A stretch of 55,811 nucleotides of DNA, from positions 1 to 55,811 of the forward strand of contig JACRPZ010000012.1 of NCBI GenBank assembly GCA_016222905.1. Direction: 5' to 3'. The notes under the pieces are model-generated. The model did no database searches. It worked only from the letters and a program-made list of their open reading frames with translations, and was not told where the DNA came from. Of the stretch, positions 1 to 55,811 are shown in pieces. How positions within the stretch are numbered: the first letter of the stretch is position 1; each line of letters opens with the position of its first letter. The stretch is from Nitrospirota bacterium (GTDB taxonomy: Bacteria; Nitrospirota; Thermodesulfovibrionia; UBA6902). Made by a program: the position numbers and the translations under genes.

Positions 1-336
1 AAAAAATCGTAACAAGGCAAGAAAGTTTAAGTAAAAACAGGAAATAACGATAGACTTATAAAAACAGAAGACGGATTTTAAAAAATCCGGCATGGAAAAA
101 CTGAAAATCTCTAAATGACTTTTTCAGGAGTCTCAATTTGCTCACTCACTCACTCACTCACTCACTCACTTTCATCTCTTAAAAGTTTTCTTTTCAAAAA
201 CCCGTATCAAATTCTGGAGACCTGTCATGGGTGTTCGGAATAAATCCATTCGTATTATATCGGGCGTCCCGCCTTGAAGCCGCCATTACCTGACAAGTAT
301 TCTTTTATCAATAAATCTAAAAAACGGAGGGACAAC
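1..336. other. Upstream region with no coding gene
   Basis: This AT-rich leader precedes the first beta-helix gene. It contains the CTCA microsatellite described separately, and a ribosome binding site (ACGGAGG, 324-330) six bases before the ATG at 337. An in-frame ATG at 274 exists, but it has no such site and would put charged residues before the signal peptide. I see no RNA gene or clear sigma-70 promoter here. Confidence 0.5.
141..170. repeat. CTCA tetranucleotide microsatellite (7.5 units)
   Basis: Seven uninterrupted CTCA units plus CT lie about 165 bases upstream of the start of a secreted surface-type protein. Tetranucleotide tracts of this length are prone to slipped-strand mispairing. 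Because it is outside the reading frame, any effect would be on promoter spacing or on RNA, not an on/off frameshift. Confidence 0.9.
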
Positions 337-1545
337 ATGAAAATAAGAAATGCAGGATTATTGATAGTTTTGCTTTTCGGATTATCGCTGTTTAACACCT
401 TTGCTTTTGCAGTACCAGATGATTCAATTTTATCCCAGCATATCAAAGAAGCGGACGGAACATCAGGACAAAATACGAACAGCGGAAGCGGCGTCAAGAC
501 AGAGCATATCCAGGATGGCGCGGTAACATCATCTAAAATCGCTGATGGTTCGGTGACAGACGCAAAAATAACCGGCACTATTTCAGGCACAAAACTTGGA
601 AGCCATACCCATTCTGGAGCAGACATCACTAATGGCACAATTACAAATTCCAAGATTGCAGATGGCGCGGTGACAGATGCGAAGATCACAGGGCCTATTT
701 CAACATCAAAAATACAGAAATATGGCAAGGTTGCCGTTGTCGCTCAGTCCGGCGGGGATTATGCAGACCCTGTCGCCGCAATGAATAACATTGCTGCTTG
801 GTGCGGAACATCGTCTGCAACCAATCCGTGCCTTATTAAGATCATGCCAGGAATTTATACGCTCGGGAGCACACTTATGATGGCGAGCTACGTCGATATG
901 GAGGGATCAGGTGCGGACACGACGAAGATCGTCGGTACGGTACGGTACGAGTACACCACGAATAACGAGTTGAGGACATTGACAGTAGAAAGCCCCATTG
1001 AAAACAGCACCGCTGTTCACATGGAAGGCTCCCATTCTCTGCAGATCCGCGATGTGTTACTAATCGCTTCGGCTTATGGGGGTCATGGGATCAATGCGTG
1101 GTACTCAGGAGATTTAGTACTGAAGCATGTAGATATAAGCGCCTCCGAGGCGGGCATATATACCTATTATCCCTACGGTGACGTGTCCATCGATGACAGC
1201 ACAATATCGGCTGCAGTTGGATTTCAAGATGGCTCAGATGGGGGATCAGGAAATCTTTACATAAAGAATTCCAAGATCTCATCGGGAGGAGCCGCAATTA
1301 TCACTGGATTCTTAAATCTCTTCGTGACTGGCTCGGACTTGGTCGATGGCGTCGGTGACGCGATCTATTGCTATCAGACAAGAAATGTGACAATCAGGGA
1401 CTCAGTAGTTAAAGCTCCTCGTTATCTTATTCTGGGATCGTGTGTAAGTGGCATCGCACACACCATGCTCGACGGAACCCCTCCGACAGGTGCGGTATGT
1501 TTCGGCGTCTACGACGTGAATTATAATCAGGTCGTCTGTCCATGA
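337..1545 (+). CDS. Secreted right-handed beta-helix (pectate-lyase-like) protein
   Basis: This is a 402-residue protein of unknown substrate. Residues 1-25 form a signal peptide (KxR start, hydrophobic core, AFA end). Residues 50-125 carry repeated DGAVTDAKITG-type units, which are seen in tail-fibre and adhesin stalks. From about residue 130 a YADPVAAMNNI segment followed by repeated short beta-strand turns (for example NVTIRDSVV near the C-terminus) is typical of the pectin-lyase-like right-handed beta-helix. I chose the ATG at 337 because of the ACGGAGG site and the signal peptide that follows. I see no obvious catalytic lyase residues, so a structural or adhesive role is as likely as an enzymatic one. 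A related, degraded gene lies on the opposite strand at 3383-3674. Confidence 0.8.
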   Translation: MKIRNAGLLIVLLFGLSLFNTFAFAVPDDSILSQHIKEADGTSGQNTNSGSGVKTEHIQDGAVTSSKIADGSVTDAKITGTISGTKLGSHTHSGADITNGTITNSKIADGAVTDAKITGPISTSKIQKYGKVAVVAQSGGDYADPVAAMNNIAAWCGTSSATNPCLIKIMPGIYTLGSTLMMASYVDMEGSGADTTKIVGTVRYEYTTNNELRTLTVESPIENSTAVHMEGSHSLQIRDVLLIASAYGGHGINAWYSGDLVLKHVDISASEAGIYTYYPYGDVSIDDSTISAAVGFQDGSDGGSGNLYIKNSKISSGGAAIITGFLNLFVTGSDLVDGVGDAIYCYQTRNVTIRDSVVKAPRYLILGSCVSGIAHTMLDGTPPTGAVCFGVYDVNYNQVVCP

Positions 1546-1612
1546 GTAAGAGGCAGCGTTATAAAGCATCGGAAAATGCGACATATCCCAATTTTTCTTG
1601 ATAATCATTCGC

Positions 1613-1637
1613 GGGAGCAAGTTTGCAACTTGCTCCC
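1613..1637. terminator. Perfect 11-bp hairpin after the beta-helix gene
   Basis: The arms GGGAGCAAGTT and AACTTGCTCCC are perfectly complementary and are separated by TGC. The hairpin lies 68 bases after the stop of the preceding gene. The following sequence (CTACTTTTCCTCCC) is pyrimidine-rich but is not a clean T-run. It could be an intrinsic terminator or a REP-like palindrome. Confidence 0.5.
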
Positions 1638-1720
1638 CTACTTTTCCTCCCTTCAACAACCCAAAAAGTTCAATCTGTCTTCAGTTGTGGTTAGGTTCAT
1701 GATCATAGCTCCCGTTTTTC

Positions 1721-1748
1721 TTGAAGTATTCGCCTCTTTCCGTATAAT
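1721..1748 (+). promoter_or_regulatory. Sigma-70-type promoter for the GT-C gene
   Basis: TTGAAG at 1721-1726 and TATAAT at 1743-1748 are separated by 16 bases, about 40 bases before the GTG start at 1790. Confidence 0.55.
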
Positions 1749-1789
1749 ATCAAGAAACCGTCAATAAGATTATTTGGAGAGTAATCACA

Positions 1790-3346
1790 GTGAAAATTGA
1801 TCGAATCAGAATTGCCGAAATTATTGACCGACTTGCATCCTCTTTTGGAATCGGCGCGATAATATTAGCTGTTTTCATACTCCTTCTCAGGATTATTATT
1901 CATTTTCCATTCTTTGATGAATCGCTGCATGTGCATTACCTTTGGTTGCTTTCCAATGGTTATACCCCAGGAGTGGACTTCTATTGCCACTATCCGGTTT
2001 TGTCCTACTTGTTCATGGTACCTTTCTTTAAGCTCTTACCTGATTCTGCCTTTGTCGTGCTGGTTCTTCGCTATGTTTCTCTGATCATTTATATCGGAAT
2101 CGGACTACTTTTATATTTTCACGGGCGAAAAGTTACTGGCGACTGGGGCACCGCCATCATACCTCTTATACTGCTAGCATCTTCAAGTAACATCGGTCCC
2201 TATATGATCGAATTTAGTGTCGATCCCTTCGCTACGGTAACGGCAGTGGGTGCAATGCTAATTTTCTTCCGGACACCCAGTGAACGGACTATCGCCACCT
2301 CGGCAGGGCTTTCCCTACTGTCGGTGTTGCTAACGCCGAAATACATCTTTCCGCTTTTCTTCGGGCTTATTGGCCATGCAGCAGCCTATATTTTGGCCTC
2401 ACGCAAGAAAATCAAGACGATCATGGCCATCAGTATCGGCGGAGCCGCTGCACTGGCGTTTGTGCTGACAATTTACTGGCTCAACGAGGTTTCCTTAACC
2501 GGCAACCTGGCAGCTACTCTGACTACATCAAGAACAATACAGAAAATGAACGAAATCATGCCCTATACTTTCTTGTTAGCAAGGCTGGTCAACAAGCCGG
2601 TCTATGTAGTTATGATCGTGCTCGGACTGCTGGGATGGGCGGTGCGCTCAAGGAGACGGATAGACCAGATCACGCTTAGCGGCGCCGGAATACTTCTGGG
2701 TCTTATCCTCTTCTTCTTTACGATTAGCCTTCCCCTTGAGCAGTATCTGATGGCCTTCTATGTCTCTCTGGCAATGTTCGCTCCATTCGCCTTTGCAGCC
2801 TGGAAGGATACATTAGGGGTGAAGATACTGAGAAGCGCCATGTTTGTAGTCGTATTCATCGTTGCTGTCAATCAGTATCCGGCGCTGCTGCAAGAGTTTA
2901 TGGGTACCTCAGTTTATGTGCGGGATGCCAGTAATTCCAGCACACTAAAAGGCCCTCCTGCCGTACAAGCGCTTGCCAATATCGACAAGATTCTTCGAGT
3001 AATACCAAAGGAAGAAAGAGTCGTGGCATTGTGGCCTTACCACCCCATGCTTAGAAAGGACCTCACCGGTATAACCTGGGACGAACGTCCAAGTTATACA
3101 GAGGCCCTGAGTGATAACGACCCGAACGCGGTCTTTTTTGACCCCAAATCGTACAGAGCCGCGCTGGATAATCATATACCCGCCCTTATCGATGTGAACA
3201 AGTTACAGACTAACTATCCTCCTGGATGGTACGAACTTACGGTTGATTTCATGGATAGGAACAACGCGTCTTATGTTAGAGTGCCTTCGAGCGTCCAACC
3301 CGGCGAGTTCTATTATATACGACGCGATCTTATGCCGCTGCAATAA
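1790..3346 (+). CDS. Polytopic GT-C-type membrane glycosyltransferase-like protein
   Basis: This 518-residue integral membrane protein resembles the GT-C (PMT/ArnT, GT39/GT83) glycosyltransferases that use lipid-linked sugars. After the first membrane segment the sequence has an acidic pair in FFDESLHVHY (residues 41-50), the usual position of the catalytic acidic residue in the first extracytoplasmic loop. A motif resembling the PMT-type loop follows (GYTPGVDFYCHYP). About ten hydrophobic segments occupy residues 20-370, and the last ~150 residues are a soluble domain. The start is GTG, preceded by TTGGAGAG. The donor and acceptor cannot be read from sequence. The neighbouring TMTC-like genes suggest surface-protein or polysaccharide glycosylation. 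A non-enzymatic membrane protein is possible. Confidence 0.65.
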   Translation: MKIDRIRIAEIIDRLASSFGIGAIILAVFILLLRIIIHFPFFDESLHVHYLWLLSNGYTPGVDFYCHYPVLSYLFMVPFFKLLPDSAFVVLVLRYVSLIIYIGIGLLLYFHGRKVTGDWGTAIIPLILLASSSNIGPYMIEFSVDPFATVTAVGAMLIFFRTPSERTIATSAGLSLLSVLLTPKYIFPLFFGLIGHAAAYILASRKKIKTIMAISIGGAAALAFVLTIYWLNEVSLTGNLAATLTTSRTIQKMNEIMPYTFLLARLVNKPVYVVMIVLGLLGWAVRSRRRIDQITLSGAGILLGLILFFFTISLPLEQYLMAFYVSLAMFAPFAFAAWKDTLGVKILRSAMFVVVFIVAVNQYPALLQEFMGTSVYVRDASNSSTLKGPPAVQALANIDKILRVIPKEERVVALWPYHPMLRKDLTGITWDERPSYTEALSDNDPNAVFFDPKSYRAALDNHIPALIDVNKLQTNYPPGWYELTVDFMDRNNASYVRVPSSVQPGEFYYIRRDLMPLQ

Positions 3347-3382
3347 AGGGCAAAGCGAATTGCCTCATAAAAAAGGGATGAC

Positions 3383-3674
3383 CTAAAATACGGAATCTCT
3401 AATCACCAAATTACTATTATAGTTAGAAATGGCCTGCCCGCCATATCCGCCTACAGTGGTACAACTGAGCCCAATGATAGTGGCGTCTGACGTGGCTTGG
3501 CCCATACAAGTCGAATTGTAGATGAGTCTGCTGTCATTTCAATTTGGACGTTCTGCAACACAGCAGACGATAACTGACTCATAATGCCAGTTCCCCCGTG
3601 TGTGGTAATCAGTAACGTCCGAAATAAGTGATGCTACGGCCTGCGACATCCATATTGATATTGCCCGGAATTGT
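3383..3674 (-). pseudogene. Degraded beta-helix (pectate-lyase-like) gene, C-terminal remnant
   Basis: The minus strand can be read in pieces as a beta-helix protein. From the right, a segment containing GNINMDVAGRSI is followed by a stop or frameshift. Next comes a segment with GGTGIMSQLSSAVLQNVQIEM. After another shift there is SDATIIGLSCTTVGGYGG, ending in NLVIRDSVF and a stop (TAG) at 3385-3383. The NxxLVIRDSV ending resembles NVTIRDSVV in the intact protein at 337-1545. The reading frame changes at least twice and no start remains, so this is a broken paralogue. Its right edge abuts a truncated TPR gene on the other strand near 3674, which marks a rearrangement junction. Confidence 0.6.
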
Positions 3675-4053
3675 TTATTTGAGACAGGGTCGTCTTATTG
3701 AGGCCATAAGTACATTTAAAATTGCATTAAGTCTAAATCCTGATTATGCCGAGGTTCATTATAGCATTGGAAATGCCTATGCAAAACAGGGCAGGATCGA
3801 TGATGCTATACATGAACTTAATACAGCATTGAGGCTCAACCCTTATAATGCCGAAGCTCACTTTGACCTCGGGGTTGCTTATGCCTCTCAAGGCAGGATG
3901 CATGAGGCGATAAAGGAATATCAAGCCGTACTTAGGCTGATGCCTGATCACGCCCAGGCCCGTAATAATCTCGGCGAATTACTTCTAAAAAAGTTATATT
4001 CAGTTTTTTGTAAAATAGAATCAATTGAGCCGTATTCATCAGTAAAGAACTGA
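3673..4053 (+). pseudogene. Truncated C-terminal TPR fragment of a TMTC-like gene
   Basis: The frame encodes about three tetratricopeptide repeats (for example QGRIDDAIHELNTALRLNP) that match the C-terminal repeats of the intact gene at 4173-6035. It has no membrane part. An upstream ATG at 3628 only adds residues read antisense through the beta-helix remnant, and there is no convincing ribosome binding site. The fragment ends in the same type of 65-bp sequence that follows the intact gene. It therefore looks like the 3' end of an older copy whose 5' part was lost. Expression as a free TPR protein of about 126-141 residues is conceivable but unsupported. Confidence 0.6.
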
Positions 4054-4085
4054 GGATAGTCATCCGCCATCCGCTGCATACTTTA
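4021..4085 (+). repeat. Diverged copy of the 65-bp repeat
   Basis: This is exactly 65 bases long and aligns without gaps to the repeat units at 6044-6108 and 6109-6173. It shares ATCAGTAAAGAACTGA and CGCTGCATACTTTA. Its first half supplies the last codons of the TPR fragment. Confidence 0.8.
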
Positions 4086-4172
4086 GGTAGAGCGACTGGA
4101 CATTGGTAACTGTTGTAGAATATTATGCACTGACGAGTGTTGCCGGCTGATTTGGGAAAATCAATCTGACAT

Positions 4173-6035
4173 ATGAAGCTTTTGCAAGGACTACACGTAT
4201 ATTGTATAAACAGACCTGTCATTCACCTGCTGACAATAGCAGGTCTGGTCTTCCTGATATATTCCAACACCTTCAATGCGTCCTTCCAATTTGATGATCT
4301 TATTAATATAGTGGATAATCCTGCAATTAAAACTTTTCACTATTTCTCAAACCCATCAAGTGTGACACGCATAGATAAAATAGACAAACAACTTAAACCC
4401 TTGTTTAAAACAAGATATATAGGCTACTTAACCTTTGCTTTAAACTACAGACTGCACGGTCTTGACGTCATGGGTTATCACCTGGTCAATATTTTAATCC
4501 ATATATTCAATTCACTGCTTCTGTACTGGTTAATGACCCTTACCTTCAGAACCCCATTTTTTTCAACTGCTGGCGGACATCTGCCTGACCCTCATGAAAT
4601 CCGAAATTTCATAGCTGTCTTTACTGCTCTTTTCTTCGCAGTCCATCCGGTGCAGACACAGGCGGTCACATATATAGTTCAGAGGTTTACCTCGCTTGCT
4701 ACACTCTTTTACCTGTTTTCGCTTGTGATTTATATCAAATGGAAAGAGATCAAAGAGCATCAAACTAAACGCTATGTGCCATTCATTATGCTCTATGCAT
4801 TTTCGCTTCTCTCTGCTGTTTTAGCGATGAAGACAAAGGAGTTTGCCTTTACCCTGCCTGTAGTGATGACCGTATATGAATTGATGTTTTATGAGGGTAA
4901 GGTCAGGAAAAGGCTGTTATATCTGGTGCCTTTTTTTCTTGCCGTACTCTTTATCCCTCTGTCGCTGGTTGGCATCGAGGACCCTCTGGCCGTTTTGAGT
5001 TCGATCAACGTGAAAGCTGTGAATATATCCGGGGCAGGTGGAACCATATCAAGGGGGGACTATCTGTTTACCCAGTTTCGGGTGATAGTGACATATATAA
5101 GGTTGTTATTTTTTCCTGTAAACCAGAATATTGATTATGATTATCCAATATACAATTCCTTTTTCGACCCTGCCGTTGTTCTGTCTTTCTTTTTTCTGTT
5201 GTCGGTCATTATCGCAGGGATATATCTGTATCGGCTTTCAAAACACTCAGATAGAAAAGACAGATTCTGGCTTCGGTTGCTCTCTTTTGGAATATTCTGG
5301 TTTTTTATGAGTTTGTTTGCTGAATCGGGTGTTATACCGATAATTGATGTGATATATGAACACAGGGTTTATCTCCCTTCAGTGGGGTTTTTTATAGCAT
5401 TGACATCAAGCATCGTGCTTGTCTACACAAAATTGGGAAGCAGTGCCTCATACGCAAAAAGGGCGGTTGCATATAGCATGCTAACGGCACTGCTGGCCCT
5501 GTCAGGTACGACATATGTAAGGAATACTGTATGGACAGACAGCTATAGTCTCTGGAAAAATGCTGTGGAAGGAAGCCCCAACAAAGCGCGACCACATTTT
5601 AACCTCGGAGTTGCTTATGGAGATCAGGGTCGACTTGATGAGGCGATAAACGAATATCAGACTGTACTAAAGCTTAAACCTAATTATGTTGCGGCATATA
5701 ATAACCTCGGACGTGCTTATGAAAAACAGGATCGAATCGATGAGGCGATAAACGAATATCAGACTGTACTAAAGCTTAAACCTAATTATGCCGAAGCCCA
5801 TAATAACCTCGGACTTGCATATGCGGCGCAGGGCAGAACCGATGAGGCTATGAACGAATATATAACTGCGCTAAACCTGAATCCTGCTTATGTTGAGGCC
5901 CGTTATAATCTTGGGACTACGTATATGAGTCAGGGTAGAAATAATGAGGCTATAAAAGAATATCAAATAGTGATGGAACTCAATCCTGATTATCTCATGA
6001 CGCGTCAATTTCTTGAATTTCTTCAAAAAAAGTAG
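4173..6035 (+). CDS. TMTC-like polytopic membrane protein with C-terminal TPR repeats
   Basis: This 620-residue protein has a GT-C-like membrane half and a TPR half. Residues 1-460 hold about eleven membrane segments. An acidic motif, FQFDDLINIVDNPAI (39-52), sits after the first segment, as in the TMTC/GT105 and PMT-type mannosyltransferase-related families. The segments NYRLHGLDVMGYHLVNIL and HPVQTQAVTYIVQR are characteristic of the bacterial TMTC-like group. Residues 470-605 form four 34-residue TPRs. The second and third share a 52-base identical DNA stretch (5637-5688 and 5739-5790), so the repeat array grew recently. The ATG at 4173 has only a weak ribosome binding site. The likely role is protein O-glycosylation or a membrane scaffold, with TPRs binding the partner. 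A frameshifted paralogue faces it at 6409-8235. Confidence 0.75.
   Translation: MKLLQGLHVYCINRPVIHLLTIAGLVFLIYSNTFNASFQFDDLINIVDNPAIKTFHYFSNPSSVTRIDKIDKQLKPLFKTRYIGYLTFALNYRLHGLDVMGYHLVNILIHIFNSLLLYWLMTLTFRTPFFSTAGGHLPDPHEIRNFIAVFTALFFAVHPVQTQAVTYIVQRFTSLATLFYLFSLVIYIKWKEIKEHQTKRYVPFIMLYAFSLLSAVLAMKTKEFAFTLPVVMTVYELMFYEGKVRKRLLYLVPFFLAVLFIPLSLVGIEDPLAVLSSINVKAVNISGAGGTISRGDYLFTQFRVIVTYIRLLFFPVNQNIDYDYPIYNSFFDPAVVLSFFFLLSVIIAGIYLYRLSKHSDRKDRFWLRLLSFGIFWFFMSLFAESGVIPIIDVIYEHRVYLPSVGFFIALTSSIVLVYTKLGSSASYAKRAVAYSMLTALLALSGTTYVRNTVWTDSYSLWKNAVEGSPNKARPHFNLGVAYGDQGRLDEAINEYQTVLKLKPNYVAAYNNLGRAYEKQDRIDEAINEYQTVLKLKPNYAEAHNNLGLAYAAQGRTDEAMNEYITALNLNPAYVEARYNLGTTYMSQGRNNEAIKEYQIVMELNPDYLMTRQFLEFLQKK
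5637..5790 (+). repeat. Identical 52-bp TPR-coding direct repeats, 102 bp apart
   Basis: The stretches 5637-5688 and 5739-5790 are identical in DNA and encode DEAINEYQTVLKLKPNY. The 102-bp period equals one TPR unit of 34 codons, which points to a recent internal duplication. Confidence 0.85.
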
Positions 6036-6043
6036 ATGTTCAG

Positions 6044-6173
6044 TCAATCAATATGACCTCATCAGTAAAGAACTGAAGATAGTCATCATCCATACGCTGC
6101 ATACTTTATCAATCAATATGACCTCATCAGTAAAGAACTGAAGATAGTCATCATCCATACGCTGCATACTTTA
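6044..6173 (+). repeat. Perfect tandem duplication of a 65-bp unit
   Basis: Units 6044-6108 and 6109-6173 are identical. They begin nine bases after the stop of the intact TMTC-like gene. A third, diverged copy follows the truncated TPR fragment at 4021-4085. The unit has no long open frame of its own. Confidence 0.9.
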
Positions 6174-6383
6174 AAAGTAGAGACATGGGTCAGGCTTGTC
6201 TATTTACATTTGCTGGTGGGAAATACTAAAGTAACGCATTGCGAGGAAACCGAGGACAAAATATGAAGGGGCATTTTAGAAAACATGAACACAGCCTTAA
6301 AGAAATAACAAGAAAAAAGAGTCGGCATTTGGAATAACTCTCAAACAGATGAGAGAAAAAGGCAAAGACAGGGGAGTAGTCAA
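6174..6383. other. Gene-free spacer with a possible mobile-element relic
   Basis: The spacer contains GGGTCAGGCTTG (6187-6198), a string that in my memory often flanks IS200/Y1-transposase-type elements, but no transposase remains. A 24-codon ATG frame with a GAGGA site follows, with no other support. A small hairpin (CTCTCA/TGAGAG, 6338-6355) is also present. I see no convincing gene. Confidence 0.3.
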
Positions 6384-6410
6384 AGGGGCAACCAATTGTT
6401 GGTTGCCCCT
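6384..6410. terminator. Bidirectional hairpin terminator
   Basis: A perfect 12-bp stem (AGGGGCAACCAA/TTGGTTGCCCCT) with a TTG loop is followed on the plus strand by AATTTTTCTT. It overlaps the stop codon of the minus-strand TMTC pseudogene and sits between convergent genes. Confidence 0.75.
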
Positions 6411-8235
6411 AATTTTTCTTGTTCTGTAGTTGAAAAATTCTGTTCAGATTGCTCTGTACAACGTCGTTTCCCGGGCTGAATCTTAAGGGAGCGCGATATT
6501 CTTCTGCTGCATTATCCAGCAACCCGTTGGTTTCGTATGCCCTTCCAAGATTATTATGTGCCTCTGCAAAATCTGGTTTTAGCCTTAAGGCAATCTGATA
6601 ATGTTCAATAGCCTTATCAATCCATCCTTTAGCGAGATAGGCATTTCCTATATTGTTATGTGCTATTTGAAAATCTGGCCCTAACGATATGGCAATCTGA
6701 TAATGTTCAATAGCTTTATCAATCCACACTATATTGTTGTATTCTAACCCAAGACTAGTGTGTGCTTCTATGTAATCTGGCTTAACTCTTAGCGCTATTT
6801 GGTAATTTTTTATTGCTTTATCGGACCATCCCTTGTCGCTGTAAATTTTACCGAGGTTATAATACCCCCTTACTTTTTCAGGACTCTTCTTTGTTACATC
6901 TTCCCATAAACTCACCTCATCCTGCCAGACAATGTTTCTTTGATAAGTAACAATTGAAAAGACAACAACTATAGCAGACAGAAGTAAAAAGTAATAAGTA
7001 GGAAGTGAGAAGTGAGAACTAAAAACATGTGAACGGTGAACAATGAACTGTAAAACATAAACAATAGATAATGTAAAGGCAAGGATGGTTCCCATAATAG
7101 GCATATATAGCCTGTGCTCAAAGAAAACGTCTGTTAAGGGCATGACACTTGACGAAGGGAATAGGGTGACCATGAACCAAATAATACAAAAGGAGATAAC
7201 AGGGTTTCTCCTGTAAAGGTATATCCCGGTTCCCCACAGTCCGACATAGCCGATTAATGAAATTATTGTTGGAAACTCAAAGAGCGACCTTGCAATAGAA
7301 TAATCATAATCGAGGTTCTGGTTTATGGGAAGAATCAGAAGCCTTATATATGTCCAGTGCGCGTTGAACTGGGTTATCAGGTATTCAAGAGGAGTGATTG
7401 TCTTTACGCCGTATCCGGCATGTTCGCCATAGTCGTGGCTTGTCACGATGTATATGACATACGCGAGAGTCAGGATGACGGGCAGATGAATTTTATAGTT
7501 CTTCAATGCTCCTTTTATATCCTGTTTAGATATGAAATAGAGATCATAAAGAATGAGTATGATAGGGAAGATGAAGAATTCCTCTCTTGAGGCCATGCCC
7601 ATAAGGGATATGATGAAGATGGCAAGTGTATAGATTACTTTCTTTTTGCCTTCAGTCCCAACTGCCTTTGTGAAGAGTATGATCCCAAGCAAAAAGAAAA
7701 AGGTAGAGAGCAGAGCGGGTTGCAATGTAGGTGACTGATTCTGTCTGTATTGGATGCACTATGAATATCAATGATGAGAACAGGGCGATAAGACCGGTAT
7801 TTTTATCATCTCTATAGCTCAGATATCCTGCTGTTATTTTTATGATGAAAAAGAGCAGAACTCCGTTTGCGATATGAAGCGCAAGGTTGAATATGTGATA
7901 ACCGGTAGTATCCAGTTTGCCAAAGTAGTAGTTTATAGCAAAGGTGACCGCCGTAAGAGGTCTTGCCATAATAGGCTCACCTTTGATGTCTGTAAAAAAG
8001 AAGATACATTGGAGATATCTTTGACCCTGAGGTTCTCAACGATGTTGTTTCCATCATCAAAAACAAAAGGCGAGTGGAAAGTATTGGAATAAGCAAGTAG
8101 GCCGAGAAGGATAATCAGGGATACATGGACGATAGGATTATAAATAAAATATTTCTTTAAAGTTGCTGAAGATGTATCAACCTCCTTTGCCGCATTATAC
8201 TCCGATAAGGGCTTCTCCCTTGTTTTTTTAGACAT
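6409..8235 (-). pseudogene. Frameshifted TMTC-like membrane/TPR gene
   Basis: Three adjoining reading frames together rebuild one 609-codon paralogue of the protein at 4173-6035. Segment one (8235 to about 8000) has the first membrane helix and the acidic motif FVFDDGNNIVEN. Segment two (about 7995-7730) has MARPLTAVTFAINYYFGK and HPIQTESVTYIATRSA. Segment three (about 7725-6409) has the remaining helices and four TPRs. The first break is at a homopolymer (A6 on the plus strand, 7994-7999), where one extra base would restore the frame. The second is in a CT-rich stretch near 7710-7720 and brings the frame back to that of segment one. The unshifted frame hits a stop at 7933. The cause could be real gene decay or draft sequencing error. 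If it is error, this is an intact 609-residue gene. Confidence 0.7.
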
Positions 8236-8284
8236 TTATTAATATACAACCTCGCTCCCTCTAAGTTCAATTTTTCTGAACAAC

Positions 8285-8530
8285 TCATTCCTTATTCTCT
8301 TCGAGTTTTTTGAAAAAGTCGTTTCTTTTAATCCGGCCGTTAAGCGTTGAGCCGTCTTTGAATTCAAAGACCGGGATGTCAAACCTGTACATTTCATAAA
8401 GTTCATCGTCCGAATCAATAGCGACCTTCTTGATCTGAATATCATACCTCTCTTTGAACCCGTTCAGCATCTCTTCGGCGCTGTCGCAGAGCCAGCATCC
8501 TTCTTTAAAATAGTAAGTCAGCCTGACCAT
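8285..8530 (-). CDS. Small thioredoxin-fold (glutaredoxin-like, DUF836-type) protein
   Basis: This 81-residue protein starts with a beta strand followed by a CWLC (CxxC) motif at the start of the first helix. Later it has a cis-proline-type segment (RFDIPVFEF), as in glutaredoxin-like proteins of the DUF836 group. It probably takes part in thiol-disulphide exchange. I chose the ATG at 8530 because it follows AGGAGA. A longer in-frame start at 8614 would add 28 residues without a site. Confidence 0.75.
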   Translation of the reverse strand: MVRLTYYFKEGCWLCDSAEEMLNGFKERYDIQIKKVAIDSDDELYEMYRFDIPVFEFKDGSTLNGRIKRNDFFKKLEENKE

Positions 8531-8633
8531 CTTTCTCCTATGATAAATTACCTTTAATCCTCTCTCCTCAAGGGAAGGGAGATACCCTACGGTCTCAGCC
8601 GCAAGGCAGTTCATCTGATGGGATTCTTTAACA

Positions 8634-9314
8634 CTAAAGATTATATATGAAATTCAGGCAGGCCTCTTTTTCTTCCAGAGTTTCAACAACAAGATCCGCT
8701 CCGGCGTCTGCAAGAGCCTCTTTGCTGTAAGGTCCTGTAGCTGTTGCAATACAAAAGGCATTGTGGACCTTTGCGCACTGCACATCTCTTGGGGTGTCTC
8801 CTATAACAATGCATCTTTCAGGGGATGCGTTGACGCCGAGTTCTGAAAATTTTCTGACGGCTATCGGCAGAAGCTTGTCCCTGTCTTCATCGTCGCTGCC
8901 AAAAGCGCCTGCCGGGAAGTATTTCTGAAGTCCGAAAGGTGTCAGCTTGATATTTGCGCCGGCCTCAAGGTTGCCTGTCAAAAGCCCTAAAGGGATGGAC
9001 TCACCAATAAGGTCATCAAGCATCTCAAATACTCCGGGCTTGACCTTTTTCCATGGGTTTTCTATCTCTGTGCGGAGATTGGAAAGGTATTGGTTTATCA
9101 CATCATTGACTCTTCCGTTTCCATCTGACAGACCATAAAGACTCAAGGCCTCTTTCATTATCTGGATATCTGTTCTGCCGGCCATTTTTATATTCTTAAA
9201 GGCGTCTTCAATTCCAAAAAGCTCTGCAAAAGCATTATTCAATGCCCTTGTGCCGGCCCTTCCCGCGTCAATCAGAGTCTCATCAATGTCAAAGAGTATC
9301 AGCTTGTTTTGCAT
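8634..9314 (-). CDS. HAD-superfamily phosphatase (phosphoglycolate-phosphatase-like)
   Basis: This 226-residue haloacid-dehalogenase-type hydrolase has motif I FDIDETLID (nucleophile Asp9, acid Asp11). Motif II is LLTGN, a lysine lies in DKLLPIAVRKF, and motif IV is IGDTPRDVQCA. The helical cap between motifs I and II (about 15-85) is of the C1 type seen in Gph and beta-phosphoglucomutase relatives. The substrate is unknown, and phosphoglycolate is only one possibility. It is divergent from mtnP. Confidence 0.8.
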   Translation of the reverse strand: MQNKLILFDIDETLIDAGRAGTRALNNAFAELFGIEDAFKNIKMAGRTDIQIMKEALSLYGLSDGNGRVNDVINQYLSNLRTEIENPWKKVKPGVFEMLDDLIGESIPLGLLTGNLEAGANIKLTPFGLQKYFPAGAFGSDDEDRDKLLPIAVRKFSELGVNASPERCIVIGDTPRDVQCAKVHNAFCIATATGPYSKEALADAGADLVVETLEEKEACLNFIYNL

Positions 9315-9324
9315 ATTATAATTA

Positions 9325-9354
9325 TTGAATATTATGAAGTATAAAGTCTATAAT
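9325..9354 (+). promoter_or_regulatory. Sigma-70-type promoter for mtnP-apt
   Basis: TTGAAT (9325-9330) and TATAAT (9349-9354) are separated by 18 bases, in the intergenic region between the divergent HAD gene and mtnP. Confidence 0.5.
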
Positions 9355-9414
9355 CATAGCTATAATTGCAGGTTAAAATAAATTTCATTTGCAACTCATT
9401 CAGAAGGAGAATCT

Positions 9415-10179
9415 ATGGTGAAGGTCGGAATAATCGGCGGATCAGGACTTGATAATCCGGATATAATGAAAGATGCAAAAGAGATAAAGGTTAAAACCAG
9501 GTACGGCGCGCCGACATCCGTGCTTACTTGCGGTTCGATCAAGGGTGTTGACGCGGTAATAATAGCAAGGCACGGCAAGGACCACTCCATATATCCTTCA
9601 AAGGTGAATTTCAGGGCAAACATCATGGCATTGAAGGAACAGTCATGCACGCATATCCTTGCCTCTACAGCGGTAGGCTCTTTACGGGAAGATATAGCGC
9701 CCGGACATCTCGTATTCCCGAATCAGTTTTTAGACCATACAAGGAAAAGAGAGACGACATTTTTTGATGAAGATGTTGTAATGCATACCCCTATGGCGGA
9801 ACCATTCTGTCAAAACCTGATTGACCTGCTTTCATCATCTTCCGATGCGTTAGGGTTTGAGTATCATAAGAACAAAACTGTTATTACCATCGAAGGGCCG
9901 AGGTTTTCCACCAAGGCCGAGAGCCACATGTTCCGGAGCTGGAACGCTGATGTTATCAATATGAGCACTGTGCCGGAGGTCTGTCTTGCAAGAGAGAAGA
10001 AGATGCATTACGCGGCGATTGCGATGTCTACTGATTATGACTGCTGGCGTGAAGAGGAAGAGTCTGTTACATGGGAGATGATACTTGAGACTATGAAAAA
10101 GAACGCGGGCAATGTAATAAAACTATTTCTGGATGTGATACCAAAGCTCAAAGAATATGATGACCTTTGTGTTAAGTAA
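9415..10179 (+). CDS. mtnP: S-methyl-5'-thioadenosine phosphorylase
   Basis: This 254-residue enzyme of the purine nucleoside phosphorylase family (PNP/MTAP branch) splits methylthioadenosine with phosphate into adenine and methylthioribose-1-phosphate. Visible motifs are the N-terminal phosphate loop GIIGGSGL, the RHGKDHSIYPSKVNFRAN segment, the EGPRFSTKAES motif, and MSTxPEVCLAREKKMHYA. The STDYDCW segment is the signature that separates MTAP from hypoxanthine/guanosine PNP. An AGAAGGAG site precedes the ATG. apt follows 41 bases later, so the released adenine can be recycled by the next gene product. Confidence 0.9.
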   Translation: MVKVGIIGGSGLDNPDIMKDAKEIKVKTRYGAPTSVLTCGSIKGVDAVIIARHGKDHSIYPSKVNFRANIMALKEQSCTHILASTAVGSLREDIAPGHLVFPNQFLDHTRKRETTFFDEDVVMHTPMAEPFCQNLIDLLSSSSDALGFEYHKNKTVITIEGPRFSTKAESHMFRSWNADVINMSTVPEVCLAREKKMHYAAIAMSTDYDCWREEEESVTWEMILETMKKNAGNVIKLFLDVIPKLKEYDDLCVK

Positions 10180-10220
10180 AGACTCTTTGACCCTATAAAC
10201 TTTTATAAGGAGGAAGCAAG

Positions 10221-10754
10221 ATGCCGATAAAATCCAAGATCAGAACAATTCCGGACCATCCCAAAAAGGGGATTATGTTCAGGGACATTACAACACTTCT
10301 TAAAGATGCCGTAGGCTTCAGGCTTGTGATAGATGATTTTACGCAGAATTTTATTAAAGAGGGCTTGAAGTTTGATTATATAGTAGGCATTGAATCACGC
10401 GGTTTTATTATAGGCGGCGCGCTTGCCTACACGCTCGGCAAGGGTTTTGTGCCGATAAGGAAACCCGGCAAGCTGCCCGGCAAGACCATCAGCCAGGAAT
10501 ATAAGCTTGAGTACGGTACAGACAAGATAGAGATACACAAGGACGCAATATCCAAGGGAATTAAGGTTCTTATTGTTGATGATCTCCTTGCAACCGGCGG
10601 GACCGCATTGGCTGCCGCTGCGCTCGTTGAAAAACTCGGCGGAGTCGTAGCAGGGATGGCTTTTATCGTTAACCTTCCCGACATAGGGGGCTATAAGAAG
10701 CTGAAAGCCAAGGGATACAAAATATATTCGCAGACGGAGTTTGAAGGGGATTAA
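10221..10754 (+). CDS. apt: Adenine phosphoribosyltransferase
   Basis: This 177-residue type I phosphoribosyltransferase converts adenine and PRPP to AMP in the cytoplasm. The PRPP-binding loop VLIVDDLLATGGTA lies near residue 115. The N-terminal FRDITTLLKD and GIESRGFIIG segments are typical of Apt. A strong AAGGAGG site precedes the ATG. It follows mtnP, forming an adenine salvage pair. Confidence 0.95.
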   Translation: MPIKSKIRTIPDHPKKGIMFRDITTLLKDAVGFRLVIDDFTQNFIKEGLKFDYIVGIESRGFIIGGALAYTLGKGFVPIRKPGKLPGKTISQEYKLEYGTDKIEIHKDAISKGIKVLIVDDLLATGGTALAAAALVEKLGGVVAGMAFIVNLPDIGGYKKLKAKGYKIYSQTEFEGD

Positions 10755-10785
10755 AAAAGCAGCATAGAATATTTTATCCCAGCTT

Positions 10786-10945
10786 CATTCCACCAGTTCT
10801 GTTCTTACAAGGGCGAGGATGGAAGCATGGGGAACGATCAGGTATTTCTTGTTCTCAAATTCGATCTCAACCGCCGACTCCCTGAGGAATAGGGCATAAT
10901 CGCCCTCTTTTGCCTGAAGGGGGATGTATTTCAATTCCTTCTGTC
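10786..10945 (-). pseudogene. C-terminal remnant of a GroES-family co-chaperone
   Basis: On the minus strand the frame reads KYIPLQAKEGDYALFLRE, then VEIEFENKKYLIVPHASILA, ending LVRTELVE and TGA at 10788-10786. This matches the C-terminal half of a GroES-like co-chaperone as I remember the family. Just upstream a TAA occurs in the same frame, and a different frame carries NERALVRKTEGI, so the N-terminal part is absent or shifted. No start codon or ribosome binding site remains. I call it a truncated pseudogene. Confidence 0.6.
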
Positions 10946-11040
10946 TTCCTTACCAGGGCTCTTTCATTGGTGAGATTAAAATTTACAAACGATAGAATAA
11001 GCATTAAAAAACTTTTAGGCACGAATACATAGAAACAAGC

Positions 11041-13008
11041 ATGAATACGAATTTCTTAAATGCATTCTTGGCTGTCGTAACGATTGTATTTGTCACGTTC
11101 GGGTGTGCTACTCAGCAGCAAAGTCTGTATTCTTCAAAAATCATTTCAGACATGGCCAACGCATTCAAACTGCCTGACACCGGTCAGACCAAGTGTTATC
11201 GAGAGGATAACCCTTATGCTGAAATACCATGCGCAAGCACTGGACAGGATGGGGCATATGACATTAATCCGATGAGCTTCAATGACAATCGCAATGGCAC
11301 GGTGACGGACAACAACACAAGACTGATATGGCAGAAGGGCGAAAACCCAACGACCTATAACTGGTATAGGGCTTCAGGAAGGTATCACGAAACATATAAT
11401 CCGACTTCACAAGATGTCTGTAGCGAGTTGACTACCGGCGGTTATTCAGACTGGCGTCTACCGACAAAGAAGGAACTGATGAGCATCGTTGACTATAGCA
11501 TTCTATCTCCCGGCCCGACAATTAACCCGATATTTACGCATACTAAACAGTCCTTCTACTGGTCGTCCACTACCGATTCGGGTTCCGCGTGGTACGTGGA
11601 CTTCGGCAGAGGTGGCGGCAACTTCGGCTACGGCAATAAGACCGATGACTACTACGTGCGCTGCGTTCGAGGCGGAGAGTTGGCCTTTGGTAATCATATA
11701 GATAATTATGACGGTACCATAACCGACACTTTGACTGCCCTCATGTGGCAGAAGAATGGGCCTAAGTCTATGACGTGGCCTGATGCTCTCAATTATTGCG
11801 AGACTCTTGAACTGCCCTCAGGCAGGAAAAAAACAGACTGGCGGCTACCGAATATCAAGGAACTTGAATCAATAACCGACGATGACAGATTTAACCATGA
11901 TATAACCTTATTCCCGAATACCAAAGGGGCCTTCTATTGGTCGTCTACTACCTCCGCAAGCTATCCGGGCCTCGCGCAGAGCGTGCACTTCCGCAATGAC
12001 TCTGTCTACAACAATTATAAGTTCTATGACTACTACGTCCGGTGCGTTCGGGGCGGCCAGTCAGTTGATTATTATTGCGATGCTGACGGCGATACACACA
12101 TAGCCTCATCAATTACCGGAACCTGCAGAGGCAGTGGATGTGAACCGCAAGGATGCCAGACAACTCACGGAAATGACTGTAATGATAGTGACACTTTAGA
12201 ATATCCAAATCGGATTTGGTATAAAGATACAGATGGAGACGGCTATTCAGACGGCACAACCAATACAGAGTCATGCTCAAGGCCTTCGGGATACAAATTA
12301 TCATCAGAATTAACAGCCACTTCAGGTGATTGCGACGACAGCAATGCGGCAATTAATCCCGGAGCCACAGAGATATGCGATGGCATAGACAATGACTGTG
12401 ACGGGAATGTGGATGAAGGCTTTACTGATGCTGATAGTGACGCTGTCCCTGACTGTTCTGACAACTGTTCTTCTGAAGCAAATACTGATCAGAGCGATGT
12501 AGATTATGACGGTGTTGGCGATGTGTGTGACGTGTGCCCTGATGATAAGAGAAATACCTGCAATACAAACAGGTCTGCAGGGCAGTCAATCGGTTCAGGA
12601 GGGGGGAGGCTATCTACTCCTGACGGCAGTATTAGTATAACTGTGCCGACTGGGGCATTAAATACAGATATATCTTTATCTATAACTGAAATAGGGACCT
12701 CCTATGAAATATCGACAAATCTTGGTAAGGGTAAAGCCCTTTTAGGGGTAAGCATTCAACCTGTAGGTTTAGTATTCAATATTCCTATAACCATAGTATT
12801 CGCATGGATCGATGCAGACTATGACGGGACAATTGATGGCACAGATATCAACGAAGAAAATGTGAGAATTATAAAATACAATGAAGTGGTTACTGAAAAG
12901 TGTAAATTTGAAAGTGGATGTAACGCAACTGCAAATACCTTTACGTTTCAGGTATTGAGTCTAAGTGAATTTACTCTTGCAGCGTTTGAGGAAACCACAC
13001 TTTTTTAA
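11041..13008 (+). CDS. Outer-surface lipoprotein with two DUF1566 (Lcl-type) domains and MopE-like repeats
   Basis: This 655-residue lipoprotein has a lipobox at VTFGC (Cys22). Two DUF1566 domains follow at about 85-215 and 220-345. Each has the pattern (L/M)WQK, then DWRLP, then (K)ELxSI, then FYWSSTT and [10 protein letters not shown]. Next come two MopE-type aspartate-rich putative metal-binding segments (about 350-465, with [13 protein letters not shown] and [16 protein letters not shown]). A short thrombospondin type-3-like calcium segment ([13 protein letters not shown]) and a C-terminal ZU5-like/beta domain (about 515-655) complete it. Likely roles are adhesion or binding of metal or carbohydrate at the surface. 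The -3 lipobox position is Thr, which is unusual. The ribosome binding site is weak. Confidence 0.75.
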
Positions 13009-13067
13009 AGCCTTCCACTTTCTAACTCAGGCAATTTTTGACAATAACTTCAGACTGATACTACTTT

Positions 13068-14579
13068 ATGCTCATGGATAACCGGAGAAAGATCGCGCAG
13101 TTAATCATCGCAAGGCTTGACGGTAGTGATATAACAAAGAAGTATGACTACTACCGGAAGCTTACAAGAAAAGGCATAGGCGGATTTATTATATTCGGCG
13201 GAAAATTAAAAGAGGTTAGGGACGGTATCAGAAGATTGCAGAAAGAAGCTGAAATCCCGCTCTTTATATCATCCGACCTTGAGAGGGGGCTTGGCCAGCA
13301 TGTGGAAGGCGGCACTCTCTTTCCTCCTGCAATGGCAATTGCAAAGGCGATTAACCAAAGAAGTAAAGGCGACATCAGGCTTTTAAGAAATGCGATAGAT
13401 ATAATGGCTCTTGAGGCAAAGGCTGTTGGGATAAATGTTATCTTTGCCCCGGTTGTTGATGTAAATATAAACCCTCAAAACCCGATCATCTGCACGAGGG
13501 CATTCTCGGACAATCCCCGGACAGTTGCATGGTTTGGGAGAGAGTTTGTTAAGGGCATCCAGAAACACGGGCTGATCGCCTGCGCAAAACATTTTCCTGG
13601 GCATGGAGATACAACTAAAGATTCGCATAGGGAACTGCCTGTTGTAAGAGCGGATATGGCGAGGCTGAAGAGAGTCGAACTATATCCGTTCAAGGAAGTG
13701 ATAAATACGGGCGTCAGGATAGTGATGGCCGGACATCTTAAGGTGAATGCCATTGATCCTAAATACCCTGCAAGCCTTTCAGCGAAGACCCTCAAAGTAT
13801 TTTTGAGAAAGAAGATGGGCTTTGACGGGCTTGTTATTACTGATGCGATGAATATGGAGGCTGTCAGCAAAATTGCGGGCGGGTCATGCGCAAAGGCATG
13901 TTTGATGGCGCTCAATGCAGGCGCTGATATACTTCTTCATCCTGATAATCCTGAAGAGGTGATTGATCTCCTCTCATCTCAAGGGAATGAGATAATACCT
14001 GAAGTTGAGAGAGCTTTAGATAGAATCCTGAGCGTCAAGAAAGGTCTGGGCAAATCTCAATCTGAACTCCTGAGCATACGGAGTGTTGGCACAAAATCAC
14101 ATCGGGAAACAGCAGGTGAACTGATAAGAAGGTCATTGGGCAAAATAAAGTCTGGCATTTCACCCGATGAAGAATTAGCGGTCTTAATCATTGATGATGA
14201 TAATGCTCAGTCAGGCAAAATGTTTATTAAGACGGTAAAGAAGTGTTGCAGGAAAGTTAAGACCATCTACATTGAGAACACGAGCAAGCCGGATATGCAG
14301 CAACTTCTGAATTCTCTTAAAGGCAGGACGCTTGTTGCCGCTGTATTCTCAAAGGTTTCGGCATGGAAGGGAAGGAGCGGGATAAGCGGAGAATTGATGG
14401 CGCTGCTTAAAAAGGCAGTCAGGGCTTCTCGTCGTTCCATAGTAGCAGGTTTCTGTTCGCCTTATATACTGCAGGAGATAAAAGCGGATCAGATTATAAA
14501 TGCTTACTCTGATTCGGAGCAGGCGCAGGAAATTGTTTCAGAACTTCTAATCAGTCCAGCACTCCGTGAGAAAGTGTAA
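13068..14579 (+). CDS. nagZ: Beta-N-acetylhexosaminidase, glycoside hydrolase family 3 (NagZ-like)
   Basis: This 503-residue GH3 enzyme is expected to remove N-acetylglucosamine from muropeptides during peptidoglycan recycling. The diagnostic NagZ loop KHFPGHGDTTKDSH supplies the His-Asp catalytic pair. The nucleophile is Asp in VITDAMNMEAV. The substrate-binding SSDLERG segment and IICTRAFSDNP are also present. The protein is longer than the ~340-residue E. coli enzyme and has an extra C-terminal domain from about residue 345, as many Gram-positive and environmental NagZ do. No clear signal peptide is seen. The ATG at 13068 is ambiguous with one at 13074, because neither has a good site. Its 3' end overlaps comF by 29 bases on the opposite strand. 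Confidence 0.85.
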   Translation: MLMDNRRKIAQLIIARLDGSDITKKYDYYRKLTRKGIGGFIIFGGKLKEVRDGIRRLQKEAEIPLFISSDLERGLGQHVEGGTLFPPAMAIAKAINQRSKGDIRLLRNAIDIMALEAKAVGINVIFAPVVDVNINPQNPIICTRAFSDNPRTVAWFGREFVKGIQKHGLIACAKHFPGHGDTTKDSHRELPVVRADMARLKRVELYPFKEVINTGVRIVMAGHLKVNAIDPKYPASLSAKTLKVFLRKKMGFDGLVITDAMNMEAVSKIAGGSCAKACLMALNAGADILLHPDNPEEVIDLLSSQGNEIIPEVERALDRILSVKKGLGKSQSELLSIRSVGTKSHRETAGELIRRSLGKIKSGISPDEELAVLIIDDDNAQSGKMFIKTVKKCCRKVKTIYIENTSKPDMQQLLNSLKGRTLVAAVFSKVSAWKGRSGISGELMALLKKAVRASRRSIVAGFCSPYILQEIKADQIINAYSDSEQAQEIVSELLISPALREKV

Positions 14580-15249
14580 CAACAAAAACCTCCTGAGCCC
14601 CTGCTTTCTTTAAGACCTTGGAGCACTCCCTTGCTGTTGCGCCTGTTGTGAATACATCATCTATCAGCAGGACGCGTCTTCCCTTGATTACGTCTTGCTC
14701 TTTTATTTCAAATGCGTTTCTGATATTCTTCTTCCGCTCTTTTGCGCTCAGGCCGACCTGCGGTCTTGTGTCCCTGTTTCTGACAAGAGAAGATAAATTC
14801 AGAGGAATTTCAAGGCGCTTTGCCAGATTTTTACCCAAAAGCGCGGATTGATTAAATCCTCTCTCACGCAGGCGTTTTTTATAAAGAGGCACGGGCAGAA
14901 CCATATCCGCTTGTGGCAGTTCCATATGAAATATCTTTTCTGATAAGGGTTTTGAAAGGCGTTTTATCCCATGGAATTTGAAGAGGTTTATAGCTTTCTT
15001 TAATGCGCCGTCATGCAGGCCAAAGCATCTGGCATAAGTGAAGGCAGGCTCATCTTTAAGGCACTCTCCGCAGGTCAATGATGCCTCCGAGACAAGAGGC
15101 GCGCCGCATCTCTTGCATATTGCGCCGCTATACGGCCTGACAGCATCCCAGCAGTCAGGACATATCGGAGCGGTCTTATGTTTGGTTGATGGTTTTTGAC
15201 AGAGAGGGCAGGAAGCCGGGAAGAGGATGTTAAGGAATTTGTTAAACAT
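14551..15249 (-). CDS. comF: ComF-family phosphoribosyltransferase-like protein
   Basis: This 232-residue protein has the ComF architecture. An N-terminal double zinc ribbon (CPLC, CPDC, CKRC, CGEC, residues 14-70) is followed by a type I phosphoribosyltransferase domain with the loop VLLIDDVFTTGATA and the family motif RGFNQSALL. ComF proteins act in DNA uptake and recombination, but the exact reaction is not established. It lies 296 bases downstream of gpmI on the same strand, probably as a separate unit, and converges with nagZ. Confidence 0.85.
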   Translation of the reverse strand: MFNKFLNILFPASCPLCQKPSTKHKTAPICPDCWDAVRPYSGAICKRCGAPLVSEASLTCGECLKDEPAFTYARCFGLHDGALKKAINLFKFHGIKRLSKPLSEKIFHMELPQADMVLPVPLYKKRLRERGFNQSALLGKNLAKRLEIPLNLSSLVRNRDTRPQVGLSAKERKKNIRNAFEIKEQDVIKGRRVLLIDDVFTTGATARECSKVLKKAGAQEVFVVTLSHGVLD

Positions 15250-15544
15250 AAAATCAAAAAGAGAATATCAGATTATTCGTACAGCAATTAACAATGAAAT
15301 ATTCAAATGTCGTCATTGACCCGAAAATACCCCTCTCCCTACCCCTCTCCCCCAAGGGGCGAGGGAACCACTTCATTTCCCCTCCCTTGAGGGGAGGGTG
15401 ATATTTTCATGCTCTTTTGTGAGCAAATAGTTTATGTCGATTTCTGCGGGAGATGGAATCCAGAGATGGAATAGATTCCCGTTTTTACGGGAAACCCTGG
15501 ATTCCGCATCAAGTGCGGAATGACATTTTTCATATATTTGGTTA
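15250..15544. other. Intergenic region with palindromic repeats
   Basis: No gene is seen. The region is rich in dispersed palindromic sequence. It has C-rich tracts around 15325-15400 with a hairpin CCCTCCC/GGGAGGG (15380-15398), and two REP-like hairpins at 15476-15521. Any of these could terminate gpmI transcripts. Confidence 0.6.
15476..15521. repeat. REP-like double hairpin
   Basis: TTCCCG/CGGGAA (15476-15493) and ATTCCGCA/TGCGGAAT (15501-15521) are two short inverted repeats separated by seven bases. The second is followed by GAC. A near copy of the same palindrome, ATTCCCG/CGGGAAT followed by GACG, occurs at 34365-34384, so this is a dispersed family. Confidence 0.7.
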
Positions 15545-17068
15545 TTAATCCGCTATAAGGCTTTCACCGGTCATCTCCACAGGTTTGGCAATATGCATCA
15601 AGTCCAGCACGGTTGGGGCCACATCCGCAAGTATGCCTTTATTCCTCAACTTCGGCCCTTTCTTTAGCAGGATAAAAGGAACAGGATTCAGCGTATGCGC
15701 TGTGTGAGTCTCTCCCATATCTCTCATCTTCTCGCAATTCCCGTGATCAGCGGTTATTATGGCAGTCCCTTCAAGCGTCTGAACTTTGTTCACGATCCTT
15801 TCAAGGCATGCGTCAATCGCTTCGCAGGCCTTAATTGCAGCGTCCATTTTTCCTGTATGACCCACCATATCGGGATTTGCAAAGTTTAGCAGTATGAAAT
15901 GATATTCAGAATTATCCAGCCTCTTTATCACCTCGTCAGTAACGGCGAACGCGCTCATCTCAGGTTTAAGATCATATGTCGCAATATCTCTTGGTGAAGG
16001 AATAAGGACCCGTTCTTCACCCTCAAAAGATGCCTCATCGCCGCCGTTAAAGAAGTATGTTACGTGGGCGTATTTCTCTGTCTCGGCAATCCTGAGCTGC
16101 TTCAATCCATTCTTGCTCAGCACCTCGCCGAGTATGCCGGTTAACTGAAAAGGCGGAAAAGCAGCAGGGAAGGGAAAGGTCTCATCATAAAGGGTCATTG
16201 TTACGAATGAACTTAATTCAGGCATCTTGGCTCTTTTAAAAGCAAAGAAGCTCTTGTCAGTCAGCGCGGTTGTCAGCTCTCTTGCCCTGTCAGCTCTGAA
16301 GTTAAAGAATATTATAGAGTCGCCGTTCTCTATTTTGCCGGCAGGCTCGTTGCCGTTAAATATGACGGTTGGTTTTATAAATTCATCTGTTTCATTAACT
16401 TCATAACTCTGCTGAACCGCTTCTATCGCCGAGTCTGCCTTCTTCCCATCGCCGAGCGCTATTGCTTTGTATGCCGCTTCAACTCTGTCCCAGCGTTTAT
16501 CCCTGTCCATTGCCCAGAACCTTCCTGTAACGGTTGCAATCTCAGCACGTGGTTTATCTTTGAGGAAGGCCTCAAGCTGTTTAATGTATTCTATTCCCGA
16601 TGAGGGCGGGGTATCTCTGCCGTCCATAAATGCATGGATCAATACTTTTCTGACGCCTTCAGCCAACGCCATGTCAATCAATGCATAAAGATGATTTATA
16701 TGGCTGTGCACCCCTCCGTCTGATACAAGGCCGAGCAGGTGAACTGCCCCGCCGTTCTCAACAGCAGACTTCATCGCTTTAAGTAATACAGAATTGTTCC
16801 TGAACTCTCCGCTCCTGATAGACTTGTTTATCCTTGCGAAGTCCTGATATATAACCCTGCCTGCACCAAGATTAAGATGACCCACTTCAGAATTGCCCAT
16901 CTGCCCTTCAGGCAGGCCGACCGCTTCACCTGAACATTCAAGCGCAGTGTGAGGATACTCATTTAGCAGTTGTCTATAAAAAGGTATATGGGCCTGCGTC
17001 TGGGCATTGTCTAATGTATCTTTTCCTATGCCCCAGCCGTCAAGGACTATAAGGATGAGGGGCTTCAT
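15545..17068 (-). CDS. gpmI: 2,3-bisphosphoglycerate-independent phosphoglycerate mutase
   Basis: This 507-residue manganese-dependent mutase of the alkaline phosphatase superfamily interconverts 3- and 2-phosphoglycerate. The N-terminus has VLDGWG (metal-binding Asp9), the phosphoserine loop is in GQMGNSEVGHLNLGAG, and DGRDTPP and ITADHGNCEKM supply further substrate and metal ligands. The length is normal for the family (about 510). Its ATG overlaps the argF stop by four bases, so it is translationally coupled to the arginine genes. Confidence 0.95.
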   Translation of the reverse strand: MKPLILIVLDGWGIGKDTLDNAQTQAHIPFYRQLLNEYPHTALECSGEAVGLPEGQMGNSEVGHLNLGAGRVIYQDFARINKSIRSGEFRNNSVLLKAMKSAVENGGAVHLLGLVSDGGVHSHINHLYALIDMALAEGVRKVLIHAFMDGRDTPPSSGIEYIKQLEAFLKDKPRAEIATVTGRFWAMDRDKRWDRVEAAYKAIALGDGKKADSAIEAVQQSYEVNETDEFIKPTVIFNGNEPAGKIENGDSIIFFNFRADRARELTTALTDKSFFAFKRAKMPELSSFVTMTLYDETFPFPAAFPPFQLTGILGEVLSKNGLKQLRIAETEKYAHVTYFFNGGDEASFEGEERVLIPSPRDIATYDLKPEMSAFAVTDEVIKRLDNSEYHFILLNFANPDMVGHTGKMDAAIKACEAIDACLERIVNKVQTLEGTAIITADHGNCEKMRDMGETHTAHTLNPVPFILLKKGPKLRNKGILADVAPTVLDLMHIAKPVEMTGESLIAD

Positions 17069-17967
17069 TTAAGCAGTGTCTCAAGCAGCGCCTTCTGTGT
17101 ATGAAGCCTGTTTTCAGCCTGATCAAATACAACGCTCTGTGGGGAATCAATTACATCGTCGGTTATCTCTTCCCCTCTGTGAGCGGGAAGGCAGTGCATA
17201 ACTATCGCATCGGGTTTTGCAAGAGAGAGAAGAGGCCTGTTTATCTGGAAATCTTTAAATAATTTCTTCTTTGTATCAGAGGTCTCCTCCTGTCCCATAC
17301 TTACCCATACATCCGTGTAGAGAACATCCGCGCCTTTGACAGCATCTTCCGGGCTGGTCATGAGCTTAACATCGGCTTCACCAGAGCGGGCTTTCTCATA
17401 AATCTTCCTGTCGGGCTCGTAGCCTTCGGGACATGCAAGCGCAAGGCTGATGCCTGTCATCAATGATGCCTCTATCAGAGAATTGGCGACATTATTTCCG
17501 TCGCCGATATAAGCAAGCCGCACTCCCTTGAGCCGCCCCTTCTTCTCCTTGATCGTCATAAGATCAGCAAGTGTCTGGCACGGATGGTGCAGGTCTGTGA
17601 GACCGTTAATTACAGACATGGCGGAATTTTTAGCGAACCTCTCGATTATGTCATGGGCAAATGTCCTTATTACAATCGCGTGAAGATACCTTGAAAGCAC
17701 CTTTGCGGTATCTTCAATTGTCTCACCCCTGCCGAGTTGTATCTCATTTGCATTGATGTATATTGCCTGAGCGCCGAGCTGATATATCCCGGCCTGAAAG
17801 GATATCCTTGTCCTTGTGGATGCCTTGTCAAAAAGAAGGCCGATGCTCTTGCCTATAAGCGGACAGGCGGAGGAGTCTTTTCCTGATTTTAATTCAGCCG
17901 ACCTATTTAAAAGGGCCTCTGTCTCTTCAGCAGAAAAATCCAGCAGTGTTAGAAAATCTCTCTTCAT
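17065..17967 (-). CDS. argF: Ornithine carbamoyltransferase
   Basis: This 300-residue anabolic enzyme makes citrulline from ornithine and carbamoyl phosphate. The carbamoyl-phosphate loop is ASTRTRISF. HPCQTLADL is the second phosphate-binding motif, and MHCLPAHRGEE carries the catalytic cysteine and ornithine-binding residues. It lies 20 bases after argD and overlaps gpmI by four bases. Confidence 0.95.
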   Translation of the reverse strand: MKRDFLTLLDFSAEETEALLNRSAELKSGKDSSACPLIGKSIGLLFDKASTRTRISFQAGIYQLGAQAIYINANEIQLGRGETIEDTAKVLSRYLHAIVIRTFAHDIIERFAKNSAMSVINGLTDLHHPCQTLADLMTIKEKKGRLKGVRLAYIGDGNNVANSLIEASLMTGISLALACPEGYEPDRKIYEKARSGEADVKLMTSPEDAVKGADVLYTDVWVSMGQEETSDTKKKLFKDFQINRPLLSLAKPDAIVMHCLPAHRGEEITDDVIDSPQSVVFDQAENRLHTQKALLETLLK

Positions 17968-17987
17968 TTTATTTTTTGACTTGTAAT

Positions 17988-19169
17988 TTACTGCATAGTA
18001 CCAAAGATATCGTCAAGCACATCTATAAGAGAATCTATCTCTTTTGCAGCGACTATCAGCGGCGGCATGAAACGGAGCACATTGCCGCATGTGCAGTTTA
18101 TGAGGAAGCCCCTCTCGGCGCACATATCTACTATTGAAGCGCAGTTCTTTGTTATCTCCATGCCTATGAGCAGGCCTGAACCCCTTATTTCTACAATTAA
18201 TGATGGAAAGTCCTCTTTCAGCTTGCCGAGGCCTGCCATTAGATAATCTCCCATGCGCCGGCAGTTATCCATTATAAAGCCATCTTCAAGCAGAGCCTCA
18301 ACTGTCGCAACTGCCGCGGTAGTGGCAAGGGGGTTGCCGCCGAAAGTTGAGCCGTGAGCGCCTTGCTGAAATGATGCTGCCACCTTATCTTTCGCAAGCA
18401 TTGCGCCTATAGCTACGCCGCCACCGAGTCCTTTGGCAAGACAGATGATATCCGGCTCTATGTCAAAATGTTCATAAGCAAAGAGTTTACCGGTCCTTCC
18501 CATGCCGGTCTGTACTTCGTCTAGAATGAGAAGGAGACCGCGCTCATCGCAGAGCTGCCTGACTTGCTTTAGATAGTTTTTCTCAGGCACTTTCACCCCG
18601 CCTTCGCCCTGAATCGGCTCAAGCATTACAGCGCAGGTATGTTTTGTTACAGCATTTTTGAGGGCGTCAATATCATTGAACGGGACATGTTTAAAACCCG
18701 GCAGCATGGGCTCAAAGCCTTTATGCAATTTCTCCTGTCCTGTGGCGCTTAAGGCGGCAAAAGTCCTGCCGTGAAAAGAGCCTTCAGCAGTTATGATCTC
18801 ATACCTGTCGGGTGTTGTATGGTCTTTGGCATATTTCCTTGCAAGTTTGATAGCCGCCTCAACCGCCTCTGTCCCTGAATTGCAGAAGAACGCCTTGTCA
18901 GCGCAAGAGTTTTCAACTAACAGTTTTGCAAGTTTTATCTGAGGTTCAATGTAAAAAAGATTCGAGACATGCAGGAGCCTCTGCGCCTGCTTCTGAAGAG
19001 CTATCACAACCTTTGGATGGCAGTGGCCGAGACAATTTACCGCTACACCGCCGACAAAGTCGAGGTACTCCTTTCCGTCCGCATCCCAAACCTTCATCCC
19101 TCTTCCTTTCCTCAGAACGATATGGGAGCGTTTGTAAGTATTCATTAAATATTTGTTTGCTTCCGTCAT
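17988..19169 (-). CDS. argD: Acetylornithine aminotransferase
   Basis: This 393-residue class III PLP aminotransferase converts N-acetylglutamate semialdehyde to N-acetylornithine. Visible features are VGGVAVNCLGHCHP near the N-terminus, the cofactor-phosphate segment FFCNSGTEAVEAA, LDEVQTGMGRTG, and the Schiff-base lysine in CLAKGLGGG. I prefer the ATG at 19169 because GGAG lies nine bases upstream and the product then matches the usual ~395 residues. A longer in-frame ATG at 19199 lacks support. It is first in an argD-argF-gpmI operon and divergent from mnmA. Confidence 0.93.
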   Translation of the reverse strand: MTEANKYLMNTYKRSHIVLRKGRGMKVWDADGKEYLDFVGGVAVNCLGHCHPKVVIALQKQAQRLLHVSNLFYIEPQIKLAKLLVENSCADKAFFCNSGTEAVEAAIKLARKYAKDHTTPDRYEIITAEGSFHGRTFAALSATGQEKLHKGFEPMLPGFKHVPFNDIDALKNAVTKHTCAVMLEPIQGEGGVKVPEKNYLKQVRQLCDERGLLLILDEVQTGMGRTGKLFAYEHFDIEPDIICLAKGLGGGVAIGAMLAKDKVAASFQQGAHGSTFGGNPLATTAAVATVEALLEDGFIMDNCRRMGDYLMAGLGKLKEDFPSLIVEIRGSGLLIGMEITKNCASIVDMCAERGFLINCTCGNVLRFMPPLIVAAKEIDSLIDVLDDIFGTMQ

Positions 19170-19298
19170 GGTCTTTTTCTCCACATGAAAATATAACACA
19201 AATACATACAGTTACTAAAGAGGAGAGTCTCATCTTCTGTCGTTGAGCCGTCAGAGATGTGTTATCATTACTTAAAGAATGCTGCGGGAGGTAATAAT

Positions 19299-20357
19299 TT
19301 GAAGGCAGTTGTTGCAATGAGCGGCGGGGTTGATTCGTCTGTTGCCGCGTATATGCTTAAGAAAGACGGGTATGAAGTCATAGGCCTCAGCTTTGAATTG
19401 TGGGACAAAAGGGACGCAAAAAAGCTCAGCACATGCTGTTCTCTTGAAACAGTGGAGATTGCAAAATCTGCAGCGGTTACTCTCGGCATCGAACATTACA
19501 CGGTTGATGTTCGGGATGCATTTTACAGGTATGTGATTGAGGACTTCTGTGATTCCTATATCGCAGGCGCGACACCGAATCCGTGCATTTTATGCAATAA
19601 ACATATTAAATTTGATTTTCTTCTTCGGAAGGCTGAAGCGATCGGTGCGGATGTTATAGCAACAGGCCATTATGCTCGTGTAATAACTTCGGACAATAGC
19701 CGAACGCTGCTTAAGAAAGGGGTTGATAGCAGAAAAGATCAGTCTTATGTCCTGTATGTAATGACTCAGGCACAGCTTTTGAAAACGGTATTCCCTCTGG
19801 GTAATATGAGAAAGGAAGAGACAAGGGCTCTGGCAAAGGAGGTTGGACTGGAGAGCGCATTAAGGCCTGAGAGCCAGGAGATATGTTTTGTCGGCGATGG
19901 AAATTACACGGATTTTGTCAGGGATTTTGCGCCTGAAGCTCTTAAGCCCGGACCTGTTATTGACATTGAAGGGAAGGTTGTAGGGACACATAAAGGCATT
20001 GCATTTTACACAATAGGACAGAGGAAAAGAATCGGGGTATCTTCCTTGAAACCTCTTTATGTTGCTCATATTGACAGAGTGAAAAATATCATCACTGTAG
20101 GCTCACGGGAAGATGCCATGAGAAAGAGTTTGAGAGTAAAGGAGTTAAATTGGATATCGGTTGAAACCCTGTCAGAAGCAGTAAGGGCAGGGGTGAAGAT
20201 ACGCTCCACAATGAAAGAGGAACCCGCAACCATTACTCCCGAAGGAGATAAAACCGTTATTGTAGAGTTTGATGAGCCGCAGTGGGCGCCTGCATCAGGA
20301 CAGAGCGCGGTCTTTTACAACGGTGAGCTGGTTGTCGGCGGCGGAGTAATTGAATAG
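19299..20357 (+). CDS. mnmA: tRNA-specific 2-thiouridylase
   Basis: This 352-residue enzyme adenylates and thiolates U34 of the Glu, Gln and Lys tRNAs. The PP-loop SGGVDSS begins at residue 8. The two catalytic cysteines are in TPNPCILCN and SQEICFVGD. The central GHYAR and KDQSYVLY segments are typical. The start is a TTG at 19299, placed seven bases after GGGAGG. An in-frame ATG at 19257 would add 14 residues and swallow that site. The gene is divergent from argD and convergent with the signalling operon. Confidence 0.93.
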   Translation: MKAVVAMSGGVDSSVAAYMLKKDGYEVIGLSFELWDKRDAKKLSTCCSLETVEIAKSAAVTLGIEHYTVDVRDAFYRYVIEDFCDSYIAGATPNPCILCNKHIKFDFLLRKAEAIGADVIATGHYARVITSDNSRTLLKKGVDSRKDQSYVLYVMTQAQLLKTVFPLGNMRKEETRALAKEVGLESALRPESQEICFVGDGNYTDFVRDFAPEALKPGPVIDIEGKVVGTHKGIAFYTIGQRKRIGVSSLKPLYVAHIDRVKNIITVGSREDAMRKSLRVKELNWISVETLSEAVRAGVKIRSTMKEEPATITPEGDKTVIVEFDEPQWAPASGQSAVFYNGELVVGGGVIE

Positions 20358-20413
20358 CAAAATTTAAACTTAGGAATTCCGCAGCGCTAAGGTCTGATTA
20401 ATAGATAGCAGAC

Positions 20414-21607
20414 TTATTCGCTTATTTCCACTCTGTTTTTGCCTTTTATCTTTGCCCTGTACAGGGCATCATCCGCTCTTTTTATAAACGAATCCTCGGT
20501 ATCGTCTTTTCTGAACTCTGTAACGCCGAGACTCAATGTTACATTCCCGGCATCTTCAAATTTGTGGGCTGCTATAATTTCCCTTATCCTTTCCGCAAGG
20601 GCGGATGCTTTCTCAAGTTCGGCCCCAACAGCTATAATCATAAATTCCTCGCCGCCCCATCTGATAAGGTACTCTATCTTTCGCATGTTTTCTCTGACAA
20701 TATCCGCTATAGCCCTTAAAGCTTTGTCTCCGGCAAGATGGCCGTATGTGTCGTTAAGTTTTTTAAAGTCGTCTATATCAAACATTATCATGGAGAGAGG
20801 CTGATTGTATCTTCTGGCCCGTTCTTTTTCCCTCCCTATTATCTCTTCAAATTTCAGCCTGTTGTATGCCTGTGTCAGCCTATCCGTGGTTGCAAGCTTC
20901 TTAAGCTCATCTTCCATCTCTTTCCGTTTCAGGATATTATGGGCTACCCTGACAATCGCGACATCTATGCCGCCTTCATTTTTGAGAACCGACATTGTCA
21001 GGATTACCGGAAATAGAGCACCGTCTTTTCTCTTATGAGTGATCTCGCCTTCTTTATCAATGCCCCCAAGGATAGTTCCTTTCTTTCCGATTATCTCCTC
21101 TTCCGTGTACCCGTATGTATCGCAGAAGGCATCATTAACGAAGCCTATTGTTTCGTTAGTGTCGGTTATAAAGACACTATCCTTAACATTCTTTATCGCA
21201 AGCGACAGCATCTTTAATTCCTTGGCCGCATTGCTGCGTTCGATCGTTTTCTCCACGGCAAAAGGCAGGACTTTCAGGTGGTTGCTCTCAACATCCTTCA
21301 CCAGATAATCGAAGGCGCCGGCCTTCATCACCTTCACAGCCAGCTCTTCATTGCCAGTCCCTGTTACCACAATACTCGGAGTATCTTTTACATGTGCGAG
21401 GACATCGAATGCTGAACCGTCTCCTATTGAGAAGTCCGTAATAATGGCGTCAAATTTTTCGGTCTCAAGAATCTTGCATGCTTCAGACACGGAATTCACA
21501 ACCGTATAGTCATACGGAAAGTTCCCGTCTTTGGCAAACCGTTTGAATGCCATGCGGTCAACCACATCATCTTCAATTAATAAGACCTTGTACTTCTTGT
21601 TCTTCAT
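20414..21607 (-). CDS. Response regulator with REC, PAS and GGDEF domains (diguanylate cyclase)
   Basis: This 397-residue cytoplasmic protein probably makes cyclic di-GMP in response to phosphorylation. The REC domain (7-120) has acidic residues E12, D13 and D14 and phosphoacceptor D58, with a conserved lysine in YLVKD. A PAS domain spans about 132-230. The GGDEF domain spans about 235-395, with an intact active loop GGEEF at 318-322 and DIDDFKKLNDTYGH before it. The product-inhibition site expected just before the loop (RxxD) reads RKIE, so feedback inhibition may be weak or absent. It is the last gene of a three-gene operon, four bases after the single-domain regulator. Confidence 0.88.
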   Translation of the reverse strand: MKNKKYKVLLIEDDVVDRMAFKRFAKDGNFPYDYTVVNSVSEACKILETEKFDAIITDFSIGDGSAFDVLAHVKDTPSIVVTGTGNEELAVKVMKAGAFDYLVKDVESNHLKVLPFAVEKTIERSNAAKELKMLSLAIKNVKDSVFITDTNETIGFVNDAFCDTYGYTEEEIIGKKGTILGGIDKEGEITHKRKDGALFPVILTMSVLKNEGGIDVAIVRVAHNILKRKEMEDELKKLATTDRLTQAYNRLKFEEIIGREKERARRYNQPLSMIMFDIDDFKKLNDTYGHLAGDKALRAIADIVRENMRKIEYLIRWGGEEFMIIAVGAELEKASALAERIREIIAAHKFEDAGNVTLSLGVTEFRKDDTEDSFIKRADDALYRAKIKGKNRVEISE

Positions 21608-21611
21608 CAGT

Positions 21612-22031
21612 TTAATCCAGTTCTGTCAGCTCGCTGAGTGTCCAGTACAAATTGATGGTTCTGATAATCTCAACAAACTTTATGTAATCAACAGGCTTTA
21701 TCATGTATCCGGCTACGCCGAGATTGAAACTCTCCACCTTGTCTTCCTCTTCTTTTGAGGTCGTAAGGACAACAATAGGGATTCTCTTCAATAAATCGTC
21801 ATTCTTTATGACCCGTAAAAATTCAATGCCGTTCATTCTCGGCATATTCAGGTCAAGAAGGATTACGCCGGGCTTCTCGGTCTTTCCATCCTTTAACAGT
21901 GCAAGCGCCTCCTCTCCATTCCCTGCGGTGTAAACAGGATTGGTAACATTAATATCCTTAAGCGCTCGTTTAGTCGTCATTACGTCAACACGATCATCAT
22001 CAACAAGCAAAATTGGTTTTCTGTGAGTCAT
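21612..22031 (-). CDS. Single-domain response regulator (Rcp1-like)
   Basis: This 139-residue protein is a stand-alone REC domain. Acidic residues D11-D13, phosphoacceptor D60 (in LLDLNMPRMNG), the TT of VVLTTSKEEED and lysine in MIKPVD are all present. The insert around KVESFNLGVAGYMIKPVDY is typical of the Rcp1 subgroup that partners with PAS/phytochrome-like kinases. It lies between the kinase and the diguanylate cyclase, so it probably receives phosphate from the kinase and acts by protein contact, since no output domain exists. Confidence 0.9.
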   Translation of the reverse strand: MTHRKPILLVDDDRVDVMTTKRALKDINVTNPVYTAGNGEEALALLKDGKTEKPGVILLDLNMPRMNGIEFLRVIKNDDLLKRIPIVVLTTSKEEEDKVESFNLGVAGYMIKPVDYIKFVEIIRTINLYWTLSELTELD

Positions 22032-22083
22032 TCTATTCCTCCCTCGCCTTTTCAGGCTGTTATTATATTATAAACCGCATATA

Positions 22084-23322
22084 TCATATCGATTTAATTC
22101 GAGAATTTTTTTGCTTAACCTCACCATTCTGATATTTTGGGAGCGTGAAGAAGAAGGTTGTCCCGTAGCCTGTCTTTGATTCCAGCCATATCTTCCCGCC
22201 GTACATATCAATTATTTTTTTAACGATTGTAAGCCCTACGCCGGTGCTTTCCGATTCATCAATGGGTTTCAATGTCTGGAATAACTGGAAGATCTTCTGG
22301 AAATACCTATCCTCAATTCCGGGACCGTTATCGCTGACACTGAACCTCCAGTATCCGTTATCATCAACACATCCTACCTTAATCTTTCCCTGATGCTTGT
22401 CCATATATTTGATTGCGTTACTAATAAGGTTCTGAAATATTTGCCTGATCCGCGTTCTCTCCGACAAAATAACCGGAAGCTTATTATCAACGCTGATCTG
22501 AATATTTTCGGGCGGGGCAAGCATATCTATAACCTCATTTAAAAGCTCGTTCAGATCAATCTCTACCTTCTCTTCATGTATGCGTCCGATCCTTGAGTAC
22601 TGCAAAATGCCGTCTATAAGAGCATGCATACGTTTGACCCTTAAAGCTATCAGGCCCATCTGCTCTTTCCCGTCTTCATCAAACCTATCAGCGTAATCAG
22701 CAGTTATCCAGTTTGCGAGGGAGCCTATTGATCGGAGCGGGGCTTTCAGGTCATGCGAGACTATATATGCAAAATCCTTTAATTCATGATTAACATTCTC
22801 TATCTCGCTGAGGAGCTGCTGCTGTCTCCTTTCTGCCAGCTTTCGGTCGGTGACGTCTCTCGTATACTCGATTACGTGTGTTGCCACACCTTTTTTATTA
22901 ATGATGGGATAAGTGTAGATCTCCTCCCATGCTTCTGTTCCGTCAGCACGGCTCAAATGCTTCTCCTTTACGCACGGGTCCGAGGACATAAAAGTTTTTT
23001 CAACTATGCAGTCACTGCACACCTTATCCCTTTTATACAGTATCTCGTAACATTTTTTGCCGATGAGACCATTCACGCTCTTCTTTTTTCTCTGGGCATA
23101 TTCCTTGTTCGTCCTCGCAATAGTATAATCGCGGTCAATAATGCAGAACGGGTCAAGTATGCTGTCAAAGATCCTGCTGAGAAAGCTCTGTGATTCTGCC
23201 TGTCCTTTATTTCCCAGCCTGTGTTTTGCTGCCGAGGACTCATAATCCGCGAGTTTCTTCTTGGCATCAGCCAGCTCTCTAACGAGCTCTTTTTTTGTCT
23301 TATCATGACTCTTATTTTTCAT
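22084..23322 (-). CDS. PAS-domain sensor histidine kinase
   Basis: This 412-residue kinase has no membrane segment, so it should be cytoplasmic. An N-terminal coiled coil (about 5-35) is followed by a PAS domain (45-160) and then HisKA with the H-box VSHDLKAPLRS (His190). HATPase_c follows, with NLISNAIKYM, SDNGPGIEDRYF and GVGLTIVKKI. The PAS domain holds four cysteines in 27 residues (91, 102, 105, 117, including CSDC), which suggests redox or metal-cofactor sensing. HPK of the bacteriophytochrome/Cph1-like type normally pairs with Rcp1-like regulators, which fits the next gene. Confidence 0.88.
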   Translation of the reverse strand: MKNKSHDKTKKELVRELADAKKKLADYESSAAKHRLGNKGQAESQSFLSRIFDSILDPFCIIDRDYTIARTNKEYAQRKKKSVNGLIGKKCYEILYKRDKVCSDCIVEKTFMSSDPCVKEKHLSRADGTEAWEEIYTYPIINKKGVATHVIEYTRDVTDRKLAERRQQQLLSEIENVNHELKDFAYIVSHDLKAPLRSIGSLANWITADYADRFDEDGKEQMGLIALRVKRMHALIDGILQYSRIGRIHEEKVEIDLNELLNEVIDMLAPPENIQISVDNKLPVILSERTRIRQIFQNLISNAIKYMDKHQGKIKVGCVDDNGYWRFSVSDNGPGIEDRYFQKIFQLFQTLKPIDESESTGVGLTIVKKIIDMYGGKIWLESKTGYGTTFFFTLPKYQNGEVKQKNSRIKSI

Positions 23323-23622
23323 TTCATTCTACAATTCGCTACAAATTCCGGTTATCCAGCGCTATTTAGTATAAATGTACTTGTATCTGTGCTGTCAAGA
23401 AGATTCATAGACAGGCAGAGATTGAATCATCTGCATAACTTGCTGTTTAACGGCTGCCATTTAAACCACCTCTTTAATGTTCTTGGAGTAATTATAAAAC
23501 AATCCATCAAAAATCGGGTATAACGAAAAGAAGCCTGTGGGAAAGAGCGATTTTGAAGCGGATGTTTATGGTAAAATAATAACTTCTTAAATTCGGCAGG
23601 TTGATAGAATCGGAGGCAGCGG
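23323..23622. other. Intergenic region between the signalling operon and leuS
   Basis: This 300-base divergent region contains the likely kinase promoter (23368-23398) and the leuS ribosome binding site (CGGAGG, 23611-23616). No gene or RNA is recognised. Confidence 0.5.
23368..23398 (-). promoter_or_regulatory. Sigma-70-type promoter for the kinase operon
   Basis: On the minus strand a consensus TTGACA (23398-23393) is followed after 19 bases by TATACT (23373-23368). The spacing is one or two bases longer than ideal. It lies 46 bases upstream of the kinase ATG. Confidence 0.45.
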
Positions 23623-26049
23623 TTGGAAGAGAAGTACAGCTCGAAAAAAGCAGAGAAAAAATGGCAGGAATTCTGGGAATCCGAAGGGCTCTTCAGGGCG
23701 TCAGAGAATGCTGAAGCGCCTAAATTCTACTGTCTTGAGATGTTCCCTTACCCTTCCGGCAGGATCCATATGGGGCACGTAAGAAACTACGTGATAGGCG
23801 ATGTCATAGCGAGGTATAAAAGAATGCGCGGCTTTAATGTCCTGCATCCTATGGGATGGGACGCATTCGGTCTGCCTGCTGAAAATGCCGCGATAAAGCA
23901 CGGTCTGCACCCTTCAAAGTGGACTCATGAGAATATTGATTATATGAGGGGGCAGTTGAAGAAGCTCGGCCTTGGTTATGACTGGCAGAGAGAGGTGGCG
24001 ACTTGCGAGCCTGATTACTATAAGTGGAACCAGTGGTTCTTTCTCAAAATGCTTGAGAGAGGGCTTGCGTACAAGAAGATGTCGTCGGTCAACTGGTGTC
24101 CTTCCTGCGAGACTGTGCTTGCGAATGAGCAGGTGCTGGACGGGCTCTGCTGGCGATGCGACAGCACTGTTGCGCCAAAAGAGCTTGAGCAGTGGTTTTT
24201 CAAGATAACCGATTATGCGGAGGAGCTTCTCAGCGGCCTCGACAGTCTGAATAACTGGCCTGAAAGGGTTGTCGCAATGCAGCGCAACTGGATTGGAAGG
24301 AGCGAAGGGGTTGAGGTTGATTTCCACGTTCATAATTCAGACCATAAGATCAGGATATTTACTACAAGGCAGGATACGCTTTACGGCGCAACATTCGTAA
24401 GTATAGCCAAACAACATCCGATTGTATCCGGGTTAATAAGGGACAATAAGATAATAAAAGAGATAGAATCTCTCTCTGATGACCCACTGAAGAAGGAAGG
24501 AGTCTTTACAGGTTTGTATGCCGTAAATCCACTGACAGGAGATAGACTTCCTGTATGGGCGGCAAATTTTGTACTTATGGAGTACGGCACCGGGGCGGTT
24601 ATGGCTGTTCCAGCCCATGACCAGAGGGACTTTGAATTTGCCAAAAAATATGATATCTCTATAAAAATAGTTGTAGCGCCGGAGAATAAAGAAGATGGAC
24701 CCATTTCACAGGCCTTTGAAGACGACGGCATTCTCGTAAACTCCGCTCAATTCTCCGGCCTTCCAAGCTCGGAGGCAAGGAAGAAGATTGCAGATTATAT
24801 CGAACAAAACGGTTTTGGAAAGAAGGTTGTGAATTACAAACTGAGGGATTGGGGCATATCACGTCAGAGATACTGGGGAACGCCGATACCGGTCATATAC
24901 TGTAATACATGCGGAGTCGTGCCTGTGCCAGAGAATGAACTTCCTGTTTTACTCCCTGAAGATCTCATGGTTACAGGCAAGGGCACATCCCCTTTGGCCG
25001 GAGCAGAGAGTTTTGTTAAAACAACATGTCCTGTTTGCAAAGGCATTGCAAGGAGGGAGACTGACACTATGGATACCTTTGTTGATTCGTCATGGTATTT
25101 CATAAGATATTGCTCTCCCAAAGCAGGCGATAAACCCGTTGACTCAAAGGCTGTTGACTACTGGATGTCTGTTGACCAGTATATAGGCGGCATTGAGCAC
25201 GCTGTTTTGCACCTGCTCTATTCGAGGTTCTTCACAAAGGTTATCAGAGACCTGGGCTTAATTAAGGTGAATGAGCCTTTTGAGAGGCTGCTGACTCAGG
25301 GGATGGTTATAAAAGACGGCGCAAAAATGTCCAAATCAAAAGGCAATGTGGTGGACCCCGATTCTATGCTGGATAAATACGGAGCTGACACATTAAGGCT
25401 CTTCTGTCTCTTTGCCGCGCCTCCTGAGAAGGACCTTGAATGGTCTGACAAGGGAGTTGAGGGCGCATATCGTTTTCTAAACAGGGCCTGGGGACTGCTC
25501 TATAAAAATCGCGATAAGCTTCAAGCAGCAAATAATAGTAATTCGTTGAATTCAGCAGACGTATCAAGTTTGTTAAGAAAGACGCATCAGACAATAAAGA
25601 AGGTCACAAAGAGCATAGAGAGTGATTATCATTTTAATACAGCCATTGCAGCTTTGATGGAACTTGTAAATGAGACCATGACATCTGACCTTTCAACTCC
25701 TGAGCACATTGAGGCGCTGAGGTTCAGCATTAAAAATATGATCCTGCTTCTTGCGCCTTTTGCCCCGCACATAACCGAAGAGATGTGGAGAGAGATTGGC
25801 GAGCAGGGGAGCATATTTAACGAAAAATGGCCTATTTGGGATGAAGAGGCGGCAAAGGAAGAGGAGATAGAGCTTGTTATCCAGATCAACGGCAAGGTAA
25901 AGGGCAAGGCCATGATACCTGCCGGATGTGATGATGAAGCAATTCAGGAGAGGGCTTTCAGTGATTCAAAGATAAGAGAATATATCGGTAATAAAACTCT
26001 TAAAAAAGTTATTATTATTAAAGGCAGGCTTGTTAATATAGTAATCTAA
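23623..26049 (+). CDS. leuS: Leucyl-tRNA synthetase
   Basis: This 808-residue class I synthetase charges tRNA-Leu. The HIGH motif is HMGH at 49-52, and the KMSKS motif is AKMSKSKGN near residue 570. The editing domain lies in between. A zinc-knuckle pair is visible (CPSC, CWRC around 165-190), as is the [17 protein letters not shown] anticodon-domain segment. The length is slightly short of E. coli (860). The start is TTG after CGGAGG. An in-frame upstream ATG is not available. lptE and holA follow in the same direction. Its tRNA-Leu(UAA) substrate is encoded at 49787. Confidence 0.97.
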
Positions 26050-26066
26050 GAACTGAGAAATGAGAA

Positions 26067-26630
26067 ATGGGAACTAAAAAATCAGGCATAAAAAACAGAC
26101 CTTATCTTGTCTTTTATTTCTTACTTCTCATTTCTTACTTCTTGGTTTCTTCCTGCGGTTATCATATAGTTGGTTCGAAAAACCTTCCGTTTGACTCTAT
26201 CGCTATCAGACCTGTTCAGAACATGACATATGAACCGACGCTTAGGGAGAAACTGCACAATGCGCTTTCGAGGGAGTTTATAATTCAGGGGATAAATCTG
26301 TCGCCAGCCAGCCGTACTGATACTATGGGAAAAGCTCCCGAGAGCGGCATTGCTATTGAAGCAAGAATAACAACATTCGAGCTGAAAACTATCGCTGCTG
26401 TGGATGAGCAGGTCAAGGAACAGGAGATAATCATGCTTGTTGATGTCACTATTATGGATAAAAATACAGTCAGCGAGCTTAAGGCTGTAAAATCTCCCAT
26501 ACAGATTACTTATCAGGCTACAGGAACTGTAAGCGAGGCAAATGCACAGAAAGAGAGGGCAATAAATAAAGCCTGCGCCGAAATTGCAAAAGAGATAGCA
26601 GATAAAATCACTATGAAGTATGTCAAATAA
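26067..26630 (+). CDS. lptE: LPS-assembly lipoprotein LptE
   Basis: This 187-residue outer-membrane lipoprotein is the plug partner of LptD in lipopolysaccharide insertion. A lipobox VSSC (Cys30) follows one hydrophobic segment. CGYHIVG just after it and the pattern NMTYEPTLREKLHNALSREF are typical of LptE/RlpB. Similarity outside these motifs is low, as usual for the family. The leuS-lptE-holA order is widely conserved. It overlaps holA by 11 bases. Confidence 0.85.
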   Translation: MGTKKSGIKNRPYLVFYFLLLISYFLVSSCGYHIVGSKNLPFDSIAIRPVQNMTYEPTLREKLHNALSREFIIQGINLSPASRTDTMGKAPESGIAIEARITTFELKTIAAVDEQVKEQEIIMLVDVTIMDKNTVSELKAVKSPIQITYQATGTVSEANAQKERAINKACAEIAKEIADKITMKYVK

Positions 26631-27570
26631 AGCTCTCCAAAAGGACTTGGAAAGAGGGCTGCCGGATCCTCTTTATTGTTTCTGGAGCGAGGAAAGCTTC
26701 TTTCTTGAAGAAGCCCTCTCAAAGGCTGTCAAAACCGTTATTGCCGGAAGCCCGGAGGAATTTAATCTGGATATCTTCTATCCGTCCTCAGCCCCGCAGG
26801 AGATTCTTGATGCCCTTATAACTCTCCCATTGATGGCACAGAGAAGGCTGGTTGTTATCAAGGACTATCATCAATTTTCAAAGCCTGCTGTGAATGCGCT
26901 GACGCCGTACTTTGCAAAACCTTACGAAACCGTCTGCCTGCTGATCCTGTCTCAGAAGAAACCGAAGTTCCCCTCTGATTTTAGATGGAAAATATACCCA
27001 TTGAGTATAAGAGAAGCTGAACTCTCTGCATGGCTCAAGATGGTCTCCAAAGAGAAAGGCGTTCAGATGACTGATGATGCGATTGCATCCCTTGTTGAAT
27101 TTTCAGGGCATGATATCGGCTCTCTGCTGATGGAGGTCGAGAAGCTTAAATTAATGGACGGCAAGATCGGCTCTAAAGAGGTCGCGTCTTCTATAAGTAA
27201 TATGAGAGAATATACCGCCTTTGATCTTACAGATGCCATAACCGCAGGACAGAATACCAAGGCGTTCCGTATTTTAAAAGCGGTCCTTTCCGGAAATGCC
27301 TCGCAGCCGACGATCATTCTTGGCGCTTTGAATTGGCACTACAAACAGTTTTATCTTCTGTGGCGCAATAAAGGGAAGAAACCGATAAAGATGAGGGAGA
27401 ATACCTACACAGCGCTCCGTAAGCACCTGACTTCATTAAATGAGGAGAATTTTTGCTATATTTTTCAGTGCCTGCATGAAGCGGATCTGGGAATAAAGTC
27501 TTCCGGCAGGCCTGAAATCGCAATGGAAGCGCTCTTAATTAAACTGCTTAAGCAGGGGAGAGCGTATTGA
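26620..27570 (+). CDS. holA: DNA polymerase III subunit delta
   Basis: This 316-residue clamp-loader delta subunit opens the sliding clamp. The N-terminal PDPLYCFWSEESFFLEEA and the LPLMAQRRLVVIKDY segment match the HolA N-terminal AAA-like domain, and SGHDIGSLLMEVEKL and the helical C-terminal collar region are also visible. Start codon ATG lies inside the lptE 3' end. Its 3' end overlaps the convergent rpsT by 23 bases. Confidence 0.92.
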   Translation: MSNKALQKDLERGLPDPLYCFWSEESFFLEEALSKAVKTVIAGSPEEFNLDIFYPSSAPQEILDALITLPLMAQRRLVVIKDYHQFSKPAVNALTPYFAKPYETVCLLILSQKKPKFPSDFRWKIYPLSIREAELSAWLKMVSKEKGVQMTDDAIASLVEFSGHDIGSLLMEVEKLKLMDGKIGSKEVASSISNMREYTAFDLTDAITAGQNTKAFRILKAVLSGNASQPTIILGALNWHYKQFYLLWRNKGKKPIKMRENTYTALRKHLTSLNEENFCYIFQCLHEADLGIKSSGRPEIAMEALLIKLLKQGRAY

Positions 27571-27832
27571 CAAGCCTTGTAAGGCGGGAAACCTTTCTTG
27601 AAGCGGTCTTTTTATGGATTCTGCCCTTGATCGCCGCCCTGTCAATCGCAACAATGGCGCTTTTTAAAGAAGCCTTCGCGTTTTCAATGTTTTTGCTTGC
27701 AGACTCAGACTCCACTTTTTTAGAGAGTGTCTTTAAGAGTTTTTTGGAACTGCGGTTGATTGCGGCCCTCTTCTCTGCCTGTGTTACCCTTTTAATCGCC
27801 GACTTGTTCCTTTTTATTACTTTCTGTGCCAA
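27548..27832 (-). CDS. rpsT: 30S ribosomal protein S20
   Basis: This 94-residue basic protein binds the 5' domain and helix 44 of 16S rRNA. NKSAIKRVTQAEKRAAINRS is the family signature, and RAAIKGRIHKKTASRKVSRL follows at the C-terminus. The start is TTG at 27832, eight bases after GGAGG. An in-frame GTG at 27841 lies inside the ribosome binding site and is unlikely. It is divergent from murJ. Confidence 0.93.
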   Translation of the reverse strand: MAQKVIKRNKSAIKRVTQAEKRAAINRSSKKLLKTLSKKVESESASKNIENAKASLKSAIVAIDRAAIKGRIHKKTASRKVSRLTRLVNTLSPA

Positions 27833-27964
27833 AAGTCTCACCTCCGGGAAAGAATTTATTAAATTGGTAGCTTGCGCGAAGAATTTTTCAGAATTTTTGT
27901 CTAATTCTGAATAAATATCATTCGCGGCAAAATATTATATTAAACAGTATGAGGAAAGTCAACC

Positions 27965-29533
27965 TTGAGTGAGAGCCGAAGAGTAACAAAGGCGGCAGGC
28001 ATGATGTCGGCAGCCACCTTAATAAGCCGTGTGCTCGGGTTTATAAGAGACATGATATTCGCGTTATTCTTCGGCGCTACCGGAGTTTCAGATACTTTCT
28101 TCGCCGCATTCAGGATACCGAACCTCTTAAGGGAGCTTTTTGCCGAAGGCTCAATGTCAGCCGCTCTGATACCGGTCCTGACTGAATACAAACAGAAGCA
28201 TGGAGAGGAGGAAGCACGCAGGCTTGTAAAAATAGCCTTTACCTTCATCATTATAGCAGTCGGGTTTATCTGTCTGTTAGGCATTATCTTATCTCCCGTG
28301 ATCGTTTCAGGCCTTGCGCCTGGTTTTCGGGGTTCGCCGGAAAAGTTCTCTCTCACGGTCCTTCTGACAAGGATAATGTTCCCTTTTCTCTTGTTCATAA
28401 GCCTTGCCGCGCTGGTAATGGGCGCTCTGAATACAAAAAAAGTTTTTTTCATTCCCGCGCTTGCGCCCGCGATGCTGAATATCACCCTTATCATAAGTAT
28501 AGTATTTTTTGAGGCGAGGACAAGTCAGCCCATAATGGCTGCGGCAATAGGCATCATGGCCGGAGGGTTTGTTCAATTTGCGTTTCAGCTCCCTGCATTT
28601 TACAAAAATAAATTCAGCCTTGGTTTTGACACAAACTTCAGTCACCCCGGGCTCAAAAAGATGGGTGTCTTGCTGATACCCGCTACACTCGCTTTGTCCG
28701 TGAATCAGATAAATATCGTTGTCAGCAATATCCTTGCCTCATATCTTCCGTCCGGAAGCATCACATACCTCTTCTATTCAATGAGGCTGATACAGTTCCC
28801 TATCGGGATATTCGGGGTCGCAATGGGCGTGGCTATCCTTCCAACCCTTTCAGAGCATGCCGCAAACGGAGATTTTGAAAAGCTCAGGGATGATTTCTCC
28901 TTTGCCTTAAGACTCCTCTTTTTCATAACAATCCCTTCAATGGCCGGATTGATCTTTTTAAGGGAGCCAATTGTGAATATCCTTTTTCAGAGAGGGAAAT
29001 TTGACTATGCCGCAACTATCAATACGGCGCAGGCTCTGCTCTTTTATTCTCTGGGGATATGGGCGATAGTCGGCGTGAGGATCGTTACTGCGGGCTTTTA
29101 CTCCATGCAGAACACAAAGACGCCGGTGAAGATAGCTGTTGTTGCCATGCTCACAAACATCATCCTGAGCCTTCTTCTTCTAAAGCCGATGAAACATAAC
29201 GGACTTGCCCTTGCCAATGCCGCTGCCGCATCAGTGAATTTCATCATTCTATTTATTATGTTAAGAAAGAAACTCGGCAGGGTAGACGGAAGGAAGATAC
29301 TGAATTCTGCCATAAAGATATCTTTTGCTTCCGCAATAATGGGAATTGCCGGCTGGGCAATGACAAGAAGCGATATATGGAGAGAGAGCGGCAGGCTTAT
29401 TAAAAAGGCAGGCATATTTTCAGGTGTATTTATTCTTTGCATTGCTATATATCTTTTGATGATGCATTTGATGAAGAGCGAGGAGATGAAATATCTTATT
29501 GAGATGTACAAGGAACGGAAGCAAAGAAAGTAG
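27965..29533 (+). CDS. murJ: Lipid II flippase MurJ
   Basis: This 522-residue MOP-superfamily integral membrane protein has about 14 hydrophobic segments and flips lipid II for peptidoglycan synthesis. The family N-terminus (AAGMMSAATLISRVLGFIRD), FRIPNLLRELFAEGSMSAALIPV and SVNQINIVVSNILAS are conserved. The start is TTG, seven bases after GAGGAAA. Confidence 0.93.
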   Translation: MSESRRVTKAAGMMSAATLISRVLGFIRDMIFALFFGATGVSDTFFAAFRIPNLLRELFAEGSMSAALIPVLTEYKQKHGEEEARRLVKIAFTFIIIAVGFICLLGIILSPVIVSGLAPGFRGSPEKFSLTVLLTRIMFPFLLFISLAALVMGALNTKKVFFIPALAPAMLNITLIISIVFFEARTSQPIMAAAIGIMAGGFVQFAFQLPAFYKNKFSLGFDTNFSHPGLKKMGVLLIPATLALSVNQINIVVSNILASYLPSGSITYLFYSMRLIQFPIGIFGVAMGVAILPTLSEHAANGDFEKLRDDFSFALRLLFFITIPSMAGLIFLREPIVNILFQRGKFDYAATINTAQALLFYSLGIWAIVGVRIVTAGFYSMQNTKTPVKIAVVAMLTNIILSLLLLKPMKHNGLALANAAAASVNFIILFIMLRKKLGRVDGRKILNSAIKISFASAIMGIAGWAMTRSDIWRESGRLIKKAGIFSGVFILCIAIYLLMMHLMKSEEMKYLIEMYKERKQRK

Positions 29534-29628
29534 CGTCTGATATTGTTGAGGTATTCAGAATGAAGAGTGTTGAGGGAGCATAAAGCGGCCAATCTCTTTG
29601 TGCTATAATCAATCAAAAGGAGGTGAAG

Positions 29629-29871
29629 ATGAAAGAAAACCTTCAGCATACAATTAAGGCATTTATTAGGCAGGGTGAGAAATACTATGTTGCCGAATGT
29701 CTTGAGATACCGGTTGTCACTCAAGGAAAAACCCTTGATGAGGCTGTCGAAAATCTCAAGGAGGCAGTTGCTCTGCATTTAGAGGGTGAAAACCTTGAAC
29801 AGTTTGGGCTTGTGTCAAGCCCGACGTTAATCATAACTATGGAAGCGGAACCAGTGGCAAATGTCGCCTAA
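29629..29871 (+). CDS. hicB: HicB-like antitoxin
   Basis: This 80-residue protein has the HicB-type fold. A YYVAECLEIPVVTQGKTLDEA segment is followed by a NLKEAVALHL helix, typical of partial RNase-H-like antitoxins. The ATG at 29629 follows AAAGGAGG. An in-frame GTG at 29623 overlaps that site. It overlaps the downstream toxin by 11 bases. HicB usually neutralises HicA and represses the operon. Confidence 0.85.
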   Translation: MKENLQHTIKAFIRQGEKYYVAECLEIPVVTQGKTLDEAVENLKEAVALHLEGENLEQFGLVSSPTLIITMEAEPVANVA

Positions 29872-30109
29872 GTTAAAGAGGCTCTCAGGTAAAGAAGTAT
29901 TATCCATACTTTCAAAATTCGGATTTTCAGTTCATTCGCAAAGAGGTAGTCATGTAAAATTAAGGCGCACTTCAACTGCGGGAGAGGTGCAATCTTTAAC
30001 TATGGTAATGCACGATGAACTCGATATTGGAACGTTGAGAGCTATTATCAGACAAGCCAGCCGATTTATCCCGGAAGAACATCTCAGAAAAGAATTTTAT
30101 TCTGAGTAG
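29861..30109 (+). CDS. hicA: HicA-like mRNA interferase toxin
   Basis: This 82-residue protein has the HicA double-stranded-RNA-binding-like fold. KRLSGKEVLSILSKFGF is the N-terminal helix, and the catalytic His31 is in RGSHVKLRR. It then has TMVMHDELDIGTLRAII. The expected role is cleavage of mRNA when the antitoxin is lost. It follows hicB with an 11-base overlap. The gene order is antitoxin first. Confidence 0.87.
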   Translation: MSPKLKRLSGKEVLSILSKFGFSVHSQRGSHVKLRRTSTAGEVQSLTMVMHDELDIGTLRAIIRQASRFIPEEHLRKEFYSE

Positions 30110-30197
30110 CCTATGCTGAACTGCGTAGAAGAAAAACTTCCTCTCATTTACTCTATATACAGTAAAATAACGACATTAAAAAGTTATCGGAGGCATA

Positions 30198-30821
30198 ATG
30201 ATAATTAAAAAATTAACTGTAGGTCCTCTTGAGGAGAATACTTATATCATAGGGGATGAAGCTTCAAAGAAGGCTATTGTCATTGATCCCGGAGATGAGC
30301 CTGACAGGATTATGGAGGTCATCAGGAAGAACGGATTTGAGATTGCCGCTCTTGTTTGTACGCACGGCCACTTTGATCATGTCGGGGCGTGCGGCGACAT
30401 AAGGAAAGAAACAGGGGCAAAGATCCTTATGCACAAAGAGGATATCGAGACATACCAAATGGCTAAAGATCATGCCGCCTTCTGGGGCTTCGATGTTGAT
30501 GATCTTCCTGAGCCTGACGGTTTTCTTAGCGAGGGAGACGAGGTGAAGGCAGGCGGTTTGGCCTTCAAAGTCATGCATACCCCGGGGCATAGTCCCGGAG
30601 GAATATCTCTTTACGGAGAAGGCATTGTAATCACGGGAGACACGATATTTCAGGGCTCTGTGGGAAGGACGGATTTTCCGGGAGGGAGTGTTGAAAAGCT
30701 TAGTGAATCATTCAGGCGTTTGCTTGCTCTGCCGGAAGATACAAAGGTATTTGCAGGACACGGCCCTGAGACAACTATAGGAAGAGAGAAGAGGGAGAAC
30801 TTCTTTGTTGGTGAGCTTTAA
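30198..30821 (+). CDS. MBL-fold metallohydrolase (glyoxalase II-like)
   Basis: This 207-residue metallo-beta-lactamase-fold hydrolase has the metal motif THGHFDH (His56, His58, Asp60, His61). HTPGHSPGG, GDTIFQGSVGRTD and the final AGHGPETT complete the binuclear site. The protein belongs to the YcbL/GloB-related group, so a thioester or lactoylglutathione-type substrate is plausible but not proven. AUG is preceded by CGGAGG. Confidence 0.85.
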   Translation: MIIKKLTVGPLEENTYIIGDEASKKAIVIDPGDEPDRIMEVIRKNGFEIAALVCTHGHFDHVGACGDIRKETGAKILMHKEDIETYQMAKDHAAFWGFDVDDLPEPDGFLSEGDEVKAGGLAFKVMHTPGHSPGGISLYGEGIVITGDTIFQGSVGRTDFPGGSVEKLSESFRRLLALPEDTKVFAGHGPETTIGREKRENFFVGEL

Positions 30822-30825
30822 AGTC

Positions 30826-31527
30826 TTAACCTTTTCTTGCCTCAATTAATTTCTTTGCAGTGGACCTTATGGCGTCCGGGACATTCTTATCTATTCCAAT
30901 CTTAGCCAGGTCTTTTATTCTCAGAATTTTAATATGCTTCAGGGCAATTCCGACGGGTGTCTTTGAATTTGATACAAGGGCAAATACTATCTGGTAGTTT
31001 TTTATCCACTCTTTTTTCCTGGCGATCTCCCTTATTATATCTATGGAAGTTGTCTTCTGTTTTGCAAGCAGCTCGATCTCAGTATCAGTGATCTTGGGGT
31101 TATTCAGCACGGCATTCATTACTTGCGGGTTCGTATCCCGCAGCAGGATTGATCTGATTTCATGACTTCCCCTGAGAGCAAGCTGCAGCTTTTCGCCCAT
31201 TTTCAGCCCCTGAATTGTCTGAAGCATACGCTTGGTTTTACGCTCACTGAAAGACTCGCGGTCTTCATCGGAAGCAGTATGCTCCGGCACAATCTCTTTT
31301 TTTACCGCGGGGACAGGGAGCTTTAATGTTTCTGCCGCGAGCTGCCGGGCATCTTCAGGGGTTAAGGGATGATTTATAAGAAAGGTGAGAATATCAGGCC
31401 GGTGAATGTTGCTTTCAATTATTTCTTTAAATAGTGACGCCTCGGTAAAGCTGTCCAACAAAAGCACCTCAACAACATTTTCTGACATAGTTGAGAGATC
31501 AAATTCTATCTGCTTAAATGTTTCCAT
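30826..31527 (-). CDS. Conserved alpha-helical (HEAT/LRV-like) hypothetical protein
   Basis: I do not recognise a function. The 233-residue product is acidic and alpha-helical throughout, with no signal peptide or membrane segment. From about residue 110 it shows a repeated helical pattern (for example LLRDTNPQVMNAVLNNPKI and TEIELLAKQKTTSIDIIREI), like leucine-rich-variant or HEAT-type repeats. Residues 75-100 are low-complexity linker. It converges with the MBL gene, four bases apart. Confidence 0.6.
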   Translation of the reverse strand: METFKQIEFDLSTMSENVVEVLLLDSFTEASLFKEIIESNIHRPDILTFLINHPLTPEDARQLAAETLKLPVPAVKKEIVPEHTASDEDRESFSERKTKRMLQTIQGLKMGEKLQLALRGSHEIRSILLRDTNPQVMNAVLNNPKITDTEIELLAKQKTTSIDIIREIARKKEWIKNYQIVFALVSNSKTPVGIALKHIKILRIKDLAKIGIDKNVPDAIRSTAKKLIEARKG

Positions 31528-31616
31528 AGGTCAATATTACACGGTTTAAATATGCATGGTCAAGAAAAAGGAAGGAATTTTAATGGCGACTTATTATTAT
31601 GACTGTCAATGACCCT

Positions 31617-32372
31617 TTAATCAGGGTTGGAAATCCGGCTGAGATATATTAAGAACTCCGCATTTCCTTTCGGCCCTCTGACAGGTGATTCTGCTAAACC
31701 TTTGACCTCAAGCCCCATATCGCTAACTGCGTCTTTTATTTTCTCAATAACCTCAAATCTCTTTGCTTCATCTCTGACCACCCCGCCTTTGCGGACATCC
31801 TTTCTCTCCACTTCAAACTGCGGTTTTATCAGAGCGATTATCTCTCCTGACGCTTTTAAAAATTCCAGGGCTTTCGGGATGACCTTCAGAAGAGATATGA
31901 ATGATACATCAATGGCGATTATATCAATTATGTCAGGGACAGCGTTCTTGTCGAGGTATCTTATATTTGTCTTTTCCAGCAGGACAACCCTTGCGTCATT
32001 TCTAAGCTTCAGGTCTATTTGTCCGTAACCAACATCAATTGCATAAACCTTTTTAGCGCCATGCTGCAAAAGACAGTCGGTAAAACCGCCGGTTGAAGCG
32101 CCTATGTCCATTGCGATCTTATCTTTCACATTTATGCCGAAAGTATCTATTGCATGTTTTAGTTTTAATCCTCCCCGGCTGACATAAGGCATCTTCTTCA
32201 GTATTTCAAGAGCGGCGTCAGATCTTACAGACATTCCGGCCTTATCAACGGTCAGGCCGTTTACTTTGATATCCCCTGCGAGTATCAATGCCTTTGCCTT
32301 CTCCCTGCTTTCAACAAGGCCTTTGTCGAAGAGTAATTTATCGAGGCGGATTTTTTGAGAGATTAAGGACAT
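31617..32372 (-). CDS. tlyA: TlyA-family rRNA 2'-O-methyltransferase
   Basis: This 251-residue protein has an N-terminal S4 RNA-binding domain (RLDKLLFDKGLVESREKAKA) and an FtsJ-type methyltransferase domain. The SAM-binding loop is DIGASTGGFTDCLLQ, and AIDVSFISL and IKPQFEVE follow. TlyA methylates ribosomal RNA in actinobacteria. In other phyla the substrate is usually inferred, and a haemolysin role is doubtful. It lies downstream of dxs, a common neighbour. Confidence 0.87.
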   Translation of the reverse strand: MSLISQKIRLDKLLFDKGLVESREKAKALILAGDIKVNGLTVDKAGMSVRSDAALEILKKMPYVSRGGLKLKHAIDTFGINVKDKIAMDIGASTGGFTDCLLQHGAKKVYAIDVGYGQIDLKLRNDARVVLLEKTNIRYLDKNAVPDIIDIIAIDVSFISLLKVIPKALEFLKASGEIIALIKPQFEVERKDVRKGGVVRDEAKRFEVIEKIKDAVSDMGLEVKGLAESPVRGPKGNAEFLIYLSRISNPD

Positions 32373-32429
32373 ATTTTTGTGATTTTGAGTTTAGACAGAA
32401 ACGATTTAGGAATTTAATGCAACGGGCGC

Positions 32430-34295
32430 TTATTTACCTGCTAATGCCAGCGCTTCTTTTGCAATGCCCTCTGCATCGAGGCCGAGTTTTTTCCTCAATA
32501 TGCTTTGAGTTCCCTGCTCAATAAATCTGTCCGGAATGCCAAGCATCTTTATCTTCAGTCCGTCAACACCGGCCTTATTCAACTCCTCCATTACAGCGCT
32601 TCCGAAACCGCCGGAAACCGTATTCTCTTCTACTGTAAGTATGATTTTAGTCTCTCTTGCGAGTTGTGATATGAGGTCTATATCAAGCGGTTTGACGAAT
32701 CTTGCGTTTACTACACATGCGCTGACCCCCATCTTCTCTATCATATCTGCGGCGGCAACAGCCGGTAAAACAGCGCTCCCTATGGCTATGATAAGTATAT
32801 CCTTACCCTCTCTCATGATTTCAGCTTTGCCCAGAGGGATTGTATTTATCTCTGCCGCCTCCTGTCCATTTGTGACAGAACCCCTCGGATATCTTATCGC
32901 GCTTGGACCGTCATGGGACAGGACGGTCTTCAGCATCTGTCCGAGTTCATTCCCGTCTTTTGGCGCCATAACAATCAGATTGGGGATATGCCTGAGATAG
33001 GAGAGATCGAATGCACCGTTATGTGTTGGGCCGTCCTCTCCGACAATACCTGCCCTGTCAATCGCAAATACAACAGACAGGTTCTGTAGGCATACATCGT
33101 GAATGATCTCATCGTATGACCTCTGAAGGAATGTTGAATATATTGCCACAACAGGCTTTAAACCCTGTGTAGCAAGGCCTGCGGCAAAAGTTACGGCATG
33201 AGGCTCTGCAATGCCCACGTCATAAAATCTCTTCGGAAAATTATTTACAAATTCACCAAGTCCTGTGCCTTCTGTCATCGCGGCGGTTATCGCAACAATA
33301 CGGGGATCATCTTTTGCAAGGCGTACAAGAAAATAACCGAAGATCTCGCTGTAAGATTTTTTTCCAGAAGAACGGACTTCACCGGTTTCTATATCAAAGG
33401 GGCCTATGCCGTGAAAGATTCCTGGGCTCTTCTCTGCCGGCTCATAGCCTTTGCCTTTCTTTGTTATCGTATGAATTAAAACAGGGCCGGGGAAATCCTT
33501 AAATCTCTTAAAGGTCTCGATCATCATATCAATCCTGTGCCCGTCAACAGGACCGACATACTGGAAACCCAATTCCTCAAACAAAATCCCCGGCACTATG
33601 AAGCCTTTTACTGTCTCTTCCGCTTTCTGCGCGATCTTCAGAACTGATTCTCCGACACTCGGTATGCGCTCGAGAAATGATTTTGTCTCTTTCTTTATCT
33701 TTGTGTAAATATCCCCCATCAATATTCTTCTCAGATAAGCGGATAAAGCTCCGACATTGGGAGATATGGACATCTCATTATCATTAAGTATGACGATAAT
33801 ATCTTTCTTCAGATGGCCTGCGTGGTTCAGTCCTTCAAACGCAAGCCCCGCAGTTAATGCTCCGTCGCCGATAACCGGTATTACCTTGAAATGTTCTTTC
33901 TTCCTGTCTCTTGCCTCGGCAATTCCGAGAGCGGCTGAGATGGATGTTGAACTGTGGCCTGTGCCGAAGGCATCATGAGGGCTCTCTGTAATTTTCGGGA
34001 AACCGGAGATGCCCTCATGTTGCCTGATGGTAGGGAAACCCTCCAGTCTTCCGGTAAGCAGTTTGTGCGCATATGATTGATGCCCGACATCCCATATTAT
34101 CTTGTCTACAGGAGAATTGAATACATAATGCAGGGCGATTGTCAGATCAATAACTCCGAGGTTCGAGGCGAGATGCCCTCCGTTGACAGCGACCCTCTCG
34201 ATAATCAGCTCTCTTAACTCACCCGCAAGTTCAGTTAATTCCGGCATTGTGAGTTTCTTGAGATCTTCAGGGCTTTTTATTTTTTCTATATGCAT
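32430..34295 (-). CDS. dxs: 1-deoxy-D-xylulose-5-phosphate synthase
   Basis: This 621-residue thiamin-diphosphate enzyme condenses pyruvate and glyceraldehyde-3-phosphate in the first step of the MEP isoprenoid pathway. WDVGHQSYAHKLLTG, GTGHSSTSISAALG and the TPP motif GDGALTAG begin the first domain. VEEPVDGHR-like VGPVDGHRID and the second-domain DGPTHNGAFDL are also present. The length matches the family. ispA lies upstream and tlyA downstream on the same strand. Confidence 0.96.
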   Translation of the reverse strand: MHIEKIKSPEDLKKLTMPELTELAGELRELIIERVAVNGGHLASNLGVIDLTIALHYVFNSPVDKIIWDVGHQSYAHKLLTGRLEGFPTIRQHEGISGFPKITESPHDAFGTGHSSTSISAALGIAEARDRKKEHFKVIPVIGDGALTAGLAFEGLNHAGHLKKDIIVILNDNEMSISPNVGALSAYLRRILMGDIYTKIKKETKSFLERIPSVGESVLKIAQKAEETVKGFIVPGILFEELGFQYVGPVDGHRIDMMIETFKRFKDFPGPVLIHTITKKGKGYEPAEKSPGIFHGIGPFDIETGEVRSSGKKSYSEIFGYFLVRLAKDDPRIVAITAAMTEGTGLGEFVNNFPKRFYDVGIAEPHAVTFAAGLATQGLKPVVAIYSTFLQRSYDEIIHDVCLQNLSVVFAIDRAGIVGEDGPTHNGAFDLSYLRHIPNLIVMAPKDGNELGQMLKTVLSHDGPSAIRYPRGSVTNGQEAAEINTIPLGKAEIMREGKDILIIAIGSAVLPAVAAADMIEKMGVSACVVNARFVKPLDIDLISQLARETKIILTVEENTVSGGFGSAVMEELNKAGVDGLKIKMLGIPDRFIEQGTQSILRKKLGLDAEGIAKEALALAGK

Positions 34296-34320
34296 AATTC
34301 AAATATCGCAGTCTTATAAT

Positions 34321-34427
34321 CTAACAGATTACTGAAAAAGTCCATATATATTAAAAACAACTGGATTCCCGTTTTCACGGGAATGACGACCAAATGCGTA
34401 AAAATAGTTTTTTGACAGCCTGCTAAT
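34321..34427. mobile_element. MITE-like element between ispA and dxs
   Basis: The ends TAACAGATTACTGAAAAAGT (from about 34322) and, inverted, TTAGCAGGCTGTCAAAAAAC (to about 34427) are imperfect terminal inverted repeats. An inner REP-like hairpin (ATTCCCG/CGGGAAT, 34365-34384, followed by GACG) lies within. There is no coding capacity. The right end supplies the ispA stop codon (TAG, 34425-34423). Confidence 0.5.
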
Positions 34428-35310
34428 TTTTTCTCTCCAACATATATTTTGCTATCTCTCTCAGCGGCTCTGCTTTTTCGTCAAAAGCTTTTATCGCTGC
34501 AAGTGAATCATTTATAAGTCCCTTGGCGATCTCTTTAGATTTTTTTAGTCCGTATAATGACGGATATGTATTCTTGCTTTTTGCAATGTCTGAGCCTGTT
34601 GTCTTTCCGGTCTCTTCCGGTGTGCCTGTTATGTCAAGAATATCGTCAATGACCTGAAATGCAAGCCCAACCTTCTCGCCGTACTTTGTCAATGCATTGA
34701 GTTTAGCGGAAGAGGCGTTTGCCATAATGGCTCCTATCCGTATTGCTCCTTTTATGAATGTCCCGGTCTTGTGCTGATGAATGTAGAGCAGCTCTCTCTT
34801 TTTGGCTCTCTTGCCCTCAAGCATTATATCAACAAGCTGGCCGCCAACCATGCCTTCGGGGCCGCAGGCGTGAGTAAGCTCTCTGATAACGCTTATAAGC
34901 ATCTCCGGAGGAGCCTTTACTCCGGCAATAATGCCGAAGGCATCTGTTAAAAGGGCGTCTCCTGCAAGTATTGCCGCTGCCTCGCCGAAGACCCTGTGAT
35001 TTGTCGGTCTATTCCGCCTTAAATCATCATCGTCCATGGCAGGCAAGTCGTCATGTATAAGAGAATAGGTATGTATAAGCTCAAGGGATGCTGCAACAGG
35101 CATGATCTCCTCTGACCTTCCCCCGGCAGCCTCATAAGCGGCGATGCAGAAGACCGGCCTTATCCTCTTGCCTCCTGCCATTAATGAATATGACATAGCT
35201 TCCGAAAGGAGGGCAGGGCATTCCTTCTGCTTTTTAAGGCCGCCTGTGTAAGCCTTAAGAAAGCCGTCAATAAGTTTCTGCTTTTTCTTCAGATAGGTAT
35301 TTAAATCCAA
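34423..35310 (-). CDS. ispA: Polyprenyl (farnesyl/geranylgeranyl) diphosphate synthase
   Basis: This 295-residue short-chain trans-prenyl synthase has the first aspartate-rich motif HDDLPAMDDDDLRR and the second in FQVIDDILDITG. GGKRIRP is the substrate-binding segment, and KTG with GSD near the end are typical. It should make C15 or C20 diphosphate for the quinone and undecaprenyl routes. The gene precedes dxs on the same strand, separated by a MITE-like insertion, and the stop codon lies in that element. Confidence 0.92.
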   Translation of the reverse strand: MDLNTYLKKKQKLIDGFLKAYTGGLKKQKECPALLSEAMSYSLMAGGKRIRPVFCIAAYEAAGGRSEEIMPVAASLELIHTYSLIHDDLPAMDDDDLRRNRPTNHRVFGEAAAILAGDALLTDAFGIIAGVKAPPEMLISVIRELTHACGPEGMVGGQLVDIMLEGKRAKKRELLYIHQHKTGTFIKGAIRIGAIMANASSAKLNALTKYGEKVGLAFQVIDDILDITGTPEETGKTTGSDIAKSKNTYPSLYGLKKSKEIAKGLINDSLAAIKAFDEKAEPLREIAKYMLERKN

Positions 35311-35643
35311 TGAGTTGTCCTATAAACGTTAAAATGGAGTAGTTTTATTATAAAAGAATGAATATATTTTTGCTTTCCTCTTACTCAGATTCAGGCGTTT
35401 TTTAGAGTTGAAAGATTAGAGTAAATAGGGAATGGAGTATTTAGAATTACCGTAAGATGAACTATCATATCAAAATAGGCCGTCCAATATAATCCGATTC
35501 ATTGGTATTCAAAAGCTGCTGAGAAGACAACCGCTTGATTTTCCTCTATATTCACCGCTGGTATAGAAGTTGCTTAATGTAGCAATATACTTGTCCGAAA
35601 TACTTTTTTATTAACAGTATATGCACAGTATTAAGGAGGGAAC
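35311..35643. other. Intergenic region with a sigma-54-type promoter
   Basis: This 333-base AT-rich region contains no gene. It holds the sigma-54-like site at 35559-35574, an upstream CGATTCATT (35495-35503) whose complement matches a repeat upstream of the next operon, and an AAGGAGGG ribosome binding site before the ATG at 35644. Confidence 0.5.
35559..35574 (+). promoter_or_regulatory. Sigma-54-type promoter before the small Cys protein
   Basis: TGGTAT-N5-TTGCT matches the -24/-12 consensus TGGYAY-N5-TTGCW, with GG (35560-35561) and GC (35572-35573) at the exact spacing. It is about 70 bases before the ATG. Confidence 0.6.
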
Positions 35644-35889
35644 ATGATAATAAGAGAAGACAAAAGCGATGATTCATATCTGTTCCAGTCGCAGGGAAAA
35701 AAAGAAGTGAAAATGAGAACATTGCAGGATATTATAGACTGTCTTCTAAGTGATAGCGAGAAAGAGTGTAAGCATTGCAAGAAGGTAGTTACGTGTGGAT
35801 TCACATGGCAGGCATTATTTACCCTGAATTCTTATCAGGGAGAAGGAGGCTTTAATGACTACGCGCAAAACCGTACTGTTGGTGGATGA
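35644..35889 (+). CDS. Small cysteine-containing hypothetical protein
   Basis: I do not recognise the family. The 81-residue product is hydrophilic with a cysteine cluster CKHCKKVVTC (about residues 43-52), a possible metal- or redox-binding site. It has a strong AAGGAGGG site. Its end overlaps the response regulator by 35 bases in another frame. The overlap suggests coupled translation, and the last ~12 residues may be incidental. Confidence 0.6.
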   Translation: MIIREDKSDDSYLFQSQGKKEVKMRTLQDIIDCLLSDSEKECKHCKKVVTCGFTWQALFTLNSYQGEGGFNDYAQNRTVGG

Positions 35890-36244
35890 TGAGAAGACTT
35901 TCTTGATGAGCTTGTCAGAAGGACTCGTCATGTTAAACAAAAATCTGAATGTGTTAACAGCGGAAAACGGAGAAGAGGCGATGGAGATTTTAAATTCTTC
36001 AAAGATTGACCTGCTCATCACTGACCTGAAAATGCCGAAAAAAGACGGCTTTGATTTACTGAAGCATGTATTGAAATATACCCCGGGTTTGCCGGCTATT
36101 GTGATGACGGCACATTACGATGAGAATATGTTTAGAGGCTTGAATGTGATAGGTTGGCAATGTATAGAGAAACCTCTGGATTTTGACGAGCTTTCCGAAC
36201 AGGTATGCAGTCTTCTTGAGAAAGTGGACAGGGTATGTGTATAG
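35855..36244 (+). CDS. Single-domain response regulator
   Basis: This 129-residue stand-alone REC domain has acidic residues D11, D12 and E13, phosphoacceptor D57 (LLITDLKMPKKDGFDLL), T in VMTAHYDE and lysine in CIEKPLDFDEL. It has no output domain. The ATG follows AGAAGGAGG. It follows the small cysteine protein, and both sit behind a sigma-54-like promoter, so phosphorelay to a separate activator is possible. Confidence 0.85.
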   Translation: MTTRKTVLLVDDEKTFLMSLSEGLVMLNKNLNVLTAENGEEAMEILNSSKIDLLITDLKMPKKDGFDLLKHVLKYTPGLPAIVMTAHYDENMFRGLNVIGWQCIEKPLDFDELSEQVCSLLEKVDRVCV

Positions 36245-36395
36245 GGGTTCTGAAATTTTTTGCTTGACAATCATCCGCAAATTTGAGATAGTTTGTGTAA
36301 TTGCTTGGAAGCGCAAATATAAACGGTGATTCCGGAGAAAGTTGTTGGAGATCAGCGCAACAGAAATTGTTACGGTATAAATGGGTCTGATGTTC

Positions 36396-36423
36396 AAAAT
36401 GAATCGTTTAAAATGAACCGTTT
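36396..36423 (+). promoter_or_regulatory. Tandem 14-bp direct repeat, candidate activator site
   Basis: AAAATGAATCGTTT (36396-36409) and AAAATGAACCGTTT (36410-36423) differ at one base. They lie 60-87 bases upstream of the -24 element, a normal place for an enhancer-binding protein. The AATGAATCG core occurs in the other orientation upstream of the sigma-54-like site at 35559. Confidence 0.5.
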
Positions 36424-36482
36424 TTAGCTCTTTGAATTGACAGTAAAACCATAACTCAATGATTTTAACAAGTATTCTTAAA

Positions 36483-36498
36483 TGGCATCTTTTTTGCT
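36483..36498 (+). promoter_or_regulatory. Sigma-54-type promoter of the MCO operon
   Basis: TGGCAT-N5-TTGCT has GG at 36484-36485 and GC at 36496-36497, the exact -24/-12 spacing. Transcription would start near 36509, 54 bases before the first ATG. Confidence 0.65.
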
Positions 36499-36562
36499 GT
36501 CAAGAGATGAAACTAATGAACATTATAATAAAGGCAATATTAAGTTCAAAGGAGGCTTATAA

Positions 36563-39500
36563 ATGAAAAAAGAATATTTTTTGACAATGCTAAAGCTCTA
36601 TGTGATATTTTCATTATTCATTTTCATGGCGCTTGTTCCTTCAGGCGCCATGGCGTTTAACCTGAATGTCGTAGATGAGACAGGGGCTCCTGTTTCAGGC
36701 TTTCGCTGGGTTTTGGAAGAAGATACGACTCATCCAGTGGACCCCGGGGTGCCTGTGTCTGACAGTCTTGCGGTGAGCATACACAAGAGCTATGCGCCGG
36801 TTGTAACAAATGGCAAGACTAACGGATCGAGTGCAACGGTGAATGTTCCAAGTACCAAACGGTATGCCTTATCGGTAATGGCGAATGCATCCGGATACAC
36901 TATCGGGGGAACAAATGTTAAAGTCGGGCAGAATCAGGTGACTGTCACTCTCCATAAGCATCCGATTCCATCAGCGCAGGCTTCCATTTTTGTTTTTCAT
37001 GATAATATGCCTATAAATAATGCGCCGGACATTCCTTTTGAAGAAGGACTTTCAAATTTCAGTGTTTACATATACGACCAGATGGGACAGATGACAGTTG
37101 ACGCCTTTGGGAATGCATTGGGCACTACTTACAATCCGGACGGAAGCGTGAACACCATGGGAAGCGGGGTTATCCTGACAGATGTAAACGGCGAGGCTGT
37201 AATCAAAAACCTGCCGCCGGGGAAATACGGCATACGCGTAGTGCCTGACGCCGCTCACGCAAACTGGATTCAAAATAACACAATAGAAGGCACTCCCGGG
37301 ATTGACGTATGGATAAAGGCCGGAGAGCCTTTGCTTCTGAGAGAGTTCGGAGCGGCTCTTTATCATGTCTTTTATGGTTTTGTTCCGCCATCTAATGAAC
37401 TGGGAACATTGCCGAATCCGGGCGGGAACACAGGGACAATAACCGGGCAGGTTATAAAAGCCCATCAGAGCCGCCCCCCTTTGTTTACAATCGAGGCCGG
37501 GGAGGCTGCGTCCGATTGTTATGTCGGACTTAATACTATGGGGGCCGGAACGCAACGAGGTGTTTATGTTGCCGCTTGCAACCCGGACGGCTCTTTTACG
37601 ATTGACAATGTCCCTCCGGGCACTTACCAGATCGTAATATGGGACAGACCTCTTGACATTATCTTTGCTTTCAGGACGGCGATAGTCCCTGACACGCCCG
37701 GGGCATCGGTAGACCTCGGACAGATACCGGTCAACATGTGGTTCGGGACACTTGAGGGAAGCGTATTTTACGATACAAATGAGAATGGTTTTATGGATGA
37801 CGGCGAGACCGGATTAAGCCAGCAGGCCATCAACCTGCGTTTCCGCGACGGCTCGATTTACCAGGCAGCCATGACTATGGGCGACGGCTCATATGAATTA
37901 ACAGAGGTATTCCCGTTCTTTAAATATTTAATAACAGAAGTTGACTTTGCGCGCTTCAAGGCAACCGGGGCCACAATAGTAGTGGATGACGGCGGGGTGA
38001 TACCGGCGGATGCGGGATGGGCCATGCCGTCTGAAGATAAGAGAACCCCCCAGCTTCAGGCAGGTATAAACCCAAATACAGGCAATAACCTGTCAAGGAC
38101 GGAACTTAGCCTGGATGAAAACGGTTTTTACGCGCCTGTCCTTCTTGAGGCAATGACTCTTTATGCGGACCAGAACAACAGGATTGACTGGGGCAAGGTG
38201 CAATATCCTGAAGGCCAGAACGGCGGCATAAGCGGGATTGTATATTATGGGGTTACACGGGCGGAAAATGACCCCAGACAGGGGACCGGTGAGCCGTGGG
38301 AACCCGGCATCCCGCGGGTTCAGGTTAATCTTTATCAGGATCAAGACGGAAACGGAGTGATTGATAATATAAACGGGGTTGCAGGTATTCAGAAGGCTGA
38401 TGTTGATAACTATCCCTTTGGATGGCTGGACGGCATTGCTCCTAAGGGGACAGAGGATGTAGATAGAAATGGAAACGGTGTTTTTGATTATGGCGACGCC
38501 CTTGAAATTACCGCCACAGACAGTTGGGATGACAATCTGCCCACAGAATGTCTTGACAGCAATGGAAATATTGATGTACAGACGGCCAATGGCCAGCCTA
38601 TTATAAACTGTGCTGAAACTATGCGCACATGGAACCAGGTGCGGCCGGGAGTTTTTGACGGCGGATATGCTTTTGCAGGAGAAAACGGCCTGCCTGCAGG
38701 AACCTACATCGTAGAGGCAGTCCCTCCTCCGGGATACGAAATTGTTAAGGAGGAGAACAAGAATGTTGATTTTGGAGATGAATATACACCATCTCTTGTT
38801 GTTCTTAAGAAGCCGCCCCCATGCGTGGGCGATATGCATCCTGTTCCTCAATACCTCACGTTATTTCCCGACCAGTTTGTAGAGGTAGTCGGCTGGACCC
38901 CGGGAATGACAAGACCCTTATGCGACCTAAAGCAGGTAGTAGTTGCTGACTGGATAAACGTTGCTGCCGACTTCCATATATTTACCGAAGTCCCTAAGGC
39001 TGCCCGTGGAGTCGGTCTTATTACTAATGACCTCGGTCTTACCCTTCCGAATGCACAGGTTATTGTTGAGAAATTTGCTCCTTCCTGGATACCTGTTTCT
39101 TTCAAATATTTTGACGGTAAAGAGATAACAAGGGTTTACAGCGATGAGTTCGGCGGATATAATGTCCTTTTGCCGTCTACATATACTATTAATCCGCCTA
39201 TCCCCACAGGGGTATCTCCGCATATGATTGACGTATGCCTTAATGACCCCGGGCCTATACCTGACCCAAACGATGCCGGACAATTTATCACTGACCCGTA
39301 TTATAAACCGTCATTAAGTCATGTTTGTTATACACTGGATTTCTGGCCCGGCAAGACAACATATCTTGACACTCCCCTCATTCCAGTTGCAGCTTTTACC
39401 GGGGCTGTTACCACAACGCTGGATTGCGAATATTCTGATGGAACGCCTGAGATTTATTCTGTAACAGGACCGGGATCAAGAGGGCCTTATATTTCAGGCA

Positions 39501-41794
39501 CTGGTCAGTTAATAACCATAACATCTGTCGGGTTAAAATTGGTGCCGAACCCTGCATACAATCCTCAAAACCCGGGGTTTGAGCCCCAGTTGATATACCG
39601 TGATTACGGTTTTGGAAGCGTCAAAGGCTCGGTAAAAGTCGGGAATGTCACAATCCCGTCTGCAAATGTAATCTGGGCAGCTGACGGCAAGACAATTTCA
39701 GCCACAATCCCTGCAGGTGTTACCACAGGAGAGCTTATTATTATCAGAGGAGACAATAAAAATTCTACTCCTGTGGGCATAACCCTTAATGTGGGAGGCC
39801 CCGCTCCTTTGGAAGTCGGGTTATCCAAGCCTTTCAAAACCATACAGTCTGCAATTGATGCGGCCTCCGCAGGCGCGCTCATTACGGTTTCCCCCGGGGT
39901 ATACAATGAGAATATAATCATGTACAAAAAAGTAAAACTTCAGGGATGGGGAGCTGCCTCAACGATTATCAATGCCTTTTTCAGCCAGCAGAAGGCGCAG
40001 GCTTGGCATACCAGGGTGAATGCCCTTATCAGTTCAGGCATTGTGAGTCAAGTCCCCGGGCAGGATACAGCGTTCCTGACAGAAGAAGGCGCCGGCATTA
40101 TTGTGTTGGCAAAAAATGAGATCAGCCCCAATAATGCAAAGATCGATGGTTTGACCATCAGAGGAGCGAGTCCGGGAGGCGGAATATTTGTCAACGGATA
40201 CGCCCGTAACCTCGAGATAAGCAACAACAAGATAATGAACAATCAGGGCGCTTCCGGCGGCGGCATCAGGATAGGCACCCCGTCGCTCACAGACCCCTCA
40301 TGCACCGGGCACTGCAGTTCTAATAACGACAATATTAAAATCCACCACAATTACATAAGCAAAAACGGTCAAAGCGGGGCTGCCTTCGCAGGCCAGTTCA
40401 GCGGCGGCGGCGGGGTCTCGTTATATAATGGAGCGGACAACTACCAGTTAACAGAAAACTTCATCTGCGGCAACTTCACTACTAATGAGGGCGGCGGTGT
40501 AGTACATTTCGGAAAGAGCAACCCCGGTTCAATAGAAAACAATAAGATTATCTTTAATGAAGCATCCTTTGGCGCCACAGCTTCCGGAGGCAGCGCAGGC
40601 GGCATATTGATTTCAGGCGAGCCCGCACCGGCCGGAGCGCCGGGGAATCTGACACCCGGCACAGGCTCTGTACTAATCAATGCCAATCTCATTCAGGGAA
40701 ATCTTGCAGGAGCCGGACTTGGCAGTGGGATCTACGCTTCATTTGTCAACGGGCAGGATGTATTTGCCTCGCCGGGCAGTTCAGCGCCGTGGTATTACCT
40801 CAATATATTTAACAATATTATCGTAAACAATGTTGCAGGTTTTGCCGGTGCAGTAGCGCTGCAGGATGTGGCAAATGCCAGTATCATCAATAATACCATT
40901 ATGAACAACGACAGCACGGCTACAGGTATCAGGGCCTTTGGCGGCGGACTGCAAATATCAGCCCCGCAAGGTGCCGGTATTGTATCGGAACTGCACAGCC
41001 CCGCTTTGAGTAGTATAGGAGGCTTTACTCAGACATTCTCAAATCCTGTTCTCGTAAACAATGTCATCTGGCATAACAGGTCTTTCTACTATGATGCGAC
41101 GTTAAACGGCGGACAGGGAGGGCTTCTGGCAGATCCGTCCGGTCCATACTGGGATCTGGCTGTAACAGGGAGTCCCAAGTTTTTTGGGCCTGCCGACCCG
41201 CATATGAACCCGCAGTATTGCATCCTAACAAGTACAGCCGGATACACGGGCGCAGGGAATTTCTCTGTTGATCCCTCTGTTGTTTCACAATACCTTAATA
41301 CTATTGTTTCCGCTGCGTCACCGGGAGAAGGGGGCAACTTTATATCCGTATACCAGACACTGCTGTCTCTTGCCGGAAACTATCATATCAAAAGCGGGTC
41401 TCCGGCCATAAACACCGGAAATAACGGTTATCTCTCGCTGTTACCGCGTCTCCAGAAGGACTTTGATGCACAGGTCCGGCCGAACGGCACGACGTCAGAT
41501 ATAGGCGCTGATGAATTATATGCAGTTGCAGCGGGCTGCGCATATTCTATCTCTCCGCTCAATAAATCCTTTGGCAAGGCCGGCGGTACGGGCACGGTGA
41601 ATGTAACAACATCCGCAAGCTGCATCTGGACATCAAGGAGCAATGTGAGTTGGATTGCCATTACGTCGGGGAGCAGCAGAATCGGCAGTGGAACGACAAC
41701 ATACAGAGTCAATGCAAACACGGGTTCAGCTTCAAGGACAGGCTCTATAACCATTGCGGGAAAGACATTTACTGTTACACAATCTGCTAATTAA
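36563..41794 (+). CDS. Giant secreted SdrD-like, beta-helix and BACON-domain protein
   Basis: This 1743-residue protein has a signal peptide (residues 1-31, cleaved after AMA). Residues 32-390 carry repeated carboxypeptidase-regulatory/Cna-B-type beta units (for example DGSFTIDNVPPGTYQIVIWD). Two SdrD B-like units with DTNENGFMDDGE and DQDGNGVID calcium-type loops lie at about 395-470 and 550-720. A large right-handed parallel beta-helix (about 1085-1640) begins with IQSAIDAASAGALITVSPGVY. A C-terminal BACON-like domain (1655-1743) has CAYSISPLNKSF and VTQSAN. No sortase or LPxTG motif is seen. Likely an extracellular scaffold or adhesin. It precedes three multicopper-oxidase-like genes, 77 bases away, behind a sigma-54-type promoter. 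The ATG follows AAAGGAGG. Confidence 0.82.
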   Translation: MKKEYFLTMLKLYVIFSLFIFMALVPSGAMAFNLNVVDETGAPVSGFRWVLEEDTTHPVDPGVPVSDSLAVSIHKSYAPVVTNGKTNGSSATVNVPSTKRYALSVMANASGYTIGGTNVKVGQNQVTVTLHKHPIPSAQASIFVFHDNMPINNAPDIPFEEGLSNFSVYIYDQMGQMTVDAFGNALGTTYNPDGSVNTMGSGVILTDVNGEAVIKNLPPGKYGIRVVPDAAHANWIQNNTIEGTPGIDVWIKAGEPLLLREFGAALYHVFYGFVPPSNELGTLPNPGGNTGTITGQVIKAHQSRPPLFTIEAGEAASDCYVGLNTMGAGTQRGVYVAACNPDGSFTIDNVPPGTYQIVIWDRPLDIIFAFRTAIVPDTPGASVDLGQIPVNMWFGTLEGSVFYDTNENGFMDDGETGLSQQAINLRFRDGSIYQAAMTMGDGSYELTEVFPFFKYLITEVDFARFKATGATIVVDDGGVIPADAGWAMPSEDKRTPQLQAGINPNTGNNLSRTELSLDENGFYAPVLLEAMTLYADQNNRIDWGKVQYPEGQNGGISGIVYYGVTRAENDPRQGTGEPWEPGIPRVQVNLYQDQDGNGVIDNINGVAGIQKADVDNYPFGWLDGIAPKGTEDVDRNGNGVFDYGDALEITATDSWDDNLPTECLDSNGNIDVQTANGQPIINCAETMRTWNQVRPGVFDGGYAFAGENGLPAGTYIVEAVPPPGYEIVKEENKNVDFGDEYTPSLVVLKKPPPCVGDMHPVPQYLTLFPDQFVEVVGWTPGMTRPLCDLKQVVVADWINVAADFHIFTEVPKAARGVGLITNDLGLTLPNAQVIVEKFAPSWIPVSFKYFDGKEITRVYSDEFGGYNVLLPSTYTINPPIPTGVSPHMIDVCLNDPGPIPDPNDAGQFITDPYYKPSLSHVCYTLDFWPGKTTYLDTPLIPVAAFTGAVTTTLDCEYSDGTPEIYSVTGPGSRGPYISGTGQLITITSVGLKLVPNPAYNPQNPGFEPQLIYRDYGFGSVKGSVKVGNVTIPSANVIWAADGKTISATIPAGVTTGELIIIRGDNKNSTPVGITLNVGGPAPLEVGLSKPFKTIQSAIDAASAGALITVSPGVYNENIIMYKKVKLQGWGAASTIINAFFSQQKAQAWHTRVNALISSGIVSQVPGQDTAFLTEEGAGIIVLAKNEISPNNAKIDGLTIRGASPGGGIFVNGYARNLEISNNKIMNNQGASGGGIRIGTPSLTDPSCTGHCSSNNDNIKIHHNYISKNGQSGAAFAGQFSGGGGVSLYNGADNYQLTENFICGNFTTNEGGGVVHFGKSNPGSIENNKIIFNEASFGATASGGSAGGILISGEPAPAGAPGNLTPGTGSVLINANLIQGNLAGAGLGSGIYASFVNGQDVFASPGSSAPWYYLNIFNNIIVNNVAGFAGAVALQDVANASIINNTIMNNDSTATGIRAFGGGLQISAPQGAGIVSELHSPALSSIGGFTQTFSNPVLVNNVIWHNRSFYYDATLNGGQGGLLADPSGPYWDLAVTGSPKFFGPADPHMNPQYCILTSTAGYTGAGNFSVDPSVVSQYLNTIVSAASPGEGGNFISVYQTLLSLAGNYHIKSGSPAINTGNNGYLSLLPRLQKDFDAQVRPNGTTSDIGADELYAVAAGCAYSISPLNKSFGKAGGTGTVNVTTSASCIWTSRSNVSWIAITSGSSRIGSGTTTYRVNANTGSASRTGSITIAGKTFTVTQSAN

Positions 41795-41871
41795 GAGAGA
41801 AAAATTATGACTATGCTTATTGAGATAAAACCCATTCGGGCCGGCGGCCTAAGAATGAAAGGAGTAATACC

Positions 41872-43089
41872 ATGAATGTCAAGAAACATTTCTTAATTCT
41901 TTTTCTGCTGACCTTTTTATTTATGGTCAGTATCCATCAGTCTGTCGCAGGCGTGTATGTTCAATGTCCGTGCCCTGCCGGAACTCCGATTTCACCGGAT
42001 ACCGGGAATATCGAATGTACAGTCGGGATACGGGATATAGCGTGCAGGTCGGTGACATCAGGAGACGGCTACATAAAGATGGCTGACGGCAGCGACATGT
42101 ATATGTTCGGGTTTGCAGACGTTACAGGTGTTCCGGAAGGCGATGTCATGGGCATGGGGATGCTGAACGCCAATTTTTCAGCGCCGACGATCAGTGTAAA
42201 GGAGGGGCAGGAATTCTACCTTACACTTACTAATGTAGGAATGCTGGTACGTCCTGACCTCTTTGACCCGCATACCATCCATTTCCACGGTTTCCCCAAT
42301 GCCTCTGCTGTGTTTGACGGCGAGCCGATGTCGTCAGTGGCTATCAACATGGGGGCCAGCTTAACCTATTATTACAATCTGGCTGAACCCGGCACCCACA
42401 TGTACCACTGCCATGTGGAAGCCACCGAGCATATGCAGATGGGCATGCTCGGCAATCTGTATGTCCGGCCTGCGCAGGATGATAATGCCGGATTAAAGGA
42501 TATCGGGATAACACCGCCGTTGAATCAGCCATACGCGGGTTTTGCCTATAATGACGGCGACGGCTCAACAGGGTACCATGTGGCATATCCTCTTCAGATG
42601 GCAGGCTTTGACCCTGCATTCCACTGGGCTAATGAGAATGTCCAGCCATTACCTTTTGCAGATATGACAGACACCTATCCAATGATTAACGGAAGAGGAT
42701 ACCCTGATACAATCAATACCGCTGATATTCTCAACGTAAATCTGAACCCTTCTCAAAGAACAAATGCATTGATTACCGCAACTCAGGGACAGAAGATACT
42801 TCTTCGGCTGTCGAGCCTCGGGACGGTTGATTTTTACACAATAACGGTGCTTGGAATACCGATGAATGTGGTGGGACAGGGAGCGAGACTGCTCAGGGGA
42901 CCTGACGGCAAGGACCTGTATTACACTACGAATTCCGTAACGCTCGGCGGCGGCGAGGCAACTGAAGTGCTGCTTGATACTGAAGGAGTGGCGCCTGGTA
43001 CATATTTCCTGTATACAACCAATTTGAATAATTTAAGCAATGACGCGGAGGATTTCGGGGGGATGATGACCGAAATCGTAATCAATTGA
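41872..43089 (+). CDS. Multicopper-oxidase-like protein 1 (HxHG and HCH type-1 motifs)
   Basis: This 405-residue secreted protein has a signal peptide (about 1-26). The first cupredoxin domain (60-200) keeps two of the four copper motifs: HTIHFHG (His137, His139) and YHCHVEATEHMQMGM (His179, Cys180, His181, His187, Met192). The second domain (about 230-405) has lost the ligands: the position of HxxHxH reads TVDFYTITVLG and no WHSH occurs. The protein thus has a type-1 site and only half of the trinuclear ligands. The gene is 15 bases before the next MCO. This resembles the first half of a type C two-domain MCO, but with a degenerate second domain. Alternatives are a T1-only electron-transfer protein. 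Confidence 0.85.
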   Translation: MNVKKHFLILFLLTFLFMVSIHQSVAGVYVQCPCPAGTPISPDTGNIECTVGIRDIACRSVTSGDGYIKMADGSDMYMFGFADVTGVPEGDVMGMGMLNANFSAPTISVKEGQEFYLTLTNVGMLVRPDLFDPHTIHFHGFPNASAVFDGEPMSSVAINMGASLTYYYNLAEPGTHMYHCHVEATEHMQMGMLGNLYVRPAQDDNAGLKDIGITPPLNQPYAGFAYNDGDGSTGYHVAYPLQMAGFDPAFHWANENVQPLPFADMTDTYPMINGRGYPDTINTADILNVNLNPSQRTNALITATQGQKILLRLSSLGTVDFYTITVLGIPMNVVGQGARLLRGPDGKDLYYTTNSVTLGGGEATEVLLDTEGVAPGTYFLYTTNLNNLSNDAEDFGGMMTEIVIN

Positions 43090-43104
43090 AGAGGGGGGGA
43101 TGAC

Positions 43105-44412
43105 ATGAATAAAACTGTTATAAACAAGAAAATATACATAGTCCTAATTTTTATGGCTGTGCTTCAGGCGATATTGCCGGTTGCGGCAAATGCGGTCATT
43201 GACGGCATAGGCGGACCAACTTTTAACCTTACTGCAAAGGCAGGCCGCATAATGACGGGAGATGGTGACTCTGTTTACATGTGGGGTTATGCCAATGGGA
43301 GCGGCTCCATGCAGTTTCCGGGCCCGACATTGATTGTGAATCAGGGAGACCTTGTAACCGTTAACCTTTCAAACCGGCTTTCTATGCCGGTTTCCATAGT
43401 CTTTCCGGGGCAGAGCAGTACAGCAGTTGGTGGAACACAGGGACTTATCACAAAAGAAGCGCCCGCCCTGACCGGAGGTGTGCCGGGGACCGTTACGTAT
43501 ACCTTCACTGCTTCGAATCCGGGTACTTATATGTACCAGAGCGGGACAAGTCCTGAATTGCAGATCGAAATGGGTTTGGTCGGCGCTTTGATTGTCAGGC
43601 CTGGGGTTGCAAACCGGGCATATAACGACCCGTCAACATCCTTTGACCGTGAGTACCTTTTCCTTCTTTCAGAAATGGATCCGGTAATCCATCAGCTTGT
43701 AGAAAACGGAAACATGGCTTTGGTAGACAATACGACCCGTTTTCCTGTTTTATGGTTTATCAATGGACGTAACCTGCCGGATACCATGTCACCGGCTTTT
43801 GCTCCAATCCTTCCGAACCAGCCTTATGATTCTATGCCTATGGCGCACCCGGGGGAAAAAGTTCTCATGAGGATCATCGGCGGTGGAAGGGACCTGCATC
43901 CTTTTCATACACATGGCAATAACCATACCGTTATTGCCCGCGACGGAAGACTTCTGAAGAGCGCTCTGAGTTCCTCTCCGGACCTTGCCATATCGGACTT
44001 TACAACCACATCGGTTCCGGGTGAGACGGTGGACGCTATCTGGACCTGGACAGGAGAAAAACTCGGCTGGGATATATACGGACATAACGGCGCAGAACCG
44101 GGCATCTGTACATCGCCTGATCCAAACGGGTTCGACCCTGTTACCCGTGAATATTGCCCTGACCACGGACAACCTTTTCCTGTAGCGCTTCCTCATCAGC
44201 AGGACCTTACAGACGGAATGTTCTGGAGCGGCAGCCCTTTTCTCGGCACGTCAGGTCCTTTGCCTCCGGGTGAAGGCGGGTTCAATCCATATGCAGGGTT
44301 ATTTTTCATGTGGCATTCTCATGCTGAAAAAGAGTTAACGAACAATAATATATTTGTCGGCGGCATGGCTACAATGGCAGTCATTTTACCACCGGGTGTG
44401 CCTATCCCTTAA
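43105..44412 (+). CDS. Multicopper-oxidase-like protein 2 (HxxHxHG and WHSH motifs)
   Basis: This 435-residue secreted protein has a signal peptide (about 1-30). The first cupredoxin domain (35-165) lacks the copper ligands: MPVSIVFPG replaces HxHG, and TYMYQSGTSPELQIEMGL replaces the HCH motif. The second domain (about 240-430) has LHPFHTHG (His265, His268, His270) and FFMWHSHAEKE (His404, His406), but no type-1 cysteine. These are the two motifs missing from the upstream protein. The RBS is GGGGG before ATG. The gene is 11 bases before MCO-like protein 3. I infer a heteromeric oxidase; independent function as another copper protein remains possible. Confidence 0.85.
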   Translation: MNKTVINKKIYIVLIFMAVLQAILPVAANAVIDGIGGPTFNLTAKAGRIMTGDGDSVYMWGYANGSGSMQFPGPTLIVNQGDLVTVNLSNRLSMPVSIVFPGQSSTAVGGTQGLITKEAPALTGGVPGTVTYTFTASNPGTYMYQSGTSPELQIEMGLVGALIVRPGVANRAYNDPSTSFDREYLFLLSEMDPVIHQLVENGNMALVDNTTRFPVLWFINGRNLPDTMSPAFAPILPNQPYDSMPMAHPGEKVLMRIIGGGRDLHPFHTHGNNHTVIARDGRLLKSALSSSPDLAISDFTTTSVPGETVDAIWTWTGEKLGWDIYGHNGAEPGICTSPDPNGFDPVTREYCPDHGQPFPVALPHQQDLTDGMFWSGSPFLGTSGPLPPGEGGFNPYAGLFFMWHSHAEKELTNNNIFVGGMATMAVILPPGVPIP

Positions 44413-44423
44413 AGGAGGAAGAT

Positions 44424-46223
44424 ATGAAAAATAAAAAATTCAATAAAGCAATCAAGTTTATTTTAATAGCAACTGTCTTCAGTATTCTTATGGCAGGCAT
44501 ATCCTCTGCCGCTGTCATTGATGTCTATTTAAGAGCAGACGTTACGGCAAAAGTCGTCGTCGGTGAATCGGTTGACATGTGGGGATTTGCCCTGTGCGAT
44601 TCCGCATATAATTGCGGTGCACCGACAACCCCGGGTCCTGAACTATCTGCCGTGGAAGGTGACACGCTCAATATCCATCTCAAAAACGACTTAAACGGGC
44701 TTTACAATGAACCTGTCTCTTTGGTCATCCCGGGGCAGGTGACTGCAATGACCCCTGTATGGAACGATGGAACAACCGGGAACAGGCCGGCAGGCGACAC
44801 TACTCGCAGGGTTCGGTCTTTTGCCGCTGAGACGCCTGCGAATGGAACTACAGAAGTGATTTATACGTGGAACAATGTGAAAGCAGGAACCTACCTTTAC
44901 GAGAGCGGCACGCATCCGGCGGTCCAGGTCCAGATGGGACTTTACGGAGCTTTTATAGTAAGACCTGTGACAGCAGGACGGGCATATAACGACCCTTCAA
45001 CCGCATATGACACCGAGCTTACACTACTGTTGAGCGAGATAGACCCTGCACTGCATGCCGCTGTAAGAGATGGAATATACGGAACTGCTGCTTATCCAAG
45101 CACAATAAATTACGCGCCAAGGTATTTTTTGATAAATGGACAAGCCTTTCCTGATGCGGTGCATAGTATAACACTGAATGAAAAAGTTCTCATCCGTTTT
45201 CTGAATGCAGGGCTTAAAACACATATTCCAGCCCTTCAATCACTATATATGAAAATAATTGCCGAAGATGGCAATCCCTATTCTTATGCGAAAGAGCAGT
45301 ATTCAGTGATGTTGCCGGCCATGAAGACAATAGATGCTATATTAACACCACAGACAGTCGGAAGATATGCGGTATATGAACGCGCGCTTAACCTTATAAA
45401 TGCAGCGCAACCTGATGGCGGGATGCTTGCTTATTTAGACGCAGGATCAATCTTTCAATCAGATATTATGACCCTCGTAACCTACTACTACACCAGTATC
45501 TTAAACAGGGCGCCTGAGCCGGGAGGAGCAGAGGGGTGGACAACAGAGATACAACGAATTGTCTCGTTAGGCATAGACATAAAAGAAGGATTCATAGCCC
45601 TTGGCAAGCTCTTCTTCAGCTCAGCAGAATATCTGAACATGGGCACGACAGATAATGCATATGTAATAGACCTGTATGAGACCTTCCTTGGAAGGACACC
45701 TACACAGGGAGAGGCGGATTACTGGGCAGGTCAGCTTGCAGGGGGATTAACACGTAACCTGTTATTAAACTACTTCATATTCAGTCAGGAGTTCATGCAG
45801 TATATGAATGGGATATTCGGCGACACCACAGTAAGACCGGAGTATAACCTTGTCAATGACCTGTACAGGGGATTTCTGAGCAGACTGTCGGATGACGCAG
45901 GGTTCAACTCCTGGCTTGCACAAATGCAGACAGCCCAGTGCAACGGCGATCCGCAGGCCATTAGAGACCTTACATCACAGATAGCGTTATTATTCCTTAA
46001 CAGTCAGGAGTATGCGAACAGGAATACAAGCAACAGCGAGTATATAGAAGACCTGTATAACGGGATACTTAGAAGGGGTGCGGATCTTGCGGGATACCAG
46101 AGCTGGCTTGGAGCGCTTAACGGAGGCACGTATACAAGAGCGGAGATGCTGCAGCTTTTTGTAGACTCAGTGGAGTTTCAGGCAAGGGTGACGGAGGTCA
46201 TAAACGCCGGGTGCAGCCCTTAG
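44424..46223 (+). CDS. Copper-ligand-free cupredoxin protein with C-terminal DUF4214 repeats
   Basis: This 599-residue secreted protein has a signal peptide (about 1-29). Residues 30-345 align with the upstream MCO-like proteins (GTYLYESGTHPAVQVQMGLYGAFIV and AGRAYNDPSTAYD), but no HxH, WHSH or HCH motif remains. Residues 348-599 hold DUF4214 units (YETFLGRTPTQGEADYWAGQL, FIFSQEF and similar), ending VINAGCSP. The same module, about 80% identical by eye, ends the large protein at 52266-55811. A structural or targeting role is likely. The ATG follows AAAGGAGG. Confidence 0.8.
   Translation: MKNKKFNKAIKFILIATVFSILMAGISSAAVIDVYLRADVTAKVVVGESVDMWGFALCDSAYNCGAPTTPGPELSAVEGDTLNIHLKNDLNGLYNEPVSLVIPGQVTAMTPVWNDGTTGNRPAGDTTRRVRSFAAETPANGTTEVIYTWNNVKAGTYLYESGTHPAVQVQMGLYGAFIVRPVTAGRAYNDPSTAYDTELTLLLSEIDPALHAAVRDGIYGTAAYPSTINYAPRYFLINGQAFPDAVHSITLNEKVLIRFLNAGLKTHIPALQSLYMKIIAEDGNPYSYAKEQYSVMLPAMKTIDAILTPQTVGRYAVYERALNLINAAQPDGGMLAYLDAGSIFQSDIMTLVTYYYTSILNRAPEPGGAEGWTTEIQRIVSLGIDIKEGFIALGKLFFSSAEYLNMGTTDNAYVIDLYETFLGRTPTQGEADYWAGQLAGGLTRNLLLNYFIFSQEFMQYMNGIFGDTTVRPEYNLVNDLYRGFLSRLSDDAGFNSWLAQMQTAQCNGDPQAIRDLTSQIALLFLNSQEYANRNTSNSEYIEDLYNGILRRGADLAGYQSWLGALNGGTYTRAEMLQLFVDSVEFQARVTEVINAGCSP
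45463..46220 (+). repeat. DUF4214 module, shared with 52269-53026 (inverted)
   Basis: This ~750-bp stretch encodes two to three DUF4214 units closely similar to the C-terminus of the minus-strand giant protein. Long tracts are nearly identical at the protein level (NRNTSNSEYIEDLYNGILRRGA in both). It is a duplicated or exchanged module of about 250 residues. Confidence 0.8.
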
Positions 46224-46295
46224 CAGGCTGTATGATAAGGAGTCGAGAATCAGGGGTGCAGGAAATAATTCAAGGTAGAGACGATTATTAATCGT

Positions 46296-46754
46296 ATGCA
46301 TAGTCCCAAATTTGTTCAAATATCTAAGGTTACTATAATAATCCTTGCGTTGTTTCTGCCTGCCATAGCCTCAGAAACGGGAAGTAAAGAGCAGGGAATT
46401 TCATCTCCGGCAAAGCAGGTTGATATTAAGGAAAAATGGGGCGTACAGATTCTGGGAATAAGGCTGGCGGCTGGCGGTAATATGCTTGATTTCCGCTACA
46501 GGGTACTGGACACTGCTAAAGCCTCATCATTTTTTGACCGTAAGACCAGGCCATACCTTATAAACCAGGCAAACGGAACAACGCTGCTTGTGCCAAATGC
46601 CCATAAACTCGGACCTCTCCGTCAGACACCCAAAACCCCTCTTGCAGATAAAAATTATTTTATATTCTTTGCAAACCCGGGAGTTGTCAAATCAGGGGAT
46701 AAGGTAACGGTTGTGGTAGGCGATTTCAAGGCAGAGAATCTTGTTGTACAGTAG
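46296..46754 (+). CDS. Small secreted protein in the MCO locus
   Basis: I do not recognise a named family. The 152-residue product has a signal peptide (about 1-27) and a compact soluble domain with EKWGVQILGIRLAAGGNMLDFRYRV, DRKTRPYLI and VVVGDFKAENLVVQ, suggesting a beta-sandwich. It is 72 bases after MCO-like protein 3 on the same strand, so a partner role in the oxidase system is inferred. The ribosome binding site is weak, and the start is therefore uncertain. Confidence 0.6.
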   Translation: MHSPKFVQISKVTIIILALFLPAIASETGSKEQGISSPAKQVDIKEKWGVQILGIRLAAGGNMLDFRYRVLDTAKASSFFDRKTRPYLINQANGTTLLVPNAHKLGPLRQTPKTPLADKNYFIFFANPGVVKSGDKVTVVVGDFKAENLVVQ

Positions 46755-46787
46755 AAGTAGTCAATTAGCCATTATTTTATCTGAAGT

Positions 46788-46817
46788 CACAATAGTTAAA
46801 CATGTTTAACTATTGTG
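46788..46817. promoter_or_regulatory. 30-bp perfect palindrome (operator or hairpin)
   Basis: The sequence is its own reverse complement for 30 bases, centred on AAACATGTTT (46798-46807) with arms CACAATAGTT. It lies between the small secreted gene (end 46754) and the acyl-CoA ligase (46894). No T-run follows, so an operator is more likely than a terminator. The regulator is unknown. Confidence 0.65.
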
Positions 46818-46893
46818 GGTACATGGCATAACAGTCTTCCTGTAAGTTAAAATACTCTTGCCGATAGCCAGCCTCAGCAGATAAAATGAAATA

Positions 46894-48378
46894 ATGACCC
46901 TCAGCACTTTACTTTCGGAGAGAGCAAAAATATTTCCCCGCCATACCTTAATTAAATTCAATCAAGATAAGCTAACGTATTCTGACATAAACAGACGTGT
47001 TGACCTCAAGTCCGGAGGGCTCGTAAATCTCGGCTTGAAAGCTGATGACAGGGCAGCAATACTTATGGAAAACTGCCCTGAATATATAATCTCCTACTTT
47101 GGGATTCTCAGGGCAGGCGGCATAGCGGTTCCGGTTAATTCTTTTCTGACCCCTGTGGAAATATCCTATATACTCAAAGATTCAGGAGCGAGGATTCTTA
47201 TATACGACAGTGGATTTATCTCTCAAGTGAAAAAGATAAAAGAGGGTATGCCTGATTTAAATGCGGTCTCTTTTGATGATATACCTCAACGGATGAGCGA
47301 AGCTCACGAAGAGGATAATGATAAGACAGCAGTACTGCTGTATACATCCGGGACAACCGGATTTCCAAAAGGGGTGATGCTGACACACGCGAATCTTCTC
47401 TCAAATGCCGGGGCATGCATGAAGGTAATGCATCTTTCCGGCAGGGACAGGATACTCCTTTTTCTGCCCCTGTTTCATTCTTTCAGCTTCACTGTTTGCG
47501 TTATACTTCCAATATATGCAGGGGCAAGTATTGTTCTGCTGCGCTCGGTAAAGCCGTTTTCCGGGGTCATAAAAAGCATATTCAGAGACAGGATAACATT
47601 CTTTGTTGCGATTCCGGCAGTTTATAATATCCTCTCAAAAAAGCGGGTCCCTCTTTTTTTGAAGTATATACTTAAACTTCTGATAGATATAAAGGTCTGC
47701 GTATCAGGTGCGGCAGCCCTGCCGGAAGATACATTGAAGGCATTTGAGGATCGTTTCAAACTGCCATTGATAGAAGGCTACGGTCTTACAGAGGCCGCTC
47801 CCGTTGTTTCAGTAAATCCGCCGGACGGCATTCGGAAGCCTTCTTCTGTGGGACCGCCGCTTCCAGGTGTTGATGTTAAGGTAATCGGCGAAGACGGCGG
47901 AAGCCTGCCGGCAGGGAGGATCGGCGAGCTTTTGGTGCGCGGGCCTAATGTGATGAAGGGATATTTTAATAATTCAGAAGAGACAGAAGCTGTATTAAGA
48001 GACGGATGGCTTTATACGGGCGATATGGCGAAGATAGATGAAGACGGCTATATATATATTGTTGACAGAAAGAAAGACCTTATAGTTGCCAGCGGTATGA
48101 ATATATATCCGGTTGAGATTGAAAATGTTATAATTAAACATCCTTCCGTAGAGGAATCTGCAATGGTAGGAATACCCTACAGAAATGGTGAGGAAGTGCC
48201 TGTGCTTTTTATCAAGAAGATGAGTGATGCTATGCTTGATGAGAAGGAGATAAGAAGTTATATGGATGTAAAGATAGCGCCTTTTAAGAAACCCCGGAGG
48301 ATTATATTTGTTGATGATTTTCCAAGGACAGCCACAGGAAAGATAAAGAAGGCTGATCTGAGAAAGTGGAAAATATAA
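46894..48378 (+). CDS. Long-chain acyl-CoA synthetase / AMP-dependent ligase
   Basis: This 494-residue ANL-superfamily enzyme activates a carboxylic acid with ATP and CoA. The P-loop is LLYTSGTTGFPKGVML, the second motif is EGYGLTEAAPV, and the hinge region has GWLYTGDMAKIDEDGY. The catalytic lysine is in PRTATGKIKK. LFLPLFHSFSF and VPAVYNIL-like IPAVYNILS are of the FadD type. The acid is not determined by sequence. No clear ribosome binding site precedes the ATG. A palindrome lies 77 bases upstream. Confidence 0.88.
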   Translation: MTLSTLLSERAKIFPRHTLIKFNQDKLTYSDINRRVDLKSGGLVNLGLKADDRAAILMENCPEYIISYFGILRAGGIAVPVNSFLTPVEISYILKDSGARILIYDSGFISQVKKIKEGMPDLNAVSFDDIPQRMSEAHEEDNDKTAVLLYTSGTTGFPKGVMLTHANLLSNAGACMKVMHLSGRDRILLFLPLFHSFSFTVCVILPIYAGASIVLLRSVKPFSGVIKSIFRDRITFFVAIPAVYNILSKKRVPLFLKYILKLLIDIKVCVSGAAALPEDTLKAFEDRFKLPLIEGYGLTEAAPVVSVNPPDGIRKPSSVGPPLPGVDVKVIGEDGGSLPAGRIGELLVRGPNVMKGYFNNSEETEAVLRDGWLYTGDMAKIDEDGYIYIVDRKKDLIVASGMNIYPVEIENVIIKHPSVEESAMVGIPYRNGEEVPVLFIKKMSDAMLDEKEIRSYMDVKIAPFKKPRRIIFVDDFPRTATGKIKKADLRKWKI

Positions 48379-48400
48379 AAATTTTACCAATGGAGGGGAT

Positions 48401-49222
48401 ATGCAGAATGATACAGAGAAATTAATGGGATTAAGCCTGGAAGAGAAGATCGGACACTCCAAAAAAATTATAAAAGAGGCGCTGGACAGGTTTGGAAGTG
48501 ATAAACTGGCTATAGCATGGACAGGCGGGAAGGACAGCACAACATTGACATGGTTATTCAGAGAGACGTGCAGGGAGACTGGAGCGCGTATGCCGAGGTG
48601 CATGTTTATTGACGAAGGTGATGTCTTTGACGAGATCTGGGACATTTTTGAAAAGATAAAAAAAGAGTGGAAGCTTGATGTGGTGATTGCAAAGAATACC
48701 GATGTAAGCGATAAGGCTGAAAAATTGGGAGATATGATAAAGGTGAGCAGTCTGAACAAACGCAACAGGGATGAAATAGCCAAGCTTGAATACGAGGAGG
48801 AAGAATTTCCGTTTGCTCCTGAGTCATTTATAGGCAATCATCTGATGAAGACCGTTGCCATGAATATGTTTCTTGAGGATAATAAAATAGAGGCTCTCTC
48901 TACAGCTATCAGATGGGATGAACAGACTGCAAGAGTAGCTGAGACGTTTTTTAGCCCGAGAGAAACCCCTCCTCATATCAGAGTTCAGGGAATCCTGCAC
49001 TTCAAGGAAAGGGACATCTGGGATATAATACATAAATATAAACTCCCTTTTTGCGAGTTGTACAAACAGGGCTATCGTTCATTGGGCGCCAGAAGCACTA
49101 CGCATAAAAATTCCGATATACCGGCATGGGAGCAGGACCTTGAGAATACAACCGAAAGGGCAGGGCGTGGACAGGGCAAGGAAGAGGTTATGGATAAGCT
49201 CAGATCTCTTGGATATATGTAG
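48401..49222 (+). CDS. CysD-like PP-loop (PAPS reductase family) protein
   Basis: This 273-residue protein has the PP-loop WTGGKDSTT near residue 42 and the C-terminal ERAGRGQGKEE. That ending resembles CysD (sulfate adenylyltransferase subunit 2), which has ERQGRxxxKE. The reductase cysteine motif (ECGLH) of CysH is absent, so it is not a canonical PAPS reductase. No CysN (GTPase) gene is in the window. The role may be ATP-dependent adenylation of sulfate or another substrate. An AUG after TGGAGGGG is used, and the gene is 22 bases after the ligase. Confidence 0.75.
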   Translation: MQNDTEKLMGLSLEEKIGHSKKIIKEALDRFGSDKLAIAWTGGKDSTTLTWLFRETCRETGARMPRCMFIDEGDVFDEIWDIFEKIKKEWKLDVVIAKNTDVSDKAEKLGDMIKVSSLNKRNRDEIAKLEYEEEEFPFAPESFIGNHLMKTVAMNMFLEDNKIEALSTAIRWDEQTARVAETFFSPRETPPHIRVQGILHFKERDIWDIIHKYKLPFCELYKQGYRSLGARSTTHKNSDIPAWEQDLENTTERAGRGQGKEEVMDKLRSLGYM

Positions 49223-49314
49223 GCTATCTTTTCCTTCTTTTTCCTTGACCATGCGTTAAAATTTATGCTACTCTCACAGAGCCTTCAGATAACGGGTTGG
49301 CAACAGGAGGAAAA

Positions 49315-49641
49315 ATGCGCTTAAGAATAAGCATTACCGCAGGCGTTCTTTCGCTCATGGCAAGTTTGGCATGGTCTCAAGACTGCCACCAGTCTGCTAT
49401 TCTCAGTCCGGGTCCTTTCACGGGCACCAATGGCGAAATCTTCAAATTGGTTGACGGTTCACTTTGGGAAGTGAAAGTCGGCATGAATGGCATGAAATTG
49501 TGTGAATACAATCCAGACGTGATGATTTGCCCATCATGGGGGAAGCTGGTAATAAAGGGAAACTCGCTGAGCGTGGAACAGGTCAAAGGAGAAAAGCAAG
49601 AGCCGGAATCGCAGAGCCGAACAGCTTCTGCCACTAAGTAG
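49315..49641 (+). CDS. Small secreted hypothetical protein
   Basis: I do not recognise a family. The 108-residue product has a signal peptide (about 1-21, ending AWSQ) and one disulphide-type cysteine pattern (Cys24, Cys56, Cys64 approx.). It ends in a hydrophilic low-complexity tail. The ATG at 49315 follows AGGAGG; a start at 49297 lacks such a site. Confidence 0.65.
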   Translation: MRLRISITAGVLSLMASLAWSQDCHQSAILSPGPFTGTNGEIFKLVDGSLWEVKVGMNGMKLCEYNPDVMICPSWGKLVIKGNSLSVEQVKGEKQEPESQSRTASATK

Positions 49642-49716
49642 CACACAATGCTTTATTTCTTTAGAAACTAAATTATCCTGTAAGTCTGATGTCAAGCGTT
49701 AAAGTTTTTGATAACA

Positions 49717-49745
49717 GTTACAATTCCGCTGCATTAAGGTATAAT
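49717..49745 (+). promoter_or_regulatory. Sigma-70-type promoter of tRNA-Leu
   Basis: GTTACA (49717-49722) and TATAAT (49740-49745) are separated by 17 bases and lie 41 bases upstream of the tRNA. Confidence 0.55.
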
Positions 49746-49786
49746 AGTTCCAGCCAATTTCAGGAAAATCCTTTAAATTCAAATAT

Positions 49787-49874
49787 GCCGGAGTGGCGGA
49801 ATTGGTAGACGCAAGGGACTTAAAATCCCTCGGGGTTTATCTCTGTGCCGGTTCGAGTCCGGCCTCCGGCACCA
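49787..49874 (+). tRNA. tRNA-Leu (anticodon UAA)
   Basis: The acceptor stem GCCGGAG pairs with CTCCGGC. The anticodon stem AGGGA/TCCCT (49814-49818, 49826-49830) surrounds loop CTTAAAA with anticodon TAA at 49821-49823. A long variable arm, as expected for Leu, and a T arm GCCGG-TTCGAGT-CCGGC follow. CCA is encoded (49872-49874). Confidence 0.97.
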
Positions 49875-49894
49875 AATATCAAATTAATCGCGAT

Positions 49895-50182
49895 TCATTC
49901 TGAATTAATCGTTCTTCTCTTGTTCAACAATAAAAAGAGGGTTCCGGTTACAAGAGTGATCCCCAGTATTTCGTTAAATAGCAAGAATGAATCAACAGTG
50001 CAGAATTTGTATGATTTAAAGCTGTGCTGAAAGGTTAATTTCTTTGCGTTTGCTCTTAAATGATGACCCGTGTACTGATTAATGCCGCTTTCGTAATGGC
50101 AGATAATAGGCGTATACGCAAAAATTAAGATAAGAATAACAAGCGCATAAATAGTAAGAAGCAGTTTTTGACGTTTTCTCAT
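49895..50182 (-). CDS. Small membrane hypothetical protein
   Basis: I do not recognise the family. The 95-residue product has two hydrophobic segments (about 8-27 and 70-87) with a polar loop holding two cysteines between them. An AGGAGGAG site precedes the ATG at 50182. It is near hpt but separated by its own site. Function unknown. Confidence 0.6.
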   Translation of the reverse strand: MRKRQKLLLTIYALVILILIFAYTPIICHYESGINQYTGHHLRANAKKLTFQHSFKSYKFCTVDSFLLFNEILGITLVTGTLFLLLNKRRTINSE

Positions 50183-50228
50183 AGCTCCTCCTGTTTCTCA
50201 TTGAAATAAGTATACAAAAAGCTTAAAT

Positions 50229-50750
50229 TCAGGTACTCTTTTTAAAAGTAACAATATGCGGAAGGTTCCTGAATTTATTTTCATAGTCAAGACCATATCC
50301 TACAACATACTTGTCTGGTATTTCAAAACCTATATAATCAAGAGGAACGTCAACTTTTCTCCGCTCTTTCTTATTAAGCAAGGCGCATATTTTCAGGGAA
50401 GCTGGAGATCTTTTAAGAAGCATATTCCTGATATGACTAAGCGAAAGTCCTGTATCGGCAATGTCTTCTATCAGAAGGACGTGTCTGCCCTTGATATCTT
50501 CCCTCAGGTCAGCATGGATTTCAATCTTGCCCTTGTTTTTTGTTTTGATATAGCTTGATACAATGAGGAAATCTATATTCATAGGGACCTGAATGGATTT
50601 GACAATATCAGAAAAGAACATAAAGGAGCCTCTCAGGATTCCGACTGTCAGAAGCTCTTTGCCTTTATAGTCTCTGGATATCTCCGCGGCGAGTTCTTTC
50701 ACCTTTTCCTGAATCTGTTCGACAGTAAGAAGCGGTTTGCCGATTACCAT
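50229..50750 (-). CDS. hpt: Hypoxanthine phosphoribosyltransferase
   Basis: This 173-residue type I phosphoribosyltransferase converts hypoxanthine (or guanine) and PRPP to IMP (or GMP). The PRPP loop is VLLIEDIADTGLSL. LTVGILRGSFMFFSDIV and the FEIPDKYVVGYGLDYE C-terminal segment are characteristic. The ATG follows GGAGGG. It complements apt in purine salvage. Confidence 0.93.
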   Translation of the reverse strand: MVIGKPLLTVEQIQEKVKELAAEISRDYKGKELLTVGILRGSFMFFSDIVKSIQVPMNIDFLIVSSYIKTKNKGKIEIHADLREDIKGRHVLLIEDIADTGLSLSHIRNMLLKRSPASLKICALLNKKERRKVDVPLDYIGFEIPDKYVVGYGLDYENKFRNLPHIVTFKKST

Positions 50751-50842
50751 GTGACCCTCCGAATGTGAGCGTATTTATATAGTGGATATTATACACTGTT
50801 TAAGGAGTACATTTCACAAGCCGCTTTAATTTAAAATGCAGA

Positions 50843-50923
50843 TTATCTCATCTTGGGGTGGCATCTTTTGCAGCCTACGCCGTCAGTCCCACTATCAGCA
50901 AGCTTATAACCGCAGCCAATTTG
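50843..50923 (-). pseudogene. In-frame continuation of the cytochrome beyond TAG, with a seventh CxxCH
   Basis: After the TAG the same frame codes for 26 residues before TAA (50845-50843), containing GCKRCHPKMR. This fits a lost C-terminal haem segment of the cytochrome. It could be a nonsense mutation, read-through, or a sequencing error. Confidence 0.55.
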
Positions 50924-51718
50924 CTAATTAACATTTTTCACATGACATTCCTGACAATCCAGATCGGAGAATGATACCTTACCGTGACATGCCCCGCAGT
51001 ATTTGCCGGCAAATATGTCCTGCATGGTATATTTTGTTGTTCCCCTTTTGACTCCGAATATATCAGGATGACAGAGTTCGCAGCCGTTCCAGATAGCATG
51101 TTTTTTGTGAGAAAAAATAATATCAGGCATCCCCGTTATGTTGGATTTAATTTCGGTATCAGCCGAATAATTTAATGCCTTGGTCTTTATTGATATCCCT
51201 TCAAGGTAATCCTTCAGCTTAATAAGCCCTGCCTCTTCCGTTTTAATCCAGTTTATCTTGTCGCCAAACCTTGACATTGGAAATCCTTTTGTGAATTTGT
51301 AGAAGTCTTTCTCAAATGCAACCTTTTGGCCGTATGAGTGGCAGCGCTCGCAGTTCTTCCTGGCCGCAACGCCCGGGACTCCTTTCTCCTCTATGGCAAA
51401 TGCCTCTTTTCCGTTATGACATGCCCCGCAGTACAGGCCGTTGTTATTATCATCCATTGTTGCTTTGGTGCCGCCTGCCTCCATTGCAAACCCTATATCC
51501 ACATGACAGAGCCTGCACGTATACAGCGCCCTGTGAAGCCAGTGGTTATAAACTACCGGCGCCATCTTGTTCTTTTCAGCTAAATTATTCATTACAACAT
51601 TGCCGTATTCATGCCGCGGCGGTTTCTTCTTCCTTACTCCGGCCGGCTGGGCAAATGTCAAGGCTGCAATGCAAAGAACCACAAGAATGACAGTCAGAAA
51701 AATATCTCTTTTTTTCAT
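50924..51718 (-). CDS. Secreted multihaem c-type cytochrome (six CxxCH)
   Basis: This 264-residue protein has a signal peptide (about 1-23, ending TFAQ) and six haem-binding motifs: CRLCH, CGACH, CERCH, CELCH, CGACH and CQECH. Single histidines are available as second ligands (for example VYNHWLH, FSHKKH). The pattern of two similar halves (SHKKH/NHWLH then CxxCH, a TxxTM segment, and CGACH) suggests internal duplication. The likely role is periplasmic electron transfer. The frame stops at TAG (50926-50924), but continues in frame to 50843 with a seventh CxxCH (CKRCH); see findings. The ATG overlaps the upstream gene's stop by four bases. Confidence 0.85.
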   Translation of the reverse strand: MKKRDIFLTVILVVLCIAALTFAQPAGVRKKKPPRHEYGNVVMNNLAEKNKMAPVVYNHWLHRALYTCRLCHVDIGFAMEAGGTKATMDDNNNGLYCGACHNGKEAFAIEEKGVPGVAARKNCERCHSYGQKVAFEKDFYKFTKGFPMSRFGDKINWIKTEEAGLIKLKDYLEGISIKTKALNYSADTEIKSNITGMPDIIFSHKKHAIWNGCELCHPDIFGVKRGTTKYTMQDIFAGKYCGACHGKVSFSDLDCQECHVKNVN

Positions 51719-52053
51719 TGTTTATTCCTCTCCGTTTCTAAGAGTTCAATTAAAAAAATGTAGAAATTTCTACACTTTTCAGTACGGTATATATAAGCCT
51801 TTTTTTGAGTGGAGTCTGATCCTTCAAGCTCGGAAGAAAGCTTGCTGCACCTTGCAACGAGCTTATTTAAATCATCCTGCCCAAGAGTCGCTGCTTTTTG
51901 CGTATCTCCGCACAGCTCGTTGAATTCCTCTCTCCATGATTCCTGATTCGCATAAGAAGAACTTGTCAAAGAGAAATATAATGAAATGACACAGATATAA
52001 ATTATGAAGAGCGGGCGGTTTTTACAGCATGACCGTTTAGATAGCATAGCCAT
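51715..52053 (-). CDS. Small secreted hypothetical protein, cytochrome operon
   Basis: I do not recognise the family. The 112-residue product has an N-terminal signal-like hydrophobic segment (about 14-35) and a helical, cysteine-containing domain (ELCGDTQKAA, VARCSKL, TEKCRNF). Its stop overlaps the cytochrome ATG by four bases, so the two are probably coupled, and a role in cytochrome assembly or as a partner is inferred. The start could instead be the ATG two codons later. Confidence 0.6.
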   Translation of the reverse strand: MAMLSKRSCCKNRPLFIIYICVISLYFSLTSSSYANQESWREEFNELCGDTQKAATLGQDDLNKLVARCSKLSSELEGSDSTQKKAYIYRTEKCRNFYIFLIELLETERNKQ

Positions 52054-52227
52054 AATATAACACAGATTGAAAGTTTAAGAAATCGCCGATGCTGCAACCG
52101 CTTCTTTTTCAACGCTCAGCATATCGGACATGTGAAACGGTTATTAAGTTTTTAATATCCCGCTGTCTCTGCGGCGGTGAGTCTTTATATTAGACATGGG
52201 AAAAGTGCAACAAAAACAGAAGCGAGA

Positions 52228-52245
52228 TATAGAAGTGTTTCTATA
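52228..52245. terminator. Weak hairpin downstream of the giant DUF4214 gene
   Basis: TATAGAA/TTCTATA with a four-base loop lies about 20 bases past the stop codon of the minus-strand gene. There is no strong U-run in that direction. Confidence 0.3.
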
Positions 52246-52265
52246 CATTTTATCGCTATGAACCC

Positions 52266-55200
52266 CTAATAAGCGCACCCAGCGTCAATGACCTGCTGAA
52301 CTCTGGTCTGGAATTCGGTTGAGTTAACAAATGCAGTAAGCAGGGTCTCTCGTGTATAAGTGCCGTTATTTAACTGCTCAAGCCAGAAGAGGTAGCCGGA
52401 AAGCTCCGCACCCCTTCTCAGTATACCGTTATACAGGTCTTCTATATACTCGCTATTGCTCGTATTCCTGTTTGCATACTCCTGACTGTTAAGGAATAGT
52501 AATGCCATCTGCAATATGAGGTCTCTTATCTCCTGCGCATTTCCATTGCACTGCGCGGTCTGCATCTGCGCAAGCCAGTAGTTGAACCCCCCATCATCAG
52601 GCAGTCTGCTCAAAAATCCCCTGAACAGGTCATTGACAAGGTTATACTCCGGCCTTACTGATGTGTCGCCGAAATAATCCGTCATGTACTGCATGAACTC
52701 CTGACTGAATATAAAGTAGTTCATAAGAAGATTCCTCGTTAATCCTCCTGAAAGCTCTCCTGCCCAGTAATCTACTTCCGACTGCGACGGTGTCCTGCCA
52801 AGGAAGGTCTCATACAGGTCTGTTATGTATTCATCATCTGTTGTGTTCATATTGATATATTCTGCTGAGTTGAAGAAAAGCTTGCCAAGGGCTATGAATC
52901 CTTCTTTTATGTCTATGCCTAATGCGTCAATCCTCTGTATCTCCGCTGTCCACCCCTCTGCCCCTCCGGGTTCAGGCAACCGGTTAAGAATGCTCTCATA
53001 GTACCAGGTGACAAGGTCCATTATGAGTACGTCCTCGTCCGTTATTGTTACAGTCGTGCTGACTGGCGAACCTGATGAGGCCCCGCCTGTCGGACTACTC
53101 AGCGTTACAGTGAATGTCTCGTCAACTTCAAGCAATGTGTCGTTTATTATATCTACGGTAAAGGTTTTGTTCGATGAATCCCCGTCAGCCCAGCTTAGTG
53201 TGCCGCTCGCAGATGTGTAATCAAAACCGGCTTCTGCTGTCTCGTCTGATGTCTCATAGCTTATTCCAACCGCTCCGCTGCTGCCGCCTGAGCGCGTTGC
53301 AATGATAGTTACTGTTCCGATGTTTTCAGTCACGCTATAGGTAGCTGAACTTAATTGTATCGAGCCGTAGCTGTCATTGTCATTTATGGTATAGGTATGG
53401 GTCGCGGGTGTGCCAATGGTAGCATTTGACGGGCTTGATAATGTTACTGTGAAGTTCTCATTTCCCTCTACTGCCGTGTCATTGATTATCGGCACATTGA
53501 TTGTTTTGCTCATATCTCCGGGGTTAAAGGTCAGTGTCCCGCTTACCGCCGTATAGTCCGAATCTGCTGTGGCTGTGCCATCTGCCGTTGCGTAATTGAC
53601 TGTGACCGTGTTCCCTGATGCCGATGAGAGAGTAACTGCTATTGCCGCAGGTGTTATGGCTTCACTGCCGCTTGATGAGGCTGATTGAAACTGTACAGTG
53701 GGCGGCCCATCATCATCTGTTATCGTTGCCGTATGCACAGTCGTTGAGCCAAGCGTTACATTCGTGGGCGTGCCCATTGTCAGAATTACCGTCTCATTGA
53801 CTTCGACTGCTGTGTCATTTGTTATGGTTATCGTTGCTGTGCCTGTTGTTGAGCCTGCAGGGATCGTTATCGGACTTGCGGTTATTGTATAGTCTGTGCC
53901 GTTTGTTGCAGTGCCTGTTACTGTGAAGGGAACAGTAACAGTAAGCCCTGATGCCTCTGAAAGCTGCGCTGTCACGGTCATCGTCCCGCTCTCATTTGCG
54001 CTTGACTGTCCCGATGATGTCCACTGCACTGAGGGAAGAGAGCCCCCTATGTTAAATATCTGCACAAACTCCATGAGGGAGGTTGAGATGCCATCTGATG
54101 AATAACCCAGCGCCCGGATATAAAAAATCTGGTTTAAAGGCAGGCTCAATCCCGTAAGCTGCCAACCTTCGGATATCCTTGTGCCGCTGCCTAAAGAGGT
54201 CCATATGCTCATATCGTCTGACTTTTCAAAGGCCACCCTCTCTATCTCAGGGGATGTGCCGCTCCTCATCCATGTCAGGCTTGAGCCGTCTTCAGCTGAA
54301 GTGAGTGTCTGTAACGCTGCTTCTGTGTTAGCAAACCGCGCCATATAATTGCGCGCTGTTCCGCTGATGTTTGTGAAAGCTCCGCCTACAAGTATCTTTC
54401 CGTCTGCCTGTAATGCCACGGATAAGACAGACCCATTCGGAACGGGATTATTAAATGAGGTGTCAAGGCTGCCGTCTGCATTCAGCAGCGCTATGTAGTT
54501 GCGTGTTTCCCAGTCTATGCTTGTGAATTGTCCGCCGAGGAGTATCATTCCGTCCGCCCGCACTGCTATGGAATAGACATCGCTATCCGCAATTGGATCA
54601 AATGAAGTGTCAACGCTCCCGTCTGTATTAAGCCGCGCTATACAGTTAACGGGGATTGCGCCGATTGACGTGAATTGTCCGCCGACGAGTATCATTCCGT
54701 CTGCCTGCAGCGCTATTGAATAAACCCAGCTGTCAGCATCGGGATCAAATAATGTGTCAAGGCCCCCGGTTGCATTCAGCCGAGCTATGTAATTGCGCGC
54801 CGTTCCTCCTATGGTCGTGAATTGTCCGCCGATTAGTATCATTCCGTCCGCCTGCAGCGCTATTGAATAAACCCAGCTATCAGCATTGGGATTGAACGAT
54901 GTGTCAAGGCCCCCGGTTGCATTCAGCCGCGCTATGTAATTGCGGGCTGTTCCGCCTACGTTGGTAAAATCTCCTCCGATCAGTATTTTCCCGTCTGTCT
55001 GCACTGCTATGGCATTGACATTGCTATTAGCATTGGGGTTGAATGATGTGTCAAGGCTCCCGTTTGCATTCAGCCGCGCTATGCGGTTGCGTGTTGTTCC
55101 GCCTATTGTTGTGAAACCTCCGCCTATGAGTATCTTTCCGTCGCCCTGCACCGCTATGGACCAGATACCGCTATTCGCATTGGGATTAAAAGATGTGTCA

Positions 55201-55811
55201 AGGCTCCCGTCCGTATTCAGCCGAGCTATGCGGTTACGGGTCGTTCCGCCTATTGTTGTGAAACCTCCTCCTATGAGTATCTTTCCGTCGCCCTGCACTG
55301 CTATAGCATAGACAGCGTTATTGGCATTGGGATTAAACCCATCATCCTCCATTATCGTAGCGGTATGAACCGTGGTTGTGCCGGGCGCTGCGTTTGTGGG
55401 CGTGCCCATTGTCAATATAACGGTCTCGCTGCCTTCTGCTAATGTGTCGTTTATTATGGTTATTGTTGCTGTGCCTGTTGTACTGCCTGCCGGTATGGTT
55501 ATCGGACTTGCGGTTATTGTGTAGTCTGTTCCGTCTGTTGCTGTGCCTGTCACTGCAAACGGTACAGTAACAGCAAACGCCGAAGCTCCTGAGAGCTGCG
55601 CAGTCACTGTCATGGTTCCGCTCTCGTATACGCTTGCCTGGCTTGCGGATGTCCACTGCACTGCGGGGGCAGCATCATCATCCGTTATCGTTGCTGTATG
55701 CACTGTAGTTGCGCCGAGGGTTGCATAGGTGGGTGTGCCCATTGTAAGGATTACGGACTCGTCGCCTTCATATAATGTGTCAGCCGTTATTGTTATCGTT
55801 GCCGTGCCTGT
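52266..55811 (-). CDS. Very large secreted-type protein with Calx-beta, delta-60 and DUF4214 domains (partial)
   Basis: The frame is open to the window edge, so at least 1181 residues are present and the N-terminus is missing. In order: Calx-beta units (GTATITI-type, DYTITASPITIPAG), seven delta-60 repeats of about 49 residues (for example GDGKILIGGGFTTIGGTTRN), a fibronectin-like linker, three further Calx-beta units, and a C-terminal DUF4214 block (YETFLGRTPSQSEVDYWAGEL). Calx-beta domains bind calcium, and delta-60 repeats form beta-propeller-like surfaces. It is likely a surface adhesin. The DUF4214 end is shared with the MCO-like protein at 44424. The internal ATG at 55742 is not the true start. 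Confidence 0.8.
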   Translation of the reverse strand, partial: TGTATITITADTLYEGDESVILTMGTPTYATLGATTVHTATITDDDAAPAVQWTSASQASVYESGTMTVTAQLSGASAFAVTVPFAVTGTATDGTDYTITASPITIPAGSTTGTATITIINDTLAEGSETVILTMGTPTNAAPGTTTVHTATIMEDDGFNPNANNAVYAIAVQGDGKILIGGGFTTIGGTTRNRIARLNTDGSLDTSFNPNANSGIWSIAVQGDGKILIGGGFTTIGGTTRNRIARLNANGSLDTSFNPNANSNVNAIAVQTDGKILIGGDFTNVGGTARNYIARLNATGGLDTSFNPNADSWVYSIALQADGMILIGGQFTTIGGTARNYIARLNATGGLDTLFDPDADSWVYSIALQADGMILVGGQFTSIGAIPVNCIARLNTDGSVDTSFDPIADSDVYSIAVRADGMILLGGQFTSIDWETRNYIALLNADGSLDTSFNNPVPNGSVLSVALQADGKILVGGAFTNISGTARNYMARFANTEAALQTLTSAEDGSSLTWMRSGTSPEIERVAFEKSDDMSIWTSLGSGTRISEGWQLTGLSLPLNQIFYIRALGYSSDGISTSLMEFVQIFNIGGSLPSVQWTSSGQSSANESGTMTVTAQLSEASGLTVTVPFTVTGTATNGTDYTITASPITIPAGSTTGTATITITNDTAVEVNETVILTMGTPTNVTLGSTTVHTATITDDDGPPTVQFQSASSSGSEAITPAAIAVTLSSASGNTVTVNYATADGTATADSDYTAVSGTLTFNPGDMSKTINVPIINDTAVEGNENFTVTLSSPSNATIGTPATHTYTINDNDSYGSIQLSSATYSVTENIGTVTIIATRSGGSSGAVGISYETSDETAEAGFDYTSASGTLSWADGDSSNKTFTVDIINDTLLEVDETFTVTLSSPTGGASSGSPVSTTVTITDEDVLIMDLVTWYYESILNRLPEPGGAEGWTAEIQRIDALGIDIKEGFIALGKLFFNSAEYINMNTTDDEYITDLYETFLGRTPSQSEVDYWAGELSGGLTRNLLMNYFIFSQEFMQYMTDYFGDTSVRPEYNLVNDLFRGFLSRLPDDGGFNYWLAQMQTAQCNGNAQEIRDLILQMALLFLNSQEYANRNTSNSEYIEDLYNGILRRGAELSGYLFWLEQLNNGTYTRETLLTAFVNSTEFQTRVQQVIDAGCAY
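52269..53026 (-). repeat. DUF4214 module, shared with 45463-46220
   Basis: This stretch encodes about 250 residues closely related to the C-terminus of the MCO-like protein 3. Both end in a short tail with AGC followed by two residues. Confidence 0.8.
53690..55680 (-). repeat. Duplicated Calx-beta block flanking the delta-60 array
   Basis: The segments 53690-54030 and 55340-55680 are closely similar in DNA and encode the same type of Calx-beta unit (DYTITASPITIPAG). A third copy begins at about 55670 and runs off the window. The delta-60 repeats (54310-55340) lie between the first two copies. Confidence 0.75.

Follow-up and report, generated by a model that had tools for sequence, protein, structure and literature searches.

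Three genes, p1, p2 and p3, in a contig of 55,811 nucleotides from a Nitrospirota bacterium (assembly GCA_016222905.1, JACRPZ010000012.1; the whole of this stretch is referred to as the window) probably encode a secreted heterotrimer that resembles type C multicopper oxidases (MCOs), shares one trinuclear copper site between two different gene products, uses the product of the neighboring gene p0 as a scaffold and may act on a metal substrate. The initial annotation had assumed a heterodimeric trinuclear site. Sharing of the site by p1 and p2 is supported, as none of the outcomes named there as refuting it was observed, but the term heterodimeric should be replaced by heterotrimeric, because a third paralogue, p3, is conserved as well and trimers are the rule among the relatives known so far. 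The unit is also larger than originally delimited, with p0, p3 and p4 as additional members (Table 1).

Table 1 Genes and copper-ligand motifs of the p0-p4 locus, numbered along the window
Feature	Positions	Strand	Assignment based on
Response-regulator receiver, upstream of p0	35855-36244	+	
p0, giant secreted protein, 1743 aa, first gene of the operon	36563-41794	+	
p1, two-domain MCO subunit, 405 aa	41872-43089	+	Pfam and ligand positions
p1 H134/H137/H139/G140, HTIHFHG, type-1 His plus HxHG	42271-42291	+	
p1 H179-M192, HCHVEATEHMQMGM, type-3 His pair, type-1 Cys180, His187, Met192	42406-42447	+	
p2, two-domain MCO subunit, 435 aa	43105-44412	+	Pfam and ligand positions
p2 H265-G271, HPFHTHG (H265, H268, H270)	43897-43917	+	
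p2 W403-H406, WHSH (H404, H406)	44311-44322	+	
p3, third two-domain MCO paralogue (residues 1 to about 340) with two C-terminal DUF4214	44424-46223	+	
p4, small secreted protein, usual gene after p3	46296-46754	+	

Matches above the Pfam cut-offs were obtained for p1 (PF07732, PF07731, PF00394), p2 (PF07732, PF07731) and p3 (PF07732), and the closest solved homologues returned by a PDB search are the two-domain MCOs 3g5w and 2zwn. Domain 1 of p1 carries PHTIHFHG (H134, H137, H139, G140) and YHCHVEATEHMQMGM (H179, C180, H181, H187, M192). Judged by position, this domain is predicted to hold a complete type-1 site made up of H134, C180, H187 and M192, at the place typical of type C enzymes, and its contribution to a trinuclear centre would be H137, H139, H179 and H181. 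HxH is present at neither of the two expected places of p1 domain 2, which is predicted to be metal-free. The same prediction applies to domain 1 of p2, where VSIVFPG occupies the HxHG position and YQSGT the HCH position. The putative p2 share of the trinuclear histidines, H268, H270, H404 and H406, resides entirely in domain 2. By position, p1 and p2 would thus jointly provide the eight histidines of one trinuclear centre in type C layout, and the full set of a type-1 site (two His, Cys, Met) plus eight trinuclear His is complete only when both proteins are combined. The motifs are located exactly where they had been described, with p1 keeping HxHG and the HCH motif with its type-1 ligands and having lost the other two, and with p2 keeping HxxHxHG and WHSH and having lost HxHG and the type-1 cysteine.

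Conservation was assessed for approximately 99 orthologues that represent some ten phyla. The eight p1 ligands occur in 99 of 99 sequences. For p2, the three histidines of HxxHxH are found in 98 of 98 and the HxH pair in 94 of 94 sequences, the remaining ones having gaps there, and the positions corresponding to HxHG and the type-1 cysteine are invariably taken by other residues. The picture of one active-looking and one degenerate cupredoxin domain per protein, with complementary losses, therefore applies to the whole set and not just to the window. Chance occurrence of the motifs was rejected. The idea that two ordinary MCO genes have each drifted to half a site by local decay has next to no probability: nothing beyond the bare observation in a single genome speaks for it, and it is refuted by ligands that are invariant and losses that are equally fixed across many phyla. 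In addition, none of the approximately 99 p1 or p2 orthologues possesses all four motifs.

Among the first 396 genomes searched from the phylum of the window, 20 yielded a strong match to p1, and the p2 search retrieved the identical 20. A scan of species genomes revealed at least 531 relatives of p1, the best 80 of which were taken as loci. Judging by record titles, these 80 stem from Nitrospirota, Desulfobacterota, Planctomycetota, Acidobacteriota, Verrucomicrobiota, Hydrogenedentes, Myxococcota and beta- and gammaproteobacteria, and their carriers include Methylocaldum, Amphritea, Rhodoferax and Sulfuricella; in one related proteobacterial order the family is sparse (6 of 300 genomes). In 79 of the 80 loci from other genomes p2 follows p1, and the exception is cut by a contig end. 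The two genes thus co-occur, as the proposal of a shared site had required. Their co-occurrence also weighs against a p1 that functions on its own, either as a homotrimeric blue-copper electron carrier or as a nitrite-reductase-like enzyme, next to a p2 that serves as a separate copper-binding or structural protein. Such a division of labor is very improbable. It would agree with the predicted complete type-1 site of p1 and with the presence of copper nitrite reductases among its PDB relatives, but an electron carrier needs neither the half-site of type-2/3 histidines, retained in all 99 orthologues, nor the matching half in p2, and domain 2 of p1 is devoid of a conserved histidine where a nitrite-reductase-like site needs one. 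Furthermore, p1 is set apart from copper nitrite reductases, homotrimers whose type-2 site combines histidines of domain 1 with those of domain 2 in the adjacent chain, by its HCH pair, the lack of HxH in domain 2 and a score far below the NCBIfam cut-off.

The gene order p0-p1-p2-p3 is kept in nearly all loci with enough flanking sequence; p2 is missing only at contig ends, and the same is true for p3 after p2. No copper ligands were found in p3, which appears in the tree as the sister of p2 (support 100/98) and whose C-terminus varies between loci. The p0 protein combines SdrD_B-like, SpaA/CarboxypepD_reg-like, DUF1565 beta-helix and BACON domains and contains about 230 nearly invariant residues. 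It found no match among PDB sequences and is a probable surface scaffold. Single-gene fusions of p1 with p2, suggested as a further line of evidence in the initial annotation, were sought and none was found, nor was any p2-p3 fusion; the MCO-like subunits p1, p2 and p3 are encoded by separate genes in all loci examined. The fusions that do exist join p0 with p1 (8 of 80 loci) and p3 with p0 (L072-L074, L077, L167 and L168; seen in several Nitrospirota and in two genomes of another order), and they argue for a physical association of p3, p0 and p1. Members of the p4 family are present in 51 of 99 loci and in 34 of the 57 in which the contig continues past p3 for over 1.5 kb. They adjoin the operon in many phyla, and p4 matches neither Pfam nor NCBIfam entries. 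Sigma-54-type regulators are encoded close to 32 other loci, SCO1 near 15 loci and a one-haem cytochrome near 19.

AlphaFold2 was run on read-through translations, with a linker composed of the residues translated from the gap between the genes and the signal peptide of the second protein. In the window p1 and p2 share one frame and are 15 bases apart, while all three genes lie in one frame in locus L139 of a Desulfobulbus relative. The p1-p2 model for the window reached a pLDDT of 88.2 and a pTM of 0.89, and the p1-p2-p3 model for L139 reached 86.6 and 0.88, respectively; values below 50 were confined to the linker in the former and to the two linkers in the latter. As uncertain placement would lower pTM far, these values indicate that the chains are placed with confidence, with the caveat that known homotrimers may influence how AlphaFold2 packs paralogues. 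In laccases, the trinuclear centre is held between domains 1 and 3. When aligned by Foldseek over about 750-800 columns with a 440-residue three-domain Thermus laccase, the models gave TM scores of 0.69-0.73 (target-normalised). Laccase matches spanning about 550-600 columns mostly scored only 0.4-0.5, and the in-order match to ceruloplasmin, which covers the chain, scored 0.22-0.31. The scores fit a placement of p1 domain 1 beside p2 domain 2, similar to laccase domain 1 on domain 3, and the low in-order ceruloplasmin value speaks against the opposite ring order with p1 domain 1 facing p3 domain 2. Both the two-protein and the three-protein models are compact, and the two motif sets may thus lie close to each other rather than far apart, as had been anticipated for a shared site. 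Inter-protein covariation in 88 pairs yielded no signal over shuffled pairs.

These models also bear on the question of whether p1 and p2 by themselves make up the enzyme, be it a dimer or a 3+3 hexamer in which they alternate, with p3 merely providing the link to p0. We regard this as unlikely. A p3 that lacks copper ligands and in some lineages forms one protein with p0 would suit such an arrangement, as would the pTM already attained by p1-p2, but p3 retains both cupredoxin domains, groups with p2, is present wherever the contig allows and is modelled together with p1 and p2 as one compact assembly, like the trimeric relatives.

Two-domain homotrimers have a trinuclear copper centre at every interface between domain 1 and domain 2' of the neighboring chain. 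In type C MCOs, the type-1 copper is located in domain 1 and the centre between D1 and D2' (PMC13151041). Like p1, p2 and p3, the type C enzymes 2zwn and 3g5w consist of two cupredoxin domains, and as predicted for p1 their type-1 copper is in domain 1. Their trinuclear histidines are drawn from domain 1 in one chain and from domain 2 in its neighbor, an arrangement that we propose here as well. They differ in being homotrimers with four motifs per polypeptide and three sites, whereas three different chains would form one site in the present case. A single trinuclear centre is likewise all that six-domain MCOs retain (PMC3600357). In this group, which comprises ceruloplasmin, MnxG and bacterial proteins, six cupredoxin domains form a ring, and the single surviving centre lies between domains that belong to different pairs. 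With its one centre, the proposed heterotrimer would be their equivalent encoded by three genes, although six-domain MCOs are one polypeptide and our models do not match the in-order arrangement of ceruloplasmin.

The heterotrimer would operate as follows, and we infer its stoichiometry, copper binding, O2 reduction, scaffold and substrate alike. Only one interface would be active, with p1 domain 1 supplying the type-1 site and four histidines and p2 domain 2 supplying the other four, while both interfaces involving p3 would be blank. Electrons would travel from the substrate to the type-1 copper of p1 and on through Cys180 and His179/His181 to the shared trinuclear centre, at which O2 would be reduced to water. 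The trimer would be attached to p0 as a surface scaffold, SCO1 would supply the copper in loci that have it, and the one-haem cytochrome would serve as a partner in electron exchange. The substrate is most likely a metal such as Fe(II) or Mn(II). A metal appears likelier than a phenol because invariant acidic residues (E183, E186 and D132 of p1) lie beside the type-1 ligands and because of expression data for Sideroxydans lithotrophicus ES-1. Note that several hosts are nominal anaerobes, which is odd for an O2-reducing enzyme and counts against the mechanism put forward here.

In strain ES-1, the cluster Slit_1812-1818 is raised on magnetite, and the report on it describes two MCO proteins with 'canonical' motifs and a larger one without motifs but with adhesin/polysaccharide-lyase-like domains (PMC12016527). 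For ES-1, another study lists a tandem array of three genes for extracellular MCOs together with a copper chaperone and a MofC-like cytochrome, and it states that the tandem-MCO cluster is not homologous to earlier proposed metal oxidoreductases (PMC5566968). With three extracellular cupredoxin proteins, SCO1 and a cytochrome, and with a larger protein that resembles the p3-p0 fusion, the layout of Slit_1812-1818 as described resembles the p1, p2, p3-p0 form of L167 and L168. From this likeness in description and layout, the cluster very probably belongs to the same family as p1-p3. A split site in the ES-1 cluster is not mentioned in the accessible parts of either source (PMC12016527, PMC5566968). 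OmpB/MofA resembles the operon described here in that an extracellular MCO has SCO1 and a MofC-like cytochrome as neighbors, and in its proposed role in metal redox reactions; by description it is set apart from p1-p3 as a single large MCO polypeptide. Our literature search for a split or heteromeric multicopper oxidase site found no paper.

The same complementary half-sites recur in other tandem pairs, termed A and B (L017-L021, L031, L032, L053). The A proteins contain HxHG and HCH in domain 1, some of them with Leu in place of the axial Met, and the B proteins contain two HxH motifs in domain 2. These pairs belong to other clades than p1 and p2 and have the opposite gene order, with the B gene preceding the A gene. 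In the best tree p1 is apart from A, and p2+p3 from B. As clades, neither p1+A (p 0.45) nor p2+p3+B (p 0.36) was rejected by AU tests. Splitting may have occurred once or several times, in the latter case separately in p1/p2 and in the A/B pairs. Single-gene proteins with all four motifs appear only in separate, distant clades outside p1 and p2. The genome of the window encodes a separate MCO of 552 aa with all four motifs in one chain (L079, contig C90, positions 22944-24602), so the host also owns an ordinary MCO.

Taken further, and only tentatively, the operon may represent a widespread class of secreted metal oxidases in which duplication of a two-domain homotrimer and complementary loss led to an obligate heterotrimer with a single shared centre for O2 reduction. 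This heterotrimer would stand midway to six-domain oxidases like ceruloplasmin, be anchored to a giant surface scaffold and oxidize mineral Fe(II) or Mn(II) at oxic-anoxic boundaries. If so, the active centre of a familiar class of enzymes would be put together from two gene products, and annotation gene by gene would miss or misname the enzyme in hundreds of genomes, given the minimum of 531 relatives. A natural intermediate would have come to light on the route that has been proposed to lead from trimers of two-domain proteins to six-domain oxidases. A split-site enzyme would also offer a concrete molecular model for the as yet unexplained Sideroxydans copper-protein cluster made on magnetite.

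Some observations concern the surroundings of the operon. The C-terminal 251 residues of p3, which contain DUF4214, are 79% identical to part of a giant protein encoded at 52266-55811 on the minus strand, which suggests a surface or secretion module common to both proteins. About 4 kb from the operon, the minus strand encodes a protein with six CxxCH haem motifs (50924-51718). Genes for type II secretion pseudopilins or GspF-like proteins lie close to the operon in L108, L070, L167 and L170, and type II secretion is a possible export route for the operon products.

Follow-up and report, generated by a model that had tools for sequence, protein, structure and literature searches.

Cytochrome A and its neighbours

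The window, the whole stretch of 55,811 nucleotides analysed here (contig JACRPZ010000012.1 of the Nitrospirota bacterium assembly GCA_016222905.1), carries on its minus strand a gene for a hexahaem cytochrome, hereafter cytochrome A. The ORF encodes 264 aa from ATG to TAG (50926-50924) and contains six CxxCH motifs (CRLCH, CGACH, CERCH, CELCH, CGACH and CQECH). Profile searches assigned the protein to the c7-type triheme family, with scores far above the curated cut-offs for both TIGR04257 (121.4 bits in two stretches, cutoff 40) and PF14522 (97.7 bits, cutoff 24.8), and with three CxxCH in each domain. It showed no departure from the family beyond the presence of two domains in one predicted secreted protein, separated by a linker of approximately 60 residues. 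Structures have been solved for multidomain c7-type cytochromes akin to cytochrome A of Geobacter (PDB 3ov0, 3oue, 3ouq and 1rwj). The sequence match to 3ov0 (E 7.5e-35) extended across the repeated triheme domains; 3ov0 was matched in four stretches, whereas cytochrome A has two such domains. The N-terminus and the haem motifs suggest that cytochrome A is exported, and its role is presumably that of a periplasmic electron carrier, as in relatives.

The gene upstream of A encodes a small secreted-looking protein of 112 aa that matched nothing in Pfam or NCBIfam. Its homologues were found beside A, or beside A and the second hexahaem cytochrome (cytochrome B) described below, in at least 15 of the fetched loci, being located downstream of A or of the A-B pair in most relatives that have it, in contrast to its upstream position in the window. 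The next gene downstream of A, for hypoxanthine phosphoribosyltransferase, is outside the cytochrome set; a tblastn search of the fetched loci at E 1e-5 matched only the window's own locus.

Past the TAG, the frame of cytochrome A continues for 26 codons, QIGCGYKLADSGTDGVGCKRCHPKMR, which include a CKRCH motif and are followed by TAA (50845-50843). The original prediction had described six motifs and a seventh in frame beyond the stop, and re-reading of the sequence agreed with it in the motifs and in their coordinates. It had also stated that a CxxCH is unlikely to arise by chance in so short a stretch, and indeed, when the mononucleotides of the tail were shuffled 20,000 times, a CxxCH arose within 26 codons in only 8 cases. 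Six-frame translation of the whole window yielded 12 CxxCH in 111,618 codons, seven of which were the six motifs of cytochrome A and the motif of the tail.

Table 1. Positions of the genes and putative remnants at the cytochrome A locus
Feature	Position	Strand and frame	Basis
Small secreted-looking protein, 112 aa	51715..52053	minus	overlaps start of A by 4 nt
Cytochrome A, intact hexahaem c7-type, two triheme domains	50924..51718	minus	ORF; TIGR04257/PF14522; 65 distinct relatives with the same end
Putative 5' remnant of B: ATG 50934, MLISKLAAVISLLIVGLTA, then TAG	50875..50934	minus, +1 frame	signal-peptide-like; overlaps end of A by 11 nt
Inferred deletion junction (approximate)	50872..50877	minus	81 nt versus 723-948 nt from A-stop to B-stop in 49 relatives
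Putative 3' remnant of B: CKRCHPKMR and TAA ("seventh haem motif")	50843..50872	minus, frame of A	B-terminus profile score; weak B HMM match
Hypoxanthine phosphoribosyltransferase gene, next downstream	50229..50750	minus	TIGR01203, 209 bits

The stop of cytochrome A in its relatives

Homologues were collected by a scan of genome contigs (66 loci from 90 stretches) and by searches of 61, 37 and 395 genomes, of which 18, 13 and 50, respectively, gave a match at the thresholds used; the sets share members, and only the best matches contributed loci. The resulting 118 loci were reduced to A-type proteins with the C-terminus present and collapsed by their last 120 residues, giving 66 distinct proteins including that of the window. 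The closest relatives were 65% identical to cytochrome A, and none belonged to the same genus among the genomes searched. Six motifs were present in 65 of the 66 proteins and four in the remaining one, presumably L087, which is cut by its contig end.

All 66 proteins stopped 2-10 residues past the last motif, the window's own at 5. When the next 26 in-frame codons were inspected, a CxxCH was found in none of the 65 relatives, leaving the window alone in carrying one. As every relative stops at about the same place, the TAG appears to be the ancestral end of A, and this comparison of sequences indicates that it is the normal stop of an intact gene. Homologues ending there with no extra motif were the outcome that the original prediction had itself named as speaking against it, and its suggestion that the TAG is read through found no support, the extension being absent from the relatives. 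The segment could also be regarded as A's own former C-terminus, with a seventh haem once present and the TAG arising by a recent nonsense mutation. This reading accounts for a real CxxCH in the same frame, but is extremely improbable given the uniform end of the relatives and the poor fit of the tail to the ends of A proteins described below.

Cytochrome B and the terminal motif of the tail

Cytochrome B is the next gene after A, with the same orientation, in 49 of the 65 relatives, the two stops lying no more than 1000 nt apart, and the tail in the window occupies this very position and strand. The distance from the stop of A to the stop of B was 723-948 nt in these relatives (median 782), the minimum coming from L001, whose B is cut by a contig end, compared with 81 nt in the window. 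Plausible starts of B were located from about -38 to +120 nt relative to the stop of A. The 16 relatives without an adjacent same-strand B comprised three with less than 350 nt of sequence left, two with a second A followed by B, and eleven having no B at that place. Among these eleven, two carried B on the opposite strand, where a third had a partial B. When the downstream DNA of ten B-less A loci was searched with the B HMM for remnants, no same-strand match was detected up to E 5; the opposite-strand genes were recovered in full in L079 and L082 and in part in L089. Two further arrangements were observed, namely tandem hexahaem cytochrome genes in the order B-A-A-B (L014:4212-7662), and a 19-CxxCH cytochrome gene directly upstream of A in three loci (L006:4419-5894, L009:4241-5722 and L016:1364-2947).

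The proteins encoded by B end with a motif and a few residues. The two B proteins of L014 terminate in CKRCHPKMRG and CKRCHPKMRM, and others in CKRCHPDMK or CSRCHPGMK, which differ from ends of A proteins such as CQRCHTKPVY. A terminal profile of B was built from 45 termini (46 B and one additional row, with L068 and the contig-cut L001 omitted), and equal columns were compared. The CKRCHPKMR of the tail scored 14.67 bits over five columns and 16.26 bits over six, whereas its score on the A terminal profile was -1.95 bits. The leave-one-out median of the B rows was 12.18 bits, and 12 of the 45 rows reached or exceeded the five-column score of the tail. None of the 50 A tails or the 481 internal motifs attained that score, and among 200,000 random draws just 1 did. 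The terminal motif and the residues after it thus fit the C-termini of B, not those of A, and on these scores both A and internal motifs were rejected as the source of the tail. The full-length B HMM gave a weak match to the tail (E 0.043, 8.7 bits). Among the searched downstream stretches that lack B, it was the sole same-strand match with E below 1. The likeness to B begins at the first cysteine, as the preceding GTDGVG is unlike the FPxND usual in B.

Since the seventh motif fits the end of B and B follows A in relatives, the tail would not be the C-terminus of cytochrome A. The original prediction was therefore right that the segment is non-random and contains a real former cytochrome C-terminus, but assigned it to the wrong cytochrome. 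That the motif arose by chance in non-coding DNA, as the shortness of the segment might suggest, is very improbable; the rarity of such a motif in the shuffles and the flanking residues whose profile scores fit the terminus of B, combined with where B lies in relatives, contradict it.

A candidate for the other end of B was also present. An ATG lies at offset -11 of the stop of A, within the range of B starts in relatives, and the ORF beginning there is a signal-peptide-like stretch of 19 codons. Only 1 of 5000 shuffled 91-mers of the window gave an ATG-initiated ORF of at least 18 aa that was as hydrophobic. Its likeness to B consists in hydrophobicity and place and extends to no further alignment, signal peptides being poorly conserved. 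Past the signal peptide, the +1 frame reads AAKDA, and one B (L011) has the comparable GAKDA at identical residue numbers. The bases of AAKDA are those of CKRC in frame 0, so that this likeness, chosen after looking, is tied to the CKRC codons.

The first 16 or so codons of the in-frame tail are this same signal-peptide-like stretch read out of frame. This argues against read-through of the TAG to give a minor form of A with a seventh haem, a reading that the open frame of 26 codons allows but that is exceedingly unlikely, all the more as the window alone among the 66 homologues has the extension.

Probable decay of cytochrome B beside A

Taken from these sequence comparisons, the segment is very probably the scar of a neighbouring B gene whose middle was deleted, the TAG being normal and the process ordinary gene decay. 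B would ancestrally have begun at or across the stop of A, as in relatives, and an internal deletion, presumably a single event, would have taken the part from just past the signal peptide to the last haem motif. Between the kept ends, about 650-870 nt were probably lost. The 5' part would have stayed in the +1 frame, with CKRCHPKMR and its TAA, the 3' part, in the frame of A, so that the two ends are no longer joined; that the end codons of B share the frame of A would be a one-in-three coincidence mimicking a read-through tail. The scar would yield no B protein, with a presumed loss of function. A short direct repeat at the junction shared by B genes was not supported, as the longest common word was 5-7 nt in 13 B genes.

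Several points weigh against the scar reading. The pieces left of B are short, at 19 codons and the 9 codons of the terminus; the residues before CKRCH do not match B, and the B HMM match is weak; the eleven relatives with A and no adjacent same-strand B include ten that were scanned and have no comparable scar; and the genomes searched are all of other genera, the best relatives being 65% identical, so that the intact arrangement is seen only at some distance. It is extremely doubtful that the scar is still productive, either by occasional suppression of the TAG adding a seventh haem to A or by a frameshift past the +1-frame signal peptide giving a tiny exported haem peptide ending in CKRCHPKMR, and nothing found pointed to either.

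The genome contains an intact B on another contig, C19 (L068 = L099:8768-9607 = G000:C19:17767-18606), with five CxxCH and a CGASGCH (CxxxxCH) where the second CxxCH is expected. The end of C19 (G000:C19:24797-24860) shares an exact 64-nt overlap with the plus end of the window (55748-55811, reverse complement), from which the two contigs are probably neighbours; this would place the L068 B on the strand of A, approximately 10 kb upstream of it. They would adjoin inside a long repeat-rich gene with Calx-beta-like repeats, and as similar repeats recur elsewhere in both contigs, this adjacency is likely rather than certain. In the tree, the L068 B grouped with the B of L077 and that of L085 (98/87), and the window's A fell outside the clade holding their A genes, with bootstrap unsettled. 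On this placement, the L068 B is unlikely to be the direct partner of the window's A, moved to another site.

An assembly error, in which the organism has a whole B and only the contig lacks the middle of the gene, is unlikely. The assembly comprises 90 contigs and includes the related L068 copy, but positions 50760-50960 match only themselves within the genome, and the L068 B ends otherwise (CKGCHPGISEIPQ), so that collapsing the two copies would leave the tail unexplained.

Gene remnants of operon partners occur in bacteria as pseudogene scars, and the putative scar of B resembles them in that the ends are kept, the middle is lost and the frames are unjoined. It differs from the usual scars in that its terminal haem codons are in frame with the upstream gene, which makes it resemble a read-through tail. 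The main text of PMC12977616 contains none of the terms pseudogene, stop codon, truncat, heme gain, hemes lost or C-terminal.

In Nitrospirota and several further phyla, the putatively secreted hexahaem cytochromes A and B form a conserved pair, to which the small uncharacterised protein is often added, and a number of lineages lack B next to A. An in-frame motif past a stop, though well above chance, can be the relic of a decayed partner gene rather than a sign of read-through. If the scar reading is true, there would be no unusual decoding or haem number to explain.
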